Position numbers and translations under genes: made by a program
The notes under the pieces: model-generated
Told to the model about the DNA's origin: nothing
The model's input: only the letters and a program-made list of their open reading frames with translations
Databases searched by the model: none
Origin: Alphaproteobacteria bacterium
Lineage (GTDB): Bacteria > Pseudomonadota > Alphaproteobacteria > Rhodobacterales > Rhodobacteraceae
Direction: 5' to 3'
Assembly (NCBI GenBank): GCA_030148665.1
Contig: JASBSZ010000015.1
Span: forward strand, 62,001-126,000
Length of the DNA: 64,000 nucleotides
Part shown: in pieces, positions 1 through 64,000 of the stretch
Position numbering within the stretch: position 1 is the stretch's first letter
How the letters are laid out: each line of letters begins with the position of its first letter

Positions 1-1419
1 AAGGATTCGATCAAGCTGTATCAGCAGCTCGAGCGTGATCGCGGGCGCTTGCTGTTCGAGTTCGGGCTGATTTATCTGGGCTTTGCCGTGATCGTCATCC
101 TGGCGGCCGTCTGGCTGTGCCTGTGGTTTGCCGAACGCCTTTCCCGCCCGGTGGGGCGCCTGGCCGGCGCGGTCCAGAGGGTCGGGGCAGGGGATTTCAA
201 TGTTCGCGTGCGCGAGGAAGAGGGCGACGACGAAATCGCCATGCTCAGCCGTGTGTTCAACCAGATGACCCGGCAGCTCAAGACCCAGCGCGATGCCCTG
301 ATCGAAACAAATGCCCAGACCGAACGCCGTCGCCGCCTGTTCGATTCGATCCTGACCGGCGTCACCACCGGCGTGATCGGGCTGGATTCGCGGGGCCAGA
401 TCGATCTGGTCAACCCGGCGGCGGTGGCGTTGCTGGGGCTGGACCCCGAGGCCGATATCGGTCGTCCCCTGGGCGAGCGCGTGCCCGAGTTCGCCTATCT
501 CTTTGACGAGCTGAACGAGGGCCGCGGCCAGGTCGCACAGCAGGAAATCCAGCTGACCCGCGCGGGCACCGGCGAGAACCTGCTGGTGCGCATCGCGACC
601 CGCAAGAACGAGGATGGCAGGATCGAGGGCTATGTCGTCACCTTCGACGACGTGACCGATCTGGTCTCGGCCCAGCGGATGGCCGCCTGGGGGGATGTGG
701 CGCGTCGCATCGCCCACGAAATCAAGAATCCCCTGACCCCGATCCAGCTGTCGGCCGAGCGGCTGCGGCGCAAGTTCTCGCGCGTGCCCGGGGTCGATGT
801 CGATGTGCTGGAACAATACACCGAGGTCATCGTCCGCCAGACCGCCGACCTGCGGCGCATCGTGGACGAATTTTCACGCTTTGCCCGCATGCCCGAGCCC
901 GAGCGGCGCCAGAACGACCTGGTCAAGCTGGTGCGCGACGCGGTTCTGTTGCAGCAGAACGCGATGCCTGACGTGGTGCTGGAAATCCAGTGCGATCATG
1001 CCGAGATCTGGGGGCATGTCGATGCCACCATGATTTCGCAGGCGCTGATGAACCTGATCAAGAATGCAGGCGAGGCGATCGAGGCCCGACGCGCCAGGGC
1101 CGGCGAGGATTTCGATGCCAGGATCCGGCTGCGCATCGTTCAGGACGGGACCGATACCGTGATCACGATTGCGGACAACGGGACCGGCCTGCCCGAAAAC
1201 CGCGCGCGGCTGTTCGAGCCCTATGTGACCAACCGCGAAAAGGGCACGGGGCTGGGCCTTTCGATCGTCAAGAAGATCATCGAGGAACACGGCGGCACTC
1301 TGGAACTGCTGGATGCCGAGACATTCGAGGGCGACACCCATTTCGGGGCGATGGCGCGTATCATCCTGCCGATGACACGGCTGACGCGACCGAAACAAGG
1401 GGGTCGCAAGGTGGCATGA
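1..1419 (+). CDS. ntrY: Nitrogen regulation sensor histidine kinase NtrY (5' end missing)
   Basis: The reading frame is open from the first base, so the N-terminal transmembrane and periplasmic part lies outside the window. What remains starts with one membrane segment (about bases 60-130), followed by a HAMP linker, a PAS-like domain, a HisKA domain with the H-box RIAHEIKNPLTP (phospho-accepting His codon at 715-717), and a HATPase with the N-box LMNLIKNAGEA and the G-boxes DNGTGLP and GTGLGLSIV. NtrY is the membrane sensor partner of NtrX in alphaproteobacteria and is linked to nitrogen and redox responses. The ntrX gene follows after 21 bases on the same strand, which fits the family's operon. 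Identification is firm; the stimulus cannot be read from the sequence. Confidence 0.93.
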   Translation, partial: KDSIKLYQQLERDRGRLLFEFGLIYLGFAVIVILAAVWLCLWFAERLSRPVGRLAGAVQRVGAGDFNVRVREEEGDDEIAMLSRVFNQMTRQLKTQRDALIETNAQTERRRRLFDSILTGVTTGVIGLDSRGQIDLVNPAAVALLGLDPEADIGRPLGERVPEFAYLFDELNEGRGQVAQQEIQLTRAGTGENLLVRIATRKNEDGRIEGYVVTFDDVTDLVSAQRMAAWGDVARRIAHEIKNPLTPIQLSAERLRRKFSRVPGVDVDVLEQYTEVIVRQTADLRRIVDEFSRFARMPEPERRQNDLVKLVRDAVLLQQNAMPDVVLEIQCDHAEIWGHVDATMISQALMNLIKNAGEAIEARRARAGEDFDARIRLRIVQDGTDTVITIADNGTGLPENRARLFEPYVTNREKGTGLGLSIVKKIIEEHGGTLELLDAETFEGDTHFGAMARIILPMTRLTRPKQGGRKVA

Positions 1420-1440
1420 GGGGCCTGATGGGGTATTTCA

Positions 1441-2841
1441 ATGGGTGACATTCTGGTTGTTGACGACGAAAAGGACATTCGCGAACTGATCGCGGATATC
1501 CTGCAGGACGAGGGTTTCACGACCCGTCTCGCGGGTGATTCCGATACCTGCATGCGCGAGATAAATCGCGAGCCGCCGGATCTGATCATCCTGGATATCT
1601 GGCTGAAGGACAGCCGCATGGACGGCATAGACATCCTCAAGACGACGCGCCGCGACAACCCCGACATTCCCGTGGTCATCATTTCGGGCCACGGAAACAT
1701 CGAGATCGCCGTCGCCGCGGTCAAACAGGGCGCCTATGATTTCATCGAGAAACCGTTCAACATCGACCAGCTGCTGGTGGTCATCAGTCGCGCCATGGAG
1801 GCGTCGCGCCTGCGTCGGGAAAACGCCCAGCTGAAAAATGCCGATGTCACCTCGTCGGTCATGATCGGATCCAGCCCCGCATTCCGCACGCTCAAGGCCC
1901 AGCTCGACAAGGTGACGCGGACCAATGGCCGGGTCATGCTGACCGGGCCTGCCGGCGCGGGCAAGGAGGTGGCAGCACGCTATATCCACGCCCATTCCGA
2001 ACGTGCGCACCATCCGTTCATTTCGGTGAATTCGGCCTCGATTTCGCCCGAGCGCATGGAAGAGGTCCTGTTCGGGCGCGAGTCCCTGGAACGCGGCTAT
2101 GAGCCGGGATTGCTGGAACAGGCCCATGGCGGTGTCCTGTTCTTTGACGAGGTCGCGGACATGCCGCTGGGAACGCAGTCAAAGATCCTGCGGGTTCTGG
2201 TCGAACAGCAGTTTCAGCGCGTCGGAGGGGCCGACAAGGTGCGGGTCGATCTGCGCGTGATTTCGGCGACCAACAAGAACCTGCAAGAGGAAATCCGTGC
2301 CGGACGTTTCCGCGAGGAACTGTATCACCGGCTGAATGTCGTGCCCATCGAGGTTCCGTCGCTGGAAAGCCGACGCGAGGACATTCCCGAACTCGCCCGC
2401 CACTTCATCGCCGAACTCAATCGGACACAGGGGCTGCCGCTGCGCGATCTTGCCCCTGATGCCGAGGCCCTGTTGCAGACGATGGGGTGGCCGGGCAATG
2501 TGCGTCAGCTCAAGAACGTGATCGAACGGGTGTTGATCCTGGGCCCTGATTCGGGCCCGATCGAGGCCGCCGAACTGCCCGAAGGCGAAACTCGGCGCAG
2601 CTCGGACAACGGTTTCAGCCTGCCGGCCAGCCTGGCCACGCTGCCGCTGCGCGAGGCCCGCGAAATGTTCGAGCGGGAATACCTGCTGACCCAGATCAAC
2701 AGGTTTGGCGGCAACATATCGCGCACCGCGTCCTTTGTCGGGATGGAGCGCAGCGCGCTCCACCGCAAGCTGAAATCGCTGAACGTCGTGACGACGACGA
2801 AATCAGGCACCCGGGTGGCGCAGGTGCGCGACGGAAACTGA
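1441..2841 (+). CDS. ntrX: NtrX response regulator, AAA+ domain without GAFTGA loop
   Basis: This 466-residue NtrC-family regulator has a receiver domain (residues 1-120, phospho-acceptor Asp52 in LIILDIW), an AAA+ domain (Walker A GPAGAGKE at 169-176, Walker B VLFFDE at 232-237, arginine-finger region FREELYHRLN at 290-299) and a C-terminal Fis-type helix-turn-helix (about 415-450). The sigma54-contacting GAFTGA loop, expected just after LFG (210-212), is absent: LFG is followed by RESLERGYEPG. Alphaproteobacterial NtrX proteins often lack this loop and act on sigma70 promoters. It is the cognate regulator of the preceding NtrY. The ATG at 1441 is used; the intergenic gap is too short for an obvious separate promoter. 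Confidence 0.93.
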   Translation: MGDILVVDDEKDIRELIADILQDEGFTTRLAGDSDTCMREINREPPDLIILDIWLKDSRMDGIDILKTTRRDNPDIPVVIISGHGNIEIAVAAVKQGAYDFIEKPFNIDQLLVVISRAMEASRLRRENAQLKNADVTSSVMIGSSPAFRTLKAQLDKVTRTNGRVMLTGPAGAGKEVAARYIHAHSERAHHPFISVNSASISPERMEEVLFGRESLERGYEPGLLEQAHGGVLFFDEVADMPLGTQSKILRVLVEQQFQRVGGADKVRVDLRVISATNKNLQEEIRAGRFREELYHRLNVVPIEVPSLESRREDIPELARHFIAELNRTQGLPLRDLAPDAEALLQTMGWPGNVRQLKNVIERVLILGPDSGPIEAAELPEGETRRSSDNGFSLPASLATLPLREAREMFEREYLLTQINRFGGNISRTASFVGMERSALHRKLKSLNVVTTTKSGTRVAQVRDGN

Positions 2842-2890
2842 CGGTGGATACGGACGGGATGGTCGGCGGCACACGGCCGGCGCGCGCCTC

Positions 2891-3949
2891 TCAGGCGTGG
2901 GCGGCCCGTGCCGTCGGCTGGTCCATCAGGGCATCGGTCACCACACCGCCGATCCACATGCACAGCAGGGCCAGCCATGATGTGGCGGTCAGGATCGACG
3001 TGCCGGTCAGCCCGTTGCCGATGGCGCAGCCGCCGGCCAGCATGCCGCCAAATCCCATCAGCGCCGCGCCCACCATCCCCCGTCGCATCGGGGTGGGGCC
3101 GTCAAATCCCTGAAAGACGAACTCCTTCTTGACGACAGACGCGATGAACGCCCCCAGGAACACGCCGGGGATCAGGCCGATGTCGAATTTCAGAATGGGG
3201 TTTCTGGTCAGCAGGAACATCAGCGTATCGGCCGAAGGTCCGGTAAAGGTTGCGCTCTGGATGGTGACGGGCTCGAAACTGACGGCGGCCAGATAGGATG
3301 TCATGATCCATCCCAGCGCGATCGAGAACCCGACCCCCGATGCCATGAACAGGCGCTTGACCCCGATCCGGTTGTGCCAGGCCAGCACCAAGGCATAGGC
3401 CGCGACCGCCAGCCCCACCGCCAACCCGCCCCATTCGGGCAGGTACAACACATCCGAAAGGTCGATATTGCGGCCGTCCGGGGTGATCCACAGCGCCGCA
3501 AGGCGGTTGCGCAGGGGCGCAAGCCATCCCGACAGCGCCATCTGTGCAAAGACCGCAAAGATGAGCCCGTTCACCACCGAGCGCAGATTGCCTGTTGCCG
3601 CCAGCACCAGAAGCCGCCCCGAACAGCCGCGGGTCAGGATCATCCCGGCGCCGAACATCAGCCCGCCCAGAATCGCCCCGGAATAGGATCCGGCGACCGA
3701 CATGATGCGGGCCTCCTCGGAATCCAGAAAGCCCAGCAATTCGGCCCCTTGCGTCCAGACCATTGCCGTTGAAAAGGTCAGCAGCCAGACGGCGATGCTT
3801 GGCCCCATCCTGAAACGGGCAAATTCCACTGTCGCCGCGCGAAGGCAGAACCTGGATTGCTGCGCGGCTATCCCAAAGACAATGCCGACGAACAGCCCCA
3901 CGAGGCCGGCTGCATGCCTTTCCCCAATCGTTTCGACCAACCACAACAT
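2891..3949 (-). CDS. YeeE/YedE-family sulfur (thiosulfate-type) membrane transporter
   Basis: A 352-residue polytopic membrane protein with about nine or ten hydrophobic segments. The family's conserved cysteine-containing signatures are present: QSRFC near residue 33, TRGCSGR near 105, and GGCAIGNG near 305. YeeE/YedE proteins such as TsuA move thiosulfate or other sulfur species across the inner membrane by relay between such cysteines. It is divergent from the MFS gene that follows, and a small AT-rich inverted repeat sits about 46-59 bases upstream of its start. It converges with ntrX, leaving 49 bases between stops. The family is clear; the exact substrate is not. Confidence 0.88.
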   Translation of the reverse strand: MLWLVETIGERHAAGLVGLFVGIVFGIAAQQSRFCLRAATVEFARFRMGPSIAVWLLTFSTAMVWTQGAELLGFLDSEEARIMSVAGSYSGAILGGLMFGAGMILTRGCSGRLLVLAATGNLRSVVNGLIFAVFAQMALSGWLAPLRNRLAALWITPDGRNIDLSDVLYLPEWGGLAVGLAVAAYALVLAWHNRIGVKRLFMASGVGFSIALGWIMTSYLAAVSFEPVTIQSATFTGPSADTLMFLLTRNPILKFDIGLIPGVFLGAFIASVVKKEFVFQGFDGPTPMRRGMVGAALMGFGGMLAGGCAIGNGLTGTSILTATSWLALLCMWIGGVVTDALMDQPTARAAHA

Positions 3950-3994
3950 GGCATCACCTCATCCGGGTGTTTTCTCTGTCAAATGCATTTATCT

Positions 3995-4008
3995 ATATCT
4001 GTTGATAT
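3995..4008. promoter_or_regulatory. Possible operator in the YeeE/MFS divergent region
   Basis: The AT-rich inverted repeat ATATC-TGTT-GATAT has perfect 5-bp arms and stands out in a GC-rich genome. It lies 46-59 bases upstream of the YeeE/YedE start. Sulfur-responsive ArsR-type repressors (BigR/SqrR group) control similar transporters in related bacteria, but no regulator gene is adjacent, so this is only a candidate. Confidence 0.35.
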
Positions 4009-4153
4009 GGGGTCCTTGATCCAGATCAGGTGCGCGCGGGCGTATTGTCGCGCCTGCTGTCTCGGCCGCGGGCCGCAAGGGGCTGTTTACGTTACGCGAA
4101 AAACCGAAAAAAGGGAGTGGATCATCACCCTTGAAACCGATAGTCGAGTAGGC

Positions 4154-5413
4154 ATGGCGAAGCTGTTTGCACCGACATTCATGCCCCTTGCCGAGGCACG
4201 TCACCTGCCGCTCTGGCGACAGCCGGTTGCGCTGCTCGTGGTGATGTCGGTGGCAATGCCGATGTCGTTTGCCGTCTGGAATGCGCTGCTCAACAATTTC
4301 GTCGTCAACGTTGCCGGTCTTGACGGCGTCGGAATCGGCTGGTTGCAGTCGGTGCGCGAGATCCCGGGTTTCCTGGCCGTGGGGGTGATCGCGGTCGTCA
4401 TGTTCATGCGCGAACAGATCCTGGGAATCGTGGCGCTGATCGCGCTGGGCGCGGCGGTGGCGGTGACCTCGTTCTTTCCGACATTTGCCGGCCTGCTGAT
4501 CACGACGCTGATTTCGTCGCTCGGGTTTCACTATTACGAGACCGTCAATCAGTCGCTGCAGCTTCAGTGGATCGACAAGCGCCGCGCGCCGCAGGTGATC
4601 GGCTGGCTGGTGGCGGCGGGCTCGGGAGCGTCGCTTGCTGCCTATGGGCTGATCGTGCTTGGCTGGAAATACTGGGGTCTGACCTACACATGGGCCTATC
4701 TGCTGGGTGGCGGGTTCACCATATTGTTGGCGATCGTCTGTTTCCTGCTGTATCCGCAGTTCGAATCCCATACCCCACAGGCCCGCCGAATGGTGCTGCG
4801 ACGGCGCTACTGGCTGTATTACGCGCTGCAATTCGTGGCCGGAGCGCGGCGTCAGATATTCGTGGTCTTTGCCGCCTTCATGATGGTCGAGAAATTCGGA
4901 TTCGACGTCCATGCCCTGACCGCCCTTTTCCTGATCAACTATGTTGCGAATATCGTGCTCGGCCCGGTCGTGGGGCGTCTGGTCACCCTGTTCGGCGAGC
5001 GCCGGGCCATGCTGCTGGAATACAGCGGGCTGGTCCTGGTGTTTCTGTCTTATGGAGGGCTCTACGTCTTTGACTGGGGATGGGAGGTTGCCGGTGCGCT
5101 CTATGTGATCGATCACCTGCTGTTCGCGCTGGCTTTCGCACAAAAGACCTATTTCCAGAAGATCGCGGCGCCCGAGGACATCGGCCCGACCGCCGCGGTT
5201 GCGTTCACCATCAACCATATCGCGGCCGTGTTCCTGCCCGCGGCGCTGGGCTATCTGTGGGTGCTGTCGCCGCAGTCGGTCTTTGCGCTGGCGGCCGCGA
5301 TGGCGGTCGTGTCGCTGGGTCTGGTGGCGATGATCCCCCGCCATCCCCACCCTGGGCACGAGACGGTGTTTGCCTCGGGCTGGCGGCTTTTCGGAACGGG
5401 TCGCAGGCCTTGA
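4154..5413 (+). CDS. MFS-type membrane transporter
   Basis: A protein of about 419 residues with twelve predicted hydrophobic segments separated by short polar loops in the usual 6+6 major facilitator layout. No substrate-diagnostic motif is recognised. The open frame extends further upstream, but that part lacks hydrophobic or family-like sequence and runs into the divergent promoter region; the ATG at 4154 gives MAKLFAPT and is preferred, although its ribosome binding site (GAG) is weak. Its TGA overlaps the proposed TTG start of the following MATE gene, so the two are probably co-transcribed. Substrate unknown; a link to the divergent sulfur transporter is possible but not shown. Confidence 0.75.
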   Translation: MAKLFAPTFMPLAEARHLPLWRQPVALLVVMSVAMPMSFAVWNALLNNFVVNVAGLDGVGIGWLQSVREIPGFLAVGVIAVVMFMREQILGIVALIALGAAVAVTSFFPTFAGLLITTLISSLGFHYYETVNQSLQLQWIDKRRAPQVIGWLVAAGSGASLAAYGLIVLGWKYWGLTYTWAYLLGGGFTILLAIVCFLLYPQFESHTPQARRMVLRRRYWLYYALQFVAGARRQIFVVFAAFMMVEKFGFDVHALTALFLINYVANIVLGPVVGRLVTLFGERRAMLLEYSGLVLVFLSYGGLYVFDWGWEVAGALYVIDHLLFALAFAQKTYFQKIAAPEDIGPTAAVAFTINHIAAVFLPAALGYLWVLSPQSVFALAAAMAVVSLGLVAMIPRHPHPGHETVFASGWRLFGTGRRP

Positions 5414-6759
5414 GCCGCATCACCGGCAGATTCCTGCAGGGTTCGGTCATGGGGCATGTGGTGCGCATGACGCTGACCGGGGCGCTGGGCGTCGGTTTCA
5501 TGTTCCTGATCGACGCGGCCAACCTGTTCTGGATTTCGGCCCTGGGGGTCGAGCGCCTGGTCGCGGCGCTGGGCTTTGCCTGGATGATCCAGTTTTTTGC
5601 CGTCTCAACAGGCATCGGAATGATGGTGGCGGCGACGGCGACGGTATCGCGCCTGATCGGCCAGCACGATATCGCCGGGGCGCGGCGGCAGACCAGCGTC
5701 AATACCCTGATCGCCTTTTGCGTGCAGGCGCTTGTTGCGGTCGGAATATTTGCCTTTCGACACCAGCTGCTGGCCCTTGCCGGGGCCAGTGGCGAAACCG
5801 AACGCGAGGCGGCGCGCTATCTGGCGATTGCGGTGCCGACATTGCCGGTGATGGCGTTGGGCATGATGGGGTCGGCGGTGCTCAGGGCCGAGGGCGATGC
5901 CTGGCGGGCGATGTCGGTCACGCTGACATCGGGGCTGGTGACGATGGTGGTCGATCCGCTGGTGATCGTCGTGCTGGGGCTGGGGCTGAAGGGTGCGGCG
6001 ATTTCGGTAATCTTTGCCCGCGCATTCTCGGCCGCGCTGTCGATCTGGTATGTGCTGCGGGTGCATGATCTGGCCGGGCGCATCAACTGGCGAGACGTGG
6101 TACAACGCGCGCGCCCGTTCGGCGTGATTGCCATTCCGGCGACGCTGACCCAGCTTTCCACCCCGTTCGGCAATGCGGTCGTCACCGGCCTGATGGCCCA
6201 GTACGGCGATGGTGCAGTGGCCGGGTGGGCGGTGGTCACGCGCATGACGGTGCTTGCCTTTGGCGGGATATTCGCGCTCTCCAGCGCGATCAGCGGCATT
6301 TTCGGCCAGAATTACGGTGGCAATGCGCTCGATCGCGTGCGCCTGACCTATGTCGATGCGCTGAGGTTCTGCGCCATCTATGTCGGCCTTGCCTGGGCCT
6401 TTCTGGCGCTGGCCACGGGTCCCGCAACGACCCTGTTTTCGATGGGGGCCGAGGCCACGCAGGTGCTGCGGGCCTTTACGATGCTGGCCGCCGGCGGGTG
6501 GCTGTTTGCCGGTGGTCTGTTTGTCGCCAACGCCGCCTTCAATGCCCTGGGAAGGCCGATCCTTTCGACCCTGTTCAACTGGCTGCGCGACGGGCTGCTG
6601 TTGTGGCCGCTGGCGGCAGGGATGGGCGCGCAGTTCGGTGCGGCGGGGGTGGTCTATGGCCAGGCGCTGGCCGCCGTTGTGGCGGGCGCGCTGGCGGTTG
6701 TGGCGGGCTGGCGCCATGTGACACACCTAGGGCCATGGCAGGGGCGGGGGCAGGGTTGA
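5410..6759 (+). CDS. MATE-family efflux transporter
   Basis: About 449 residues with twelve hydrophobic segments and MATE-like internal symmetry: the segments around [17 protein letters not shown] and [16 protein letters not shown] correspond in the two halves. MATE proteins export cationic or aromatic compounds using a proton or sodium gradient. The N-terminal stretch [18 protein letters not shown] looks like part of the family, so the TTG at 5410, which overlaps the MFS stop codon (TTGA), is chosen; an in-frame ATG at 5449 is the alternative. Start is uncertain, family assignment good. Confidence 0.82.
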
Positions 6760-6820
6760 TTGGCGACCTTGCCCGGGTGCAGGCATCGGTTCTATCCTCG
6801 GCCCGACAGGAGGGATGCCC

Positions 6821-7489
6821 ATGACACCGTTTCAACACCGCAAGACCACCCTGCCGGCGCCGGATGAGGCGCTGGCCGGCAGGGATGTGCCGATCGCCAC
6901 ATCCAGCCATCATTTCGTGAATGGCCGCGCCCTGGCCGGCCCCTGGCCCGAAGGGGCCGAATGGGTGCTGCTGGGTATGGGCTGTTTCTGGGGGGCCGAG
7001 CGGGTTTTCTGGTCATTGCCCGGTGTCTGGGTGACATCGGTCGGCTATGCCGGCGGCCTTACGCCCAATCCGACCTACGAAGAGGTCTGTTCGGGGCGTA
7101 CCGGCCATGCCGAGGTTGTCCGGGTCGTTTACCTGCCCGACGAGATCAATCTTGCGGCGCTGCTGGGCGTTTTCTGGGAAAATCATGATCCGACCCAGGG
7201 GATGCGCCAGGGCAATGATGTGGGCACGCAATATCGCTCGGCGATCTACACGTCGAATGATGCGCAGGCGCGCGTGGCGCATCAGAGCGCACGCCTGTAT
7301 GGGGAACGCCTGGCCCAGGCCGGGTTTGGCCGGATCACGACCGAGATCGCACCGGCGCGGGCCTTTTATGCCGCCGAGGAATATCACCAGCAATACCTGG
7401 CCCGCAATCCGCAGGGCTATTGCGGGCTGGGTGGCACCGGGGTCCGTTGTCCGACGGGGTTGGGTCCAGCCGGGCGGGCTGGGGCATGA
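6821..7489 (+). CDS. msrA: Peptide methionine (S)-S-oxide reductase
   Basis: MsrA reduces the S-epimer of methionine sulfoxide in proteins. The 222-residue product carries the catalytic motif GCFWG (nucleophilic Cys55), the stretch [25 protein letters not shown] and a C-terminal YCGLGG...RC segment that can supply a resolving cysteine. An upstream in-frame ATG exists at 6815, but the strong AGGAGGG at 6808-6814 abuts it and is correctly spaced (6 bases) for the ATG at 6821, which is therefore the start. The gene converges with padI with only six bases between stop codons and marks the left edge of the aromatic island. Confidence 0.95.
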
Positions 7490-7495
7490 CGATGC

Positions 7496-8422
7496 TCAGC
7501 CGGTGTTGGCCGCGGCCCGGTGCTGCGGGTTGCCCGAACCCCCGGCCGGCCCCTGGCCAAGGCGCGCGTTCAGCAGTTCCCAACCCTCGTCGACCTCGCG
7601 GCCGAGGGCCTCGATATCGTCGGTTTGCAGATGATTGTAGCGTTTCTGTCCCTTCAGATATTCCGCGACCGAACGGGTTCCGCGCCGATGGGTCAGGCGC
7701 CAGTCGCGGCCGTCAAAGATCTCGACCATGGGCCACAGGCCGGTTTCGACCGCCAGCCTTGCCGTCGCCACGGCCGAATCGTCGGCGATCCCCCAGCCGG
7801 GCAGGCAGGGAATGAGCACGATGATGACGCGCATGCCGCGCATGTCGCGTGCGCGTTCGACCTTGGTGCGCAGGTCGTTCAGATCCGATGGCGAGGCGGT
7901 TGCGATATAGGGTATGCGATGGGCGGCGAGGATCTCGACCAGGTTCTTCTTGTGGGTGGTCTTGCCGGTCGGCGTGCTGCCTGTCCTGGCCCCGGTCGGC
8001 GTGGACGAGCTTTTCTGCCCGCCGGTATTCATGTAGCCCTCGTTGTCAAAGCAGACATAGAGGATGTCCTCGTTGCGCTCGGCCGCAGATGACAGGGCCT
8101 GAAGGCCGATGTCATAGGTGCCGCCGTCGCCTGCAAGACACAGAACCTGGGTATCGCCTTCGCCACGGGCCTCGAGCGCCTGTCTCACGCCGGCGGCGGC
8201 TGCGGCGGCGGTTTCCAGGGTCGTGTGAAAGATCGGGATCGATGTCGAGGTCATCGGATATCCCCCGCAGATCACCGCCGTACATGACGGCGACACGACG
8301 CCGATGGTGTTCTTGCCCATCGTGTTCAGGATGACCCGCAGGGACAATGCCTCGGCGCATCCGCCACAGGCAACGTGACCGGGGTGAAACAGGCCCTGAT
8401 CGTTGTAGACTATCTTTTCCAT
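7496..8422 (-). CDS. padI: Phenylglyoxylate:acceptor oxidoreductase beta subunit (TPP-binding)
   Basis: A 308-residue beta subunit of the 2-oxoacid:acceptor oxidoreductase superfamily. It has the N-terminal cluster motif ACGGCAE, a thiamine diphosphate site beginning GDGGTYDIG (about residues 102-110) and continuing through FDNEGYMNTGGQ, and further cysteines (PSC, IPCLPG) for the catalytic [4Fe-4S] cluster. It oxidatively decarboxylates a 2-oxoacid to an acyl-CoA together with the alpha and gamma subunits. Taken alone it could be a pyruvate enzyme; its place in an operon with padG, padH and padE, beside padBCDJ and the benzoyl-CoA genes, makes phenylglyoxylate to benzoyl-CoA the best reading. 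It begins three bases after the padG stop. Confidence 0.8.
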   Translation of the reverse strand: MEKIVYNDQGLFHPGHVACGGCAEALSLRVILNTMGKNTIGVVSPSCTAVICGGYPMTSTSIPIFHTTLETAAAAAAGVRQALEARGEGDTQVLCLAGDGGTYDIGLQALSSAAERNEDILYVCFDNEGYMNTGGQKSSSTPTGARTGSTPTGKTTHKKNLVEILAAHRIPYIATASPSDLNDLRTKVERARDMRGMRVIIVLIPCLPGWGIADDSAVATARLAVETGLWPMVEIFDGRDWRLTHRRGTRSVAEYLKGQKRYNHLQTDDIEALGREVDEGWELLNARLGQGPAGGSGNPQHRAAANTG

Positions 8423-8425
8423 GCT

Positions 8426-9592
8426 TCAATCCACCCAGACAGATTCGAACGAAGGATCGCCTGTGCCGATTCCCTCGGCCAGTTCAACAAGGCGACGTAC
8501 GGGCACGTTGACGCCGCCGACGCCGGTCAGGAAACCGTGCAGACGCGGGGCATCGGGTGCGCCGTACAGGGCCGCCGCGATTTCCTGATGCAGGATGCCG
8601 CCCATGCCGGGTGCGTAGTCGCGGTCAAGCACCAGCACGTCATCATGTCCGCATAGCAGATCGCGCAGCAGTTCGCCGGGCAGCGGGCGCAGGAGGCGCA
8701 GCTTGATCAGCCCCGCGCGGATGCCCTTGTCGCGCAGGTCGTCCACGGCCTGGCGGGCGGTGCCGGCGAGGCTGCCGAGCACGATGAAAACGCGATCGGC
8801 GTCTTTGGTACGGTAGGTTTCCAGAGGTCCCGAGGCCCTGCCGGTGAGGGCATGCCACTGGCTGCCGATATCGGAAAACAGGGCCGGAACACGCCCCATC
8901 GCGCGGGCCATGTCGCGCCGTGTGCGGTTCCATGTCGCCTGGTCCGCCGGCGCACCAAAGGCGCGGCCGGTTGCCACGTCGAGGCGAAGATCCTTGTGAA
9001 AGGGGGGCAGGAAATCGTCGATTTCGGCCTGTTCCGGCACGTCCACGGGTTCCATCGCGTGGCTGACATAGAACGCGTCGTGATTGACCATGACCGGCAG
9101 TTCCACCTGTTCGGCAATGCGAAAGGCCTGAATCACGAGGTCCAGCGATTCCTGAGGGCTTTCACTGTACAGCTGGATCCAGCCGGTATCGCGCTGGGAC
9201 AGGCTGTCCAGCTGGTCTGGCCAGAAGCCCCAGGGCGAGGCAGGTGTGCGGTTGACGTTGAACATCACGATCGGCGCCCGCGCCCCGGCCGCGTAATGCA
9301 GCAGCTCGTGCATCAGCATCAGCCCCTGCGACGAGGTTGCCGTGAACACGCGCGCCCCGGTGAGGGATGCGCTGATGCAGGTTGCCATGACCGAATGTTC
9401 GGATTCCGGTGTCAGCATGCGCGCCCCCAGCCTGCCCTGGCCGTGCAGCTCGGTCAGCTTTTCCAGAATCGGCGTCTGGGGCGTGATCGGATAGACCGGA
9501 GCCACGTCGGGACGCGCCAGCATCACCCCCATCGCCACCGCATGGTTGCCGCTGAGCAGTTGCAGCCGCTGGTTGGTTGCCTGATCCTTCAT
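8426..9592 (-). CDS. padG: Phenylglyoxylate:acceptor oxidoreductase alpha subunit
   Basis: A 388-residue alpha subunit of the 2-oxoacid:acceptor oxidoreductase type, starting MKDQATNQ. The signature YPITPQTPILEKL (around residues 33-45) and the TSSQGLMLMHELLHYA region belong to the TPP pyrimidine-binding and alpha-domain core. With padI (beta) and the PadE domain (gamma) it forms the catalytic part of the enzyme. The ATG at 9592 overlaps the TGA of padH by one base (TGATG), indicating translational coupling; the frame remains open upstream within padH but that is only read-through of the antiparallel coding pattern. Substrate assignment rests on context. Confidence 0.8.
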   Translation of the reverse strand: MKDQATNQRLQLLSGNHAVAMGVMLARPDVAPVYPITPQTPILEKLTELHGQGRLGARMLTPESEHSVMATCISASLTGARVFTATSSQGLMLMHELLHYAAGARAPIVMFNVNRTPASPWGFWPDQLDSLSQRDTGWIQLYSESPQESLDLVIQAFRIAEQVELPVMVNHDAFYVSHAMEPVDVPEQAEIDDFLPPFHKDLRLDVATGRAFGAPADQATWNRTRRDMARAMGRVPALFSDIGSQWHALTGRASGPLETYRTKDADRVFIVLGSLAGTARQAVDDLRDKGIRAGLIKLRLLRPLPGELLRDLLCGHDDVLVLDRDYAPGMGGILHQEIAAALYGAPDAPRLHGFLTGVGGVNVPVRRLVELAEGIGTGDPSFESVWVD

Positions 9593-11265
9593 CACTGCAC
9601 CTCCGCCATCATGCGTACCGCCCCGGTCGGACATTCGGCGACGCACAGCCCGCAGCCCTTGCAGTAATCGGTACGGATCTCGTAGCCCCGTTCCAGGCGG
9701 ATCACGGCCATGTCGGGGCAGTACACATAGCAATTGTCGCAGTAGATGCAGGTCCCGCAGGAAAAGCACCTTTCAGCCTCGGCCAGCGCCTGTTCGGCGG
9801 CCAGAGGCAGCTGGACCTCGATAAAGCTGTCCAGACGTTCCTCAACGGGGCGGTTTTCCTGAATCTGGCGTGGCGCAGGGGGGTGGTAGGCGGTGTTTAT
9901 CTCGTCGAAACGCACTTCCGGTGCATTGACCGCCTCATGGTCGGCAGCCTTGTTCAGATAGGTGTCGATCGCCTCGGCGGCCTCTTTGCCCATGCCGATC
10001 GCGGCGCTGACGAAACGGTCCATGCTGGCCAGATCGCCCCCGGCAAAGACCCCCGGCAGGTCTGTCTGCCAGCTGTCGCCTGTCGACGCCAGCGCGCCGT
10101 CGGCCGTAATCAGCCCGTCCCAGATGCCGGGATCCGCATCCTGCCCGATGGCCGTCACGATGGCGTCGGCGTCGATGTCAAAGGCGCTGTCCGCGAGCGC
10201 TTCGACGGTGAATTCGCCGCGGCGCGCGCCGGGGATGAAGCGCACCTTTTCGCAGACCAGTGTCAGCCCTGCGACACGGGGCGTAACGGCGGGCTCGATG
10301 GCGCGCACGCGTGCCCCGGTGACAAGGGAGATGCCCTCTTCGCGGGCCTCGATCACCTCGTCGCGCTGGGCGGGCAGCGTTTCCTCGGCTTCCAGTGCAA
10401 GGATGGTGACGTCATGGCCCAGGCGACGCGCGCTGCGGGCGACATCCATCGCCGCGCTGCCGCCGCCGATCACCACCACGTGGCGGCCCAGAGGGGGTGT
10501 TTCGCCGGCATTTGTCTGCCGCAGGAATTCGGCGCCGTCCATTGCAAGGCCGTCGCGGGCCAGCGCACTGTCAGGGGCAAGCCCCGGCAGGTGTCTGGGA
10601 CGGCTCGCTCCGGTGGCCAGGTAGACGGCGTCGAAATCCTTGCGCAGCTTTTCCAGACCCGCACGCCCCGAAATGCGTTCCCCGCAGCGCAGGTCGAGAC
10701 CGTATTGCGTGATCCGCGCGATCTCGGCGTCCAGCACGGCCTTGTCCAGCCGATAGGATGGAATTCCCGATCGCAGCAACCCGCCGGGGGCATCGGATGC
10801 CTCGAACAGGGTCACGGCATGGCCGCGGCGCATCAGTTGCCAGGCGGCCGACAGGCCGGCGGGGCCGCCACCCACGATCGCCACCTTGCGCCCGGTGGCC
10901 GGGCCAGGTGCGGGCAGGCGCCAGCCCTGCGCTATGGCGTGGTCGCCGACATGGCGTTCGAGGCTGCGGATACTGACGGTTTCATCCAGCTCGCTGCGAT
11001 TGCACACGCTTTGGCATGGGTGGTGACAGACCCGGCCGATCACCGCCGGAAAGGGATTGTTGGCCACCAGCGTCAGCCAGGCCTTGTGCATGTCGCCATC
11101 GCGGATCTGGCCGATCCATTCGGCGATATGGCCGTCCACGGGGCAGGCCCCCCGGCAGGGCGAAGGCACATCGCGGTGCCGGGGCAGGGCGCTGCGCCAG
11201 GTGCCTGTCAGGCGGTTGTCCGAGGTCAGGTAGGTCCACAGGGGCGAGGGCAGGTCATCCATCAT
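9592..11265 (-). CDS. padH: FAD/NAD(P)-binding subunit fused to a ferredoxin domain (PadH-like)
   Basis: This 557-residue protein resembles the small subunit of glutamate synthase (GltD) with an extra C-terminal ferredoxin. The N-terminus has the cysteine pattern CRGACPVDGHI...VCHHPCQSVC for [4Fe-4S] clusters; two dinucleotide folds follow (VAIVGGGPAGLSAAWQL for FAD, VVVIGGGSAAMDVARSA for NAD(P)). The last 80 residues carry CFSCGTC, CIYCDNCYVYCP and CKGCGLCVAECP. In Azoarcus/Aromatoleum the corresponding PadH flavoprotein and PadF ferredoxin are, as I recall, separate chains; here they appear merged. The subunit would pass electrons from the 2-oxoacid oxidoreductase to NAD(P) or ferredoxin. 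Not a true glutamate synthase subunit, because no GltB is present. Confidence 0.75.
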   Translation of the reverse strand: MMDDLPSPLWTYLTSDNRLTGTWRSALPRHRDVPSPCRGACPVDGHIAEWIGQIRDGDMHKAWLTLVANNPFPAVIGRVCHHPCQSVCNRSELDETVSIRSLERHVGDHAIAQGWRLPAPGPATGRKVAIVGGGPAGLSAAWQLMRRGHAVTLFEASDAPGGLLRSGIPSYRLDKAVLDAEIARITQYGLDLRCGERISGRAGLEKLRKDFDAVYLATGASRPRHLPGLAPDSALARDGLAMDGAEFLRQTNAGETPPLGRHVVVIGGGSAAMDVARSARRLGHDVTILALEAEETLPAQRDEVIEAREEGISLVTGARVRAIEPAVTPRVAGLTLVCEKVRFIPGARRGEFTVEALADSAFDIDADAIVTAIGQDADPGIWDGLITADGALASTGDSWQTDLPGVFAGGDLASMDRFVSAAIGMGKEAAEAIDTYLNKAADHEAVNAPEVRFDEINTAYHPPAPRQIQENRPVEERLDSFIEVQLPLAAEQALAEAERCFSCGTCIYCDNCYVYCPDMAVIRLERGYEIRTDYCKGCGLCVAECPTGAVRMMAEVQ

Positions 11266-11813
11266 GCAGCTCCTCTGAGTTCACCGGCGACGAGGGCATG
11301 GGCCTCGCGGCACGCGGCGACGTTTTCATCCTTTTTCGCGGGTGCGGTTTCGCGGATCACCTGGACGAGCGTGTCGATCATGGGTGCCCCCATGGCCGCC
11401 GCAAGCGCGCCCAGAAGGGCCGAGTTCACCACCTTGCCCAGCTGATTGCGCCGGGCAATGGCGCGGCCGTCGATACAGATGGCCCGGGCGCCGTCGGGCA
11501 GATCAAAGCTCGTCGTGGGGCGGGACGAGTTGATCACGACCAGCGTATCCTTGCCGACAGCGCCCAGAAAGGCTGGCTCGATCAGGCTGTCGTCAAAACA
11601 CAGAAAGGCATCGGCGTGCTCGATGTTGCTGCGCAGCCGGATCGGGCTGTCATCGGCGCGCAGGGCCGACATGACCGGCGTTCCCCGGCGTGCGCCGCCA
11701 TAGGTGGCAAAGGTCTGGACGAACTGCCCTTCGGCAAACAGGGCGCGGGCGAGCTGATTGCCCGCGGTCTGGGCGCCTTGCCCCCCGCGGCCGAGTATCA
11801 GGATTTCGCGCAA
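11262..11813 (-). CDS. padE: Candidate free PadE gamma subunit from an internal TTG start
   Basis: Within the ligase-PadE fusion, in the same frame, a TTG at 11813 begins LREILILGRGGQG, exactly where gamma subunits of this family begin. It would give a 183-residue protein of normal gamma-subunit length. The Shine-Dalgarno AAGGAGG lies 8 bases upstream (11822-11828). So free PadE and the long fusion could both be made from one mRNA. An ATG at 11852 is a second possible internal start but has no good ribosome binding site. This is an inference from start signals; expression as a separate protein is not demonstrated. Confidence 0.55.
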   Translation of the reverse strand: MREILILGRGGQGAQTAGNQLARALFAEGQFVQTFATYGGARRGTPVMSALRADDSPIRLRSNIEHADAFLCFDDSLIEPAFLGAVGKDTLVVINSSRPTTSFDLPDGARAICIDGRAIARRNQLGKVVNSALLGALAAAMGAPMIDTLVQVIRETAPAKKDENVAACREAHALVAGELRGAA

Positions 11814-13457
11814 TCTTGGTTCCTCCTTCTGCTGGGGATGCGTTTCGGCCATCGTTGCTGCGTGCCCGGCTGCCCCGGCCCGGCCATTGCTCTCGCTGGG
11901 GGTGTCATTCCCGCCGGGGCGCTGGCGCAGCTTGTATCTCTGGATCTTTCCGGTCGCGGTTTTTGGCAGGTCATCGACAAATTCGATCCAGCGCGGGTAT
12001 TTCCACAGGCCGACCTCGGTCTTGACGGTCTGCTTCAGCGCCTTTCGCAGCGCGTCGGTAACCATTGTGCCCGGTTGCAGAACGACAAGGGCCCTTGGCT
12101 TGATCAGCCCGGCGTCATCGGCGTGGGGGACGACTGCCGCTTCCAGAACCGCGGGGTGGGAAACCAGCGCCTGCTCGACCTCGAATGGCGAGACCCATTT
12201 CCCGCTGACCTTGAACATGTCGTCGGTGCGCCCGCAGTAGTGATAGAAGCCGGCGGAATCGCGAATGTACTTGTCGCCGGTGCGCACCCATTCGCCGACA
12301 AATGTCGCGCGGCTCTTTTCACGCTGGTTCCAGTACCCTTCGGCGGCCGAACCCCCGTTGACCCACAGCTCGCCCAGCGTGCCGTCGGGCACGTCGCAAC
12401 CCGTTTCGTCAACTAGGCGCAGGTGATAGCCCGGAACCGCGCGCCCCGAGGTGCCATAGCGGACATCCCCGGGCCGATTGCCCAGGAACATGTGCAGCAT
12501 TTCGGTCGAGCCCACCGCGTCGAGGATGTCGGTGCCCATCCGTGCCCGCCATTCCAGCCCGATTTCGCGCGGCAGCGCTTCGCCCGCCGAAACGCACAGC
12601 CTCAGCCGTCTTGTGCCGCTTTCGCGCCGGCAGCCGGGATCGGCCAGCATGGATGCATAAAGGGTAGGGACCCCGAAAAACAGCGTCGGGTCGTGCTGTG
12701 CCAGCATGCCGAGCACCGCCTCGGGCGTGGGCCGGTCGGGCAGCAGGGCCGTGGTCGCGCCCACCGACATGGGCAGTGCCATCCCCGAGCCCAGCCCATA
12801 GGCAAAGAACAGCTTGGCAGCGGAAAAGAACAGGTCGTCAGGGCCGATGTCCAGAACGCCTCGGCCCCAGCTTTCGGCTATGAAGGGCAGGCTGGCATGG
12901 ACATGTCGCACGCCCTTGGGATCGCCCGTGGATCCCGACGAGTACAGCCAGAAGGCCACCTCGTCGGCGCATGTGTCGGCCGTATCGAAATCGTCCGGTG
13001 CCTCGGCCAGCAGGGCGTCGAGGGTGGGATAGCCCGCGTCATTGTCGCCGATCACGACCACATGACGCAGGAACGGCAATGCGTCGAACAGGGGCGAGAC
13101 GACCGGCAGCAGGGATTGGTCCACGAACAATGCGCGCACCCGGCTGTCTGACAGAAGGTGGCCATATTGTCCCCTGTTCAGCAGGGTGTTCAGGCATACC
13201 GGAATGACCCCGGCCCGGAGGGCGCCCCAGAAAACGACCGGAAAATCGACCGTATCGCGCATCATCATGGCGATTCGCATTTCGGGTTCGATCCCGAGGC
13301 GGGTCAGGGCATTGGCGAATCGGCAACTGTCGCGCTGCAACCTGCCATAGGTCAGGCTGCGCCACGGGTCGATGAAGGCGACCTTTCGGCCAAGCCCCCG
13401 CGCCACGTTGCGGTCGATCATGTCCGTGACCGCATTGTAGTGCCTTGGCCGATTCAT
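11262..13457 (-). CDS. Benzoate-CoA ligase fused in frame to PadE gamma subunit
   Basis: A 731-residue open frame with two complete modules. Residues 1-515 form an adenylate-forming CoA ligase of the benzoate/4-hydroxybenzoate type: P-loop SSGSTGDPKG at 173-182, AVGSTEMLHMF, TGDKY, and the catalytic C-terminal lysine K504 in KTATGKIQR. Residues 549-731 form the gamma subunit of a 2-oxoacid:acceptor oxidoreductase (ILGRGGQGAQTAGNQLA, TYGGARRGTPVMS). A polar Gly/Ala/Ser-rich linker of about 35 residues joins them with no stop codon. Both modules yield benzoyl-CoA. The gamma part may also be translated alone from an internal TTG (separate entry). The stop overlaps the padH start (ATGA). Ligase specificity (benzoate, 4-hydroxybenzoate or both) cannot be told from sequence alone. 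Confidence 0.8.
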   Translation of the reverse strand: MNRPRHYNAVTDMIDRNVARGLGRKVAFIDPWRSLTYGRLQRDSCRFANALTRLGIEPEMRIAMMMRDTVDFPVVFWGALRAGVIPVCLNTLLNRGQYGHLLSDSRVRALFVDQSLLPVVSPLFDALPFLRHVVVIGDNDAGYPTLDALLAEAPDDFDTADTCADEVAFWLYSSGSTGDPKGVRHVHASLPFIAESWGRGVLDIGPDDLFFSAAKLFFAYGLGSGMALPMSVGATTALLPDRPTPEAVLGMLAQHDPTLFFGVPTLYASMLADPGCRRESGTRRLRLCVSAGEALPREIGLEWRARMGTDILDAVGSTEMLHMFLGNRPGDVRYGTSGRAVPGYHLRLVDETGCDVPDGTLGELWVNGGSAAEGYWNQREKSRATFVGEWVRTGDKYIRDSAGFYHYCGRTDDMFKVSGKWVSPFEVEQALVSHPAVLEAAVVPHADDAGLIKPRALVVLQPGTMVTDALRKALKQTVKTEVGLWKYPRWIEFVDDLPKTATGKIQRYKLRQRPGGNDTPSESNGRAGAAGHAATMAETHPQQKEEPRLREILILGRGGQGAQTAGNQLARALFAEGQFVQTFATYGGARRGTPVMSALRADDSPIRLRSNIEHADAFLCFDDSLIEPAFLGAVGKDTLVVINSSRPTTSFDLPDGARAICIDGRAIARRNQLGKVVNSALLGALAAAMGAPMIDTLVQVIRETAPAKKDENVAACREAHALVAGELRGAA
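11822..11828 (-). promoter_or_regulatory. Internal Shine-Dalgarno for padE
   Basis: AAGGAGG on the minus strand, 8 bases before an in-frame TTG, inside the linker of the ligase-PadE fusion (it encodes Lys-Glu-Glu). It is as strong as the best ribosome binding sites in the window and lies at the domain border. Confidence 0.6.
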
Positions 13458-13478
13458 CCGTCAACGCCTCGCGCAATT

Positions 13479-13528
13479 ACCGGGTATCTTAAAAGGTATA
13501 ACAGTACTAATATACTTAAATACCCGGT
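13479..13528. promoter_or_regulatory. Outer inverted repeat flanking the ligase/ridA operator
   Basis: Perfect 9-bp arms ACCGGGTAT (13479-13487) and ATACCCGGT (13520-13528) flank an AT-rich core of 32 bases in the divergent region between the ligase-padE operon and ridA. The core contains the 20-bp palindrome listed separately. The arms could be a second regulator site or an extended operator. Confidence 0.5.
13496..13515. promoter_or_regulatory. Island operator site 1
   Basis: GTATAACAGTACTAATATAC: 5-bp arms GTATA/TATAC around a central AGTACT. It lies 39 bases upstream of the ligase-padE start and 33 bases upstream of ridA. It shares the architecture GTAWW-N3-GTAC-N3-WWTAC with the sites at 14006, 27653 and 36673. 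Confidence 0.65.
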
Positions 13529-13547
13529 CATGCAAACGGAGATTGCC

Positions 13548-13970
13548 ATGAGCCACGAACACAGGATCGAACACGAAATCATTCACCCCGCGGGATGGGC
13601 CGCACCTGTCGGATATTCTAACGGCATCCTTGCCGCGCCCGGGCGCATGCTGTTCATTGCCGGTCAGGTCGGCTGGGACGAAAGGCAGATATTTCACAGC
13701 CCGGACCTGGCGCCTCAGTTCGAGCAGGCGCTGAAAAACGTGCTGGCGGTTGTCGAGGCTGCCGGAGGCGGTGCCGCCGATATCTGTCGGATGACGGCCT
13801 TTTGCTGTGACCGCGCTGCGTATCTCGAATCGCGTGCCGCGCTGGGCGTGATCTGGCGCCGCCATATGGGACGCCATTTTCCGGCCATGAGCATGATCTT
13901 CGTTTCCGACCTGCTGGATCATCCGGGCCTGATCGAGCTTGAGGCAACAGCGGTGATTCCGAGCGCGTGA
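13548..13970 (+). CDS. RidA/YjgF-family protein lacking the canonical active-site Arg
   Basis: A 140-residue protein of the Rid/YjgF fold: APGRMLFIAGQVGWDE, the long helix QFEQALKNVLAVVEAAGGG, and the C-terminal GLIELEATAVIPS. Canonical RidA hydrolyses reactive enamines/imines using an Arg in a PARS motif; here the equivalent reads PAMS, so the Arg is Met and classic imine deaminase activity is doubtful. The ATG at 13548 is preceded by GGAG with 6-base spacing; an in-frame ATG at 13530 has none. It is divergent from the ligase-padE operon with a shared operator and sits directly upstream of the hcr operon, so it is probably induced with the aromatic genes. Function unknown. Confidence 0.82.
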   Translation: MSHEHRIEHEIIHPAGWAAPVGYSNGILAAPGRMLFIAGQVGWDERQIFHSPDLAPQFEQALKNVLAVVEAAGGGAADICRMTAFCCDRAAYLESRAALGVIWRRHMGRHFPAMSMIFVSDLLDHPGLIELEATAVIPSA

Positions 13971-14005
13971 AAATAGCGGCAAACATGGCTATGGACGCAA
14001 AACAC

Positions 14006-14025
14006 GTAATGTGGTACCGATATAG
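14006..14025. promoter_or_regulatory. Island operator site 2 (hcr promoter)
   Basis: GTAATGTGGTACCGATATAG, 47-66 bases upstream of hcrC. Its first 14 bases match the complement of the site at 36673 in 13 positions, and its central GTAC and flanking A/T arms match the other two sites. Confidence 0.65.
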
Positions 14026-14071
14026 TTAAATAGGATATCCTCTGGAACCTCGGGCAAGGACTGGTGCCAGC

Positions 14072-14569
14072 ATGAGCCGTATCATCTCAGTCACCATCAA
14101 CGGGCGCAGCTATCAGGATCTCGTGCCTGACAACATGCTGCTGATCGATTATCTGCGCGAGCGCAGGCACCTGACTGGCGCCAAGCAGGGATGCGACGGC
14201 GGAGAATGCGGCGCCTGCACGGTTCTTGTGAACGGTGCGCCGCGCCTGTCCTGCATCACGCTGGCGTCATCCTGCGACGGGGTGAACATCGAAACGATCG
14301 AGGGCCAGGCGCGAGGAGGGCACCTCTCGCCCCTGCAGCGGGCGTTTCACGAGCTTCTCGGCGCGCAGTGCGGCTATTGCACGCCGGGCATGATCATGGC
14401 GGCCGAGGCCTTGCTCAGGCGCAATCCCGACCCGGATGACGACCAGATCCGGCAGGCACTGGCCGGCAACATCTGTCGCTGTACCGGCTATGGTGCGATC
14501 ATTCGTGCCGTCCATGCCGCCGCCCTGATGATGCGTGAAGATCTGGCAGGCGCGGAGGTCGGGCGATGA
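14072..14569 (+). CDS. hcrC: 4-Hydroxybenzoyl-CoA reductase gamma subunit ([2Fe-2S])
   Basis: A 165-residue small subunit of the xanthine oxidase family. It has the plant-type [2Fe-2S] motif [15 protein letters not shown] (about residues 47-61) and the second all-helical cluster CGYCTPGMI...NICRCTGY (about 108-142). In 4-hydroxybenzoyl-CoA reductase it carries electrons from ferredoxin towards the molybdenum site, removing the phenolic hydroxyl to give benzoyl-CoA. The gene order gamma-alpha-beta equals hbaBCD of Rhodopseudomonas. Its stop overlaps the hcrA start (ATGA). A hydroxylating family member is possible from this subunit alone; the beta subunit settles the assignment. Confidence 0.9.
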
Positions 14570-16884
14570 AGGATGGCGCGAAACGACATGCCGTCGGCCA
14601 GCCGGCCCCGCTGATCGACGGTATCGAAAAGGTCACCGGGCGGGCGCGCTATACCGCCGACCTCGATCACGGGGATGCGCTGGTTGGCGCGATCCTGCGC
14701 TCGCCCGTCAGTCATGGGCGCATCCTGCGCGTGGATACCAGTCGCGCCGAGGCGCTCGACGGTGTCATGGCGGTTGTGACCGGCGATGACTGCGCCGTGC
14801 CGTATGGCGTCATTCCCATTGCCCAGAACGAATATCCGCTGGCGCGCGACAGGCTGCGCTACCGGGGCGAGCCCGTGGCCGCCGTGGCTGCCGTTGATGC
14901 GAAAACCGCGCGCAGGGCGCTCGACCTGATCGTGCTGGAAATCGAGGAACTGCCCGCCGTCCATACCAGTGACGAGGCCCGCGCGCCGGACGCTCCGCGG
15001 TTGCACGACAACAAGCCCGGGAATATCGAGCGCGAGGTTCACCATGTCTTTGGCAACCCGGCCGATGGCTTTGCCCAGGCCGACCTGGTGCGCGAGGCCA
15101 GCTTTTCCTGCGCCGAGGTCAACCACGCGATGATGGAGCCCCACGCCGCGCTGGCCGAGTACGACCCCGAGCGCGACCGGCTGACCTTTCATTCCGTTAC
15201 CCAGGTGCCGTTTTACGTCCATCTGACGCTGGCGCGTTGCCTCGAGATGGACGCCTCGCGCATCCGCGTGATCAAGCCTTTTGTCGGCGGCGGATTCGGG
15301 GCGCGCACCGAGACCCTGAATTTCGAGATCATCACTGCGCTGCTGGCACGCAAGGCCGGGGCCAGGGTGATGATGCGCCTCTCTCGCGAGGAGAGCTTTC
15401 TCACCCATCGCGGCCGGCCGCAGACCGACGTGCATCTGAAGATCGGGATGACCGGCAAGGGCAGGATCACCGCAGTCGAGGCCGAGGTCACGATGGCCGG
15501 CGGCGCCTATGCCGGCTATGGGCTGGTGACCATCCTTTATGCCGGCGCATTGTTGCATGGCATCTACGACATCGCCAATGTCCGCTATGACGGCTGGCGC
15601 GTCTATACCAACACACCGCCCTGTGGTGCCATGCGAGGGCATGGAACCGTGGATGTCCGCCATGCCTTTGAATGTCTGCTCGACCGGATGAGTCGCAAAC
15701 TGGGGCTTGATCCATTCGAGGTGCGCCGGGCAAATCTGCTGAATGCGCCGCTGTTCACCGCCAATGGCCTGATGGTCAATTCATATGGTCTGGATGAATG
15801 TCTGGACAGGGTCGAAAAGGCCAGCAACTGGCATGAACGCAAGGGCCGGCTGGGGCCGGGGCGGGGGCTGGGCATGGCTTGCTCGCACTATGTCAGCGGT
15901 GCCGCCAAACCCGTCCACTGGACGGGCGAGCCCCATGCCGTCGTCTCGATGAAGCTGGATTTCGATGGCGGGATCACCGTGTTTACCGGGGCCAGCGATA
16001 TCGGTCAGGGCTCCAGCACGATCGTTGCGCTTGCCACGGCCGAGATCCTGTCCATCGGGATCGAGCGGATCCGGGTCGTGGCCAATGACAGCGCCGTGAC
16101 GCCCAAGGACAACGGATCCTATTCGTCCCGCGTGACCTTCATGGTGGGCAATGCGGCCATCGAGGCCGCCAGGGCGATGCGCGAAAAACTGGTGGCGGCT
16201 GCGGCAAACAAGCTGGAGGCCGACCCCGAGGATATCCTCTGCGAGGCCGAGACATTCTCGGTCAGGGGCAGCGCCCAGTCGATGCTGGGCTTTGAAGAGG
16301 TCGCCCTTGCCGCCCTTGCCGCCGAGGGCACGATCAACGTCAAGGGAACCTTTTCCACCCCGCCCGAGGCCCAGGGGGGCAAACATCGTGGCGGTGCCGT
16401 CGGCGCAACCATGGGCTTTTCCTACGGGGCGCAGGTGGTCGAGGTCGAGGTCGATCGCGATACCGGCCAGGTGATGGTGAAAAAGGTCTGGGCGGCACTC
16501 GATTGCGGCTATGCCATCAACCCGCTGGCCGTGCGCGGTCAGATCGAGGGCTCGGTCTGGATGGGCATGGGTCAGGCGCTGAGCGAAGAAACCGCATATC
16601 GCGAGGGGCTGCAATCCCATGCCGGCCTGCTGGACTACAAGGTACCGACAATCGTCGAATCCCCGGATATCGAGGTATTCATTGTCGAATCCATCGACCC
16701 CAACGGTCCCTTCGGGGCCAAGGAGGCTGGCGAAGGGGCATTGTCCGGCTTTCCGCCCGCGCTGGCCAATGCCATCGCCGATGCGACAGGGGTCGATGCC
16801 GATTTCCTGCCATTCACGCCCGACCGTCTGCTGGAAGCGATGAGAAAGGCCGAAAAGGCCCGCAAGAGAGAGGCGGCCCAATGA
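14566..16884 (+). CDS. hcrA: 4-Hydroxybenzoyl-CoA reductase alpha subunit (molybdenum)
   Basis: A 772-residue molybdopterin cytosine dinucleotide subunit of the xanthine oxidase family. Visible family motifs are [13 protein letters not shown] near the N-terminus, VGGGFGART, the [10 protein letters not shown] segment, [11 protein letters not shown], and the C-terminal [11 protein letters not shown] that supplies the conserved active-site Glu. It binds 4-hydroxybenzoyl-CoA and performs the Birch-like reductive dehydroxylation with Mo. It is translationally coupled on both sides (ATGA with hcrC and with hcrB). Length matches known HcrA/HbaC proteins. Expression is probably controlled from the operator at 14006. 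Confidence 0.92.
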
Positions 16885-17861
16885 CCGAGTACATGCCGGA
16901 ATTCGAGCATCTGGTGCCCGCTTCGCTGGACGAGGCCCTTGCCGTGCTGGCCGAGCGACCGGATTCGCGCGTTTGCGCCGGGGGAACGGACCTGCTGGTA
17001 AACATGCGCCGCGGGCTGGTCGAGGCCGGGACGCTGGTCGATCTGGGCATGGTCGATGCGCTGCGTATCCTGAAGCAGGACGATACCGGCCTGACCATCG
17101 GCGCCGGTGTCACGCTGGCGGCATTGCTCAAGGCCGATCTGGACTGGTCGCAGCTGAATGCCCTGCGCGAGGCGCTGGCTGCGGTGGCGGGCCCGACCCA
17201 TCGCGAGATGGCGACCGTTGGAGGAAACCTGTGTCAGGATACGCGCTGCCTGTACTACAATCAGAGCGAGTGGTGGCGGCGATCCAACGACTACTGCCTG
17301 AAATATCGCGGTGAAACCTGCCATGTCGCGCCCAAGGGAAACCGTTGTCGTGCGGCTTATTGCGGTGATCTGGCACCTGCGCTGATGGTGCTGGGGGCCG
17401 AGGTTTCGATTGCCGGGCCTGATGGCGCGCGCCGGGTCGGTATCGGCGATCTGTTTGCCGAGGATGGCGCCGACCACCTGAAACTGAAGGCCGGCGAAAT
17501 CCTGGTCGCGGTGCATCTTCCCCGCGCCGAGGGGCGCTCGACCTACGGCAAGATCAGGCAGCGCGGCGCGATCGACTTTCCTCTGGCCGGTGTCGCCGTT
17601 TCCTGTCGCGGCCGGGATGACGGCCTGTGGTTCTCGCTTGCCGTTACGGGGACGAATTCATGCCCTGTCATGGTCGAGATGCCCGCCCCTATGACCCGCG
17701 ACGACGCGGCTGACGTATTTTTCCGCGACATGTCGCGCCGTGTGCAAAAGGCCGTGTCGCCGCAGCGTACCACCACCGTCGCACCCCATTTCCGCCGCCT
17801 GTCGGTGTCGGCCCTGGCCGCGCGGCTGGCGCGTGGTCTGGCCGGGGTTGCCGATCCGTGA
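16881..17861 (+). CDS. hcrB: 4-Hydroxybenzoyl-CoA reductase beta subunit (FAD and extra [4Fe-4S])
   Basis: A 326-residue FAD subunit starting [11 protein letters not shown] at the ATG that overlaps the hcrA stop. Besides the family flavin motifs ([22 protein letters not shown]) it contains an insertion with cysteines 123, 139, 147 and 156 ([29 protein letters not shown]). This insertion is the hallmark of HcrB: it holds a [4Fe-4S] cluster that lowers the potential and reverses electron flow compared with ordinary hydroxylases. It is therefore the strongest evidence that the operon is a 4-hydroxybenzoyl-CoA reductase and not a xanthine or nicotinate type enzyme. Confidence 0.93.
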
Positions 17862-17924
17862 CCGACATCATTCCGCCTGCCTGAGGGGCGGATCCTGACA
17901 GAAACCGAAGATGGAGCCAAAAAG

Positions 17925-18422
17925 ATGACCTACACGCGCCGATGCGTTCAGATGTTGTACGAGGATCACCAGGCTGTCATGGCTCTTGCATCCGAGATCG
18001 ACGGCCTGCTCGGCCGGACCGGGCGGGATGGCCCCGACATGGGCGATGATGCCACGCACCAGCTTGTTTCGCGGGCGGTCGAGGCGATCGAGCACGAGGT
18101 CACCGATCATTTCGCATTCGAAGAGAAATCGATGTTTCCGCTTCTGCGCGAAGAGGGTGAGGACGAGATCTGTGACCATCTGGACGAGGATCACCGCGTC
18201 ATCCTGCCCTTGGGGAAATCGGCCGCGGCCATCGCGCGCAAGGGGTTGCAAGAGGGATTCGATCACGATTCCTGGCAGAAATTCGTCCACGACGCGGGCG
18301 AATTCATCGAACGCATCCTGGCGCACGCAGAAAAGGAAGACATGGCGATGCTGCCGCTGCTCGAGGACATTCTGGACGCCGAAACCGACATGCAGCTGGC
18401 CGAGGAATATGCCTCGGCCTGA
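17925..18422 (+). CDS. Hemerythrin-like (HHE) protein
   Basis: A 165-residue helical protein with the di-iron ligand pattern of hemerythrin HHE domains: EDHQAVM near the start, HEVTDHFAFEEKSMFP in the middle, CDHLDEDHRVI, and HAEKEDMAMLP near the end. Such proteins bind or sense O2, NO or iron, or help repair iron-sulfur clusters. It starts 63 bases after hcrB with a good site (GGAG ahead of ATG) and may be read from the hcr promoter. In this context a role in shielding the oxygen-sensitive Hcr and Bcr enzymes is plausible, but this is inference. Confidence 0.85.
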   Translation: MTYTRRCVQMLYEDHQAVMALASEIDGLLGRTGRDGPDMGDDATHQLVSRAVEAIEHEVTDHFAFEEKSMFPLLREEGEDEICDHLDEDHRVILPLGKSAAAIARKGLQEGFDHDSWQKFVHDAGEFIERILAHAEKEDMAMLPLLEDILDAETDMQLAEEYASA

Positions 18423-18443
18423 GCCGCGCCAAAAGGGAGACAG

Positions 18444-19442
18444 ATGCAAATGGCACGCGATATCCAATGCAGCAACGGCGTGATCCGCCCTCTGGGACCG
18501 GACGATTTCGAGGCGGTGGTCGCGCTGGACAGCGCAAATAGCGGGCAGTCGCGAAGGGGGTTTTTCGAAAAGCGTCTCAAGGCTGCGCTGGATCAGCCGC
18601 GCGATTACGTCTATTTTGGCCTGCATGACGGAGGCCGGCTGATCGGATTTGCCCTGGCGTCACTGATCGACGGCGAATTCGGCCAGCCGGGGCGGCGCGG
18701 TTTGCTCGACGTGATCGGGGTGGCTCCGGGGCATCAGAGCCGCGGTGCCGGCCGCGATCTGCTGGCCGCGGTGCGCGATGTTCTGCGTCACAAGGGGGCG
18801 ATCGCGATCGAAACCCAGGTTGACTGGTCGGACAGGCGTTTGCTGGGCTTTTTCGGCAATGCGGGCTTTGACCTGGCGCCGCGGATGATTCTGGGCCGGT
18901 CGATGGCCGACCCTCTGCCACAGGCGAGCCCCGATGACGAGGATGAAACGCTCGAGATCGACTACAGCGCCCCCGAGGGCGACCAGCCCGGCGCATTGTC
19001 GTCCGACCGGATTCCCGTGCGTTCGATGGAGGCAGGCGATCTGGATGCCATCATCCGCATCGACAGCCGTCTTTCCGGTTCCGACCGCCGCGCCTATTTC
19101 GAGCGCAAGTTGCGCGAGGTCACGGTCGAATCCGGTATCCGTGTCTCGCTGGTGGCCGAGATGGAAGGATTCGTCGTCGGCTATATCATGGCGCGCGTCG
19201 ATTTCGGGGCGTTCGGCCACATGATGCACGAGGCCGTGATGGATACGATCGGCGTCGATCCCGGTTACAAGGGGCAGGGTATCGGCCATGCATTGCTGGC
19301 GCGCCTGGTGTCGAATCTGGGTATCCTGAGGGTGGACAGCCTGCGCAGCGAGGTTGCCTGGGATGATGTCGAGGTGATTGCCTTTCTCGGCCATGTCGGA
19401 TTTCAGCCGACCCAGCGTCTTTCACTGACAAGCGACCTGTAA
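18444..19442 (+). CDS. Tandem GNAT acetyltransferase
   Basis: A 332-residue protein with two complete GNAT domains (about 10-150 and 190-330), each with the acetyl-CoA pyrophosphate loop: VIGVAPGHQSRGAGRDLL and TIGVDPGYKGQGIGHALL. The linker is acidic. GNAT enzymes transfer acetyl from acetyl-CoA to amines or protein lysines. It follows the hemerythrin gene by 21 bases with a GGGAG ribosome binding site. In Rhodopseudomonas, benzoate-CoA ligase is switched off by lysine acetylation by GNAT enzymes, so a regulatory role on the ligases of this island is an attractive but unproven guess. Confidence 0.82.
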   Translation: MQMARDIQCSNGVIRPLGPDDFEAVVALDSANSGQSRRGFFEKRLKAALDQPRDYVYFGLHDGGRLIGFALASLIDGEFGQPGRRGLLDVIGVAPGHQSRGAGRDLLAAVRDVLRHKGAIAIETQVDWSDRRLLGFFGNAGFDLAPRMILGRSMADPLPQASPDDEDETLEIDYSAPEGDQPGALSSDRIPVRSMEAGDLDAIIRIDSRLSGSDRRAYFERKLREVTVESGIRVSLVAEMEGFVVGYIMARVDFGAFGHMMHEAVMDTIGVDPGYKGQGIGHALLARLVSNLGILRVDSLRSEVAWDDVEVIAFLGHVGFQPTQRLSLTSDL

Positions 19443-19541
19443 TCGACCCGGCTGACGGCGGGGCCTGCCCGGTTTCCTCGGCATGCCCTGCCTCTCAGAC
19501 CCGGTCAGACTGTCGCGTATCCGATATGCCTGCAAAGGGTT

Positions 19542-19581
19542 GGCCCCCGCCGTCGATGTTGTTCTCCATCGGGCGGGGGCC
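19542..19581. terminator. GC-rich hairpin between gnat and fdx (convergent)
   Basis: Perfect 10-bp arms GGCCCCCGCC (19542-19551) and GGCGGGGGCC (19572-19581), with additional CGATG/CATCG pairing inside. It lies 100 bases after the GNAT stop and 137 bases after the fdx stop. A second hairpin, CGCCGC-N6-GCGGCG (19678-19695), is 22 bases past the fdx stop. Neither has a T-run, so they are candidate bidirectional terminators or 3' stabilising stems. The rest of the 275-base gap shows no gene. Confidence 0.5.
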
Positions 19582-19717
19582 GTGACATCCACGTCAGCCA
19601 TGGCGTGGACATGGCGTTGCGGCCGGCATTTCGTCAATCTGCCCCGCACACTCGGCCTGCACGCAAGGAGGCAGCACCGCCGCACGGGCGCGGCGATGCC
19701 GGGGCGACGCGGGCCTG

Positions 19718-19963
19718 TCAGGAATGGAGCGCGTCGTATTTCGCCTGCAATTCGTCCTCGCTTTCGACCCAATCCGGGTTTTCGACGATGCATTCCTCGG
19801 GGCAGACAAGGCGGCACTGGGGCTCGTCCTCTTCGCCGACGCATTCGGTGCATTTCATCGGGTCGATGATGTAGATGGGATCACCCGCGGTGATCGCCTC
19901 GTTGGGGCAGACCGGCTCGCAGGCGTCACAGGCGGTACAGCCCTCGATGATCATCAATGCCAT
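19718..19963 (-). CDS. fdx: 2[4Fe-4S] ferredoxin, electron donor to benzoyl-CoA reductase
   Basis: An 81-residue ferredoxin with cluster motifs CTACDACEPVCP and CTECVGEEDEPQC...CPEEC; the second motif has the spaced form typical of Allochromatium/Thauera-type ferredoxins. In Thauera this ferredoxin links 2-oxoglutarate:ferredoxin oxidoreductase to benzoyl-CoA reductase and 4-hydroxybenzoyl-CoA reductase. It is the last gene of the had-to-fdx operon and the only one not overlapped: 26 bases separate it from bcrD, with its own ribosome binding site (AAAGGAGA). The frame is open far upstream inside bcrD, but the ATG at 19963 gives the normal ferredoxin N-terminus. Confidence 0.93.
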   Translation of the reverse strand: MALMIIEGCTACDACEPVCPNEAITAGDPIYIIDPMKCTECVGEEDEPQCRLVCPEECIVENPDWVESEDELQAKYDALHS

Positions 19964-19989
19964 GTTTCCATTCTCCTTTCCTTGATGTC

Positions 19990-20835
19990 TCAGGATGCTT
20001 TCAGCAACTGCCCCTGGGCGGCCAGTTTTTCGGCCCTGAAGGCGCCCCACAGCGCAGCTCCGATGGCGCCGGCATAGATCGAGTCGGGGTGGTTGGCGAC
20101 GGTGGCCTCCATGCCCTTCATCTTGTCCAGCTGTTCGCGCAATGCCGCGCACAGCCCCTCGTCGGTGGCCAGCCCGCCGGTCATCATGATCACGTCGCTG
20201 CGCACGCCGATCGATTTCAGCAACCGCGCAAGGCGATTGGCCATCGACAGGTGGATCCCCTTCAGGATATTGGGTGTGGTAATCCCGCGGCTGACCATGT
20301 TGATGACGTCGGTCTCGGCCAGAACCGCGCAGATGGACGATACCTCTTCGGGATCGTCGGCCTGCTGGCTGAGGGTGCCGATCTCGTCCTGGGCGATGCC
20401 CAGATAGCGGGCGATGTTTTCCAGGAACTGACCCGAGCCGGACGCGCATTGGCTGGTCATCTTGTAATTGACGACCTTGCCCTTGTCGTCGGTGATGATG
20501 GCCCGGCCATGCAGCGCGCCGCAGTCCAGAACGGCAACCGTGTCGGGGTTCAGAAAGCGCGCCCCGCGGGCGTGGCTGGTCATCGAGTAGAAATGCCCGG
20601 TGTGAAAGGGGATCGCCTCGCCCTCGCCGGTGGTCGCAACATAGTCGAGGTCGCTTTCCTTGAGCCCGGCCTGTGCGAGACAGTCGTCAAAGGCCTCGCG
20701 TGCCAGCAGCATGGGGTCGCGCTGGCGGATGCGCAGGGTTGCGCGCGACAGCCATTCCTCGTTGCCATCCTCGACCCGGAATATCGCGACCTTGACCGCC
20801 CCGGTTCCAACGTCAATTCCCGCTGACAATGTCAT
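19990..20835 (-). CDS. bcrD: Benzoyl-CoA reductase subunit D (ATPase module)
   Basis: A 281-residue ASKHA-type ATPase subunit. The phosphate-1 loop [14 protein letters not shown] is at the N-terminus, DCGALHGRA is the second nucleotide motif, and [12 protein letters not shown] supplies the cysteine that, with BcrA, binds the bridging [4Fe-4S] cluster. BcrAD hydrolyses ATP to push low-potential electrons from ferredoxin to the BcrBC catalytic module. The ATG overlaps the bcrA stop (ATGA), consistent with equal synthesis of the two ATPase subunits. The closest described types are Thauera BcrD and Rhodopseudomonas BadG. Confidence 0.95.
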
Positions 20836-22157
20836 GCCTCAACTCCTTCCATGTTTCCTTCGGCGGCGCGGCGGGCAAATTCGGCAGCCCCCAGCGAGCC
20901 GGTATAGATCGAGTCCGGGTCGATATTGATCTTCACCTCGCCATAGTTCTCGTGCACCAGTTTCTTCAACTCGCGCACGGCGGCCTCGTTCTTGGCGACG
21001 CCGCCGGTAAAGGTGAACTCGTCCTTGACCCCGCCCGAGCGCGAGAGAATCGAGATTGCCCGCAGGATGATCGCCCGGTGCAACCCGGCCAGGATGTCCT
21101 CGCGCTTTTCACCCAGTGCCAGGCGGTCGCGCAGCTCGGCGCCGGCGAAAACCGTGCAGGTCGAGTTGATGCGCGCGGGCTTTTCCGACTGCATGGCAAG
21201 CGGGCCAAGCTCGTGCAGGCCCATGTTCATCTCGTCTGCGATATAGCCCAGATAGCGGCCACAGCCGGCGGCGCAGCGGTCGTTCATCTGGAAATTCTCG
21301 ACGATGCCGTTTTCATCGACCTGGATGCCCTTGGTATCCTGGCCGCCGATGTCCAGCACCGTGCGGGTGTTGGGATACATCATATGCGCGCCCAGACCGT
21401 GGCACAGGATCTCGCTGCGGATATGCTCCTTGGAAAAGGGCAGGGTCACGCGGCCATAGCCGGTGCCGACCAGCCAGGTTTCCTCAAGGTCGATGTCCAG
21501 CGCCCTTTCGACCGGTGCCAGCATGTCGCCAGACAATGCCGCACCTTCGGCAGTGACGCGGATGAGCGCGCTCTTGAACTTGTCCGACAGGGTTCCCTTG
21601 GGTGGGCGGTTTTCGACCGCGATGATCGACTTGTCATAGACGTTCAGAAGCAGGTCATAGGGCAGACCCATGTCGCGGGCGACCTCTTCGGACAGCGCCA
21701 GGTAACGTGAACCGGCGATGTCGCGAAAGAAATCCGACTTGCGCGCGGCACCCGGTGCGAACATGGCCGGAGATTCCGCCCTCAGGCGCGAAAAGATTTC
21801 GGATAATGCCTCTTTCACCCCTTCTGCATCATGGGTGAAACGCGCGCCGTGAATCTGGGTCAGACAGGTCTCTTCGAGATCGTCCAGCTGTTCCAGAAAC
21901 TGTTCCAGACGAAAGGCCCGCTCGAGCGAGGAAAGAAAATCCTCGACTTCCTTCCTGGTTCCGTCCTCGGCGCCGAATTCGCGTCGGAACAGGGTAAAGC
22001 GCGCATCTACCGCGGCCTCCTGCTGGGCTACCCGACAGGCGGTCTCGTAATTCGAGCGCGAGTTGGTGATGCCACGTCCCAGGATATCACCCGCCTCGTC
22101 CAGCAGGATTGCCTTGGTGGTGGTCGATCCCAGATCGATGCCAACATAGGTCTTCAT
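20832..22157 (-). CDS. bcrA: Benzoyl-CoA reductase subunit A (ATPase module)
   Basis: A 441-residue ATPase subunit starting [19 protein letters not shown]. Motifs are the phosphate-1 loop near residues 6-15, [11 protein letters not shown], and [13 protein letters not shown], whose cysteines share a [4Fe-4S] cluster with BcrD. The long insertion between the first motif and the core is characteristic of BcrA/BadF and not of BcrD or 2-hydroxyglutaryl-CoA dehydratase activators. The ATG at 22157 overlaps the bcrB stop (ATGA). It is the larger half of the ATP-driven electron activator. Confidence 0.95.
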
Positions 22158-23461
22158 GCCGCTTTCCCCCTTCCGCTGCGTTTCTGTTCGACCATCTGGA
22201 AATAGCTTTCCAGCCGGTTCTTGATGTTGGCGGCCGAGAAATAGCGCGGGTCCACCAGGTCGCTTTCGATGAATGCGGCGGGTTTGCCCGTGCGTTTCTC
22301 GACCTCGCGCATGATCAGAAGCTGTCCGGCCGAGAAGCTGTTGCACGACTTGATCGAGTTGATCAGCAGACCGTCGGCCTCGTACTCGTTGATATAGTTG
22401 ACCAGCATGTCGATGCGCATGGGCAACGAGCGGTTGGTGTAGACGTTCAGGCAGTATTCCGCCAGTGATTCCAGAGGCTTGTCCGGGTTGTGGCGGAAGC
22501 CGAAATCATAGGTGCCGCCGACCTTGGTATAGCTCGAAGCCACCACGGTTGCGCCCTCGTCATAGAACATTTTCCAGAACTGGCGGAAATTGGTGTAGTT
22601 GGGCGGCCCCTCGACGACCAGGCGATATTTCTCTTCCTTCATGGTGCCGTCGGGGGTAACGGGGCCAAGGCCCTTTCTCATGCGTTCCTCGACCTCTTCG
22701 CGCAGGAAACGGTAATAGTCGATCGCGTCATCGGTGCCGCGGAAGGCGCCGAAGATCGGGCCGATATAGTAGATGCCGCCGAAATAGGCGTCGATCGGGC
22801 TGGGCTTGTTCTTGGCGCTTTGCAGCACGGCGACCAGATCGTCCTCGGCCTGTGCCGACTTTTTCAGATATTCGCGCAGCCGGTCGATGTCGAACTTGAC
22901 ACCGCTGACCTGTTCCAGGGTCGGGATCACGTCCTCCTTCAGCTGTTTCACCATGTACTGGATCATGTTCGGCGTGATCTTGCCGTCGGCCATGTATGGT
23001 GTCTGCAGGAATATGGTCGGGCACTTGTACTGCTCGCGCAGCAGCTCGAACCATTTGAGGAAGGTGAAACAGCCCGTATAGCTGAGCAGCAGCACGTCCG
23101 GTTTGGGCAGCGGTTTGCCGTTGGGGCCGATATTGCCCTTGAGCATCATGCCGATGTCGGATTTCACATATGTGCAGACATCCTCGGAATGGCCGGCGCG
23201 CTCGGCCTCCATGATATAGGCGCCCGACTTGCGCCGCAGACCGTTCTGGATGGCATTAACCTCGGGCAGGTTGTTGACCAGGTCAAAGCACATGAGCAGC
23301 TCGTTCAGGTTGCCCGGCACGAATGTCGAGGCCACCTTTTCGCCGGTTTCGGGTGCGTTGGTCAGGCGCTCGTAATGCGCGTTGATCATTTCCTTCTGTT
23401 TCAGCATGGAGGCGTCCTTGATGACCTCCTGCTTGGCGGGTTTGGCGGCTGTAGGTCTCAT
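22154..23461 (-). CDS. bcrB: Benzoyl-CoA reductase subunit B (catalytic module)
   Basis: A 435-residue HgdB/BadE-like subunit. Cysteines in [11 protein letters not shown] and [12 protein letters not shown] are candidate [4Fe-4S] ligands. BcrB and BcrC together bind the substrate and iron-sulfur clusters and reduce benzoyl-CoA to cyclohexa-1,5-diene-1-carbonyl-CoA. The ATG at 23461 overlaps the bcrC stop (ATGA); an in-frame ATG four codons upstream is less likely because it lacks coupling. Its presence with A, C and D makes this a complete class I (ATP-dependent) reductase. Confidence 0.94.
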
Positions 23462-24633
23462 GCGGCACTCCATAGCTTGATCGAATCGACAAAGGTTCCG
23501 GCCTGTTCGCGGATCGGCTGCATCTGGCCCGAGTTTTCTGCGTACTTGAATGCGATGTGGGGAATGCCCGCCTCTTTCAGTACGTTCTGGAGCATCGGGC
23601 GATCCAGCAGAGCCGGGTCGCAGAAGCTGGTCGAGGCAAAGATAACACCCTCGGCGCCGCTTTCGCGTACGGCTCGAACCAGGAACTTGCCCTTGTCGGC
23701 AAGGACGGGCTCGTATTTCGCGGCCGTTTCCATCGAGTTGTGGAGGAAGGCCTTTGACAGGTTCTCGACCGGGTCGCCCTCGGTCGGGACGTCTCCCATC
23801 AGCCAGCGGGCCACCAGGATGAAATCGTCATCCACCACATAGCAGCCCGCCAGTTCGAGCGACTTTATCAGGTTCAGCGGCGGCTGTTCGCAGAACATGC
23901 CGGTCAGCACCACGCGGGCATTGTCCTTGATCGGGCGCGGGGTGGCCGCGGCGGCGGCGACATAGTCGCGCAGGATCTGGTTGTGCTCCTCGACCGGCAC
24001 CAGCAGCCCCGCGCGCATCACCAGATAGGATTCGGATGCCGGTGCCTGCCACGGTTTGGCTGCGCGCAGGCGATAGAGTTCGCCGATCAGGCGGCGGTTT
24101 TCGTTGTAGACCTCGATTGACGCGCGGATGTCGTCATCGGTGATCTCGTGGCCGGAAATCTTTTCCAGATCATGGAGCAGTTCGCGCATCTCGCCGATGT
24201 AGAACTGCCCGCCGATATCATCGACATAGGTCTGCGGTGTGTCGAAATACTTGACATAGACATCGGGGAACAGCGTTTTCCACATGCCCGAAAGGTTGCG
24301 GATCACGTCGCAGATCGAGGGGAACAGCATCCCGTCCACGAAATCCAGCCGGCCCGAAAGGCCCAGCTCGATCGTCGAGCGGGGGATGCGGCAGATATAG
24401 CTTTGATAATAGGCGTCGCCATGAATGACTTCGAGGTTGTCGCCGCCCCCCATGATCCCGAGCGGCAGCATCCCGGCGGCGTGGATCAGCTCGCGCGGAA
24501 CATAGATCGGCAGGTGGCCGATCACCTTGCGACCCTCTTTTGCGGCCTTCCATTCGCGGGCGTGACTGAATGTCAGATCGTCAAACAGGGCCTCGCAACG
24601 GGCAACGATCTCTTCTGTTGTCGGACTGGTCAT
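23458..24633 (-). CDS. bcrC: Benzoyl-CoA reductase subunit C (catalytic module)
   Basis: A 391-residue subunit of the same HgdB-like family as BcrB, with YVPRELIHAAGMLPLGIMGGG near the N-terminus and cysteines in SICDVIRN, MFCEQPP and STSFCDPAL. It carries an iron-sulfur cluster and, with BcrB, the benzoyl-CoA site. The ATG at 24633 overlaps the dch stop (ATGA) and has GGGAG 5 bases upstream; an ATG four codons earlier is possible. The order C-B-A-D is the same as in Thauera. Confidence 0.94.
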   Translation of the reverse strand: MTSPTTEEIVARCEALFDDLTFSHAREWKAAKEGRKVIGHLPIYVPRELIHAAGMLPLGIMGGGDNLEVIHGDAYYQSYICRIPRSTIELGLSGRLDFVDGMLFPSICDVIRNLSGMWKTLFPDVYVKYFDTPQTYVDDIGGQFYIGEMRELLHDLEKISGHEITDDDIRASIEVYNENRRLIGELYRLRAAKPWQAPASESYLVMRAGLLVPVEEHNQILRDYVAAAAATPRPIKDNARVVLTGMFCEQPPLNLIKSLELAGCYVVDDDFILVARWLMGDVPTEGDPVENLSKAFLHNSMETAAKYEPVLADKGKFLVRAVRESGAEGVIFASTSFCDPALLDRPMLQNVLKEAGIPHIAFKYAENSGQMQPIREQAGTFVDSIKLWSAA

Positions 24634-25397
24634 CGGTTCTCCCATTTCGCAGGGCGCTTGGCGATGAAGGCGTTCAGGCCCTCGACCGCGTCGCGGGTTT
24701 GCATCAGTTCTTCGAGGTACAGTTTTTCGACCCGGGCCAGCCTGGCCCTGATCCGGGCGGCATATTCGATGCGTGCCGCAGCAACCGCCATGCGCAGGCT
24801 TGAGGCGGATTTGGGCGCAAGCTGTGTGTCGAACCATTCCAGCGCGGCCTGTGTCGGATCATCGGCGAGATGATCGACAAGGCCGATTTCAAGGGCGCGC
24901 CGGCCGTCGATCGAGGCGCCGGAATACAGCATTTCCTCGGCCCTGGGCTGGCCGATACGTTCGGGCAGCAGGCAGGACGCCGCCGGAGCGAATACGCCCA
25001 GCTGCATTTCGGGCTGGCCGAGATTGGCATCGGGGGCCGCAAACAGAATCGAGCCCGCACAGGCCAGTTCCAGCCCCCCGCCCAGGCACTGGCCGGCAAT
25101 GGCCACCATCACCGGTACGGGGGCGTCGATCATTCGCAGGATCAGCGCGTGCAGCCCGCCGAGCATTTCGGCACAGCTTTCAGGCAGGTGTTCCTCGACA
25201 CTGGCGCCGAAGCTGAAATGCGGCCCGTCGGCATCCAGCAGCACGGCCTTGAGGTCGCGGTGATCGAGGTGGCGCTGAAGGGCCGCGTCAAGCGCCGCGA
25301 TCATCTCGGCGTCGATGATGTTCGCCTTGGGTCGGCTCAGCGTCAGGTGCAACAGCCCCCCGTCGCGCTCGACCGATATGCCGAGAGGCTGGCTCAT
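24630..25397 (-). CDS. dch: Cyclohexa-1,5-diene-1-carbonyl-CoA hydratase
   Basis: A 255-residue crotonase-fold enzyme: FSFGASVEEHLPE forms the first oxyanion region, GQCLGGGLELACA the second, and QPEMQLGVFAPAASCLLP the following active-site segment. It adds water to the dienoyl-CoA made by benzoyl-CoA reductase, giving 6-hydroxycyclohex-1-ene-1-carbonyl-CoA. It is overlapped by oah upstream and bcrC downstream (ATGA each). A generic enoyl-CoA hydratase is the alternative on sequence alone; the context with had and oah fixes the role. Confidence 0.9.
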   Translation of the reverse strand: MSQPLGISVERDGGLLHLTLSRPKANIIDAEMIAALDAALQRHLDHRDLKAVLLDADGPHFSFGASVEEHLPESCAEMLGGLHALILRMIDAPVPVMVAIAGQCLGGGLELACAGSILFAAPDANLGQPEMQLGVFAPAASCLLPERIGQPRAEEMLYSGASIDGRRALEIGLVDHLADDPTQAALEWFDTQLAPKSASSLRMAVAAARIEYAARIRARLARVEKLYLEELMQTRDAVEGLNAFIAKRPAKWENR

Positions 25398-26524
25398 TTT
25401 CCGCCCTCCCTGCCCGCGCCGGGCATCAGGCTGTCGATGAATTCCGGGGTCCAGGTCGCGCCCTGGGCCAGTTCGCGGCGCAGGCGGACAAAATCAACCT
25501 CGCGGCCAACCTCGCGATTGCCTTCGTTGAAGGCGCGGAAGCCTGCATTGGCCTCGGTCATCATGTTGAGGCTCAGCCATGCACGGGAGTTTTCCTTGTT
25601 CATGTTCCACGCGTTCAGCTTGGGCTTGCGCAGTTCCTCGACCGACTTTGTGGTGCAGTCGGGGAAGGTCAACATCAGCTTGGTGCACAGCGTGTCCACG
25701 GCCTCGTCCAGCAAGGACAGATCTACCGTGCCGCGTTTCATCAGTTCCTTTCCCTCGGCCAGGGCCTTGCCCGTCCTGGGTTCACCATGCTGGATGCGGC
25801 CCCAGGCGTCGGTTTTCATTTCGGTTTCGACCAGGGGGTTGGGAACGAATTCGCCATCGACCCTCAGCGCCGGAACCAGTTCCGTCAGCAGGCCCAGGCG
25901 CTGGGCCTTGTGGGCGCTGAAGGGTTCGCATAGCACGCCCGACACCATTGCCATTTCGGCGCCGATCATCACCGGCAGGAAATCGGTCGATCCCCCGATT
26001 GCCGCCGAGCCATGCTTGGGGCCCGCCTGGCCGAATCGGGCCAGGTCCTGTGCTACGGAAAAGTCGCATGCCATTCCGATTTCCTGGCCGCCACCGATGC
26101 GCATGCCGTTCACGCGGCAGATCACCGGCTTGTCGCAGCCCAGTATGGCGCTGACCATGTCGTTGAACAGGCGCATGTACTGGCGATATTCCTGTGGCCG
26201 GCCCGCATAATATTCGGCGTACTCCTTGGTGTTGCCGCCGGTGCAGAACGCCTTGTCGCCGGCGCCGGTAAACACCACCGCAACCACGTCGCGCATGTTT
26301 GATGCCGCGCGAAAGCACAGGATGATCTTCTTGACCATGGCCGTTGTGTACGAGTTGTACTGGCCGGGGTTGTTCAACGTGATCCAGACCGCATACAGGC
26401 CATCTGCAACGCTGCCGTCGGGGTTCTTCACGGGGCGCTTTTCGAACAGGACCTGATCGGTGAGATCATCGATCACCTGTTGCGAAACGAGGTCATGGGG
26501 CAGGAATTCGAAATCGTCGCTCAT
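25394..26524 (-). CDS. oah: 6-Oxocyclohex-1-ene-1-carbonyl-CoA hydrolase
   Basis: A 376-residue crotonase-family ring hydrolase, longer than ordinary enoyl-CoA hydratases. Segments [20 protein letters not shown] and [17 protein letters not shown] are characteristic of Oah. It hydrates and cleaves the ring of 6-oxocyclohex-1-ene-1-carbonyl-CoA to 3-hydroxypimeloyl-CoA, the exit of the aromatic part of the pathway. The ATG at 26524 overlaps the had stop. Its presence marks the Thauera-type route; the Rhodopseudomonas route uses BadK-BadH-BadI instead. Confidence 0.94.
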
Positions 26525-27594
26525 TGCTTTCCTCCGTTCGGCACCATGATGGCGCGTCGGGTCAGTTTGCCGTGATGCACGGCGTCGAAAACGTCGTTGA
26601 TGCTGTCCAGCGGATGCTGTTCGACAAAGGGTTTCAGCTGGACCTTGCCTGAAAGCACCAGATCCAGCGCGCCGGGGTACAGCTCGGGCGGACAGCCCCA
26701 GTTGCCCAATGCGCGGGCGTGAAAGGCCATCAGGTTCGACAGCCGGATTTCGACCTTGTCCATGGTGAACCCGACGACACACAATGTCGCCCCGTGGTTC
26801 AGCAGGCCGAATGCGGTTTTCTGCCCGGCGGCGGTGCCCGAGCATTCCATGATGATCCATTCGGTCTGGCGCAGGCCGTTCTGTTTGGCAAAATCGCGAA
26901 TGGCCCCCTTCAAGGCACGCGGGTCATGTTCGCGGGCGTTCAGGGTCAGGCTGGCGCCATATCTTGCAACGGCCTCCAGCTTGGCCGGGACGACGTCGAT
27001 TGCGACAACGGTTGCGCCCAGAGCGGCAGCGACCTGCACGGCATAGCCGCCCACGCCGCCCGTTCCGTTGACCACGACCAGATCGCCGGGTCCGATTCCA
27101 GCCTGCACCGCCGCCTGATAGGGCGTGGTCAGGGCATCTGCCACGACCGAGACATCGGCCAGCTCCAGCCCGGCAGCGGCCAGACGCGCCTGATCGACCT
27201 CGCACAACCCGCGCGCAGGCACCGTGATATGGGTGGCAAAGCCGCCCTGAATGTCGTTGCCCGGCATTTTCTGGGCACGACAGATCGTGCCCTTGCCGCG
27301 CTTGCACAGATCGCATTCCCCGCAGGGCATGACCGCCGGAATGATGACCGCCTTGCCCAGCCAGCCCTGTGCGGCGCTGCCGGCCTGGGTGACGATTCCG
27401 CTGATTTCGTGGCCCAGCGCAAGCGGCAGCGCATGGTTCGTGCGCACACCGTCATAATAATATCCAAGGTCGGTATGGCAGACACCGCAACCCGCGACCT
27501 CGACCACCACCTCGTCGGGGGCCGGCGTGGCGGGGGTGAAATCCTCGCGTTCGAGGGGCTTGTCGCCCGACAACATCACCCAGCGATGTGGCAT
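26521..27594 (-). CDS. had: 6-Hydroxycyclohex-1-ene-1-carbonyl-CoA dehydrogenase
   Basis: A 357-residue zinc-type alcohol dehydrogenase. Catalytic zinc motif GCGVCHTD plus GHEISG, structural zinc cysteines in [16 protein letters not shown], and the NAD-binding [13 protein letters not shown]. It oxidises 6-hydroxycyclohex-1-ene-1-carbonyl-CoA to the 6-oxo compound used by Oah. The ATG at 27594 (MPHRWVML) has GGGAGAG at suitable distance; the frame stays open upstream through the promoter region but is not coding there. It is the first gene of the had-oah-dch-bcrCBAD-fdx operon. Confidence 0.93.
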
Positions 27595-27652
27595 GCATTC
27601 TCTCCCGTTGTCATCTGTGGCCCGGTTGACAGGGCCTGGAATTCCTATTACC

Positions 27653-27672
27653 GTAAAATGGTACTCGAATAC
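27653..27672. promoter_or_regulatory. Island operator site 3 (had/korA divergent region)
   Basis: GTAAAATGGTACTCGAATAC, with central GTAC and A/T arms as in the other three sites. It lies 59-78 bases upstream of had and 76-95 bases upstream of korA, and so could control both divergent operons. Confidence 0.65.
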
Positions 27673-27747
27673 TTTTTTAACGTCAACCAAGGATTTCCCC
27701 AAGAGCACGCTTTGCGGAGATCCGGCAGACGGGAGCGGAAGGAAAAG

Positions 27748-29496
27748 ATGGGAAAACAGGAACAGGCAAGGCAGTCGGTCTCCTTCGCGATTGTCGGCAC
27801 CGGAGGCGCGGGGGCAATCACCGCCGGATCACTGCTGCTCGAGGCGGCGGGCAAGGCGGGATATGCCGGCATACTCACCCGCTCGGTCGGGCCGCAGATT
27901 CGCGGCGGCGAGGCCGCGGCCCTTGTGCGGCTTGCCACCGATACGGTGGAATGCATGCCTCCGGCCTTTGACATACTGGTTGCCATCGACTGGAAGAACG
28001 CCGACCGTTTTCTGGCCGACATGCCTGTTGCCCCAGGCGGGCTGGTGGTCGCCGACCCTTCCGCCGGAGAGGTGCCCGCGCAGATTGGCGAGAGCGGCGC
28101 ACAAGTCATCTTTTGCCCGATGAAGGAACTGGCTGCCGGAATCGAGGGCGGGCGCGAGAACATGATTGCCGTGGGCCTGGTCGCGCGGCTGACCGGCCTG
28201 CCGCTGGATGTGGTCAGCGACGTATTTTCCTCGAAACTGGCGCGCAAGGGCGAGGCCGTGGTGCAGGCCGGGCTTGACGGCATCAGGGCCGGGGCGCAGC
28301 AGGCCGACGGTTTCGGTCGCGACTATCCGCTTGCCCCCGCCCGGCCGGTCAAGGGGAAACGCTGGCTGATCACCGGAAACGAGGCAACCGGCCTGGGCGC
28401 GATACGCGGTGGCGTGCGTTTCGCCGCTGCCTATCCGATCACGCCTGCGACCGATGTCCTGGAGTGGCTGGCCCCTGCGCTGCACAGGATTGGCGGCACC
28501 CTGGTGCAGGCCGAGGACGAGCTGTCGTCAATCAACATGATCATGGGGGCGTCATTCGGAGGGCGTGCATCCATCACCGCCACATCGGGGCCGGGGCTTG
28601 CCCTGATGATGGAGGGGCTGGGCCTGTCCGCGGCCTCGGAAACGCCGGTGGTGGTGGTCGATGTGATGCGTTGCGGCCCCTCGACCGGGATCGCCACGAA
28701 ATCCGAGCAATCCGACCTGAATATCGCGGTTTACGGTTTTCACGGCGATGCGCCTCATGTCGTCCTGGCACCGCTGGGGGTGGCCGACTGCCTGTTTACC
28801 ACCCAATGGGCGGTGCATGTCGCCGAAACCCTGCAATGCCCGGCGATCATCCTGTCGGACCAGTCGATCGGACAGGCCCGTGTCCTGATCGAACGCCCGG
28901 CCGATGTCGCCTTTATCGGCGGACGCAAGACATGGGCGGCAAAGACCTCGGAACCGGGCACCGATTATCTGCGTTACGCGATCACTGCCGACGGGGTGTC
29001 GCCCATGGCCCTGCCTGGGACCGCGGGCGGGCAATACACCGCCGACGGGCTGACCCATGCCGAGAACGGAAACCCGTCAAGCCGCTCGTTCGACCAGAAA
29101 AACCAGATGGACAAGCGTCAGCGCAAGATCGAGCAGTTCGATTTCGGCGATCGCTGGGGCGTTGCCGAGGGCAGCGGTACGACCGTGATCCTGACCTGGG
29201 GCTCGCTCACCGGGGCCGCGCGCGAGGCCGCGCGGATGCTGGCAGACGACGGAACACAGGTGCGCCTGGTTGCGCTGCGCCAGATGTTGCCATTCCCGAC
29301 CGAGGGGCTGGCGCGGGCACTTGAGGGCGCGCAACGGATCCTGATCGTCGAGCAGAGCCATGGCGCACAGTTCCATCGCTATCTCAAGGCGCATGCCGAT
29401 CTGCCCGGCGAGGTACGTCGATTGAACCGCGAGGGGCCGCGCCTGATCGGCCCCGAGGAAATCACCGCAACGATCAAAGAGTGGAGCGACCAATGA
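27748..29496 (+). CDS. korA: 2-Oxoglutarate:ferredoxin oxidoreductase, fused gamma-alpha subunit
   Basis: A 582-residue protein. Residues 1-190 are a gamma domain ([29 protein letters not shown]); residues 205-582 are the alpha domain with [15 protein letters not shown] and [16 protein letters not shown]. This fused form corresponds to the large subunit of the Thauera enzyme that regenerates reduced ferredoxin for benzoyl-CoA reductase using 2-oxoglutarate from the TCA cycle. The ATG at 27748 follows GGAAGG; the frame is open for about a kilobase upstream opposite had, which is not coding. It is divergent from had with a shared operator. Confidence 0.9.
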
Positions 29497-30317
29497 ACGC
29501 CACCCAATTCAAGGCCAGCGATTTCAAATCCGACCTCGATCCCATCTGGTGCCCGGGTTGCGGCGACTATCACGTTCTGCTGTCGATCACGCGGGCGTTG
29601 TCCAAGCTGGGCCGCGCGCCCGAGGATATCGCGGTGGTGTCGGGGATAGGGTGCTCGTCGCGCATTCCGGCCTATACGAATTGCTACGGATTTCATGGCG
29701 TGCATGGACGTTCGTTGCCATTGGCAACGGGGTTGAAGGTCGCGCGCCCCGATCTGACCGTGCTGGTCATGAGCGGCGATGGCGACGGTTTTTCCATCGG
29801 CGGCAACCATTTCCTGCATGCCTGTCGGCGCAATATCGATCTGACCTATGTGGTGATGGACAATCGCGTCTATGGCATGACCAAGGGCCAGCCATCGCCG
29901 ACCACCGAACCCGACTGGGATTCGGCGCTGGCCCCCGGCGGCACCGGGCTGCGCCCGTTCCACCCGCTGGTGATCGCGCTGGCCTCGGGGGCCAATTTCG
30001 TCGCGCGTGAATTTTCGGGCGATATCAAGGCCTGTACCAATACCCTGATAGAGGCGATCAATCACCCGGGCTTCTCTTTTGTGGAAATACTCAGCCCCTG
30101 CGTTACCTTCCGCCCGGACGAACGCGAATGGAAAAAGACCGTTCACAAGGCGATCGTCGAACCTACCGACGATCCGGCCCGCGCGGCGCGGCGGATCATG
30201 ACCGATGACGGCCTGAACACCGGGATCCTGTATCGTGGCGACCGCGCGCCCTATCACGCGCATGTCTCGGATGACGAGGGGGATGTCGCGGCGCTGGAGA
30301 CCGCCTTCGAGATCTGA
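29493..30317 (+). CDS. korB: 2-Oxoglutarate:ferredoxin oxidoreductase beta subunit
   Basis: A 274-residue TPP-binding beta subunit. WCPGCGDYH supplies two cluster cysteines, GIGCSSR and SPCVTF the others; GDGDGFSIGGNHF...VMDNRVYGMTKGQ is the thiamine diphosphate site. With KorA it oxidises 2-oxoglutarate to succinyl-CoA and reduces ferredoxin. The ATG at 29493 overlaps the korA stop (ATGA); an upstream in-frame GTG at 29481 is less likely. Substrate is inferred from the neighbouring bcr genes and fused KorA; a different 2-oxoacid is possible. Confidence 0.9.
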   Translation: MNATQFKASDFKSDLDPIWCPGCGDYHVLLSITRALSKLGRAPEDIAVVSGIGCSSRIPAYTNCYGFHGVHGRSLPLATGLKVARPDLTVLVMSGDGDGFSIGGNHFLHACRRNIDLTYVVMDNRVYGMTKGQPSPTTEPDWDSALAPGGTGLRPFHPLVIALASGANFVAREFSGDIKACTNTLIEAINHPGFSFVEILSPCVTFRPDEREWKKTVHKAIVEPTDDPARAARRIMTDDGLNTGILYRGDRAPYHAHVSDDEGDVAALETAFEI

Positions 30318-30340
30318 TCGATCTCGACCTGACGCCGGGT

Positions 30341-30406
30341 GGCCCTGACAGACAATGCCAGGGCCGCAGATGTCAGGACCGCGGCAGGGCTGCCCGGGGG
30401 CAGCCC
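30341..30406. terminator. Two hairpins between convergent korB and padJ
   Basis: First stem GGCCCTG/CAGGGCC (30341-30347 and 30359-30365), second stem GGGCTGCC-CGGG-GGCAGCCC (30387-30406). Both fill the 107-base gap between two operons that face each other. There is no T-run, so factor-independent termination is uncertain, but the position fits a bidirectional transcription barrier. Confidence 0.55.
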
Positions 30407-30424
30407 AGGGCCCCTCGGGGGTAT

Positions 30425-31750
30425 TCAGCCCCGCAGATCGCGGACCCTGACGGCCTTGCCCTGCGAACGCGGGATCGCGCCGGGCTCCTTGACTTCAACC
30501 GTGCAGGTGACGCCGATCACCGCCTTGATGCGTCCGCGCAGCGCCTCGGCGCAGGCGTCGCAATCTACGCCCTCATTCAGCGCCTCGACCTCGACGGTCA
30601 TCGAATCCAGCGCGCCCTCGCGCCGCAGCACGATCTGGTAATGGGGCGCAAGGCCCTCGACCGCGACCAGGACCGATTCGATCTGGCTGGGAAAGACGTT
30701 GACGCCGCGGATGATCATCATGTCGTCGTCGCGTCCGCTGACCCGCATGATCCGCAAATGGGTGCGGCCACAGGCGCAGGGCTCGGCCGACAGGCGGGTG
30801 ATGTCGCGGGTGCGGTAGCGGATCATCGGCATGGCCTCGCGCGTGAGCGTGGTGATGACCAGCTCGCCCGCCTCGCCCATCGGCAGGGGCTCGAGGGTTT
30901 CCGGGTCGATCACCTCGAACAGGAAATGGTCCTCCCAGCCATGCAGCCCGCCCTGATCGGTATCGCATTCGCAGGCCACGCCGGGACCCATGATTTCGGA
31001 CAGGCCATAGACATCGACCGCCCGTATGCCCATCAGCCGTTCGAGGGTTGCGCGCATCTCGTCCGACCAGGGCTCGGCCCCGAACATGCCCCTTCTGAGC
31101 GGCAATGTCCGCAGATCCACACCCTCGCGCGCAGCAGTTTCGGCGATGTTCAGTGCGTATGACGGCGTGGCCAGCAGGACATCGGCGCCGAAATCCCTGA
31201 GCAGGGTGATCTGGCGCTCGGTCCCGCCGCCCGAGATCGGGACCACGGTGCAGCCCAGCCGTTCGGCCCCGGCATGAAATCCCAGCCCCCCCGTGAACAG
31301 GCCATAGCCATAGGCATTGTGCACGATGTCGCCGGGCCGCACCCCGGCACCGGCCATCGAGCGCGCGACCAGCCCGGCCCAGCGATCGAGGTCGCCACGG
31401 GTATAGCCGACCACCGTCGGCTTGCCTGTCGTGCCGCTCGAGGCATGCAGCCGCGCGATGTCGCCGGGCGGGCTGGCGAACATGCCGAACGGGTAATTCT
31501 GCCGCAGGTCATCCTTGACGGTAAAGGGAAAGTGGCGGATGTCGGCCGGGCTTTCCAGCTGATCGGCGCGCACGCCCTGCGCATCGAAAGCGGCGCGATA
31601 GAAGGGGACGTTTTCATAGGCACGGCGCAGTGTCCAGCGCAGGCGTTCGGTCTGCAGCGCGGCCAATGCGTCCCTCGGCATGGTTTCGATTTCCCGTTCG
31701 AACATGTAGTTGGGGTCGTCGCGCGACTCCACGTTCCGTTCCAGACCCAT
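30425..31750 (-). CDS. padJ: Phenylacetate-CoA ligase
   Basis: A 441-residue PaaK-type adenylate-forming ligase: P-loop SSGTTGKPTVVGYT, YGLSEIMGPGVA, YRTRDITRL, and the C-terminal RSQGKAVRV with the catalytic lysine. It activates phenylacetate with ATP and CoA, the first step of the route through phenylacetyl-CoA and phenylglyoxylate. No paaABCDE epoxidase genes are nearby, and the operon neighbours are padB and padC-padD, so the anaerobic role is preferred over the aerobic one. Good ribosome binding site GGGAG about 9 bases before the ATG. Confidence 0.9.
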   Translation of the reverse strand: MGLERNVESRDDPNYMFEREIETMPRDALAALQTERLRWTLRRAYENVPFYRAAFDAQGVRADQLESPADIRHFPFTVKDDLRQNYPFGMFASPPGDIARLHASSGTTGKPTVVGYTRGDLDRWAGLVARSMAGAGVRPGDIVHNAYGYGLFTGGLGFHAGAERLGCTVVPISGGGTERQITLLRDFGADVLLATPSYALNIAETAAREGVDLRTLPLRRGMFGAEPWSDEMRATLERLMGIRAVDVYGLSEIMGPGVACECDTDQGGLHGWEDHFLFEVIDPETLEPLPMGEAGELVITTLTREAMPMIRYRTRDITRLSAEPCACGRTHLRIMRVSGRDDDMMIIRGVNVFPSQIESVLVAVEGLAPHYQIVLRREGALDSMTVEVEALNEGVDCDACAEALRGRIKAVIGVTCTVEVKEPGAIPRSQGKAVRVRDLRG

Positions 31751-31778
31751 CGATGTATTCTCCCTGTTGATGTCAACC

Positions 31779-31801
31779 GACGCCCATCCCTTGCGGGCGT
31801 C
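31779..31801. other. Hairpin in the padCD-padJ intergenic leader
   Basis: 7-bp arms GACGCCC/GGGCGTC with a 9-base loop, in the 132-base gap between padC-padD and padJ, about 30 bases before the padJ start. It could be an mRNA processing or partial termination stem that sets ligase expression apart from the oxidoreductase. Confidence 0.4.
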
Positions 31802-31882
31802 CTTCCCCTCCGAGACCCGTCTCCCCGACGGTAAATGGCCGTGTGCGCCCGTGTCACATGTCGCTCCGGGTGCAACAGTGGC

Positions 31883-33481
31883 TCAGGCGGACAATCTCTG
31901 TTGTCCGTCCTCGCGCGTCCAGCCTGGCTTGACCCCGGGCGCACTGGTGCCCGCGCCGCGTGCCGGCATGCGGTTGATGGCATAGCCCTGTGTGAACGCA
32001 GCCCTGGTAATCAGCCCGAACTTGAAACGCCAGCCCGTCAGCATGGCGCCCAGCCCGGCCAGCAGGCCCGCAGCAGGCCAGAGCAGGGCAAGCGCCACGA
32101 GCCCCAGAACGGCAGCCTGTGCCTGCCACCCCAGGGCGAGGCGGTCGCGGTCCAGGGCGCGCAGGGTTTCGACCGGCGCGCCCTCGGCCCCCAGGTCGTG
32201 GCGGTATCGGTGCCACGCAGCGAGGCGCAGGACCAACAGCACGGCCAGCGCCCAGATGACAGCCCTGCCGCCACCGGCAAGGGCGGCCCCGATCGCGAAC
32301 AGGCCGGTGCCCTCGGTCAGCCCCGTCGCCAGGATCACCGGCAACAGGCGCCCGTGTCGCCAGGCGGGTATTCCCCTTGCCGCCCGCAGGATACGCCCCT
32401 GCGCATACAGAAAGAACAGCCCGGCCGCCGCGGCCAGCAGACCCAGCGCCGTGGACGCAAGCCAGATTGCCGGCAGCCCCAGCGCGAACAGCAGGATTGC
32501 CGCCAGCGCCTCGCGCGTCATCCAGCTGGTGCGGGCGTTGCGATACACGTTCAGGAAACGCCAGGGCCGGCCGATTTCCTGCCAGACGCAGAACAGCCCC
32601 AGCGCCACCAGAGCCAGCCCTGCAAGGGCAGCCAGGCGGGGAAACGGCCCGGAAAGGCCGGCGAGCGCGCTGGCAGCAAACAGCCCCGTGCCGGTTCCGC
32701 CGAAAATGAAGTTGCCGGCCGCGCGCCAGTCCCAGTTGGTCTGAAGCCGTGGCGATACCGCGGCCAGGCCGGTGGTGTCGGGTTGGAGCGCGGGCGTGGG
32801 CGTATCCCCGGTTTCGTCCGCGTCGGTGCTGGCGGCACCTTCGTACAGGTAATGGATGTTGGGTCCGGTGCCCAGCTCGGCATGCATGTCGAAACTGCGA
32901 TGCTCGCGCAGCAGGCGCGACACATTGCTCTGGTCGTCATCCAGATCACCAAAGCTGAGCGCACCGGAAATACATGAAAAGACGCAGGCAGGTGTGGCCT
33001 CGGGGTCGATGCCCGGGGTCAGACCGGCGGCGATTCCCTGGTCGATGCGATCGACGCAAAAGGTGCATTTCTGGGCAACCCCCATCATGGCGGGGTCGAA
33101 ACGCGTATCTTCGTGGCGCATGCGCCCGGCCTTGCCATAGGCGGCCTTGCGTTCGGTAACCTTGAACCGCGCCTGATAGGGGCAGGCAACGGCACAATAG
33201 GCGCACCCCAGGCAGATGTCGTAATCTATGGTGACGATGCCGTCATCGCGCTTGCGGGTGGCGGTCGAAGGGCAGACCTCCATGCAGGGCGGCTCGTCGC
33301 AGTGCATGCAGCCGACCGGCAGGAAGGCCCGGCGCACATCGGGAAAGTCGCCCGTTTCAAAATCCAGCACCTTGCGCCATTGCACGCCGGGCAGGGTGGC
33401 GTTGGCATGCTTGCAGGCGGCGGTGCAGGTCTGGCAGCCGACGCAGCGGTTCAGATCGACCACCATCGCATAACGGGTCAT
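31883..33481 (-). CDS. padC: Phenylacetyl-CoA:acceptor oxidoreductase, fused FeS and membrane subunits
   Basis: A 532-residue fusion. Residues 1-190 are a DmsB-like protein with cysteines for four [4Fe-4S] clusters (CVGCQTCTAACKHAN, CMHCDEPPCMEVCP, CLGCAYCAVACP, CTFC...CVFSC). From about residue 250 to 510 follows a DmsC/NrfD-like membrane domain with about eight hydrophobic segments. In Thauera the corresponding PadC and PadD are, as I recall, separate subunits. Here one chain would take electrons from PadB and pass them to quinone in the membrane. The ATG overlaps the padB stop (ATGA). The linker (about 195-250) is polar and variable. Confidence 0.85.
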   Translation of the reverse strand: MTRYAMVVDLNRCVGCQTCTAACKHANATLPGVQWRKVLDFETGDFPDVRRAFLPVGCMHCDEPPCMEVCPSTATRKRDDGIVTIDYDICLGCAYCAVACPYQARFKVTERKAAYGKAGRMRHEDTRFDPAMMGVAQKCTFCVDRIDQGIAAGLTPGIDPEATPACVFSCISGALSFGDLDDDQSNVSRLLREHRSFDMHAELGTGPNIHYLYEGAASTDADETGDTPTPALQPDTTGLAAVSPRLQTNWDWRAAGNFIFGGTGTGLFAASALAGLSGPFPRLAALAGLALVALGLFCVWQEIGRPWRFLNVYRNARTSWMTREALAAILLFALGLPAIWLASTALGLLAAAAGLFFLYAQGRILRAARGIPAWRHGRLLPVILATGLTEGTGLFAIGAALAGGGRAVIWALAVLLVLRLAAWHRYRHDLGAEGAPVETLRALDRDRLALGWQAQAAVLGLVALALLWPAAGLLAGLGAMLTGWRFKFGLITRAAFTQGYAINRMPARGAGTSAPGVKPGWTREDGQQRLSA

Positions 33482-36216
33482 TTCGTTCCTCCGCTGCGCG
33501 TGATCCTTACCCTCACCAGGTCGGCGCCCGAGCCGGTGGCGTCGGTCAGATCCAGAAGCATCGGCACGAGGCTGTTCATGCTGGGGGTGTTCAGATCCTT
33601 GGCAAAGGGCGTTTTCCAGTGGTCGAACTGCCCGATCATCAGCAAGGTGTCGGGGCGGATGCCGCTGCGCAGGATGGCGCGCCCGCGCGTAGTGCCGATG
33701 GGCGAGGCAACCTCGACCGGATCGCCCTCGTCGATGCCCAGCCGGGCGGCGGCGCGCGTGTTGATGACCACGCCGCCATGGCCGGCGACGTTGGCGGCGA
33801 CCTCATGTATCATCTGGATGCCTGCATTCCCCCCCCACGAGTACTGCATCGAGCGCGCCGTGATCAGCCAGAAGGGGTATTCCTCGACTGTTGCGCCATA
33901 GGCCTTTTTCAGCGCCGCGTCATATATGCCCGGAGGATCCTGCCAATGGGGCATGGGTTCGTATTCCTTCAACTGGCGATCCCACCATGTGATGCCGGTT
34001 TCATGCAGCCTCGCCCCCAGTTCCTGACCGATGCGCAGCAGGCGTTCCTGATAGGGCAGTTCGAAACGCAGGTTCTTTTCGACCATCACCGGGTACAGAT
34101 ACCAGCGCTTGCGGGGAAAGGGCTTGGCGCGAAAGCCGTGCTCGCGGTAATAGTCCAGCCCCTGGCTTTCGGCGCCGTCGGTCAGCTCGGCGCTGGCAGC
34201 GCGGCAGACATGATCCCATATTTCCTCGACCTCATGTGGGTGGTTCTCGTCCAGCGAGAAATCGTAACCCTCGCCAAACAGGCGCACCCCGGCCGCGCCC
34301 TTGTTGATCGCACGGTTGTAACCCTCGAGGATGCCGCTGCGGCGGGCCAGCTCGGTCGCGATCCAGGTGAAATCGCGCGCCTCCCCCTGCGGGGTGCTGG
34401 CCGGGTCGCGCAGCGCAAAGCCCTGGTTGTCCCAGAACTGCTCGACATATTTCGAGCCCCCGATGCGGATCAGTTGCAGCCCTTCCAGATCGGTGCATTC
34501 GGGCAGCAGGATATCGGCCATGTGATTGGTTTCGTCCATCGTGTAGGCGAAACATACGGTAAAGGGGAATTTTGCCATGGCCTCGGACACGGCGCCCGTG
34601 TCCCAGAAGCTGATCGCCGGGTTGGTACGATACACGAACCACAGATCCGGCGGAGGGGTGTGGGGCAGATGTTCCAGATCCTGCCGCTGCATCATCCAGG
34701 CCAGATGGGTCGGCCCCAGGGCCTGCGACCAGGGCGAGTTCGCCGCCAGCGGCACCAATGTCTGATGCTCGTGCCGCGAGATGGATCGGTCGTGCCAGTT
34801 CTCGCGATCGGTGGGGTTCATCGGATAGTTCATGAACCCGTCGCGTCCCGCAACGACGCTGGACCAGCGGTTGTCGGCGGGCCGGTTCAGGCGCACCGTC
34901 GTGCCCAGGGTGCCGCCGGGTACCTCGAGCCCGCCGATCAGCACCGCCATCAGGGTGCGCGCCCAGACGCATTCGTAACCGCCCCAGCCGTTGTTGACCG
35001 TCTTGCCCAGGCTGATCGAAACCGGTCGGAACGGCATGGTCATGCCATCGACCTCGATGGTCTCGCCGACATGGGCGTGATCCATCCATGCCTGCGCGGT
35101 TTCGCGGATACGCGCGGCCGGCACGTCACAGATTTCGGCCGCCCATTCGGGGCTGTAGGGGCTCAGGTGATCCACAAGATGGGAAAAGGCGGGTCTGACG
35201 GTGATGTCCTGATGCACCCATTCGGTATCGTCAGGGCCTTCTTCGATGCCCGAGACGCGGAATTCGCCCTCGAGCGCGGTGTCGGCGCCGGGGGTGTCGA
35301 ACGGAACCGCCCTGCCGGTAGCGAGATCCCACATCAGGGGTTTTCGGCTTTCGGGATCGCGCAGGTAGAATCCGTTGGGCGCGACCAGATACGGCGACGA
35401 GCTGCGCTCTTTCAGGAAAGGAATGTCCAGTCGTTCGCGCGGTATTTCATGCAGGATCACATGCAGCATCCCGAACAGAAAGGCGGCGTCGGTCTTGGGC
35501 CTGATGGGTATCCACTCGGCCGAACAGGCGCCGGTCACCGAAAGATGGGGCTCGACCTGGATGCGCCGTACGCCGCGGTCGCGTGCATCGGCATGGCGAC
35601 GTACGCCACATACGCCGCCCGAGGCCTCGACATTGGCGCCGAACGATATGATCAGTTCGGCAAGAGGCGTGTCGGGGCACACGGTAAAGGCGCGGTGCCA
35701 CAGCTCGCCATACAGGTGTTCGGAATGATAGCACTTGACCCCCTGGCCCGAGCCAAAGCTCATGTCAACCGGCCCCCAGGCCGCCAGAAAGGCAGGGAAG
35801 GTGCCCATATAGGCGGTTGGCGTTCCGCCGCCGCCGAAACTGGCGGCAACGCGGGGAAAGCCCTGTTCACAGGTCAGGCCGGTTTCGCGGATTTCCCGCA
35901 GCCGGGCGGCGATCGCGTCAAGGGCCGTGTCCCAGCTGACCGGCTTGAAAGCGGGCTCCTCTCCGCGCCCCTTTTTCGGGTTGGTGCGCATCATCGGTGT
36001 CTTGATGCGGTTGGGGTTGTGGGTTTTCTGGATCAGGCCGAATGCCTTGACGCAGACCTTGCCTCCGGCCGGATGGATGGCTGCGGCCGGGGCGTTCGGG
36101 CGGATCTCGGTCGGGACGTCGTCCTGGGTCACGACCTGCAGCAGGTCGGGTCCGGCGACGCATTGATAGCAATAGGACCAGACATGCCCGCGTTTCGTTG
36201 TCGCCGATTCCCGCAT
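33478..36216 (-). CDS. padB: Phenylacetyl-CoA:acceptor oxidoreductase, molybdenum subunit
   Basis: A 912-residue DMSO-reductase-family molybdopterin protein that oxidises phenylacetyl-CoA to phenylglyoxylate and CoA with four electrons. The N-terminal cluster motif is unusual: SYCYQCVAGPD then GGKVCVKAFG, three cysteines where the family usually has four. GQGVKCYHSEHLYGE offers a candidate Mo-binding Cys. There is no Tat signal, so the enzyme should face the cytoplasm, as a CoA substrate requires. The ATG at 36216 follows GAGGGGCGG; an upstream ATG at 36231 overlaps the thioesterase stop (ATGA) and is equally possible. A related molybdoenzyme with another substrate cannot be excluded, but padC-padD and padJ follow directly. 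Confidence 0.87.
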   Translation of the reverse strand: MRESATTKRGHVWSYCYQCVAGPDLLQVVTQDDVPTEIRPNAPAAAIHPAGGKVCVKAFGLIQKTHNPNRIKTPMMRTNPKKGRGEEPAFKPVSWDTALDAIAARLREIRETGLTCEQGFPRVAASFGGGGTPTAYMGTFPAFLAAWGPVDMSFGSGQGVKCYHSEHLYGELWHRAFTVCPDTPLAELIISFGANVEASGGVCGVRRHADARDRGVRRIQVEPHLSVTGACSAEWIPIRPKTDAAFLFGMLHVILHEIPRERLDIPFLKERSSSPYLVAPNGFYLRDPESRKPLMWDLATGRAVPFDTPGADTALEGEFRVSGIEEGPDDTEWVHQDITVRPAFSHLVDHLSPYSPEWAAEICDVPAARIRETAQAWMDHAHVGETIEVDGMTMPFRPVSISLGKTVNNGWGGYECVWARTLMAVLIGGLEVPGGTLGTTVRLNRPADNRWSSVVAGRDGFMNYPMNPTDRENWHDRSISRHEHQTLVPLAANSPWSQALGPTHLAWMMQRQDLEHLPHTPPPDLWFVYRTNPAISFWDTGAVSEAMAKFPFTVCFAYTMDETNHMADILLPECTDLEGLQLIRIGGSKYVEQFWDNQGFALRDPASTPQGEARDFTWIATELARRSGILEGYNRAINKGAAGVRLFGEGYDFSLDENHPHEVEEIWDHVCRAASAELTDGAESQGLDYYREHGFRAKPFPRKRWYLYPVMVEKNLRFELPYQERLLRIGQELGARLHETGITWWDRQLKEYEPMPHWQDPPGIYDAALKKAYGATVEEYPFWLITARSMQYSWGGNAGIQMIHEVAANVAGHGGVVINTRAAARLGIDEGDPVEVASPIGTTRGRAILRSGIRPDTLLMIGQFDHWKTPFAKDLNTPSMNSLVPMLLDLTDATGSGADLVRVRITRSGGTK

Positions 36217-36227
36217 GTGTCCGCCCC

Positions 36228-36635
36228 TCATTGCATTCCGGCTTTTTCCGCTTTCCTGCGCAGGCGCTGTCGGGTGATGTCGAGGTCGACAATGAATCGC
36301 TGATGGTTGCCCTTGCATATGGTTTCGACTGCGTCCTGGGCCTCGATGCCAAAGGTGATCTTGTTGCCGTCAACCTCGGTCACGGTGACGGTGATCGTGG
36401 CATCCATGCCCAGCATGGTCGGGGCGAGATGGGCGATTGACACGGTTACGCCAACCGAATCCTGGCCCTCGGGCAGATTTTCGACCAGCAGGTCGCGGCA
36501 CGTCATCTCGATATCGGCGACCAGCGCCGGGGTGGCATAGACGCGCAGATCCTCGCCCATGAAGCCGATGGTGCGGTCGCGATCTACCGTGACCTGCCGC
36601 GTTGATGACAATCCGGGGTGGATTTTCTCGCTCAT
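36228..36635 (-). CDS. FlK-type hotdog thioesterase
   Basis: A 135-residue hotdog-fold thioesterase starting MSEKIHPG. The segment YATPALVADIE...VTVSIAHLAPT matches the fluoroacetyl-CoA thioesterase FlK; counting from the Thr in ATP, Glu is at +8 and His at +34, the spacing of the FlK triad Thr42/Glu50/His76. It is the first gene of the padB-padC-padD-padJ operon, with the island operator 38-57 bases upstream and AGGGAGAG as ribosome binding site. It may hydrolyse phenylglyoxylyl-CoA or another acyl-CoA that builds up in the pathway; the substrate is unproven. Confidence 0.82.
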   Translation of the reverse strand: MSEKIHPGLSSTRQVTVDRDRTIGFMGEDLRVYATPALVADIEMTCRDLLVENLPEGQDSVGVTVSIAHLAPTMLGMDATITVTVTEVDGNKITFGIEAQDAVETICKGNHQRFIVDLDITRQRLRRKAEKAGMQ

Positions 36636-36990
36636 GCGACGACTCTCCCTTTCGCCGTGACTCGATAAATATGTAATACCGTACCACATTACATGTATTA
36701 GGCAAGAACAAGATTGAGGCCCACGATTTCCGGCGATCCGACGCGCAAGTGTCCTGGCTGTTGCGCCATCCGGCGGCGACCGGATAATCCTGTAATCACG
36801 GTGAAAATTCGGGATCCTGTCATCATGAAGAATGGCAGGATGGCGGCAGCCGAGGCAAGGTCCCCGCGCGTCGTCCCGGCAGGTTCCTTTGCCGACATGA
36901 GCGAGATCCCTGCAGGTTTGTGGCCGTCAGGACTGGCGGTAATCGGCCTTGTCCGGGCCTTCGGTGGACAGGGTCGGCTGGTGGCTCGGC
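36636..36990. other. Gene-free stretch at the right edge of the island
   Basis: 355 bases between the thioesterase start and the diguanylate cyclase stop. It holds operator site 4 and an imperfect hairpin ATCCTGTCAT/ATGGCAGGAT (36814-36823 and 36832-36841, one mismatch), which could act as the terminator of the cyclase gene. Short open frames on both strands lack ribosome binding sites and family resemblance. No tRNA, integrase or direct repeat that would mark an island border is visible. Confidence 0.6.
36673..36692. promoter_or_regulatory. Island operator site 4 (thioesterase-padB promoter)
   Basis: GTAATACCGTACCACATTAC, perfect 5-bp arms GTAAT/ATTAC, extended by AT on the left and AT on the right to 7-bp arms (36671-36694). 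It lies 38-57 bases upstream of the thioesterase start and matches the architecture of sites 1-3. Confidence 0.7.
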
Positions 36991-39090
36991 TCAGCCACTG
37001 GCCGGTCTGGTGTTGCCGTTGCCGGTTGTGCGTACCGGATTGCGGGCTGAGGTCCCGCGCTGCGCCTTGGTCGGGTCGGCCGGCTTGTCGGGGCGAACCA
37101 GATGGGCAACCCGCTGTTCCGGCAATGGCGGTTCGGATCCACGCGCACGGCGCGCATGCGGTGATGCGTTGTCGTCGGACCCTGCCGAACGATCCGGGGC
37201 CGCGCCGGCGGGGGCATCTGCCCGTCCGATCCTGCGGTCGTGGCCTGATTCGTCCGAGGCCGGATCGCCCGCAGCGCCGCCTGCCAGGCAGACGCGGTTG
37301 CGGCCCTGGGCCTTGGCCTCGTACAGCGCGTTGTCGGCGGCCTTGATCAGGTCTTGCGGCATCGCGCCATCGGCCGGATAGGCCGAGACCCCGGCCGAGA
37401 TCGTGATGCGGGGCAGCGTCTTTTCCCCGTAGCGCACCTTGATGGTGGCGATTGCCTTGCGCAACTGCTCGGCCTTGGCAAGTGCCGAGTCCTGGTCCGA
37501 GCCGGGCAGCAGGGCGATGAATTCCTCACCACCCATGCGGCAGGGAATCTGGTCACCGTCGCACATGCGCTCCAATGTTTCGCCGACGGCGCGCAGGACC
37601 ATGTCGCCGGCATCATGCCCGTGATTGTCATTGAAGGTCTTGAAATGATCCACATCGATCGAGATCAGCGCAAGCGGGTTTTTTTCATGACGGGCCGCGT
37701 CCAGGCCGCGTCGCAGGTTTTCCAGAAAATGGCGCCGGTTGAACAGGCCGGTCAGCGGATCGCGGACCGACTGGTGATGCAACTGGTCGCGCAGCTGGAC
37801 ATTGGCGATCGCCAGGCTGATCTGCTCGGCGCACATCTGGCCGAGATTGCGTACGGCCCGGAATGCCTCGGCCGTAACCCCGTCGCGCGGGGCGAGGTGC
37901 ATCAGGCCCACCGTCTCGCCATGGGCAAGTACAGGAAAGCAGAAATAGGGCCGGCCCTGATGCCATGATTGACCTGCGTCGCCCTGTTGCGGGCCGGTCT
38001 CGCCCGAGGGGCTGGCGGACGGGCCGATATCGGGGCCCACACCGGGGCCGGTCACATGTTCGCAGGCAAAGTCGATCTCGCCCTGTCCATAGGCGTAGGT
38101 ACGCCCGCGCCTGAGGCCCCAGCACGAGTCGGGCCGGATATGGGCATGCAATGGCGCGCCATTCCAGCGACAGGCACCGTCCAGCACGTCGCGCGAGTTC
38201 GAATAGACATAGATGCTACCCGCACAGTCGGGCAGAAGCCGGGCCATGAACCTGCTGACCATCGAGAACAGCTCGTCCAGCGAATTGCTGGATTGCAGCC
38301 ATTCATTGAGGCTGGAAAGCATGCGTATCTCGCGCGTCATGCGCTGCTGCCGTTCCATCAGGGCCTGTTCCTGCGACGCCCTTGCGCGCATCAACCGCAT
38401 GCGTTTCTGATCGTTCAGCACGATGAACAGGATGATGCCGCAGCTCAGCACGACACCGATTGCCGCAAATGCGGCCAGCGCGGTGCGCGTGCGCGCGACA
38501 AAGCTGGCATGAATCTTGGTGATGTCGCGATAGAACTCGGCCGCGCCCACCAGCTGCCCGCGATCCGTGATGGGAACCGTGATTTCCGCCACCAGCCGGC
38601 GGTCGTCGGGCCTGAAGAAGCGATCGGGGTGGTCCTGCCTGAAGCCGTCGATCCGGGCCGCGATGGTTTCGTCCTGGGCGTAGGCATATCGCCCGGTTGC
38701 CGCAATGGCGGCAAAGCTGTCGTCGGGCAGGGGCTTGCCGATTTCATTCTGGCGCGAGGACCAGAATATCCTTCCCTGCCTGTCAAAGAGGCGCATGCGA
38801 AAGACATCGCTTGCGCGCAGGAACAGCGCAAGCGCGGCCTTGTCGCGGGCCGATACGCGACCCGTCGCAAAGGTGTCGCGACCGGCGTCGAGAATCGATT
38901 CCAGCCGTATCTCCCACTGATGTGCGCGGTTCACCATGTCGTCGCGCAGCAGACGTTCGGCCATGGGCCGCGGCAGGTACAGGACTGCGGCAGCAGCAAA
39001 CAGGATGATCGCACCCATGCAGGCGAACAAGCGCCATTGCCGCGACAGACAGCACGAGGCGCTGCCCAGCCAACCCAGCATGTGTTTCAT
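36991..39090 (-). CDS. Membrane diguanylate cyclase with extracytoplasmic sensor and GAF domain
   Basis: A 699-residue protein: membrane segment about 22-40, periplasmic sensor region 41-200 (Cache-like), second membrane segment about 203-225, coiled-coil, GAF-like domain about 265-430, and GGDEF domain about 440-605 with the active signature GGEEF (520-524). It should make cyclic di-GMP from GTP. The inhibitory RxxD site usually five residues before GGDEF is not conserved (DGDQ), so product inhibition may be lost. A polar, disordered tail of about 95 residues follows. GAGGGGG precedes the ATG. Signal unknown; no link to the aromatic island beyond position. Confidence 0.88.
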   Translation of the reverse strand: MKHMLGWLGSASCCLSRQWRLFACMGAIILFAAAAVLYLPRPMAERLLRDDMVNRAHQWEIRLESILDAGRDTFATGRVSARDKAALALFLRASDVFRMRLFDRQGRIFWSSRQNEIGKPLPDDSFAAIAATGRYAYAQDETIAARIDGFRQDHPDRFFRPDDRRLVAEITVPITDRGQLVGAAEFYRDITKIHASFVARTRTALAAFAAIGVVLSCGIILFIVLNDQKRMRLMRARASQEQALMERQQRMTREIRMLSSLNEWLQSSNSLDELFSMVSRFMARLLPDCAGSIYVYSNSRDVLDGACRWNGAPLHAHIRPDSCWGLRRGRTYAYGQGEIDFACEHVTGPGVGPDIGPSASPSGETGPQQGDAGQSWHQGRPYFCFPVLAHGETVGLMHLAPRDGVTAEAFRAVRNLGQMCAEQISLAIANVQLRDQLHHQSVRDPLTGLFNRRHFLENLRRGLDAARHEKNPLALISIDVDHFKTFNDNHGHDAGDMVLRAVGETLERMCDGDQIPCRMGGEEFIALLPGSDQDSALAKAEQLRKAIATIKVRYGEKTLPRITISAGVSAYPADGAMPQDLIKAADNALYEAKAQGRNRVCLAGGAAGDPASDESGHDRRIGRADAPAGAAPDRSAGSDDNASPHARRARGSEPPLPEQRVAHLVRPDKPADPTKAQRGTSARNPVRTTGNGNTRPASG

Positions 39091-39176
39091 TCGATTCCCC
39101 CTCAGCCGTGCGTGTCGCGCCCATCCTGAATGGGGGGAGTGAAGAAATGGTGAAGCAGGGTCGTTCCTGTGCGGCC

Positions 39177-40037
39177 CTACAGCGTGATCCAGCTTTCAGG
39201 TACCAGATTGTGTTTCTGCATGCCCGGGTCGGCAAACCAGCGCCGCGGCGCGATCACGATCTTGTCCGGGTCGGGGTTGAGCCACGCCCCCCACCACGAA
39301 AACGACGAATTGGCAATGATGTGATGGCGGCAGCGACTCATCAGACGGATGTCCTCATAGTTGTGCTCGGGTCCGTTATGCGACACGATGCGCATCGGAT
39401 AGGGCAGTTTCAGGTTCTCGCGCACCCAGTCGGGTTCGTCGGAAAAGGCAAAGAAGACAGGTTCGCCCCGCGTGCGTTCGACGATCAGGTCAGCTGCGCG
39501 ACGGTAATAGTCCAGATCGCATGTGCCGTGGGTTGCATTGAACTTGGGGTTCGACACGTAATCGCCGCGCCGCACGTGCAGCGAAACCGGAAAACAGCTG
39601 TCCTGTTCGTCCATGACCTGCCGGTTTTCGTCGGTCGGGGGTGTGACGACCTGCAGATGGGCGCGCACCAGATCGGCGTGGTCGCGGAAATAGAGCTCGG
39701 TCTGCCAGTATCCCTTGAGGTAGGTGTTGTCCCCCAGTGTCTCGGCCGCCGGATCATAGGCCAGCGAGGTTTCGCGGAACATCGTCCATCGGTGGCCGCG
39801 CAGCTTGCCGGCAAGATAGGGCAGCAGCCCGTCATGGCGCATGGGCGGCAGGCCTCGTCTTTCGACCTCGGGCGTCTGGATGGAAAAGTGATGCAGACAC
39901 AGCTCATCCGGCCGGGGGCGATCAAAGTAGCGCGTGTCGATCCGCAGTTCGGCACCCAGCCGCGCCGCCAGCGCCTTGCCAAAGGCAAACTGGAACAGCT
40001 GGTTCCCCAGCCCGCCGAAAATGTGCGTGACGATCAT
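39177..40037 (-). CDS. GT11 alpha-1,2-fucosyltransferase-like glycosyltransferase
   Basis: A 286-residue glycosyltransferase family 11 protein. GGLGNQLFQFAFG (8-20) and the nucleotide-sugar motif HVRRGDY (154-160) are diagnostic, and SSFSWWGAWLN is the third family block. Such enzymes add fucose, or a similar deoxysugar, in alpha-1,2 linkage to surface polysaccharides. The ATG at 40037 has GGAG 7 bases upstream. It is divergent from the GT2/GT25/phosphatase operon, and the set probably decorates LPS or capsule. Actual donor and acceptor are unknown. Confidence 0.85.
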   Translation of the reverse strand: MIVTHIFGGLGNQLFQFAFGKALAARLGAELRIDTRYFDRPRPDELCLHHFSIQTPEVERRGLPPMRHDGLLPYLAGKLRGHRWTMFRETSLAYDPAAETLGDNTYLKGYWQTELYFRDHADLVRAHLQVVTPPTDENRQVMDEQDSCFPVSLHVRRGDYVSNPKFNATHGTCDLDYYRRAADLIVERTRGEPVFFAFSDEPDWVRENLKLPYPMRIVSHNGPEHNYEDIRLMSRCRHHIIANSSFSWWGAWLNPDPDKIVIAPRRWFADPGMQKHNLVPESWITL

Positions 40038-40281
40038 TTCCCATCTCCGTGTTGCATTCTTCAGGGCCGCGATAGCATGGGTTGCATCGGTTTGCACAGG
40101 GGCAGACATGCCGCGCATCGGGCGAACGCCTTCCCGGCATCCGGGTGCTGTTCCGGCAGGCCTTTCCAGGCGATGCGTTCCGCGGCGTTGCCATGCCCCC
40201 GGGGGCGGTCTCATGCCGGGGGCGGCCTTTGCTTGCGTGTCGCCGCATCAGCGTTTACACGAAATCCTTGCGGGAACGGGA

Positions 40282-41292
40282 ATGGTCAGGCGGCAGATGC
40301 AGATCGAGACGGTAACAGGCTATGTCTTTCGGCCCGACCACCTGCGCGTGGACGCGCGCAAGCCGGGGATCAGCGCCTTCATGCGCATCCGCAACGGCGC
40401 GGATTTTGTCGAGGCGACCATCCGCAGCCATGTCGAATTCTATGACGAGATCGTTGCCGTCCACAATCAGTGCCAGGACGACACCCCGGCGATACTGGCG
40501 CGTCTCGCGCAGGAATTCGCCCCTCGGATCAGGGTTTTCCACTATACCGACAGGGTGCAGCCACTGGGCAGCAAGGCACATGCCGAAACCCCCGGCGACA
40601 GCCCCGAAAGCATGGTCAACTATTCCAATTTTGCCCTGGCCCGGACCCGCCATCAATGGGCGGTAAAGCTGGACGACGATCACCTGGCGATCCCCTCGGC
40701 GGTAAGGCGCGTCTGCGATGACCTGCGCGCGGGCCGTCTGGACGAGGGCACGTTGCATTGCTTTTCCGGGGTCAATCTGGCGCGCAACAAGATGGGCCGA
40801 CTGGCCATTCCTGCGGTCGATCCCGTTTCGGGCGGGGGCGATATCGGCTATTTCCGGGTGACACCGGCGACACGCTTTTACCACGATCCGCGCTTCGAGC
40901 GTTTCGGGCGAGCCGGCCTCGACCGGCGGTTCGTCGGCTATCTTTACTGGCATCTGAAATTTCTGAAATCCGGCGAGGGATTTGTGAATTACGAACTTGA
41001 CGACAATCCCGACAGCCGCTTCGCGCGCAAGCAGGCCCGATTTCGCAACAGTTGGCTGATGAGCCTGCCCGAGGCCCGCGCGGCGCTGGCCCCCGGGCCG
41101 ATGGCGCGGCTGGCGACACTGTTCAGCGCCAAGAACCGGCTGTTGATCGAGCGGGCAACCGCCCTTGCTCCCAGCTTTCCCGATGACGCGCTGGAAGACG
41201 CGCTCGACCGCGTCAGTCCCGGCTGGCGCGACATCGCCCGTCTCGGCCCCCGCTATGACGCGCCCCATTCGCGAGGGCCGGCCGATGACTGA
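40282..41292 (+). CDS. Family 2-like glycosyltransferase
   Basis: A 336-residue protein with a GT-A-type N-terminal half: SAFMRIRNGADFVEATIRSHVEFYDEIVAVHN is the start of a nucleotide-binding fold and KLDDDHLAI (129-137) gives the acidic metal-binding motif. It resembles family 2 glycosyltransferases of bacterial surface glycans. The ATG at 40282 is preceded by GGGA at 6 bases; ATG 40297 is an alternative. Its end overlaps the next gene by 8 bases, so the three genes here form one operon. Sugar specificity unknown. Confidence 0.72.
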   Translation: MVRRQMQIETVTGYVFRPDHLRVDARKPGISAFMRIRNGADFVEATIRSHVEFYDEIVAVHNQCQDDTPAILARLAQEFAPRIRVFHYTDRVQPLGSKAHAETPGDSPESMVNYSNFALARTRHQWAVKLDDDHLAIPSAVRRVCDDLRAGRLDEGTLHCFSGVNLARNKMGRLAIPAVDPVSGGGDIGYFRVTPATRFYHDPRFERFGRAGLDRRFVGYLYWHLKFLKSGEGFVNYELDDNPDSRFARKQARFRNSWLMSLPEARAALAPGPMARLATLFSAKNRLLIERATALAPSFPDDALEDALDRVSPGWRDIARLGPRYDAPHSRGPADD

Positions 41293-42115
41293 GGCAATGG
41301 CAACAGGCGGTATCTGGCCGGTGCATGTCATCAACCTGGCCGACAACACCGAAAGGATGGGCCGCTGTCGTGCGGCGCTGGATGCGCTGGGAATCGCCTT
41401 TCAGCGTCTGGATGCCGTCAATGGCCGGGCGCTGAGTGCCCAGGCGGTGGCGCAGGTCTATGACGCCGATGCCAACCGGCACCGGTTTCGCCACCCGCTG
41501 CTGGCCGGAGAGATCGGCTGCTACCTCAGCCACATCGAGGTGTGGCGCAAACTTGCGCTTTCGGATGCGCCCGGTGCCGTCGTGCTGGAGGACGATTTCG
41601 AGGCCGGTCCCGACCTGGCCCGTGTTCTTTCTGCCCTGGCCAGGGACGCCGAGATCGGCGACTGGGATATGGTCAAGCTGTATACCCGCCGCCCGGACAA
41701 GCGCATGCTGGGCCGGCGCCCGCTGTGCCGGGGATACGAGCTGGCATTGCCCTATCAGGTGCCCAACACGACGCTGGGCTATGTCATTACCCGTGCCGCG
41801 GCCGAGCAGCTGATGCGCCGCAGCCTGCCTTTTGCGCGCCCCATAGACGAGGATCACAAGCGGTTCTGGGAACATGGCTTGCGCATCCGCCTGGTGCTGC
41901 CGCCCCCCATCCGGCCGGGGGTCGAGGCCAGTCGCGGCGATACCATCGCGGCATCGCGAAAACGTGCCGGGGCCGGCACGCTGCGTCAGGCGCTGGTCAA
42001 TCTGCGCTATCGCCTGGGCTATCTGGCCGCGCTCCACTGGAACCGCCTGCCCTGGCGTCGAAAGGGCGACGCGGGCCTGACCGGCGATATCGACGACAAC
42101 GGAGGTCGGCGATGA
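41285..42115 (+). CDS. GT25-family LPS glycosyltransferase
   Basis: A 276-residue family 25 glycosyltransferase: VHVINLADNTERM at the N-terminus, AGEIGCYLSHIEVW and VVLEDDFE (99-106) are the family blocks, followed by GYVITRAAAEQLM. GT25 enzymes often add galactose or related sugars to lipooligosaccharide. It overlaps the preceding glycosyltransferase by 8 bases and the following phosphatase by ATGA. A basic C-terminal tail is likely to contact the membrane. Specific sugar unknown. Confidence 0.82.
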   Translation: MTEAMATGGIWPVHVINLADNTERMGRCRAALDALGIAFQRLDAVNGRALSAQAVAQVYDADANRHRFRHPLLAGEIGCYLSHIEVWRKLALSDAPGAVVLEDDFEAGPDLARVLSALARDAEIGDWDMVKLYTRRPDKRMLGRRPLCRGYELALPYQVPNTTLGYVITRAAAEQLMRRSLPFARPIDEDHKRFWEHGLRIRLVLPPPIRPGVEASRGDTIAASRKRAGAGTLRQALVNLRYRLGYLAALHWNRLPWRRKGDAGLTGDIDDNGGRR

Positions 42116-42780
42116 CCCTGCGCGAGCGTTTCCGAGAATGGCGCCACGAGCTGGGTGTGGACATCTCGACGCCCGAGGCCAGGCGACGCGCCAAGCTGCA
42201 TTTCGACTGGTTCGACCACGCGATCCTGCGCCGCTGGTGGAAGAATTTCCACCAGATCGACGACGGGGTTTATCGCGCGAACCAGCCTTCGCCCGAACGG
42301 CTGGCCGAATTCAGGGACATGGGTATCAGGACCATCCTCAACCTGCGCGGAGCGGCGCAGCACAGCCAGTACCTGTTCGAGCGCGAGGCCTGCGACGCGC
42401 TGGGCCTGACGCTGATCGATCACCGTCTCTACGGATCGGATCTGGCCTCGGCGGACGAGATCCTGGGGCTGCTTGACATCTTTCGCAGCATGGAAAGGCC
42501 GGTGGTCATGCATTGCAAGTCGGGCGCCGATCGCACCGGTTTTGCGGCCGCTCTCTACCTGCATGTCATCCGTGGTGTGCCGGTCGTCGAGGCAAAGCGT
42601 CAGCTTCACTGGCGCTATGCCCATCTGAGGCGATCGAAGAACGGTATTCTCGACCTGTTCTTCGAGGCCTATCTGGAAACTGCGGCCCCCCGCGGGGTGT
42701 CGCTGACCGACTGGATTCGCAAAGGTTACGATCCCGACGCCCTGCGCGCCCGTTTCGCGCACAATCACGGCTTGCGCTGA
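42112..42780 (+). CDS. Tyrosine-phosphatase-like (DSP/PTP) protein
   Basis: A 222-residue protein with the Cys-phosphatase loop HCKSGADRTG (134-143, nucleophile Cys135, Arg141) and an upstream YRANQPSPERLAEFRDMGIRTILNLRG segment typical of bacterial dual-specificity phosphatases. GGAGG at 42101-42105 precedes the ATG, which overlaps the GT25 stop. Such phosphatases regulate polysaccharide assembly or dephosphorylate sugars or lipids, so membership in the glycan operon is meaningful. Substrate could be a protein tyrosine or a phosphorylated glycan intermediate. Confidence 0.82.
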   Translation: MTLRERFREWRHELGVDISTPEARRRAKLHFDWFDHAILRRWWKNFHQIDDGVYRANQPSPERLAEFRDMGIRTILNLRGAAQHSQYLFEREACDALGLTLIDHRLYGSDLASADEILGLLDIFRSMERPVVMHCKSGADRTGFAAALYLHVIRGVPVVEAKRQLHWRYAHLRRSKNGILDLFFEAYLETAAPRGVSLTDWIRKGYDPDALRARFAHNHGLR

Positions 42781-43009
42781 TCCGGGCGCTTTCGGGCATT
42801 TATGTCCCCGCGCCACCCTGAAACGTCGCCAATCTTTCCCCGAGTGCCGCCACGAGGCAATTTTCCGTCGCCGGTACAGGCGATTGTGCAACGCAAACAG
42901 GGGACCGCAATCTGGAGATGTTTCCGGGCCGGCCGTGTTGCAAAGTGCCCCCTAATATGGTTGGGTTAGCCCGATCCAGAAAGACCGCAACCCGGTTTCG
43001 GGTCCAACA

Positions 43010-43015
43010 GGGAGA
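43010..43015 (+). promoter_or_regulatory. Ribosome binding site that selects a TTG start for potA
   Basis: GGGAGA, 8 bases before TTG 43023. The open frame continues to an ATG at 42918, but that start lacks a site and adds a non-conserved N-terminus. Confidence 0.6.
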
Positions 43016-43022
43016 ACAAAAC

Positions 43023-44129
43023 TTGTCCGCAGAGTCGCAGACCGTGTCGAAAGAAGACGGTTTCGTTGTTTTTGACCACGTTCAGAAAAGTTACGATGGC
43101 GAAACCCTGGTCGTGAAAGACCTCAACCTGGCGATCGGCAAGGGCGAGTTCCTGACCATGCTGGGGCCTTCGGGTTCGGGCAAGACGACCTGCCTGATGA
43201 TGCTGGCGGGATTCGAGACCGCCACCCACGGCGATATCCTGCTGGGGGGGCATCCGATCAACAACATCCCGCCGCACAAGCGCGGCATCGGCATGGTGTT
43301 TCAGAACTATGCGCTGTTTCCGCACATGACGGTGGGTGAAAACCTGTCCTTTCCGCTGGAAGTGCGCAAGATGGCCAAGGCCGAGCGCGAGGAAAAGATC
43401 CGGCGTGCGCTGGACATGGTCGAGATGCTCGATTTCATCAACCGCCGCCCGGCCCAGCTGTCGGGTGGTCAGCAGCAGCGCATCGCACTTGCGCGCTCGC
43501 TGGTGTTCGAGCCCGACCTCGTGCTCATGGACGAACCGCTCGGCGCGCTCGACAAGCAGCTGCGCGAGCACATGCAGTTCGAGATCAAGCACCTGCACGA
43601 CCGGCTGGGGGTGACGGTGGTCTATGTCACGCATGACCAGTCCGAGGCGCTGACGATGTCCGACCGCATCGCCGTGTTCGACGACGGGGTGATCCAGCAA
43701 CTGGCCACCCCCGACGACCTGTATGAACGGCCCGAAAACGCCTTTGTCGCCCAGTTCATCGGCGAGAACAACCGCATGACCGGCACCGTCAAGGCGATCG
43801 AGGGCGACGTGGCCACGGTGGAACTGGACGGAGGTACCGTCGTTACCGCCAAGGCCGTGAATTGCGGCGATGTCGGTGGGCGCACGACCCTGTCGATTAG
43901 GCCCGAGCGCGTCAAGGTCGGCGCCGATCAGGGCACGAACCGCACCGATGCCGAGGTTCTGGAGCTGATCTATCTGGGCGATCACATCCGTTGCCGGATG
44001 CGGGTGCATGGAAACGAGGATTTCATCGTCAAGGTTCCCAATGCGGCCGACAACAAGCGCCTCGTGGTGGGCGAAAAGACCTCGGTCGGCTGGGAAACCG
44101 AAGATTGCCGGGCGCTGGACGCGACCTGA
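43023..44129 (+). CDS. potA: Polyamine-type ABC transporter ATP-binding protein
   Basis: A 368-residue PotA-like ATPase: Walker A GPSGSGKT (48-55), Q-loop FQNYALFPHMTVGENL, signature LSGGQQQRIALARSL, Walker B LVLMDEPLGALD, and a C-terminal TOBE-type domain (about 270-368). It energises uptake with the permeases PotB and PotC and the binding protein encoded just downstream. Start at TTG 43023 as the ribosome binding site indicates. Substrate is inferred as spermidine/putrescine-like from the binding protein; other cations are possible. Confidence 0.9.
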   Translation: MSAESQTVSKEDGFVVFDHVQKSYDGETLVVKDLNLAIGKGEFLTMLGPSGSGKTTCLMMLAGFETATHGDILLGGHPINNIPPHKRGIGMVFQNYALFPHMTVGENLSFPLEVRKMAKAEREEKIRRALDMVEMLDFINRRPAQLSGGQQQRIALARSLVFEPDLVLMDEPLGALDKQLREHMQFEIKHLHDRLGVTVVYVTHDQSEALTMSDRIAVFDDGVIQQLATPDDLYERPENAFVAQFIGENNRMTGTVKAIEGDVATVELDGGTVVTAKAVNCGDVGGRTTLSIRPERVKVGADQGTNRTDAEVLELIYLGDHIRCRMRVHGNEDFIVKVPNAADNKRLVVGEKTSVGWETEDCRALDAT

Positions 44130-44205
44130 GCGAACAACCTGGCGGCGTGGCCCGGTGCCTGCCAGGATGGGGAGAAGAACGGGTGAAACTGACAAGGAGA
44201 AAAAC

Positions 44206-45291
44206 ATGAAGATAACAAGCGTATTTGCAGGTGCGGCAGTGGCGGCACTGGTGGCCGGCGCGGCTTCGGCCGGCACCATCACCGTCGTGTCGTGGGGGGG
44301 GGCATATACCAAGTCCCAGGTCGAGGCTTATCACAAGCCCTGGATGGCCAAGACCGGCAACAAGATCATTTCCGAGGATTACAACGGCGGTCTGTCCGAG
44401 GTGAAATCGCAGGTCGAGGCCGGCAATGTCACCTGGGATATCGTTGACGTGGAAATGTCTGACGCCGTGCGCGGCTGCGACGAGGGCCTGCTGGAGCCGA
44501 TCGACCCGTCGATCCTGCCGCCGGCACCCGACGGCACCCCGGCCACCAAGGATTTCATCCCCGGCGCGATCACCGATTGCGGCGTGGCCAACATCGTGTG
44601 GTCCACGATCTATGCCTACGACACGACCAAGTTCAAGGGCGACAACGCGCCCAAGACCATCGCGGATTTCTTTGATACCAAGAAATTCCCCGGCAAGCGC
44701 GGCATGCGCAAGACACCCAAGGCCAACCTGGAGATGGCACTGGCGGCCGATGGCGTGCCCGCCGATCAGATCTACAAGGTTCTCGGCACCCCCGAGGGCG
44801 TGGATCGTGCCTTCAAGGTGCTTGACCGCATCAAGAACGACGTCGTCTGGTGGGAAGCCGGCGCCCAGCCGCCGCAGCTGCTGGCAGATGGCGAAGTTGC
44901 CATGACCACCGCCTATAACGGCCGTATCTTCAATGCGGTTGCTGCCGAAAAGAAACCGTTCAAGATCGTCTGGGATGCACAGATCTTCGACTTTGACGTC
45001 TGGGTGATCCCGAAAGGCGCGCCCAACAAGGATCTGGCCATGGACTTCCTCGCGTTTTCGACCGCGACCAAGCAGCTGGCGGCCCAGGCAAGCTGGATTT
45101 CCTACGGTCCGGCCCGCAAATCGGCCAACAAGCTGATCGGCACCTATCATTCCGATCCTTCGATCGACATGAAGGCGCAGATGCCGACCGCGCCCGAGAA
45201 CTTCAAGACCGCTATCCAGAACGATTTCGAGTTCTGGGCTGACCATCAGGACGAGTTGAACGACCGTTTCAACGCCTGGCTGGCCAAGTAA
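44206..45291 (+). CDS. Periplasmic polyamine-type substrate-binding protein
   Basis: A 361-residue binding protein with a signal peptide (about residues 1-22, cleavage after GAASA). The mature start GTITVVSWGGAYTKSQVEAY and later blocks such as WSTIYAYDTTKF and TTAYNGRIFNAV are typical of PotD/PotF-like proteins. It captures the ligand in the periplasm for the ABC importer. AAGGAGA stands 5 bases before the ATG at 44206. The 76-base gap after potA and 74-base gap before potB are ordinary for high expression of the binding protein. Confidence 0.88.
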   Translation: MKITSVFAGAAVAALVAGAASAGTITVVSWGGAYTKSQVEAYHKPWMAKTGNKIISEDYNGGLSEVKSQVEAGNVTWDIVDVEMSDAVRGCDEGLLEPIDPSILPPAPDGTPATKDFIPGAITDCGVANIVWSTIYAYDTTKFKGDNAPKTIADFFDTKKFPGKRGMRKTPKANLEMALAADGVPADQIYKVLGTPEGVDRAFKVLDRIKNDVVWWEAGAQPPQLLADGEVAMTTAYNGRIFNAVAAEKKPFKIVWDAQIFDFDVWVIPKGAPNKDLAMDFLAFSTATKQLAAQASWISYGPARKSANKLIGTYHSDPSIDMKAQMPTAPENFKTAIQNDFEFWADHQDELNDRFNAWLAK

Positions 45292-45365
45292 GCGCATGAC
45301 ATGACAACCGAGGGGGCGCCGGATTTGCGCCCCCCCGATCAGGGATTTCCTGGACAGGGGCAGAC

Positions 45366-46616
45366 ATGAGTGACGCTACAGGACCGATCGTAACAGCCGA
45401 TGGCGTGCCTCTGAAGCGCAAGCTGGCGCAGGCAATGTTCCGAAGCCGTGCGCGTGCCTTCGGCCTGGCATTGCCGCTGCTGGCCTTCATCATCGTTGCC
45501 TTCATCATTCCGATTCTGACCCTCCTCTATCGCGGTGTTCACGATCCGCGCTTTGCCCAGTTCATGCCGCGCACGACGGCAATCATTCAGAAATGGGACA
45601 CGAAATCCCCCGTGACCGAGGAGATGGCCGCCGCGCTTGTCGCCGATATGGTGGTGGCCCGAAAGGAACGCACCATCGGCCAGGTCGCGACCCGCGTGAA
45701 TCGCGAATTGCCGGGCACGCGCTCGTTGTTCACATCGACCGCACGCAAGGCCAAGAAGATGAAGCCGCCCTATCTCGAGGCGCTGATCAAGAAGGACAGG
45801 AAATGGGGCGACAACGCCACCTGGCAGGCGATCAAGATCACCGCCAAGACCTATACGCCGGCCTATCTGTTGCAGGCGGTTGACCTGAAATACAACGCCG
45901 ATGGCAGCATCACACGCCAGCCCGAGCGGTATCGCATCTATCTGAAACTGTTGATTCGCACGATGCGTATTTCGCTGATCGTGACGCTGGCAACGCTGGT
46001 TCTGGGCTATCCGGTGGCCTATCTGCTGTCCACCCTGCCGGTGCGCACGTCGAACATGCTGCTTATCCTCGTACTGCTGCCCTTCTGGACGTCGCTCTTG
46101 GTGCGTACCACCTCGTGGATCGCGATATTGCAAAGCGAGGGCGTGTTGAACAACCTGTTTGTTCTGTTCGGCATCACCACCGATCAACAGCGGTTCTCGA
46201 TGATCTACAATGAAACCGGCGTGCTGATTGCGATGACGCATATCCTGCTGCCTTTCATGATCTTGCCGCTTTACTCGGTAATGAAGACGATCCCGCCATC
46301 CTATGTGCGGGCGGCCAAATCCATGGGCGCGCGACCGGCAACCGCCTTCTGGCGGGTCTATTTCCCGCAATCGGTTCCCGGTATCGGGGCGGGGGCGTTG
46401 CTCGTGTTCATTCTGGCGATCGGCTATTACATCACGCCGGCCCTGGTGGGCGGCGAGGACGGGCAGATGATCTCGAACATGATCGATTTCCACATGCGCA
46501 AGAGCCTGAACTGGAACCTGGCCGCCGCGCTGGGCGCGGTGCTGCTGGTCGTCGTGCTGTTCTTCTTCTGGCTGTATGACCGGCTGGTGGGCATCGACAA
46601 CATGAAGCTGGGATGA
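45366..46616 (+). CDS. potB: Polyamine-type ABC transporter permease (PotB-like)
   Basis: A 416-residue permease with six membrane segments; the cytoplasmic EAA-type loop appears as YVRAAKSMGARPATAFWRVYFPQS. Between the first and second segments lies a long soluble insertion (about residues 55-185), which is longer than in E. coli PotB and appears to be periplasmic. It pairs with the next gene to form the transmembrane channel. Stop overlaps potC start (ATGA). Confidence 0.88.
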   Translation: MSDATGPIVTADGVPLKRKLAQAMFRSRARAFGLALPLLAFIIVAFIIPILTLLYRGVHDPRFAQFMPRTTAIIQKWDTKSPVTEEMAAALVADMVVARKERTIGQVATRVNRELPGTRSLFTSTARKAKKMKPPYLEALIKKDRKWGDNATWQAIKITAKTYTPAYLLQAVDLKYNADGSITRQPERYRIYLKLLIRTMRISLIVTLATLVLGYPVAYLLSTLPVRTSNMLLILVLLPFWTSLLVRTTSWIAILQSEGVLNNLFVLFGITTDQQRFSMIYNETGVLIAMTHILLPFMILPLYSVMKTIPPSYVRAAKSMGARPATAFWRVYFPQSVPGIGAGALLVFILAIGYYITPALVGGEDGQMISNMIDFHMRKSLNWNLAAALGAVLLVVVLFFFWLYDRLVGIDNMKLG

Positions 46617-47878
46617 TCGCCGTGACCGAAGAAAAGAAAAGCTACCGATACATCCCGCCGCGCCCGGCGCTCTGGCTGCCGATATCGATTCCGGCCTTTC
46701 TGGGGGCGGTCATCGGATGGATGACGGCCGAGGGCGATCGCGCGCTGTACCTGCCGTTCATCCTGGGCGGGGCGGCAATCTTTGCGCTCGCCGCTCTGGT
46801 GTCGGCGCTGTACCTGGAACGCGTGCGCAAATGGTCGGGCTGGATCATCGGGGCGGTCTTTCTGGTGGCGGGAACGCTGTCTTTCGGTCTGGCCTATGGG
46901 ATTGTCATTTCCATTGTCGGTTACATCATCGGGCGCATGGCAATCTGGATCGCAACCGGAGATTATCGCCTGAACATGCCGCCCTATGCCACGTCGGGTG
47001 AGGTGGCGTGGTTCTACGGTTTCCGGGTGCTCTGCGGGCTGATCTTCCTGTTCCTGATCATGCCCATCATCATCATCATTCCGCTGTCGTTCAACGCGAC
47101 GCCCTATTTCAGCTTTACCCCCGAGATGATCTCGCTCAATCCGGAGGGCTATTCGCTGCGCTGGTACTGGGACATTCTGCAAAACGGCATGGCGAACCCG
47201 AATTCCACGGGATGGGCGTTTTTCAACGACATGTGGCAGAATGCCCAGTGGATACGGGCGATCAAGAACTCGTTCTGGATCGGGACCTGGGCGACGCTGC
47301 TGGCAACCGCGCTGGGCACGCTGGCGGCGATCGGGCTGTCGCGTGACGAAATGCCTTGGCGGCGTTCGATCACCGCGCTGCTGATTTCGCCCATGATCGT
47401 GCCGCTGGTGATTACCGCGTCGGGCCTGTTCTTTTTCTTCTCGGATCTGGGGCTGGCCAAGACCTACACGGGAGTGATCCTGGCCCATGCGGTGCTGGGC
47501 ACGCCTTTTGTCATCATCACGGTGACGGCAACGCTGGTCGGGTTCGACCAGAGCCTGACGCGCGCTGCCGCCAATATGGGGGCCGGGCCGATCACGACCT
47601 TTTTCAAGGTGCAGATGCCGTTGATCCTGCCGGGGGTGATTTCCGGTGCTCTGTTTGCCTTTATCACCTCGTTCGACGAGGTGGTCGTGGTGCTGCAGCT
47701 GGCTGACGTCAAGCAGCGCACCATTCCGCGCCAGATGTTCAGCGGGATTCGCGAGCAGATCAGCCCGACCATCCTGGCCGTGGCGACGATCCTGGTGATC
47801 ATCTCGATCGGGCTGCTGACGATGGTGGAACTGCTGCGGCGCCGTTCCGAAAGGTTGCGCGGGCTGAGCCCCGGCTGA
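46613..47878 (+). CDS. potC: Polyamine-type ABC transporter permease (PotC-like)
   Basis: A 421-residue permease, longer than E. coli PotC because of three additional hydrophobic segments in its first 130 residues. The conserved core follows from about residue 130; the EAA-type loop reads LTRAAANMGAGPITTFFKVQMPLI. It forms the heterodimeric channel with PotB. A GTG three codons downstream is an alternative start. A dispersed repeat lies just after its stop codon. Confidence 0.87.
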   Translation: MIAVTEEKKSYRYIPPRPALWLPISIPAFLGAVIGWMTAEGDRALYLPFILGGAAIFALAALVSALYLERVRKWSGWIIGAVFLVAGTLSFGLAYGIVISIVGYIIGRMAIWIATGDYRLNMPPYATSGEVAWFYGFRVLCGLIFLFLIMPIIIIIPLSFNATPYFSFTPEMISLNPEGYSLRWYWDILQNGMANPNSTGWAFFNDMWQNAQWIRAIKNSFWIGTWATLLATALGTLAAIGLSRDEMPWRRSITALLISPMIVPLVITASGLFFFFSDLGLAKTYTGVILAHAVLGTPFVIITVTATLVGFDQSLTRAAANMGAGPITTFFKVQMPLILPGVISGALFAFITSFDEVVVVLQLADVKQRTIPRQMFSGIREQISPTILAVATILVIISIGLLTMVELLRRRSERLRGLSPG

Positions 47879-47881
47879 TCC

Positions 47882-47917
47882 GCGCCTGCGGCGCATGCGT
47901 ATTTGAGCAAAGAAGAA
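47882..47917 (+). repeat. Dispersed 3' element, copy 1
   Basis: Short GC hairpin GCGCC-TGC-GGCGC (47882-47894) followed by GCGTATTTGAGCAAAGAAGA and one more A (47897-47917), directly after potC. The tail is shared with copies at 55200 and 59315, always downstream of a gene and in its sense orientation. Confidence 0.65.
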
Positions 47918-47920
47918 ACA

Positions 47921-47936
47921 GGGGGCTCAGGCCCCC
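47921..47936 (-). terminator. Hairpin at the end of the AEC carrier gene
   Basis: GGGGGC-TCAG-GCCCCC overlaps the AEC stop codon and, read on the minus strand, is followed by the T-rich TGTTTCTTCTTTG. This looks like an intrinsic terminator for the minus-strand operon. Confidence 0.6.
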
Positions 47937-48862
47937 AGCACCGTCAGCCAGAAGGTGACCGACAGGATCGAGGCCGCCGTGCCCGCCAGTACGGCCGTTG
48001 CTGCCACCCGGCGGGCGCGCCCATACATGTTGGCGAATATATAGGCATTGACGCCGGGCGCCATGGCGGCGGTCAGGGTGGCGCTGCGGATCATGCCCTC
48101 GGGCAGCGCGAACACCCTTGAGGACAGCGTGTAGGCGATCAGCGGGTGCAGCATCAACGAGATCGCGATGACCCAGGCGACCTCGCGCCAGTCGCCCTCG
48201 GGACGATAGCGATACAGGATGCCGCCAAGGGCGAACAGGGCGGTGGGCAGGGCCGCGCGGATCACCAGATCAAAGGCATGGGTCAGCGGCTGGGGCAGGG
48301 CCAGCCCCGTGAGGTTGACGACAAAGCCCGCGATGATCGCCTGCACGAGGGGGTTTGAAAGGATCGCGCGCGCCACCCGCAACAGAGACGCGCCCAGCCC
48401 GTGGCCGCGGTTGCGGATGCTCTCCATCGTGGTGATGCCCAGCACATAGCAGAACGGCGCGTGGATCGAGATGATCGCATAGTTGGGGCCCAGCGCATCG
48501 GGGCCAAAGGCGCGTTCCATGATCGGCAGGCCCAGCAGGACGGTATTGGCAAACAGCGCCGCAAAGCCGATGGCGACGCTGTCCTGCCAGTCGCGCCCGA
48601 ACAGCAGCCGCGCGCCCAGCATTCCGGCCAGAAAGCCAGCCAGCGAGCCGGTGTAGTACGACGCCAGCAGCCGCGGGTCATAGCCCTGGCCGAGGTCGAG
48701 CGTCGAGATCGCCCGGAACAGCAGCAACGGAATCGCAAAGTTCTGCGAAAACCGCATGAGCGTGTCGATGGCGTCATCGGAAAACCAGTTTCGCCAGCGC
48801 GCGGCCCAGCCGAACGAGATCACCAGAAAGACGGGCAGGGTGATTTCCAGCAGCGCGCCCAC
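47927..48862 (-). CDS. AEC-family (auxin efflux carrier-like) transporter
   Basis: A 311-residue membrane protein with about ten hydrophobic segments and the AEC pattern: FLVISFGWAARWRNWFSDDAI at the N-terminus, FANTVLLGLPI in the middle, and the C-terminal half starting PLVQAIIAGFVVNLTG. AEC proteins export or exchange small organic anions. The start is GTG 48862, four bases after the MBL hydrolase stop; coupled translation is likely because no strong ribosome binding site is seen. Last gene of the minus-strand operon. Substrate unknown. Confidence 0.83.
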   Translation of the reverse strand: MGALLEITLPVFLVISFGWAARWRNWFSDDAIDTLMRFSQNFAIPLLLFRAISTLDLGQGYDPRLLASYYTGSLAGFLAGMLGARLLFGRDWQDSVAIGFAALFANTVLLGLPIMERAFGPDALGPNYAIISIHAPFCYVLGITTMESIRNRGHGLGASLLRVARAILSNPLVQAIIAGFVVNLTGLALPQPLTHAFDLVIRAALPTALFALGGILYRYRPEGDWREVAWVIAISLMLHPLIAYTLSSRVFALPEGMIRSATLTAAMAPGVNAYIFANMYGRARRVAATAVLAGTAASILSVTFWLTVLGA

Positions 48863-48866
48863 GCGC

Positions 48867-49676
48867 CTAGGCTTCCAGCTCGATCACCATGCCGTCATGG
48901 GCGGGGGTGACGTTTTCGGGGGTCTCAATGCACAGGGTTCGATAGTCGAGGTCGAAATGCATGTTGGTCAGGATGCCGCGTCTGGGGGCCGCGCGGGCGA
49001 TCCAGTCGAGGCTTTGTTCCAGATGCGAATGCGTTGGATGCGGATCGCGGCGCAGCGCGTCCAGCACCCAGACGTCAAGCCCCTGCACGGCCTTCCATGC
49101 GGCGTCATACATCTCGGCAACATCGGGCAGATAGGCCAGCCCGCCAATGCGAAAGCCCAGCGCATCGATGCTTCCATGACCCACGGTAAAGGGCGTCAGG
49201 GTCAGCATGCCCCCGGCGCCGTCCACCTGCACCGGCCCGTCGATGCCGTGCAGGTCGAGGATCGGGCGATAGGGGCTGCCCTCGGGCTGCACGAAGGCAT
49301 AGCCAAAGCGGCTGATCAGCGCCTCTTGCGTGGGGCCGTCGGCCCAGACGGGCAGGCGGCGGCCAATGTTGAAGACGATCATGCGCAGATCGTCCAGCCC
49401 GTGCACATGGTCGGCATGCTGGTGGGTATAAACGACGCCATCCAGCGTGCCGACCCCGGCATCCAGCAGCTGCTGGCGCATGTCGGGCGAGGTGTCGATC
49501 AGCACCCGTGTCGTGCCTTTGCCGGTGACGCGTTCGACCAGCATCGAGCAGCGGCGGCGGCGGTTGCGGGGCTCATCCGGGTCGCAGGCCCCCCAGTTGC
49601 CGCCCGGCTGCTCGGCAAGCCGTGGCACGCCGCCCGAGGAGCCGCAGCCAAGTATGGTAAAGCGCAGCCTTGCCAT
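48867..49676 (-). CDS. MBL-fold metallohydrolase (PhnP-like)
   Basis: A 269-residue metallo-beta-lactamase-fold enzyme. THQHADHVHGLDDLR is the HxHxDH zinc motif; further His residues in VGHGSIDALGF and DPHPTHSHLEQS complete the site. It resembles PhnP-type cyclic phosphodiesterases, though no phn genes are nearby. ATG 49676 overlaps the tatD stop by one base (TGATG); GTG one codon upstream is possible. The placement after tatD is common in Rhodobacteraceae. Confidence 0.85.
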   Translation of the reverse strand: MARLRFTILGCGSSGGVPRLAEQPGGNWGACDPDEPRNRRRRCSMLVERVTGKGTTRVLIDTSPDMRQQLLDAGVGTLDGVVYTHQHADHVHGLDDLRMIVFNIGRRLPVWADGPTQEALISRFGYAFVQPEGSPYRPILDLHGIDGPVQVDGAGGMLTLTPFTVGHGSIDALGFRIGGLAYLPDVAEMYDAAWKAVQGLDVWVLDALRRDPHPTHSHLEQSLDWIARAAPRRGILTNMHFDLDYRTLCIETPENVTPAHDGMVIELEA

Positions 49677-50464
49677 CACGCAGCCTTTGTGAACAGGCGG
49701 TCGAAATTCGCACTGGTCTGGCGGGCAAAGGCGGCATAGTCCATGCCGAACAGCTCGGCCCCCACGCGGGCGGTCAGCGCGGTATGGGCGGGTTCGTTGC
49801 GCTTGCCGCGATGCGGGGGCGGGGCCAGATAGGGGGCGTCGGTTTCGGTCAGGATCCGGTCAACCGGGGCGGCGGCAAAGATGTCGCGCACGGCCTGCGA
49901 TTTCGGAAAGGTGGCGATCCCCGACATCGACAGGTAAAAGCCCAGCCCCAGCGCGGTTTCGGCCAGATCGGGGCCGGATGAAAAACAGTGCATGACACAG
50001 GAAAAGGCGCCTGCCGCATGTTCGCGCGTCAGGATTTCGGCCATGTCGTCATCGGCATCGCGCGAATGGATGATCAGGGGCAGGCCGCTTTGGCGCGCGG
50101 CCTCGATATGGATCAACAGGCTGTCGATCTGCTGCGCCTTGCTTTCGACGGTATAGTGATAGTCCAGCCCGGTTTCGCCGATGCCGACCATTTTGGGGTG
50201 TTCGGCCAGCGACAGCAGGGCTTCGACCGTGGCCATTTCGGTATCGGCCACATTCATCGGGTGGTTGGCGGCCGCCCAGAATACGCCGTCGAAGCGTTCG
50301 GCAATGGCGCGCACGGGGGCGACCTTGGACAGGCGGGTTGCGATCGTGACCATGCGGGTCACGCCACCCGCCCGGGCATTGTCGATCACCTGGTCGAGGT
50401 CGTCGTTGAAGTCTGGAAAATCCAGATGGCAATGGCTGTCGACGATCTGGGGAATGTCGTTCAT
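49676..50464 (-). CDS. tatD: TatD-family metal-dependent DNase
   Basis: A 262-residue TIM-barrel hydrolase: VDSHCHLDFPDF at the N-terminus with the first metal-binding His pair, GETGLDYHY, PLIIHSRDADDDM, and LTETDAPYLAPPPHRGKRN near the C-terminus. TatD/YcfH proteins are metal-dependent deoxyribonucleases. It lies between holB and the MBL hydrolase in the same orientation. Confidence 0.92.
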   Translation of the reverse strand: MNDIPQIVDSHCHLDFPDFNDDLDQVIDNARAGGVTRMVTIATRLSKVAPVRAIAERFDGVFWAAANHPMNVADTEMATVEALLSLAEHPKMVGIGETGLDYHYTVESKAQQIDSLLIHIEAARQSGLPLIIHSRDADDDMAEILTREHAAGAFSCVMHCFSSGPDLAETALGLGFYLSMSGIATFPKSQAVRDIFAAAPVDRILTETDAPYLAPPPHRGKRNEPAHTALTARVGAELFGMDYAAFARQTSANFDRLFTKAA

Positions 50465-50501
50465 CTGCGACTCTTTCCGGCCGGGGGTGTCAGTTGGGGC
50501 G

Positions 50502-51644
50502 TCAGACGGCCCTGAGTGGTGCCGCCGTCTGGTCGATCTTCAGCAACATATCGAGGATCACCGAGGCGGGGTCAAGATTGACGGCGCGGCCATGGCTGCT
50601 GCGCTCGGCCAGCAGGGTGGCGGTTTCGGCCCAGCGGCGCGCGGCGGGCAGGTCGGGCGACAGGCGCGAAAGGATTTCACCCTCGTCGGCAGTGACCGCA
50701 GGCGTTGGCGCGCCGTTGGCCCCGGTCAGGGCAAGCCGGTGCAGCAGGATGTCGATCAGGCGCAACACCAGATCATAGCGCGCTTCGTTCCCCTTGCCGG
50801 TGCAGCTTTCGGCCAGCCGGATCATGGCGGGCCGGTCGGCACGGGGCCGCGCGGCAAGCATGTCCAGCAGCGCGGAATAAAGCCCCACCCCGTCGCCCGC
50901 CATCAGCCGGATCGCCTCGCCCGCCGAGCCACCCGCCAGCGCGCCAAGGCCCGAGACATCGCCTTCGGGGGCAAAGCCCGCGGCCGATATGGCGCGGGCC
51001 AGGTCATCGGCCGCCAGAGGCCCGCAGGCAAGCGTGCGGCAGCGGCTGCGGATCGTCGGCAACAGGCGCATGGGCTGATGCGCGATCAAAAGCAGGGTGA
51101 CGCGCGCGGGGGGCTCTTCCAGAATTTTCAGCAGCGCGTTGGCGGCGGCGTTGTTCATCTCGTCGGCCGCGTCAACGATCGCAACCCGCCGCCCGCCATC
51201 GGCGGCGGAAAGCGCGAAAAAGGATTTCAGGCGCCGCACCTCGTCAACGGTGATGGCCTGTTTCAGGCGTTTCGCCTTGTCGTCCCAGGGGCGGCGGCAC
51301 AGAAACAGCCGCGGTTCGGCCAGCGCGGCCATGCGGCGGATCACCGGGTGGCCGGGGTCGGTATCCAGGCTTTCGGGCGGGGCAGGGGGGGCGAACAGGC
51401 CGCCCTCGTCCTCGGGCAGGGTCAGCAGAAAACGCGCGATGCGCCAGGCCAGCGTCGCCTTGCCCACGCCGCGCGGGCCGGTCAGCAGCCAGGCATGGTG
51501 CAGCCGCCCGCCCGTGTGCGCTTGCAGAAAGGCGCGCTCGGCCTGCTGCTGGCCGAACAGATGCTGCGTGTGGCGCGGATGCGGCGCGCCCTCCAGCGCG
51601 TCGGGCTCGGGGATGTCGGCATCCTGTTCGGGCCGTCTGCTCAT
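50502..51644 (-). CDS. holB: DNA polymerase III delta' subunit
   Basis: A 380-residue AAA+ clamp-loader subunit: HAWLLTGPRGVGKATLAWRIA gives the P-loop region, NAAANALLKILEEPP is the sensor-1 block, and the C-terminal half holds the collar domain. It helps load the beta clamp. The ATG overlaps the tmk stop (ATGA), the classic tmk-holB arrangement. It has no zinc-binding cysteine set, which is usual for some alphaproteobacterial delta' subunits. Confidence 0.92.
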   Translation of the reverse strand: MSRRPEQDADIPEPDALEGAPHPRHTQHLFGQQQAERAFLQAHTGGRLHHAWLLTGPRGVGKATLAWRIARFLLTLPEDEGGLFAPPAPPESLDTDPGHPVIRRMAALAEPRLFLCRRPWDDKAKRLKQAITVDEVRRLKSFFALSAADGGRRVAIVDAADEMNNAAANALLKILEEPPARVTLLLIAHQPMRLLPTIRSRCRTLACGPLAADDLARAISAAGFAPEGDVSGLGALAGGSAGEAIRLMAGDGVGLYSALLDMLAARPRADRPAMIRLAESCTGKGNEARYDLVLRLIDILLHRLALTGANGAPTPAVTADEGEILSRLSPDLPAARRWAETATLLAERSSHGRAVNLDPASVILDMLLKIDQTAAPLRAV

Positions 51645-52267
51645 GCCGCCCCCTCTTGCACGGCGGCAAGCACATCGGCGGCGATGGCGTCAACCGGGCG
51701 GTTGCCGTCGATCACCCGGCAGCGGGCAGGAAACTCGGCCGCGAGATCAAGAAAGCCCTGTCGCAGCGCCTGCTGGAAGGGCAGGCCGAAATCCTCGAAC
51801 CGGTCCTCGCCGGATTGCCGCGCCAGCCCGCGCGACAGCGCCTGTTCGGGATCCATGTCGATGATGAAGGTCAGATCCGGTTCCCGCCCGATCATCAGCT
51901 TGTGCAGCTTGTCCACAAGGCCCCGCAGCCCCGCGCGCGCGACCCCCTGATAGACACGGGTCGAATCTGCGAAACGGTCGCTGATGACCACCTTGCCAGA
52001 GGCGAGCGCGGGCAGGATCGTGCGTTCCAGATGATCGCGCCGCGCGGCAGTGAAAAGCAGGATCTCGCATTCCGGCGACCAGCGCGCGGGCTCGCCCTCG
52101 ACCAGCAGCTTGCGGATTTCCTCGGCCCCCGGTGCGCCGCCCGGCTCGCGTGTCAGCACGATGTCGCGGCCCTGGCTGCGCAGATGCTCGGCCAGCAGGC
52201 GTGCCTGGGTCGATTTGCCGGATCCGTCGATCCCCTCGAAGGTGATGAACAGCCCGCCGCCCGTCAT
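51641..52267 (-). CDS. tmk: Thymidylate kinase
   Basis: A 208-residue dTMP kinase: P-loop FEGIDGSGKSTQ (9-20), DR-Y motif region DRFADSTRVYQG, and LTREPGGAPGAEEIR. It phosphorylates dTMP to dTDP for DNA synthesis. It is coupled to the carboxypeptidase gene upstream (TGATG) and to holB downstream (ATGA). Confidence 0.95.
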   Translation of the reverse strand: MTGGGLFITFEGIDGSGKSTQARLLAEHLRSQGRDIVLTREPGGAPGAEEIRKLLVEGEPARWSPECEILLFTAARRDHLERTILPALASGKVVISDRFADSTRVYQGVARAGLRGLVDKLHKLMIGREPDLTFIIDMDPEQALSRGLARQSGEDRFEDFGLPFQQALRQGFLDLAAEFPARCRVIDGNRPVDAIAADVLAAVQEGAA

Positions 52268-53418
52268 CAGTTGGCCAGCTGCATGACCTTGGCCGCCAGG
52301 ATCTGCGCCGACAGGCCCATACGGGCGGCAAAGCCTGCCTTTTCAACCGGCTGCGCGGCCACCAGCGGAACCGTGACGGTCTTGAGATCCGGCACCGTGA
52401 TGGTGAGGGTGGCGATCTTCTGGCCTTTGCGTATCGGGGCGGCGACGGGCGATTTCAGTCGAATTTCGCCCTTCAGCTGCTTGCCGGCACTTGCCGGGAG
52501 CAACATCTTCAGGTTGTCCGTCACCTTGAGGTCAACCTTGGCCTGCTTGCCCAGCCAGACATCGGCGCTGCCCACGACCTGCCCCGCCTTTAGCACCTCT
52601 TTCAGGGTGAATTGCCGAAAGGCCCAGTTGATCAGCTTGGCGCCTTCGGTAGCGCGGTCACGGGCGCTTTCAAGGCCCGAAATCATGATGACCACGCGGC
52701 GTCCCTTGCGTTTGGCCGAGCCGACCAGCCCGAAACCCGCCTCTTCGGTGTGACCTGTCTTGAGCCCGTCTGCGCCGATGCTCATCTTCAGCAGCGGGTT
52801 GCGATTGTAGCGGTTCGCGGGCGCCCGGTTGTCAAAGGCGAACTCGCGGATCGAGAAAAACCTGTAATATTCCGGAAAGTCGCGAATGATCCGAGTGGCC
52901 AGCGTGACCAGATCGCGTGCGCTCATCCGCTGTCCGGGGTCGGGCCAGCCGTTCGAGTTGGCAAAACGCGACTGCGTCATGCCCAGCTGGCGCGCGCGTT
53001 CGGTCATGGCGCGTGCAAACTCGGCCTCGGATCCCGCCAGGGCCTCGGCCAGAACGACGCAGGCGTCATTGCCCGAAAGCACGATCACCCCCTTGATCAG
53101 ATCCTCGACGCGCACCTTTTCGCCGGGCTTGAGGAACATGGTCGAGCCGCGGTATTTCGTGGCCGCCGTCGAAACCGGCAGACGTTCGTCCAGCGTCAGG
53201 CGTCCGTCGCGCAAGGCCTCGAACACCATGTAGATCGTCATCAGCTTGGACATCGAGGCCGGCGGAATGGCGACATCCGCATTCTTTTCCAGCAGGACGG
53301 TGCCGGTTGTGTAATCCAGGACAAAGGCTGTCCTGGCCTTGGTTTCCAGCGCGGCAAGGGGTTGTGCCCAGCCCCAGGCCATGACGAGGGCGACTAGCAG
53401 GAAATACGGCCGGATCAC
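52267..53418 (-). CDS. dacC: D-alanyl-D-alanine carboxypeptidase (low-molecular-weight PBP)
   Basis: A 383-residue DacA/DacC-type enzyme: signal peptide (hydrophobic stretch about 5-25), active-site SMSK tetrad, SGN and KTGHTEEAG motifs, and a C-terminal beta domain with an amphipathic tail for membrane attachment. It trims the terminal D-Ala of peptidoglycan stem peptides. GTG 53418 is chosen because AAGGAGG (53426-53432) lies 7 bases ahead; a longer frame to an ATG at 53487 would run into the preceding gene. Exact Dac paralogue is uncertain. Confidence 0.9.
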   Translation of the reverse strand: MIRPYFLLVALVMAWGWAQPLAALETKARTAFVLDYTTGTVLLEKNADVAIPPASMSKLMTIYMVFEALRDGRLTLDERLPVSTAATKYRGSTMFLKPGEKVRVEDLIKGVIVLSGNDACVVLAEALAGSEAEFARAMTERARQLGMTQSRFANSNGWPDPGQRMSARDLVTLATRIIRDFPEYYRFFSIREFAFDNRAPANRYNRNPLLKMSIGADGLKTGHTEEAGFGLVGSAKRKGRRVVIMISGLESARDRATEGAKLINWAFRQFTLKEVLKAGQVVGSADVWLGKQAKVDLKVTDNLKMLLPASAGKQLKGEIRLKSPVAAPIRKGQKIATLTITVPDLKTVTVPLVAAQPVEKAGFAARMGLSAQILAAKVMQLAN

Positions 53419-53446
53419 GTCAGAGCCTCCTTGATATGCGGTCGTG

Positions 53447-54406
53447 TCATCTCGACACGAAATAGGCGTCGGAAAAGCCCAGGGCACGCGCCTTTTTCAG
53501 CAGGACAGCGCGCTCGGAGCCGGTTCTTGCCGGGCCCACGAGGACGCGCCAGAATTTCTTGCCGCGCGATTCCTGCGCCTTGACGATCGGCAACACGCCT
53601 TTCGTGCGCAGCGCGGTGGCGGTGTTGCGGGCATTCTGCTCGACACTGAAGATCCCGATCTGGATAAAGGGCTTGGCCAGCGTCGAAATGGGCTTTGGTG
53701 GTGTGGCGGCAGACGCTTGCGCCGCTTTCGCAGGGCTTGCCTGCTTGTTGGTCGCCTTGTTCCGGGCGGGGGCCTGTCGCTTGGGGTTGGCCCTCGGCCG
53801 GGTGCCGCCCTCGGCCTTGTCGATGGCCTTGGCGGCGATGGCCTTGATCCTGTCCTCAGCCGACCCGGCGGCCTTTTTCCCGTCGCCGGCGCGCTTGTTC
53901 CCGGTCTCGTCAGCGGTCTTTTTCGGCTCGTCCGCCGGCACCGCCTCGCGCCTCAGCGCGGTCACGTTCAACATGGTCGGCTTGCCGGCCAGCACCCCCA
54001 ACGCGGCAGCGGCGTCCGAGGACAGCTGAAATTTCGGTCCCGGATTGTCCCGCTCGCGCTTGAACAGGGCACCGATCACGAATTTCCGGTTTTCCTCGTT
54101 GCGGATGATCACCCGCTCGGGCTGGATATCACCGGGATAGGCCACCCAGACGCCACCCAGAGACGGCCTCCCGTCCCACAGGGCCGTATCGGTTACCTGA
54201 AACACATCGGGGGCCTCGACATCGCGCTCGACCAGCTTGACCGAGCTTTCCGGTGTCGCCCCGGCGGTTTCGCTGACCGGCGCCTTCTTCTTGCCAAGGG
54301 AAAATTCGGGCAGCTTGAAATTCGCTCCGCACCCGGCCAGTGCGAATGACACGACCAGGAACATCGCCCCCGCTCGCGCCCCCGTCGCCGTGCCCAAAGG
54401 ATTCAT
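53447..54406 (-). CDS. SPOR-domain lipoprotein
   Basis: A 319-residue lipoprotein: the signal peptide ends in the lipobox ALAGC, followed by an N-terminal globular part, a Lys/Ala/Pro-rich disordered stretch (about 165-240) and a C-terminal SPOR domain (about 243-319, FIQIGIFSVEQNARNTATAL...FWRVLVGP). SPOR domains bind denuded peptidoglycan at the division site, which suits the neighbouring carboxypeptidase gene. ATG 54406 gives MNPLGTAT; upstream in-frame codons are not signal-peptide-like. Confidence 0.87.
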   Translation of the reverse strand: MNPLGTATGARAGAMFLVVSFALAGCGANFKLPEFSLGKKKAPVSETAGATPESSVKLVERDVEAPDVFQVTDTALWDGRPSLGGVWVAYPGDIQPERVIIRNEENRKFVIGALFKRERDNPGPKFQLSSDAAAALGVLAGKPTMLNVTALRREAVPADEPKKTADETGNKRAGDGKKAAGSAEDRIKAIAAKAIDKAEGGTRPRANPKRQAPARNKATNKQASPAKAAQASAATPPKPISTLAKPFIQIGIFSVEQNARNTATALRTKGVLPIVKAQESRGKKFWRVLVGPARTGSERAVLLKKARALGFSDAYFVSR

Positions 54407-54624
54407 GCGCGCCCCCTGTCGATACCCGCCATGCTGCCCGTTTCGCTGCATGGTTGGATTGCCTGCATGGGCCTCTCCATGTGCGACCATCGTTGCGGTC
54501 GCCTCGGCGGGCCCTCTTTCGCCGGCACTCTAGCCGAGCCACCTCGCCAAGGGAAGTGGCGCTCGACCGGATTTGATCGTACCGGCGACATTTGGCTGAG
54601 CCCGTGTCGGCGTGTTCGCCCGGT

Positions 54625-55194
54625 TCAGCCGCTTTCCCCGGCGTCGATCACCGGGATGTTGGTAGGGCGGCCGTCAATGGTGTGTGTGTTCTTTTCACGC
54701 CACCAGCGATGAATGCCATCGCTTCCCTTGTCTTCGGCCCATTTTGCCAATGTGTCCCGCTCGCCGCGGTAATCCATGAATGGCACGCCATACCCGCACG
54801 AGGTCTGGAGCATTTCCACATTCATGTCAAAGACCTGTCGCGCCGCCACCGACGGGGGGAACAGACCGGCAAGATCATCGAATCCCGCATCTCCCGGCTG
54901 CAGCGTCAACGCCGTCCCATAGGCCCGCATGATCAGCGGGCGCGTGGTGAACGAACACCACATCAGCGTCATCCGGTTGGCCTGCAGCAGATGCCCGGCG
55001 GTCTCGTTGCCGCTGCCGGTCAGGTTCAGCCAGACGATGCGGTTCGGCCCCATCACCCGCAGTGAATCCATCCCCTTGGGCGAGATGTTCACCCTTCCCT
55101 CGGGCGCGGCCGTGCCGACGAAAAAGATATGCTGCTCCTCGATGAACGCCCGGTTCCGGTCATCTATGTGATCAAACTGCTTTGCCACGGCCAT
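54625..55194 (-). CDS. Pyridoxamine 5'-phosphate oxidase-family (FMN-binding) protein
   Basis: A 189-residue PPOX-type split-barrel protein: IFFVGTAAPEGRVNISPKGMDSLRV, VWLNLTGSGNETAGHL and LMWCSFTTRPLIMRAYG are typical blocks. It likely binds FMN or a related cofactor, but it is not PdxH. It follows glmS on the minus strand with copy 2 of the dispersed element in between. Function unknown. Confidence 0.82.
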   Translation of the reverse strand: MAVAKQFDHIDDRNRAFIEEQHIFFVGTAAPEGRVNISPKGMDSLRVMGPNRIVWLNLTGSGNETAGHLLQANRMTLMWCSFTTRPLIMRAYGTALTLQPGDAGFDDLAGLFPPSVAARQVFDMNVEMLQTSCGYGVPFMDYRGERDTLAKWAEDKGSDGIHRWWREKNTHTIDGRPTNIPVIDAGESG

Positions 55195-55199
55195 GCCCC

Positions 55200-55256
55200 T
55201 TCTTCTTTGTTCAAATACGCCGGGGGAGTCGCGCCAGCGACGGGGGCAGCGCCCCC
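55200..55256 (-). repeat. Dispersed 3' element, copy 2
   Basis: On the minus strand, just after glmS: hairpin GGGGGC-GCT-GCCCCC (55242-55256), a second stem GTCGC-TGGC-GCGAC, then GCGTATTTGAACAAAGAAGA and a final A (55200-55220). It has the same order, hairpin then conserved tail, as copy 1. Confidence 0.7.
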
Positions 55257-55273
55257 AATCCCCGGGTAAAAAC

Positions 55274-57097
55274 CTATTCCACCGTCACCGATTTGGCGAG
55301 GTTCCTCGGCTGGTCCACATCGGTGCCCTTGGTCACGGCGGTATGATAGGCCAGCAGCTGCGCCGGCACCGCATATACGATGGGGGCCAGCAGCGGGGCG
55401 ACATCCGGCATGACGATCGTCTCCCACACGCCTTCGCCGGCCTCGCGCGCACCGGCGGCATCGGTGATCAGCACGATCCGCCCGCCGCGCGCCATGACCT
55501 CCTGCATGTTGGAAACCGTCTTGTCGAACAGATCGTCGCGCGGGGCCATCACGATCACCGGCATGTGTTCGTCGATCAGCGCGATGGGGCCGTGCTTGAG
55601 CTCGCCGCTGGCATAGCCCTCGGCGTGGATATAGCTGATCTCCTTCAGCTTGAGAGCCCCCTCCAGCGCCAGCGGAAACATCACCCCGCGGCCCAGAAAC
55701 AGCACGTCGCGGGCCTCGGCCAGCTTGCGGGCGATGTCGCGGATGCTGTCCTCGGCCAGCAGCGCTGCATTGACAAGCTGCGGCAGGCTGGCAAGTGCTG
55801 CGCAAAGTTCGGCCTCGCGCGCGGCGTCGATCTGCCCCTTCTGGCGCGCGGCCGTGATCATCAGCGCGGCCAGCGTGACCAGCTGGCAGGTAAAGGCCTT
55901 GGTCGAGGCAACGCCGATTTCCGGCCCCGCCAGAATCGGCAAGGCCATGTCGGATTCCCGCGCAATCGTGCTTTCGGCGACATTCACGACCGCCACGGTT
56001 TTCGCCACCTTGCCGCTGCAATAGCGCAGTGCCGCCAGCGTGTCGGCGGTCTCGCCCGACTGGCTGACAAATATCGCCACCCCGTCCGCGTCCAGCGGGG
56101 GCTCGCGATAGCGGAACTCCGAGGCGACATCCAGCTCGACCGGGATGCGCGCCAGACATTCGAACCAGTATTTTGCCACCAGACAGGCCAGATAGGCGGT
56201 ACCGCAGGCCACCATGGTGATGCCCCTGGTCTGCGTGAAATCGATGCCGGCATCGGGCAGACGCGCCGATTTGCCATCGGCGCTGAGGTAATGATTGACG
56301 GCGTGGCCCAGAACCGCGGGCTGTTCGGCGATTTCCTTGGCCATGAAATGCTTGTAGCCGCCCTTGTCGGCGACCCCACCGTCAAGGCGGATCTCGCGGA
56401 TTTCGCGATTTGCAGGCCGGCCCCCGGCGTCGTAAATCTCGGCGCCCGCGCGGGTGATGATGGCAAGATCGCCCTCTTCCAGATAGGTGACGCGGTCGGT
56501 CATGGGCGCCAGCGCCAGCGCGTCGGAGCCGACGAACATTTCCTCCTCGCCATGCCCGATCGCCAGTGGCGAGCCCTTGCGCGCGGCGATCAGCAGGTCG
56601 TCATGGCCCTCGATCAGGAAACACAGCGCGTAGGCGCCTTCCAGCCGGGCGATGGTCTGCTGCGCGGCCTCTTTCGGGGCTAGCCCCTGGTCAATATGGT
56701 GTTCCATCAGCAGCGCGACGGTTTCGGTGTCGGTATCGGTGACGAAATCGCGCCCCTTTTCGGCCAGCCCGGCGCGCAGTTCGCGGAAATTCTCGATGAT
56801 CCCGTTGTGGACGACCGCCACGCGTCCGGCGCGGTGGGGATGCGCGTTTTCGACCGTCGCCGCCCCGTGGGTGGCCCAGCGGGTGTGTCCGATGCCCGCC
56901 TTGCCGGGCAGCGGTTCATGAACCAGCAGGTCGGACAGGTTGATCAGCTTGCCGGTGGCACGGCGCCGGTCAAGCCGGCCGTCATGGATGGTGGCAATGC
57001 CGGCGCTGTCATAGCCGCGATATTCCAGCCGCTTCAGCGCGTCCAGTATGAGGGGGGAAACCTCGTGTTTGCCAAGAATGCCTACAATGCCGCACAT
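55274..57097 (-). CDS. glmS: Glutamine-fructose-6-phosphate aminotransferase
   Basis: A 607-residue GlmS: catalytic N-terminal Cys in MCGIVGILG, RLEYRGYDSAGIA, glutaminase domain to about 240, then two SIS domains (SQSGETADTLAALR and LGRGVMFPLALEGALKLKEISY) and the C-terminal KSVTVE. It makes glucosamine-6-phosphate for peptidoglycan and LPS. It follows glmU by 21 bases in the same operon. Confidence 0.97.
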   Translation of the reverse strand: MCGIVGILGKHEVSPLILDALKRLEYRGYDSAGIATIHDGRLDRRRATGKLINLSDLLVHEPLPGKAGIGHTRWATHGAATVENAHPHRAGRVAVVHNGIIENFRELRAGLAEKGRDFVTDTDTETVALLMEHHIDQGLAPKEAAQQTIARLEGAYALCFLIEGHDDLLIAARKGSPLAIGHGEEEMFVGSDALALAPMTDRVTYLEEGDLAIITRAGAEIYDAGGRPANREIREIRLDGGVADKGGYKHFMAKEIAEQPAVLGHAVNHYLSADGKSARLPDAGIDFTQTRGITMVACGTAYLACLVAKYWFECLARIPVELDVASEFRYREPPLDADGVAIFVSQSGETADTLAALRYCSGKVAKTVAVVNVAESTIARESDMALPILAGPEIGVASTKAFTCQLVTLAALMITAARQKGQIDAAREAELCAALASLPQLVNAALLAEDSIRDIARKLAEARDVLFLGRGVMFPLALEGALKLKEISYIHAEGYASGELKHGPIALIDEHMPVIVMAPRDDLFDKTVSNMQEVMARGGRIVLITDAAGAREAGEGVWETIVMPDVAPLLAPIVYAVPAQLLAYHTAVTKGTDVDQPRNLAKSVTVE

Positions 57098-57118
57098 GGG
57101 ATGATTCCGTTTTCCAAA

Positions 57119-58477
57119 TCAGTTTTCGGTTTTCAATTTCTTTGCCTTGATCGCCCGCAGACGGGCCATGTGCTTGCGCGCCAGCCCCTCGCGCGTGACC
57201 TGCTGGCTGCGCTCCAGCGCCAGCGCGCCGTCGGGCACGTCGCGGGTAATCACGCTGCCCGAGCCGGTCACCGCCTCGTCGCCCACGCTGATCGGCGCCA
57301 CCAGTGCCGTGTTCGAGCCGATGAAGGCATGCTTGCCGATACGTGTGCGGTGCTTCATCACCCCGTCGTAATTGCAGGTGATGGTGCCCGCGCCGATATT
57401 GGCGGCGTCCCCCACATCGGCATCGCCGATATAGGAAAGGTGGTTGGCCTTGGCCCCTTCGCCGAGGATGGCGTTCTTGATCTCGACGAAATTGCCCACA
57501 TGGGCGTCATTGCCGATCTCGGCGCCGGGGCGCAGCCGGGCAAAGGGGCCGATGATGGCGCCCTGGCTTATGTGGCAGCCTTCGAGATGGCAGAACGCGC
57601 GGATCTCGGCGCCGGTTTCAACCGTGACCTCGGGACCGAAAAAGACATTCGGCCCGATCACCACATCGCGCCCGATCACCGTGTCATGGGCCAGAAACAC
57701 CGTTTCCGGGGCGGTCATGGTCACGCCTGACTCAAGAAGTTCGGCGCGCGCGCGCGCCTGAAGGGCGGCCTCGGCGGCGGCGAGCTCGGCGCGCGAGTTG
57801 ATGCCCATGGTCTCGGCCTCGTCGCAGATCACGACGCCCGATGACAGGCCGCGGGCACGCGCCAGCGCGACGATGTCGGTCAGGTAATATTCGCCGCTGG
57901 CGTTGTCATTGCCGATTTCGGCCACCAGTTCGAACAGCAGTGCGGCCGGGGCGCAGATGACGCCCGAATTGCACAGCCTGACCTGCAATTCCTCGGGGCC
58001 CGCGTCCTTGGCCTCGACAATGGCCTCGAGCGCGCCCGTTCCATCCACGATCAACCGCCCGTAGCGCCCCGGATTGGCGGCCTCGAAGCCCAGCACCACG
58101 ATGTCGTGCCGGCTGCGGGCCTCTTGCATCGCGCTCAGCGTTTCGGGGCGGATCAGGGGGGTGTCGCCGTACAGCACGATCACATCGCCCTTGAACGCCT
58201 CAAGTGCCGCGCGGGCCTGTTCGACGGCGTGCCCCGTGCCTTTCTGTTCGAATTGCTCGACGATGGTGATTTCCGGGTCAATCGCGCGCGCCGCGGCGGC
58301 CACGGCTTCGCCGCCATGACCGACCACCAGAACGCTGCGCCTTGCGCCGATGGCGGCGCCGGTCTGCATCACATGCTGCAACAGCGGCGCGCCGGCGAGG
58401 CGGTGCAGCACCTTGGGAAGGTCGGATTTCATCCTTGTGCCCTGGCCCGCGGCCAGGATGAGCGTCGCTATGGGCAT
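57119..58477 (-). CDS. glmU: Bifunctional GlmU (uridyltransferase/acetyltransferase)
   Basis: A 452-residue GlmU. N-terminal pyrophosphorylase: LILAAGQGTRMKSDLPKVLH and VLYGDTPLI; C-terminal left-handed beta-helix of hexapeptide repeats (about 250-430), including GPFARLRPGAEIGNDAHVGNFVEIKN. It makes UDP-N-acetylglucosamine from glucosamine-1-phosphate. Upstream of glmS, divergent from gph. Confidence 0.97.
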   Translation of the reverse strand: MPIATLILAAGQGTRMKSDLPKVLHRLAGAPLLQHVMQTGAAIGARRSVLVVGHGGEAVAAAARAIDPEITIVEQFEQKGTGHAVEQARAALEAFKGDVIVLYGDTPLIRPETLSAMQEARSRHDIVVLGFEAANPGRYGRLIVDGTGALEAIVEAKDAGPEELQVRLCNSGVICAPAALLFELVAEIGNDNASGEYYLTDIVALARARGLSSGVVICDEAETMGINSRAELAAAEAALQARARAELLESGVTMTAPETVFLAHDTVIGRDVVIGPNVFFGPEVTVETGAEIRAFCHLEGCHISQGAIIGPFARLRPGAEIGNDAHVGNFVEIKNAILGEGAKANHLSYIGDADVGDAANIGAGTITCNYDGVMKHRTRIGKHAFIGSNTALVAPISVGDEAVTGSGSVITRDVPDGALALERSQQVTREGLARKHMARLRAIKAKKLKTEN

Positions 58478-58608
58478 CGGTATTCCTGTCGTTGCTGGGG
58501 ATTGGTTGTAACGCCTTGGGCGGGCGGCGGAAAGGCGACAGCCATCAACAATGCTTTCGGTTCATTACACTTGTTCCTATAAGCGGTTCATAGACAGGCG
58601 GAGCAGAC

Positions 58609-59277
58609 ATGAAAACGGTTATTTTCGACCTTGACGGCACATTGGCGGATACCAGCGCAGACCTGATTGCGGCGGCCAACGCGGCCTTTCGCATGGGCGG
58701 CCTTGACGTGGCGCTCGACGCGCAGGCCGATGCGCTGACGGCCTTTCACGGCGGGCGCGCCATGTTGCGGCTGGGGTTCTCGCGGCTTGCGGGCGGCTGG
58801 GACGAGGGCGATATCGACCGGCTCTACCCGATGCTGCTGGAATATTACGGCAACAACATCAACCACCACACGCGCCTGTATGACGGGGTGGTCGAGATGC
58901 TCGATGCGCTGGCCGCGGCGGGCATGGCGCTGGGCATCTGCACCAACAAGCCCGAGGCGCTGGCCGAAACCCTTGTGCGCGAACTGGGGATCCGCGACTA
59001 TTTCGGCGCGCTGCTGGGGGCTGACAGTATCGCGGTGAAAAAGCCCGATCCAGAACATCTGCTGGAAACCGTGCGCCGCCTTGGTGGCGATACCCGCAAT
59101 GCCGTGCTGGTGGGCGACACCGTGACCGACCGCGAGGCCGGCCGCGCGGCGGGCGTGCCGGTGGTGCTGGTGACATTTGGCCCGGCAGGCAGCGAGGTGG
59201 CGCGGCTGGAACCCGAGGCGCTGCTGGATCACTACCGCGACCTGCCCGGGGTGCTGGGGCGGTTGGGTCTGGGGTGA
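58609..59277 (+). CDS. gph: Phosphoglycolate phosphatase (HAD family)
   Basis: A 222-residue HAD phosphatase: motif I FDLDGTLADTSADL (nucleophilic Asp), motif II CTNK, motif III KKPDPEHLL, motif IV VGDTVTDREAGRAAG. The cap domain is of the Gph type. It removes phosphoglycolate formed by DNA repair or Rubisco. The glmU-gph divergence is common in this group. Confidence 0.93.
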   Translation: MKTVIFDLDGTLADTSADLIAAANAAFRMGGLDVALDAQADALTAFHGGRAMLRLGFSRLAGGWDEGDIDRLYPMLLEYYGNNINHHTRLYDGVVEMLDALAAAGMALGICTNKPEALAETLVRELGIRDYFGALLGADSIAVKKPDPEHLLETVRRLGGDTRNAVLVGDTVTDREAGRAAGVPVVLVTFGPAGSEVARLEPEALLDHYRDLPGVLGRLGLG

Positions 59278-59314
59278 GGCCGACGGCGTGCGTTTGCGGA
59301 TAGCATTGGATTGT

Positions 59315-59336
59315 GAGTATTTTTGCAAAGAAGAAG
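59315..59336 (+). repeat. Dispersed 3' element, copy 3
   Basis: GAGTATTTTTGCAAAGAAGA followed by AG, 38 bases after gph, in the sense orientation. Compared with copies 1 and 2 the middle is TTTTTGC instead of TTTGANC, and no strong GC hairpin precedes it. Confidence 0.55.
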
Positions 59337-59368
59337 CCCTGGCAGGGGCGTGATCGGGGAGAACTGTA

Positions 59369-60005
59369 ATGCATCCGAATCCGGCTTTCAGAGGCGCGTC
59401 GCGTGACGAGAACCTGGGTTTTGCCCGCGACAGGGGTTTTGGCGTGCTGATGGTGAATGGCGATCCCTTTCCCTTGTGCAGCCATGTTCCGTTTCTTCTT
59501 GCCGACGATGGAAAGTCAGCCGAGATGCATCTGGTCAGGTCCAACCCCATTCTGGGATGTCTTGCCGATGGGGGTGTTGCGGCCCGGATGGCGGTCAGCG
59601 GGCCAGATGGTTACGTGTCGCCCGATTGGTATGGTATGCCCGACCAAGTGCCCACATGGAACTATGTTGCGGTTCATCTGAGCGGTCGTCTACATGCATT
59701 GCCATCGGACGAGCTGTCTGGCCATCTGGAACGGCTGTCCCGTTTCTTCGAGGCACGGCTTGCTCCAAAGCCCCCCTGGGGGTTGGGCAAGCAAGGTCTC
59801 GTCAGAAGTATTGGCGCGGATGATGCGGATGATTGTTCCGGTCAGGCTGGATGTCGAAAAGGTCGAGGGGACGTGGAAGTTTTCGCAGAACAAGCCGGGT
59901 GAGGCGCGCCTTTCTGCGGCGCAGGGCGTGGAAGAAGCGGGCGAGATTGCTTTGGCCGAACTCATGCGGTTGTTATTAGACGGGCATGCGGACGCCCCCG
60001 ATTGA
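59369..60005 (+). pseudogene. paiB-like FMN-binding regulator gene broken by a 4-bp duplication
   Basis: The first part reads as a PaiB-family protein (MHPNPAFR, HLVRSNPI, SGPDGYVSPDWYGMPDQVPTWNYVA, APKPPWGLGK). After GLGK the frame changes, and the conserved C-terminus (LARMMRMIVPVRLDVEKVEGTWKFSQNK) continues in another frame to a stop at 60005. A tandem duplication GCAA-GCAA at 59787-59794 explains the shift: removing one copy restores a 210-residue protein of normal length. As read, translation stops at 59902 with an unrelated tail. A recent inactivation or a sequencing error are both possible. Confidence 0.85.
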
Positions 60006-60054
60006 CCCGCCACCCCGCGCCATCCTATGACGGGGCAAACAGCGAGGTGCCGTC

Positions 60055-61278
60055 TTGAAGACCCGTTTTACCGGAAATTTCACCCAGCAAGAGCCGATCC
60101 CCGAGGATGCCATCGCGGCGGCGGTTGCGGTGATGCGCTCGGGGCGGCTGCATCGCTATAACGTGGCCGAGGGCGAGGATGGCGAGGTTGCGCTGCTTGA
60201 ACGCGAATTTGCCGATCTCACGGGGGCGAAGTACTGTCTTGCGGTGGCCTCTGGCGGCTATGCGCTGGCCTGCGCCCTGCGCGCGGTCGGGGTGGGGCCG
60301 GGTGATCGGGTGTTGACCAATGGTTTCACGCTGGCCCCCGTGCCCGGCGCCATTGCCAGCCTTGGTGCGGAACCCGTGCTGGTCGAGGTGATGCCGGATC
60401 TGGTGATCGACCTCGACGATCTGGCGGCAAAGATCCGGTCCAGCGGCGCGCGGGTGCTTATGCTTTCCCACATGCGCGGCCATATCTGCGACATGGATCG
60501 CCTGATGGAATTGTGCGAGCGCGCGCAGGTGATGGTGATCGAGGATTGCGCCCACACCATGGGGGCGGCCTGGGATGGCGTGCCCTCGGGGCGGCACGGG
60601 GTGATCGGCTGCTATTCGACCCAGACCTACAAGCATGTCAATTCCGGCGAGGGCGGGTTGCTGGTCAGCGATGATGACGCGCTGATGGCGCGGATGATCC
60701 TGCTGTCGGGCAGCTACATGCTGTATGGCCGCCACCTGGCCGCCCCGCCGCCCGAGGCATTCAGGGACGTGCGCTATGAAACGCCCAATATCTCGGGCCG
60801 GATGGATAATCTGCGCGCGGCGATCCTGCGGCCGCAGCTTGTGCGCCTGCCCGAACAGGTGGCGGCGTGGAATGCGCGCTACCGCGTTGTCGAGGACGGC
60901 CTGCGCGGCGCACCGGGCATTGCCCTGGTCGAGCGCCCGGCGAAAGAGGCCTTTGTTGGCTCGTCCATCCAGTTCCGCCTGCCCGGTTTCGATGCGGCGC
61001 AGATCGGCGCGCTGCTGGACGCCTGCGCCGCCCGTGGGGTCGAGCTCAAGTGGTTCGGCGCGGATGAACCCACGGGATACACCTCGCGCCACGACAGCTG
61101 GCGCTATGCACCGGCGCAGGCCTTGCCGCGCACCGACGCGGTGCTGGCGACGTTGATCGACATGCGCCTGCCCCTGACCTTTTCGATCGAGGATTGCGCG
61201 CTGATCGCCGAGATCATTCGTGAAGAGGTCGCACTGCATGTCCGAGGCAAGGCCGCTCACGCAGGGCTCACGACCTGA
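60055..61278 (+). CDS. DegT/DnrJ/EryC1-family PLP aminotransferase
   Basis: A 407-residue sugar aminotransferase-type enzyme. VASGGYALACALRAVGVGPGD is the cofactor phosphate region, VIEDCAHTMGA gives the PLP-stacking Asp, and STQTYKHVNSGEGG contains the Schiff-base Lys. Family members transaminate nucleotide keto-sugars; related proteins act in antibiotic or osmolyte synthesis. The start is TTG 60055 with GAGG 8 bases ahead. No sugar dehydratase is adjacent, so the substrate is open. Confidence 0.85.
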   Translation: MKTRFTGNFTQQEPIPEDAIAAAVAVMRSGRLHRYNVAEGEDGEVALLEREFADLTGAKYCLAVASGGYALACALRAVGVGPGDRVLTNGFTLAPVPGAIASLGAEPVLVEVMPDLVIDLDDLAAKIRSSGARVLMLSHMRGHICDMDRLMELCERAQVMVIEDCAHTMGAAWDGVPSGRHGVIGCYSTQTYKHVNSGEGGLLVSDDDALMARMILLSGSYMLYGRHLAAPPPEAFRDVRYETPNISGRMDNLRAAILRPQLVRLPEQVAAWNARYRVVEDGLRGAPGIALVERPAKEAFVGSSIQFRLPGFDAAQIGALLDACAARGVELKWFGADEPTGYTSRHDSWRYAPAQALPRTDAVLATLIDMRLPLTFSIEDCALIAEIIREEVALHVRGKAAHAGLTT

Positions 61279-61434
61279 CACGCCGCTTCACATCCCTCTC
61301 ACGCGCGATCACGCGGGACGGTGTCTGCGCACACATCCCTTTCACGCCCCTTTGCGACAGGGTTGAACCGGCCTGCCGGTCTTTTCCGCTAGGCTCGGGG
61401 GGCAACATCTGTTGTCTCAGGGAGGAAAAGAAAA

Positions 61435-62304
61435 ATGACGGAAACTATGAAAAACGGCGTGGTGGGGTTTGCGGCAGCTGTCGTCGCAGGTGTCGTGCTG
61501 GCGACGGCGGCGGCGCAGGCTCATGGTGCGAAAAAGGCCCTCGGCCCCGGCGAGATGCGGGCCTCGGCCAACGGCACCGCGTTGTGGCAGTTCCCCGACA
61601 AGCGCCAGCTTGACCCGGCGCTGTTCGGCACCCCGGACAAACCGCTGAATGTCGAGCTTCTGCCGCTGAAGATGCGTCTGACCAACGCCGCCGGCACCGC
61701 CTATACCACGATCGCGAAACCGCTGATGTTTTCCAACAGGATCAAGATGACGACGGGCAGTTTCAAGATGACGGTGGCCGATCTCACGGCCAAGGACGGC
61801 AAGGGCTCGAAAGACAGGATCGCGATGGATGCGCGTTTCGTGGGTCCCAAGGGGCGCCAGTTCCGCGTGGTGATGAACAGGCTGATCACCGGCGGCGGCG
61901 ATCATCCGATGTTCGGCGGCGTCGGTACCGACGTGCTGATGCATGGCGGCACCGGCATCGGTACGCCGCTGGTGGCGCAGGAGTTTTCCTACATCACCGC
62001 GTGGGGGCTGGGTGATGTCTATATCGACGGCAACAAGGTTGACGAACGGCGGGTGATCCATGTGATGGTGTCCGAGCGCACGCGCGACGACAATTTCAGG
62101 ATCGGTTTCGGTGTTGCCAACCCGGACAAGCTGGAAATCCATCTGGCGATGCCGCCGCTCAAGGGCACGCCGAACGGGCCGGTGGCCAGCCCCATTCCCA
62201 CCGGGGTGATGCTGCCCAACGGCAAGGAGCAGCCCTTCATCCATGTCAACTTCTACGGCAATGCGCGCCTCGAGGGAGACAGGTTCTACCCGCCGCAGGG
62301 CTGA
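61435..62304 (+). CDS. Exported protein of unknown function
   Basis: A 289-residue protein with a clear signal peptide (hydrophobic stretch about 10-27, likely cleavage after AAAQA). The mature part is rich in beta-type sequence with GGGDHPMFGGVGTDVLMHGGTGIGTP in the middle and no cysteine in the mature chain. No family is recognised. A GGAGG ribosome binding site is present just upstream. It converges with an APC permease. It may be a periplasmic or surface protein; nothing more can be said. Confidence 0.7.
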   Translation: MTETMKNGVVGFAAAVVAGVVLATAAAQAHGAKKALGPGEMRASANGTALWQFPDKRQLDPALFGTPDKPLNVELLPLKMRLTNAAGTAYTTIAKPLMFSNRIKMTTGSFKMTVADLTAKDGKGSKDRIAMDARFVGPKGRQFRVVMNRLITGGGDHPMFGGVGTDVLMHGGTGIGTPLVAQEFSYITAWGLGDVYIDGNKVDERRVIHVMVSERTRDDNFRIGFGVANPDKLEIHLAMPPLKGTPNGPVASPIPTGVMLPNGKEQPFIHVNFYGNARLEGDRFYPPQG

Positions 62305-62363
62305 GCGTGAATCGATCGGGCAGGGGTAACCAGCCCCGCATGCCATGATCGCCGGGGTAACGG

Positions 62364-62385
62364 ACGGGCCGCCTTTCCGGCCCGT
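62364..62385. terminator. Hairpin between convergent genes
   Basis: Perfect 8-bp arms ACGGGCCG/CGGCCCGT with loop CCTTTC in the 85-base gap between the exported protein gene and the APC permease gene. It lacks a T-run but its position suggests a bidirectional terminator. Confidence 0.55.
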
Positions 62386-62389
62386 TCGA

Positions 62390-63724
62390 TCATCCCGGCC
62401 CGGTTTCGGGTTCGATTTCCGCGCCGTCCTGCGGATTGCGCGAGAACAGCCACGCCCCGAGTGTCAGCAGCAGGTAGATCGCGACGATAAAGCCCAACTG
62501 CTCGGGCGCATGGGTTGCCTCGTAATAGAGAATGAACCCGGTTCCGCCCACAAGCGCGACAATGCCAAGCAGCGTGATCGACCCGTTTGAGCGGGTGCGC
62601 ATGCGGATGCCGTGATTGGTCACCGCCAGCAGCAGCGATACCAGCAGAAATGTCACGCTGCCGAATTCCAGGATGACCCGCAGGTTGCCAGCCAGAACCA
62701 GCGCGCCCGAAGCGCCGGCCATCAGAAGGATCGCGTTTGCCGGGATGTCGCCCCGGCGCAGGCCCAGCCGTCGGGGCATGAACCCGTGCCCGGCAATCAC
62801 GGCGATCTGATGCGATGCGCCGAACAGGGTGCCGCTGATCGCGCTCATCGTGGCCAGCAACGCCCCCAGCACAACGACCGTGGCCCCGAAATCGCCCAGT
62901 GTCGTGGCGGACCCGGCCGCCAGCGCGTATTCCTTGTCGCGGATGATGTCGTCAAACGGGATCGCCAGGATCGCGGCCACGGCGATGATGACGTATACGG
63001 CGGTCGCGATCGCGATGGCGCCAAAGATCGAGCGGGGGACGTTCCGGTCCGGGTCGTCCATCTCGTTCATCGCGCCGATGACCAGTTCGAAACCCTCGTA
63101 GGCGACAAAGGTCACCGAGGCGACGATCAGGATGGCGACCATCGAAAAGGGTGGTGATTGCGAAAGCAGCACGGGCAAGGTGGCGCTGCCATTGGCCAGA
63201 AGCACCGCCGAGATGAGCGCCAGGATCAACAGCTTGGTATAGACCATGATATCCTCGATCTCGCCCATGCCCTTGACGCTCCACAGGTTGATGGCGGTAA
63301 AGATCGCGATGACGGCCAGCGCGACGAGCTTGCGCAGCCAGTCGTCGTCGGCCCAGGGGGTGCTGCTCAGCGCGTAGGACGCAAAGGTATAGGCATAGAG
63401 CGCGGTCGTGCTGATATAACCGAATACGACCCACCAGCCGATCAGCGAGGCCATGAAGGGGCGCGATGGATGGCTGCGCCGGATGAACGAGTAGGCGGCG
63501 CCCTCGTCGCGGTAGTGGAGGGCAAGTTTGACATAGGAATAGGATGCAAGCCCGGCAATCAGCCCGCCCAGCGCGATTGCCAGGGGCGAAAACACGCCGA
63601 CCATCCCGACCGAGATCCCCAGGATGGTAAAGATGCCACCTCCGATCATGCCGCCCAGTGCAATGGCCAGCAGCTCGGGCAGGCCGAGCGGTTTCTTCTT
63701 TGGTCGCCGTGGTCTGCGCTTCAT
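62390..63724 (-). CDS. APC-family amino acid permease
   Basis: A 444-residue membrane protein with about twelve hydrophobic segments. The N-terminal ALGGMIGGGIFTILG motif, followed by SYSYVKLALHYRDEGAAYSFIRR and, later, FVAYEGFELVIGAMNEM, is typical of the amino acid-polyamine-organocation superfamily. It imports or exchanges amino acids or amines; substrate unknown. Divergent from the isovaleryl-CoA dehydrogenase-like gene at the window end. Confidence 0.85.
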   Translation of the reverse strand: MKRRPRRPKKKPLGLPELLAIALGGMIGGGIFTILGISVGMVGVFSPLAIALGGLIAGLASYSYVKLALHYRDEGAAYSFIRRSHPSRPFMASLIGWWVVFGYISTTALYAYTFASYALSSTPWADDDWLRKLVALAVIAIFTAINLWSVKGMGEIEDIMVYTKLLILALISAVLLANGSATLPVLLSQSPPFSMVAILIVASVTFVAYEGFELVIGAMNEMDDPDRNVPRSIFGAIAIATAVYVIIAVAAILAIPFDDIIRDKEYALAAGSATTLGDFGATVVVLGALLATMSAISGTLFGASHQIAVIAGHGFMPRRLGLRRGDIPANAILLMAGASGALVLAGNLRVILEFGSVTFLLVSLLLAVTNHGIRMRTRSNGSITLLGIVALVGGTGFILYYEATHAPEQLGFIVAIYLLLTLGAWLFSRNPQDGAEIEPETGPG

Positions 63725-63852
63725 GCGGGTATCCTTTCGCCTGCTCGCAACATGTGCCTGTCGGACATGTTTGCCATTGTTGTCGGGGCAGATGCAATCC
63801 GCCGCGCCAGTTTCAAGGCCATTGACGCGGGGCTTTGTGATCGGCTAGTTAT

Positions 63853-63866
63853 TGAACAACTGTTCA
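63853..63866. promoter_or_regulatory. Perfect palindrome upstream of the acyl-CoA dehydrogenase gene
   Basis: TGAACA-AC-TGTTCA, 27-40 bases upstream of the ATG at 63893. Such a short perfect inverted repeat near the expected promoter is a good candidate operator, perhaps of a TetR-type regulator of branched-chain acyl-CoA catabolism. Confidence 0.5.
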
Positions 63867-63892
63867 TTTAATTTCCCGGAGGATCGCGTCGC

Positions 63893-64000
63893 ATGTTCAC
63901 CGCATCCATGAATTTCGCCCTGGGCGAGGAGATCGAAGCCTTGCGTGACATGGTTCATCGCTGGGCCCAGGAACGTGTCGCCCCGATGGCGGCCGAGATC
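63893..64000 (+). CDS. Acyl-CoA dehydrogenase, isovaleryl-CoA type (3' end missing)
   Basis: Only the first 36 codons are in the window: MFTASMNFALGEEIEAL followed by RDMVHRWAQERVAPMAAEI. This N-terminus looks like isovaleryl-CoA dehydrogenase of the leucine degradation (liu) operon. GGAGG precedes the ATG by about 10 bases; an ATG five codons later is an alternative. The identification relies on a short stretch and may extend to other acyl-CoA dehydrogenases. Confidence 0.65.
   Translation, partial: MFTASMNFALGEEIEALRDMVHRWAQERVAPMAAEI

Follow-up and report, generated by a model that had tools for sequence, protein, structure and literature searches.

The window, a contiguous stretch of 64,000 nt from an alphaproteobacterial genome, carries a gene in which a benzoate-CoA ligase and the gamma subunit of a 2-oxoacid oxidoreductase are encoded in one open reading frame. 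With some reservation we regard it as probable that two operon neighbours have fused here, that a phenylglyoxylate-type oxidoreductase thereby has the ligase tethered to it, and that the internal start for the free gamma subunit has been retained.

A benzoate-CoA ligase joined to an oxidoreductase gamma subunit

The fused ORF (11262–13457, minus strand) runs uninterrupted from ATG to TGA and encodes 731 aa (79.3 kDa), with Pfam matches to AMP-binding (residues 19–376), AMP-binding_C (426–504) and the POR gamma domain (558–719), all above cut-off. The original prediction of a single stop-free frame coding for a full ligase and a full gamma subunit is thus borne out. Over its whole length the ligase domain (11922–13442, minus strand; residues 6–512) scores 763.8 bits against the NCBIfam benzoate-CoA ligase family TIGR02262 (cut-off 375.25 bits), and its top matches among solved structures are benzoate-CoA ligases, a family with solved members such as 2v7b and 4rlf; benzoate activation by this half is predicted from a clear family membership. 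The gamma part (11262–11813, minus strand) begins at residue 549 of the fused protein, would comprise 183 aa (19.2 kDa) if begun at TTG, and is complete by family model, belonging to the PorC/KorC gamma subfamily (TIGR02175 PorC_KorC, 125.4 bits, cut-off 81.1, model positions 1–175 of 177). Between the two lies a linker of 36 aa rich in A, G, P and E (11814–11921, minus strand; residues 513–548) with low prediction confidence, and the AlphaFold2 model of the fused protein shows two folded parts joined by a low-confidence stretch at residues 499–546.

The source genome (G000), a 48-contig assembly estimated as 94% complete, yielded a single gamma match of the fused-gene type (E ≤ 1e-15), so that for the H, alpha and beta genes that follow, no candidate gamma other than the fused gene was found. 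The same genome also encodes an unfused benzoate-CoA ligase paralogue in a box cluster.

Ligase-gamma junctions in relatives and origin of the fusion

A ligase gene directly upstream of gamma was found at 18 distinct loci (identical junctions counted once; ligases of >50% identity ending within 400 nt). A stop lies between the genes in 16 of them, and the two are fused in the window and in one further genome (G397), which the search for the same fusion elsewhere, proposed beforehand, has thereby brought to light. In the 16 unfused pairs the distance between ligase and gamma ranges from -8 to +37 nt; six already share the same frame, and five overlap by 4 or 8 nt. The G397 fusion lies on a 2.5 Mb contig of an assembly of about 10 contigs. 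The distance separating the end of its ligase from the gamma ATG is the same as in Ruegeria marisrubri (L063), with a sense codon replacing the L063 stop, and sequence comparison accounts for the G397 fusion by the loss of a single stop codon, the former ribosome binding site and ATG being retained. The 16 unfused pairs together with G397 and L063 uphold the earlier proposal that neighbouring genes were fused by loss of a stop (or of the frame). The further suggestion that this happened recently is not sustained, since even the nearest relative in the tree shares no more than 64% identity over the four-protein alignment, too little to date the fusion as recent.

A wide occurrence of the fusion was rejected by surveys of named loci, plasmids, genus and class. 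No fusion was seen among 80 named gamma loci (the best 80 of 169 confirmed, some cut by contig ends); at two loci the frame runs off the contig, one having no ligase match (L097) and the other too short an upstream region to tell (L107). A plasmid collection gave no gamma match at E ≤ 1e-20, across 54 genomes from the genus to which R. marisrubri belongs the sole gamma was that species' own, unfused, and among 385 genomes of the class gamma occurred in two, the window's own and one unfused. A search of open-licence papers found no description of a benzoate-CoA ligase-gamma subunit fusion.

A single ancestral fusion common to the window and G397 was rejected on the four-protein tree (p-AU 9.9e-6, in an AU test run after an earlier FastTree was already known), and the two are likewise not paired on the ligase tree, on which no AU test was made. 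Both are quick trees with SH-aLRT support only. The FastTree covered 62 of 82 loci, those in which each of the four proteins reached 85% length, with the others dropped, and the four-protein tree used 27 of these 62, two of them flagged for odd composition (L071, L048). On this tree the window's sister is a locus (L058) 64% identical over the four-protein alignment, in which no ligase adjoins gamma, and the window branch measures 0.75 changes per site. The best reading of these trees is that the fusion would have arisen at least twice.

An assembly artefact, in which a single base miscalled or dropped masks a stop or a frame change between genes that are in truth separate, as in most relatives examined, would agree with the 16 of 18 comparable loci being unfused, with the overlaps of 4 or 8 nt noted above and with the contig number and completeness of the source genome. 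Of the alternative frames of the linker, +1 remains open as far as a stop within gamma, whereas +2 meets a stop soon after the linker begins, a layout in which an error in a single base could be enough to mask a gene pair. The codon bias of the linker nevertheless favours the fused frame (score 0.017) over the other two (-0.29 and -0.37), the score being low for genuine coding (3rd percentile among in-frame stretches). In addition, the neighbouring known genes that were searched are long open ORFs, and the same two genes are fused on another branch in the roughly 10-contig G397 assembly, so the fused state is viable. We consider an artefact unlikely.

A probable internal start at the domain border

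As originally predicted, a Shine-Dalgarno (SD) sequence, AAGGAGG (11822–11828, minus strand), is located within the linker 8 nt ahead of an in-frame TTG at the domain border (11811–11813, minus strand). In position the TTG is homologous to the ATG with which unfused gamma genes begin: it pairs in the alignment with the gamma ATG at 16 of 16 unfused junctions, and in alignment A1 its column holds Met in eight of nine other gammas, the exception (L035) having an ATG two codons upstream. AAGGAGG as a remarkable feature on its own was rejected, with six copies in the window and 5.06 expected. The combination of AAGGAGG, 8 nt and TTG is present once against an expectation of 0.06 and appeared in 6 of 100 shuffles. 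When 915 internal in-frame ATG, GTG and TTG codons from 38 ORFs (picked by length, third-position G+C and family matches) were ranked by anti-SD pairing energy, the TTG at 11813 took rank 2, behind ATG 3703. Ranks 3 to 5 (9592, 9595 and 22157) fit the true alpha and bcrA starts, overshot by the mechanically assigned ORF starts, which are wrong for at least these two genes. Among the 18 ligase-gamma junctions the window's SD is the second strongest. An SD and an in-frame start thus stand together at the domain border above chance, as dual output calls for, and a fusion protein plus free gamma from this one gene is the likely outcome predicted. Position of the TTG and strength of the SD speak for the proposed internal start; the free product itself is a predicted one.

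TTG is a weak start codon, and all 16 unfused gamma genes start with ATG, as opposed to the TTG in the window. A predicted local hairpin moreover occludes part of the linker SD. A precedent comes from the alphaproteobacterium Caulobacter, in which TTG accounts for 10.3% of the start codons identified and 75 alternative starts within genes were found (PMC4117421). If the long protein were the sole product, SD and TTG would be a relic that had lost efficient initiation and all gamma in the complex would bear a ligase. The replacement of ATG by TTG would weaken internal initiation in this sense, ribosomes passing along the linker from the ligase start could obstruct it, and G397 shows that stop loss alone can create such a fusion. 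This reading has to contend with the high standing of the SD in both rankings, and one would expect a relic to erode over a branch of the length given above, provided that the fusion arose early enough on it. We consider a fusion protein without free gamma rather improbable and keep to dual output.

The oxidoreductase and its gene island

The stop of gamma and the start of H overlap in ATGA (11262–11265, minus strand). H (9592–11265, minus strand; 557 aa), so named by resemblance or position, is an NAD(P)-binding subunit of GltD type with a C-terminal PorD-like ferredoxin domain (NF009410, 553.1 bits, cut-off 516). It is followed on the same strand by an alpha subunit (POR_N, PFOR_II; 8426–9592), for which ATG 9592 with its strong SD is taken as start and the mechanical ORF begins at 9769, and by a TPP-binding beta subunit (7496–8422; 308 aa) assigned by family models.

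These genes are part of an anaerobic benzoyl-CoA/phenylacetate island. Divergent from the fusion, hcrC-like, hcrA and a third ORF (16881–17861) read as hcrB represent 4-hydroxybenzoyl-CoA reductase (14072–17861, plus strand); hcrA reaches 1242.9 bits (cut-off 994.55) and hcrC 239.5, slightly below its cut-off of 257.8, while the name hcrB comes from position, sequence and its relatives adjoining hcrA in L058, L127 and L130. The ATP-dependent benzoyl-CoA reductase genes bcrC-bcrB-bcrA-bcrD (19990–24837, minus strand) all exceed their cut-offs (TIGR02261, 02259, 02260, 02263) and make the island one of Bcr type. Further along lie a korA-korB-like 2-oxoacid oxidoreductase with gamma and alpha fused in KorA (26719–30317, plus strand; KorA-like 524.1 bits, cut-off 482.75; KorB-like 253.7, slightly below 261.9) and, between 30425 and 36318 on the minus strand, a PaaK-like phenylacetate-CoA ligase (30425–31750; 597.9 bits, below the cut-off of 646.3) followed by a padC/D-like Fe-S plus NrfD protein and a padB-like molybdopterin oxidoreductase (31883–36318), the padB and padC names resting on resemblance and context.

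Gamma had been called PadE. Against the curated PadE model NF045762 it scores 92 bits with a cut-off of 300, and the label, which fits by context, is drawn from the gene surroundings. That cut-off was passed by none of five genomes, where the highest score, 132 bits, came from an Aromatoleum-named MAG, and by none of 14 control genomes, and so has no positive control here. Alpha and beta also stay below the Pad cut-offs (258.6 bits against 700 for PadG, 215.5 against 700 for PadI), and the initial ~148 positions of PadI have no counterpart in beta. Alpha scores best with the pyruvate-type model PorA_Arch (364.1 bits, below that model's cut-off of 550), among solved structures gamma and alpha both match a pyruvate:ferredoxin oxidoreductase best, gamma its gamma subunit, and no structure named PadE is among the solved matches of gamma.

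These scores and matches, with the PorC_KorC assignment of gamma, would suit an electron donor to benzoyl-CoA reductase: in place of a phenylglyoxylate dehydrogenase, an enzyme that draws on pyruvate or another 2-oxoacid to supply reduced ferredoxin or NAD(P)H. The fusion would then couple substrate activation to electron supply and not two sources of benzoyl-CoA. Speaking against such a donor, the separate korAB-like pair of the island can presumably fill this role, padB-like genes occur near gamma-H-alpha-beta in 16 of 80 named loci (flank at most 6 kb; best 80 of 169), and an NAD(P)-binding subunit of H type is known from the Pad enzyme. We see the donor as possible, at less than even chance. 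It is compatible with the other readings and not exclusive of them. From the context we infer phenylglyoxylate as the substrate. Of the idea that two benzoyl-CoA-forming enzymes are tied together, the family of the ligase half is clear and the oxidoreductase lies among padB/padC-like, paaK-like, bcr and hcr genes, with the Pad scores of gamma, alpha and beta counting against it; that both partners make benzoyl-CoA is plausible by context only.

Proposed mechanism and significance

We propose that adjacent ligase and gamma genes of one anaerobic aromatic operon, gamma being part of a phenylglyoxylate-type 2-oxoacid oxidoreductase (gamma-H-alpha-beta), lost the separating stop or frame. Initiation at the ligase ATG would give the 79 kDa ligase-linker-gamma protein, and because the old gamma ribosome binding site and start position are intact (AAGGAGG, 8 nt, TTG), ribosomes could also start within the linker and yield a free gamma of 19 kDa. 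Gamma for the complex could come from either form. With the fused one, the ligase would be attached to the complex through a flexible tether of 36 aa, and the benzoyl-CoA reductase encoded nearby might thus be fed by two activities that form benzoyl-CoA. Presumably both products are translated and the fused gamma is assembled into the complex. Going further, the fusion may have been selected more than once for the benefit of tethering benzoate activation to a phenylglyoxylate-type enzyme, giving a two-entry benzoyl-CoA-forming particle in which the internal start would determine what fraction of complexes bears a ligase; this we regard as doubtful, and if true it would make fusion with retention of the ancestral start a general route to a sub-stoichiometric enzyme tether.

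The locus is a clear case of operon neighbours becoming fused, with relatives in gap, overlap and in-frame-stop states and the fused state, its old start signal kept, in two lineages held apart by the tree. If both products are made, one gene would set both ligase-oxidoreductase tethering and free-subunit supply, and would allow a direct test of whether anaerobic aromatic degraders hold benzoyl-CoA-forming enzymes together.

Comparison with known systems

Phenylglyoxylate:NAD+ oxidoreductase PadEFGHI of Aromatoleum/Azoarcus is built of alpha, beta, gamma, delta-type ferredoxin and NAD(P)-binding parts. The window has all of these, with padB/padC-like and phenylacetate-CoA-ligase-like genes in its island, but its gamma, alpha and beta fall below the Pad cut-offs, gamma is fused to a ligase, the delta domain is joined to the NAD(P)-binding subunit and beta is shortened relative to PadI. 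The ligase domain is complete like those of TIGR02262 and of 2v7b and 4rlf and differs in its C-terminal linker and gamma, the box-cluster paralogue being unfused. Fused 2-oxoacid oxidoreductases are known in the form of single-chain PFOR, and gamma is joined to another chain here as well as in the gamma-alpha KorA-like ORF of the same window; in both of those cases the partner belongs to the same enzyme, whereas the window's gamma is fused to a different one.

PMC10666635 reports an enrichment of short overlaps in genes for heteromeric-complex subunits, and the five overlapping ligase-gamma pairs resemble such overlapping, translationally coupled pairs, in contrast to the window and G397, which are without any separating stop. 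As with the internal starts of Caulobacter (PMC4117421), an internal SD and an in-frame start are predicted to give a short product consisting of one domain; unlike those, the start in the window would be inherited from a formerly separate gene, with both products predicted.

The fused reading frame

The ORF at 11262-13457 on the minus strand is open over 731 codons and, as originally predicted, encodes in a single frame both a complete benzoate-CoA ligase (residues 6-512, TIGR02262 with 763.8 bits at a cut-off of 375.25) and a complete 2-oxoacid oxidoreductase gamma subunit (residues 549-731, TIGR02175 with 125.4 bits at a cut-off of 81.1). The top solved-structure matches of the ligase domain are benzoate-CoA ligases. 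The two domains are joined by a 36-residue linker rich in Ala, Gly, Pro and Glu, and in the AlphaFold2 model of the fused protein (34-row alignment, mean pLDDT 80, pTM 0.63) residues 499-546 lie below 50 and separate two folded parts; some shorter stretches below 50 are also found in the ligase part. The host genome carries a second, unfused benzoate-CoA ligase with 61% identity, located in a boxB/boxC cluster of the aerobic route (L124:2701-8362, contig 46). In the ligase tree the operon ligases (18 rows, 99% SH-aLRT) include that of the window, and the box-linked enzyme falls in the other clade.

Gene context and identity of the oxidoreductase

Directly 3' of gamma, with an ATGA overlap, lies H, which encodes an NAD(P)-binding subunit with a PorD-like ferredoxin domain, followed by the alpha and beta genes. 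A RidA-like gene, an hcrC-like gene (slightly below cut-off), hcrA (above cut-off) and a probable hcrB are divergent from the fused ORF. Farther along the island we found bcrCBAD (all four above cut-offs), a korAB-like pair, a PaaK-like ligase gene (below cut-off) and padB/padC-like genes. Because gamma-H-alpha-beta sits together with these hcr, bcr, korAB-, PaaK- and padB/padC-like genes, the island looks suited to processing phenylacetate, benzoate and 4-hydroxybenzoate anaerobically, by routes that meet at benzoyl-CoA. Phenylglyoxylate is described as an intermediate from phenylacetyl-CoA to benzoyl-CoA (PMC9765128).

Several further features of the island were noted. The gap that separates the ligase-gamma operon from the divergent RidA/hcr operon holds a palindrome (13496-13515) within a 12-nt inverted repeat (13476-13487/13520-13531), a possible regulator site. 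The 446-aa ORF at 24870-26210 (plus strand) has no match in Pfam or NCBIfam, and its relatives adjoin korA in four of the named loci of relatives with gamma (L076, L091, L102 and L106; best 80 of 169 confirmed). About 354 N-terminal residues of the KorA-like ORF (26719-27780, plus strand) are without any Pfam match; the start may be wrong, or this stretch may form an unknown domain. The padC-like ORF at 31883-33481 (minus strand, 532 aa) combines Fe-S clusters and an NrfD-like membrane part in one chain, resembling a PadC-PadD fusion.

The name PadE given to gamma in the original prediction fits this gene context, but the NCBIfam PadE cut-off was missed (92 of 300), as were those for PadG (258.6 of 700) and PadI (215.5 of 700). 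The PadE cut-off was reached by none of five genomes, one of them a MAG named Aromatoleum (best 132 bits), and by none of 14 control genomes; it thus lacked a positive control in this analysis. A pyruvate-type enzyme is the less likely alternative: padB-like genes near gamma-H-alpha-beta in 16 of the 80 named loci (best 80 of 169; flanks ≤6 kb) and the korAB-like pair, presumably available as ferredoxin donor for benzoyl-CoA reductase, speak against it. A phenylglyoxylate-type enzyme, with the Pad assignment made by context, is likeliest.

Ligase-gamma junctions in relatives

In the family sample gamma was present in 10 of 394 genomes, with the ligase directly upstream in eight and fused in two. 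Among the 80 named loci (best 80 of 169) H follows gamma in 79, L072 ending after gamma, and the ligase is directly upstream in 15; none is fused, with the upstream sequence of L107 too short to tell. All collected loci together gave 18 distinct junctions with the ligase directly upstream. A stop separates the genes in 16, with spacings between -8 and +37 nt; five of these pairs overlap, and in six both genes already share one frame. The two fused junctions are those of the window and of G397, the one further genome obtained when, as had been proposed, the same fusion was sought elsewhere.

The G397 fusion (L123:7536-9743, 735 aa) is encoded beside a DctPQM-type transporter. In Ruegeria marisrubri (L063) the ligase end FKLRN-stop, 36 nt and the gamma ATG are all in one frame; G397 keeps this spacing, with a leucine codon at the stop position and the CCGGAG ribosome-binding site and ATG retained, so that a single stop-codon loss explains the fusion. 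The predicted stop loss between neighbours is therefore well supported by relatives, while the route taken in the window is less certain: in some relatives, e.g. L071, the ligase tail runs through the gamma Shine-Dalgarno (SD) sequence and stops just within gamma, so either stop loss or a one-base frame change would do. In a quick four-protein tree the window groups with L058, and G397 falls among L055, L059, L063 and L064; a single clade of the window and G397 is rejected (p-AU 9.9e-6). No ligase adjoins gamma in L058, hence it was lost or placed differently there. Two independent fusion events are the simplest reading.

The fusion in the window could still be a sequence error. By codon score its linker reaches only the 3rd percentile among true coding stretches, which low complexity could account for, but the bias per codon favours the fused frame (0.017 vs -0.29 and -0.37 in the other two). 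That G397, whose assembly has about 10 contigs, carries the fusion too shows the fused state to be viable and lowers the doubt over the frame without removing it.

The internal start

The predicted AAGGAGG is indeed present in the linker (11822-11828), 8 nt ahead of the TTG at 11813-11811. In the window the heptamer alone is no more frequent than chance (6 found, 5.06 expected), whereas AAGGAGG-8 nt-TTG occurs once at 0.06 expected; the place of the motif, unlike the heptamer by itself, exceeds chance. Anti-SD pairing was scored at all internal in-frame ATG, GTG and TTG codons of 38 chosen ORFs (n=915). TTG 11813 ranked second, with -11.0 compared to a weaker -5.9 at the ligase's own ATG, and ranks 3-5 match real alpha and bcrA starts overshot by mechanical ORFs. 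The strongest internal SD belongs to ATG 3703 (minus strand) inside the ORF 2891-3949 of a TsuA-like transporter, perhaps a wrong ORF start or another internal start.

The position of TTG 11813 is occupied by ATG in all 16 unfused ligase-gamma junctions, and by Met in eight of nine other gammas in alignment A1, the ninth (L035) having an ATG two codons upstream. Against an internal start count a predicted hairpin touching the SD and the TTG itself, a weak start codon. Judged from sequence, dual output of fusion and free gamma from one gene is likely.

Our search of open-licence papers found nothing on a ligase-gamma fusion. The gene is a case of fused operon neighbours with the internal start retained. 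Internal and TTG starts have precedent in an alphaproteobacterium: a study of Caulobacter reports TTG as 10.3% of identified start codons, 75 alternative internal starts and an SD in only 24.6% of CDSs (PMC4117421).
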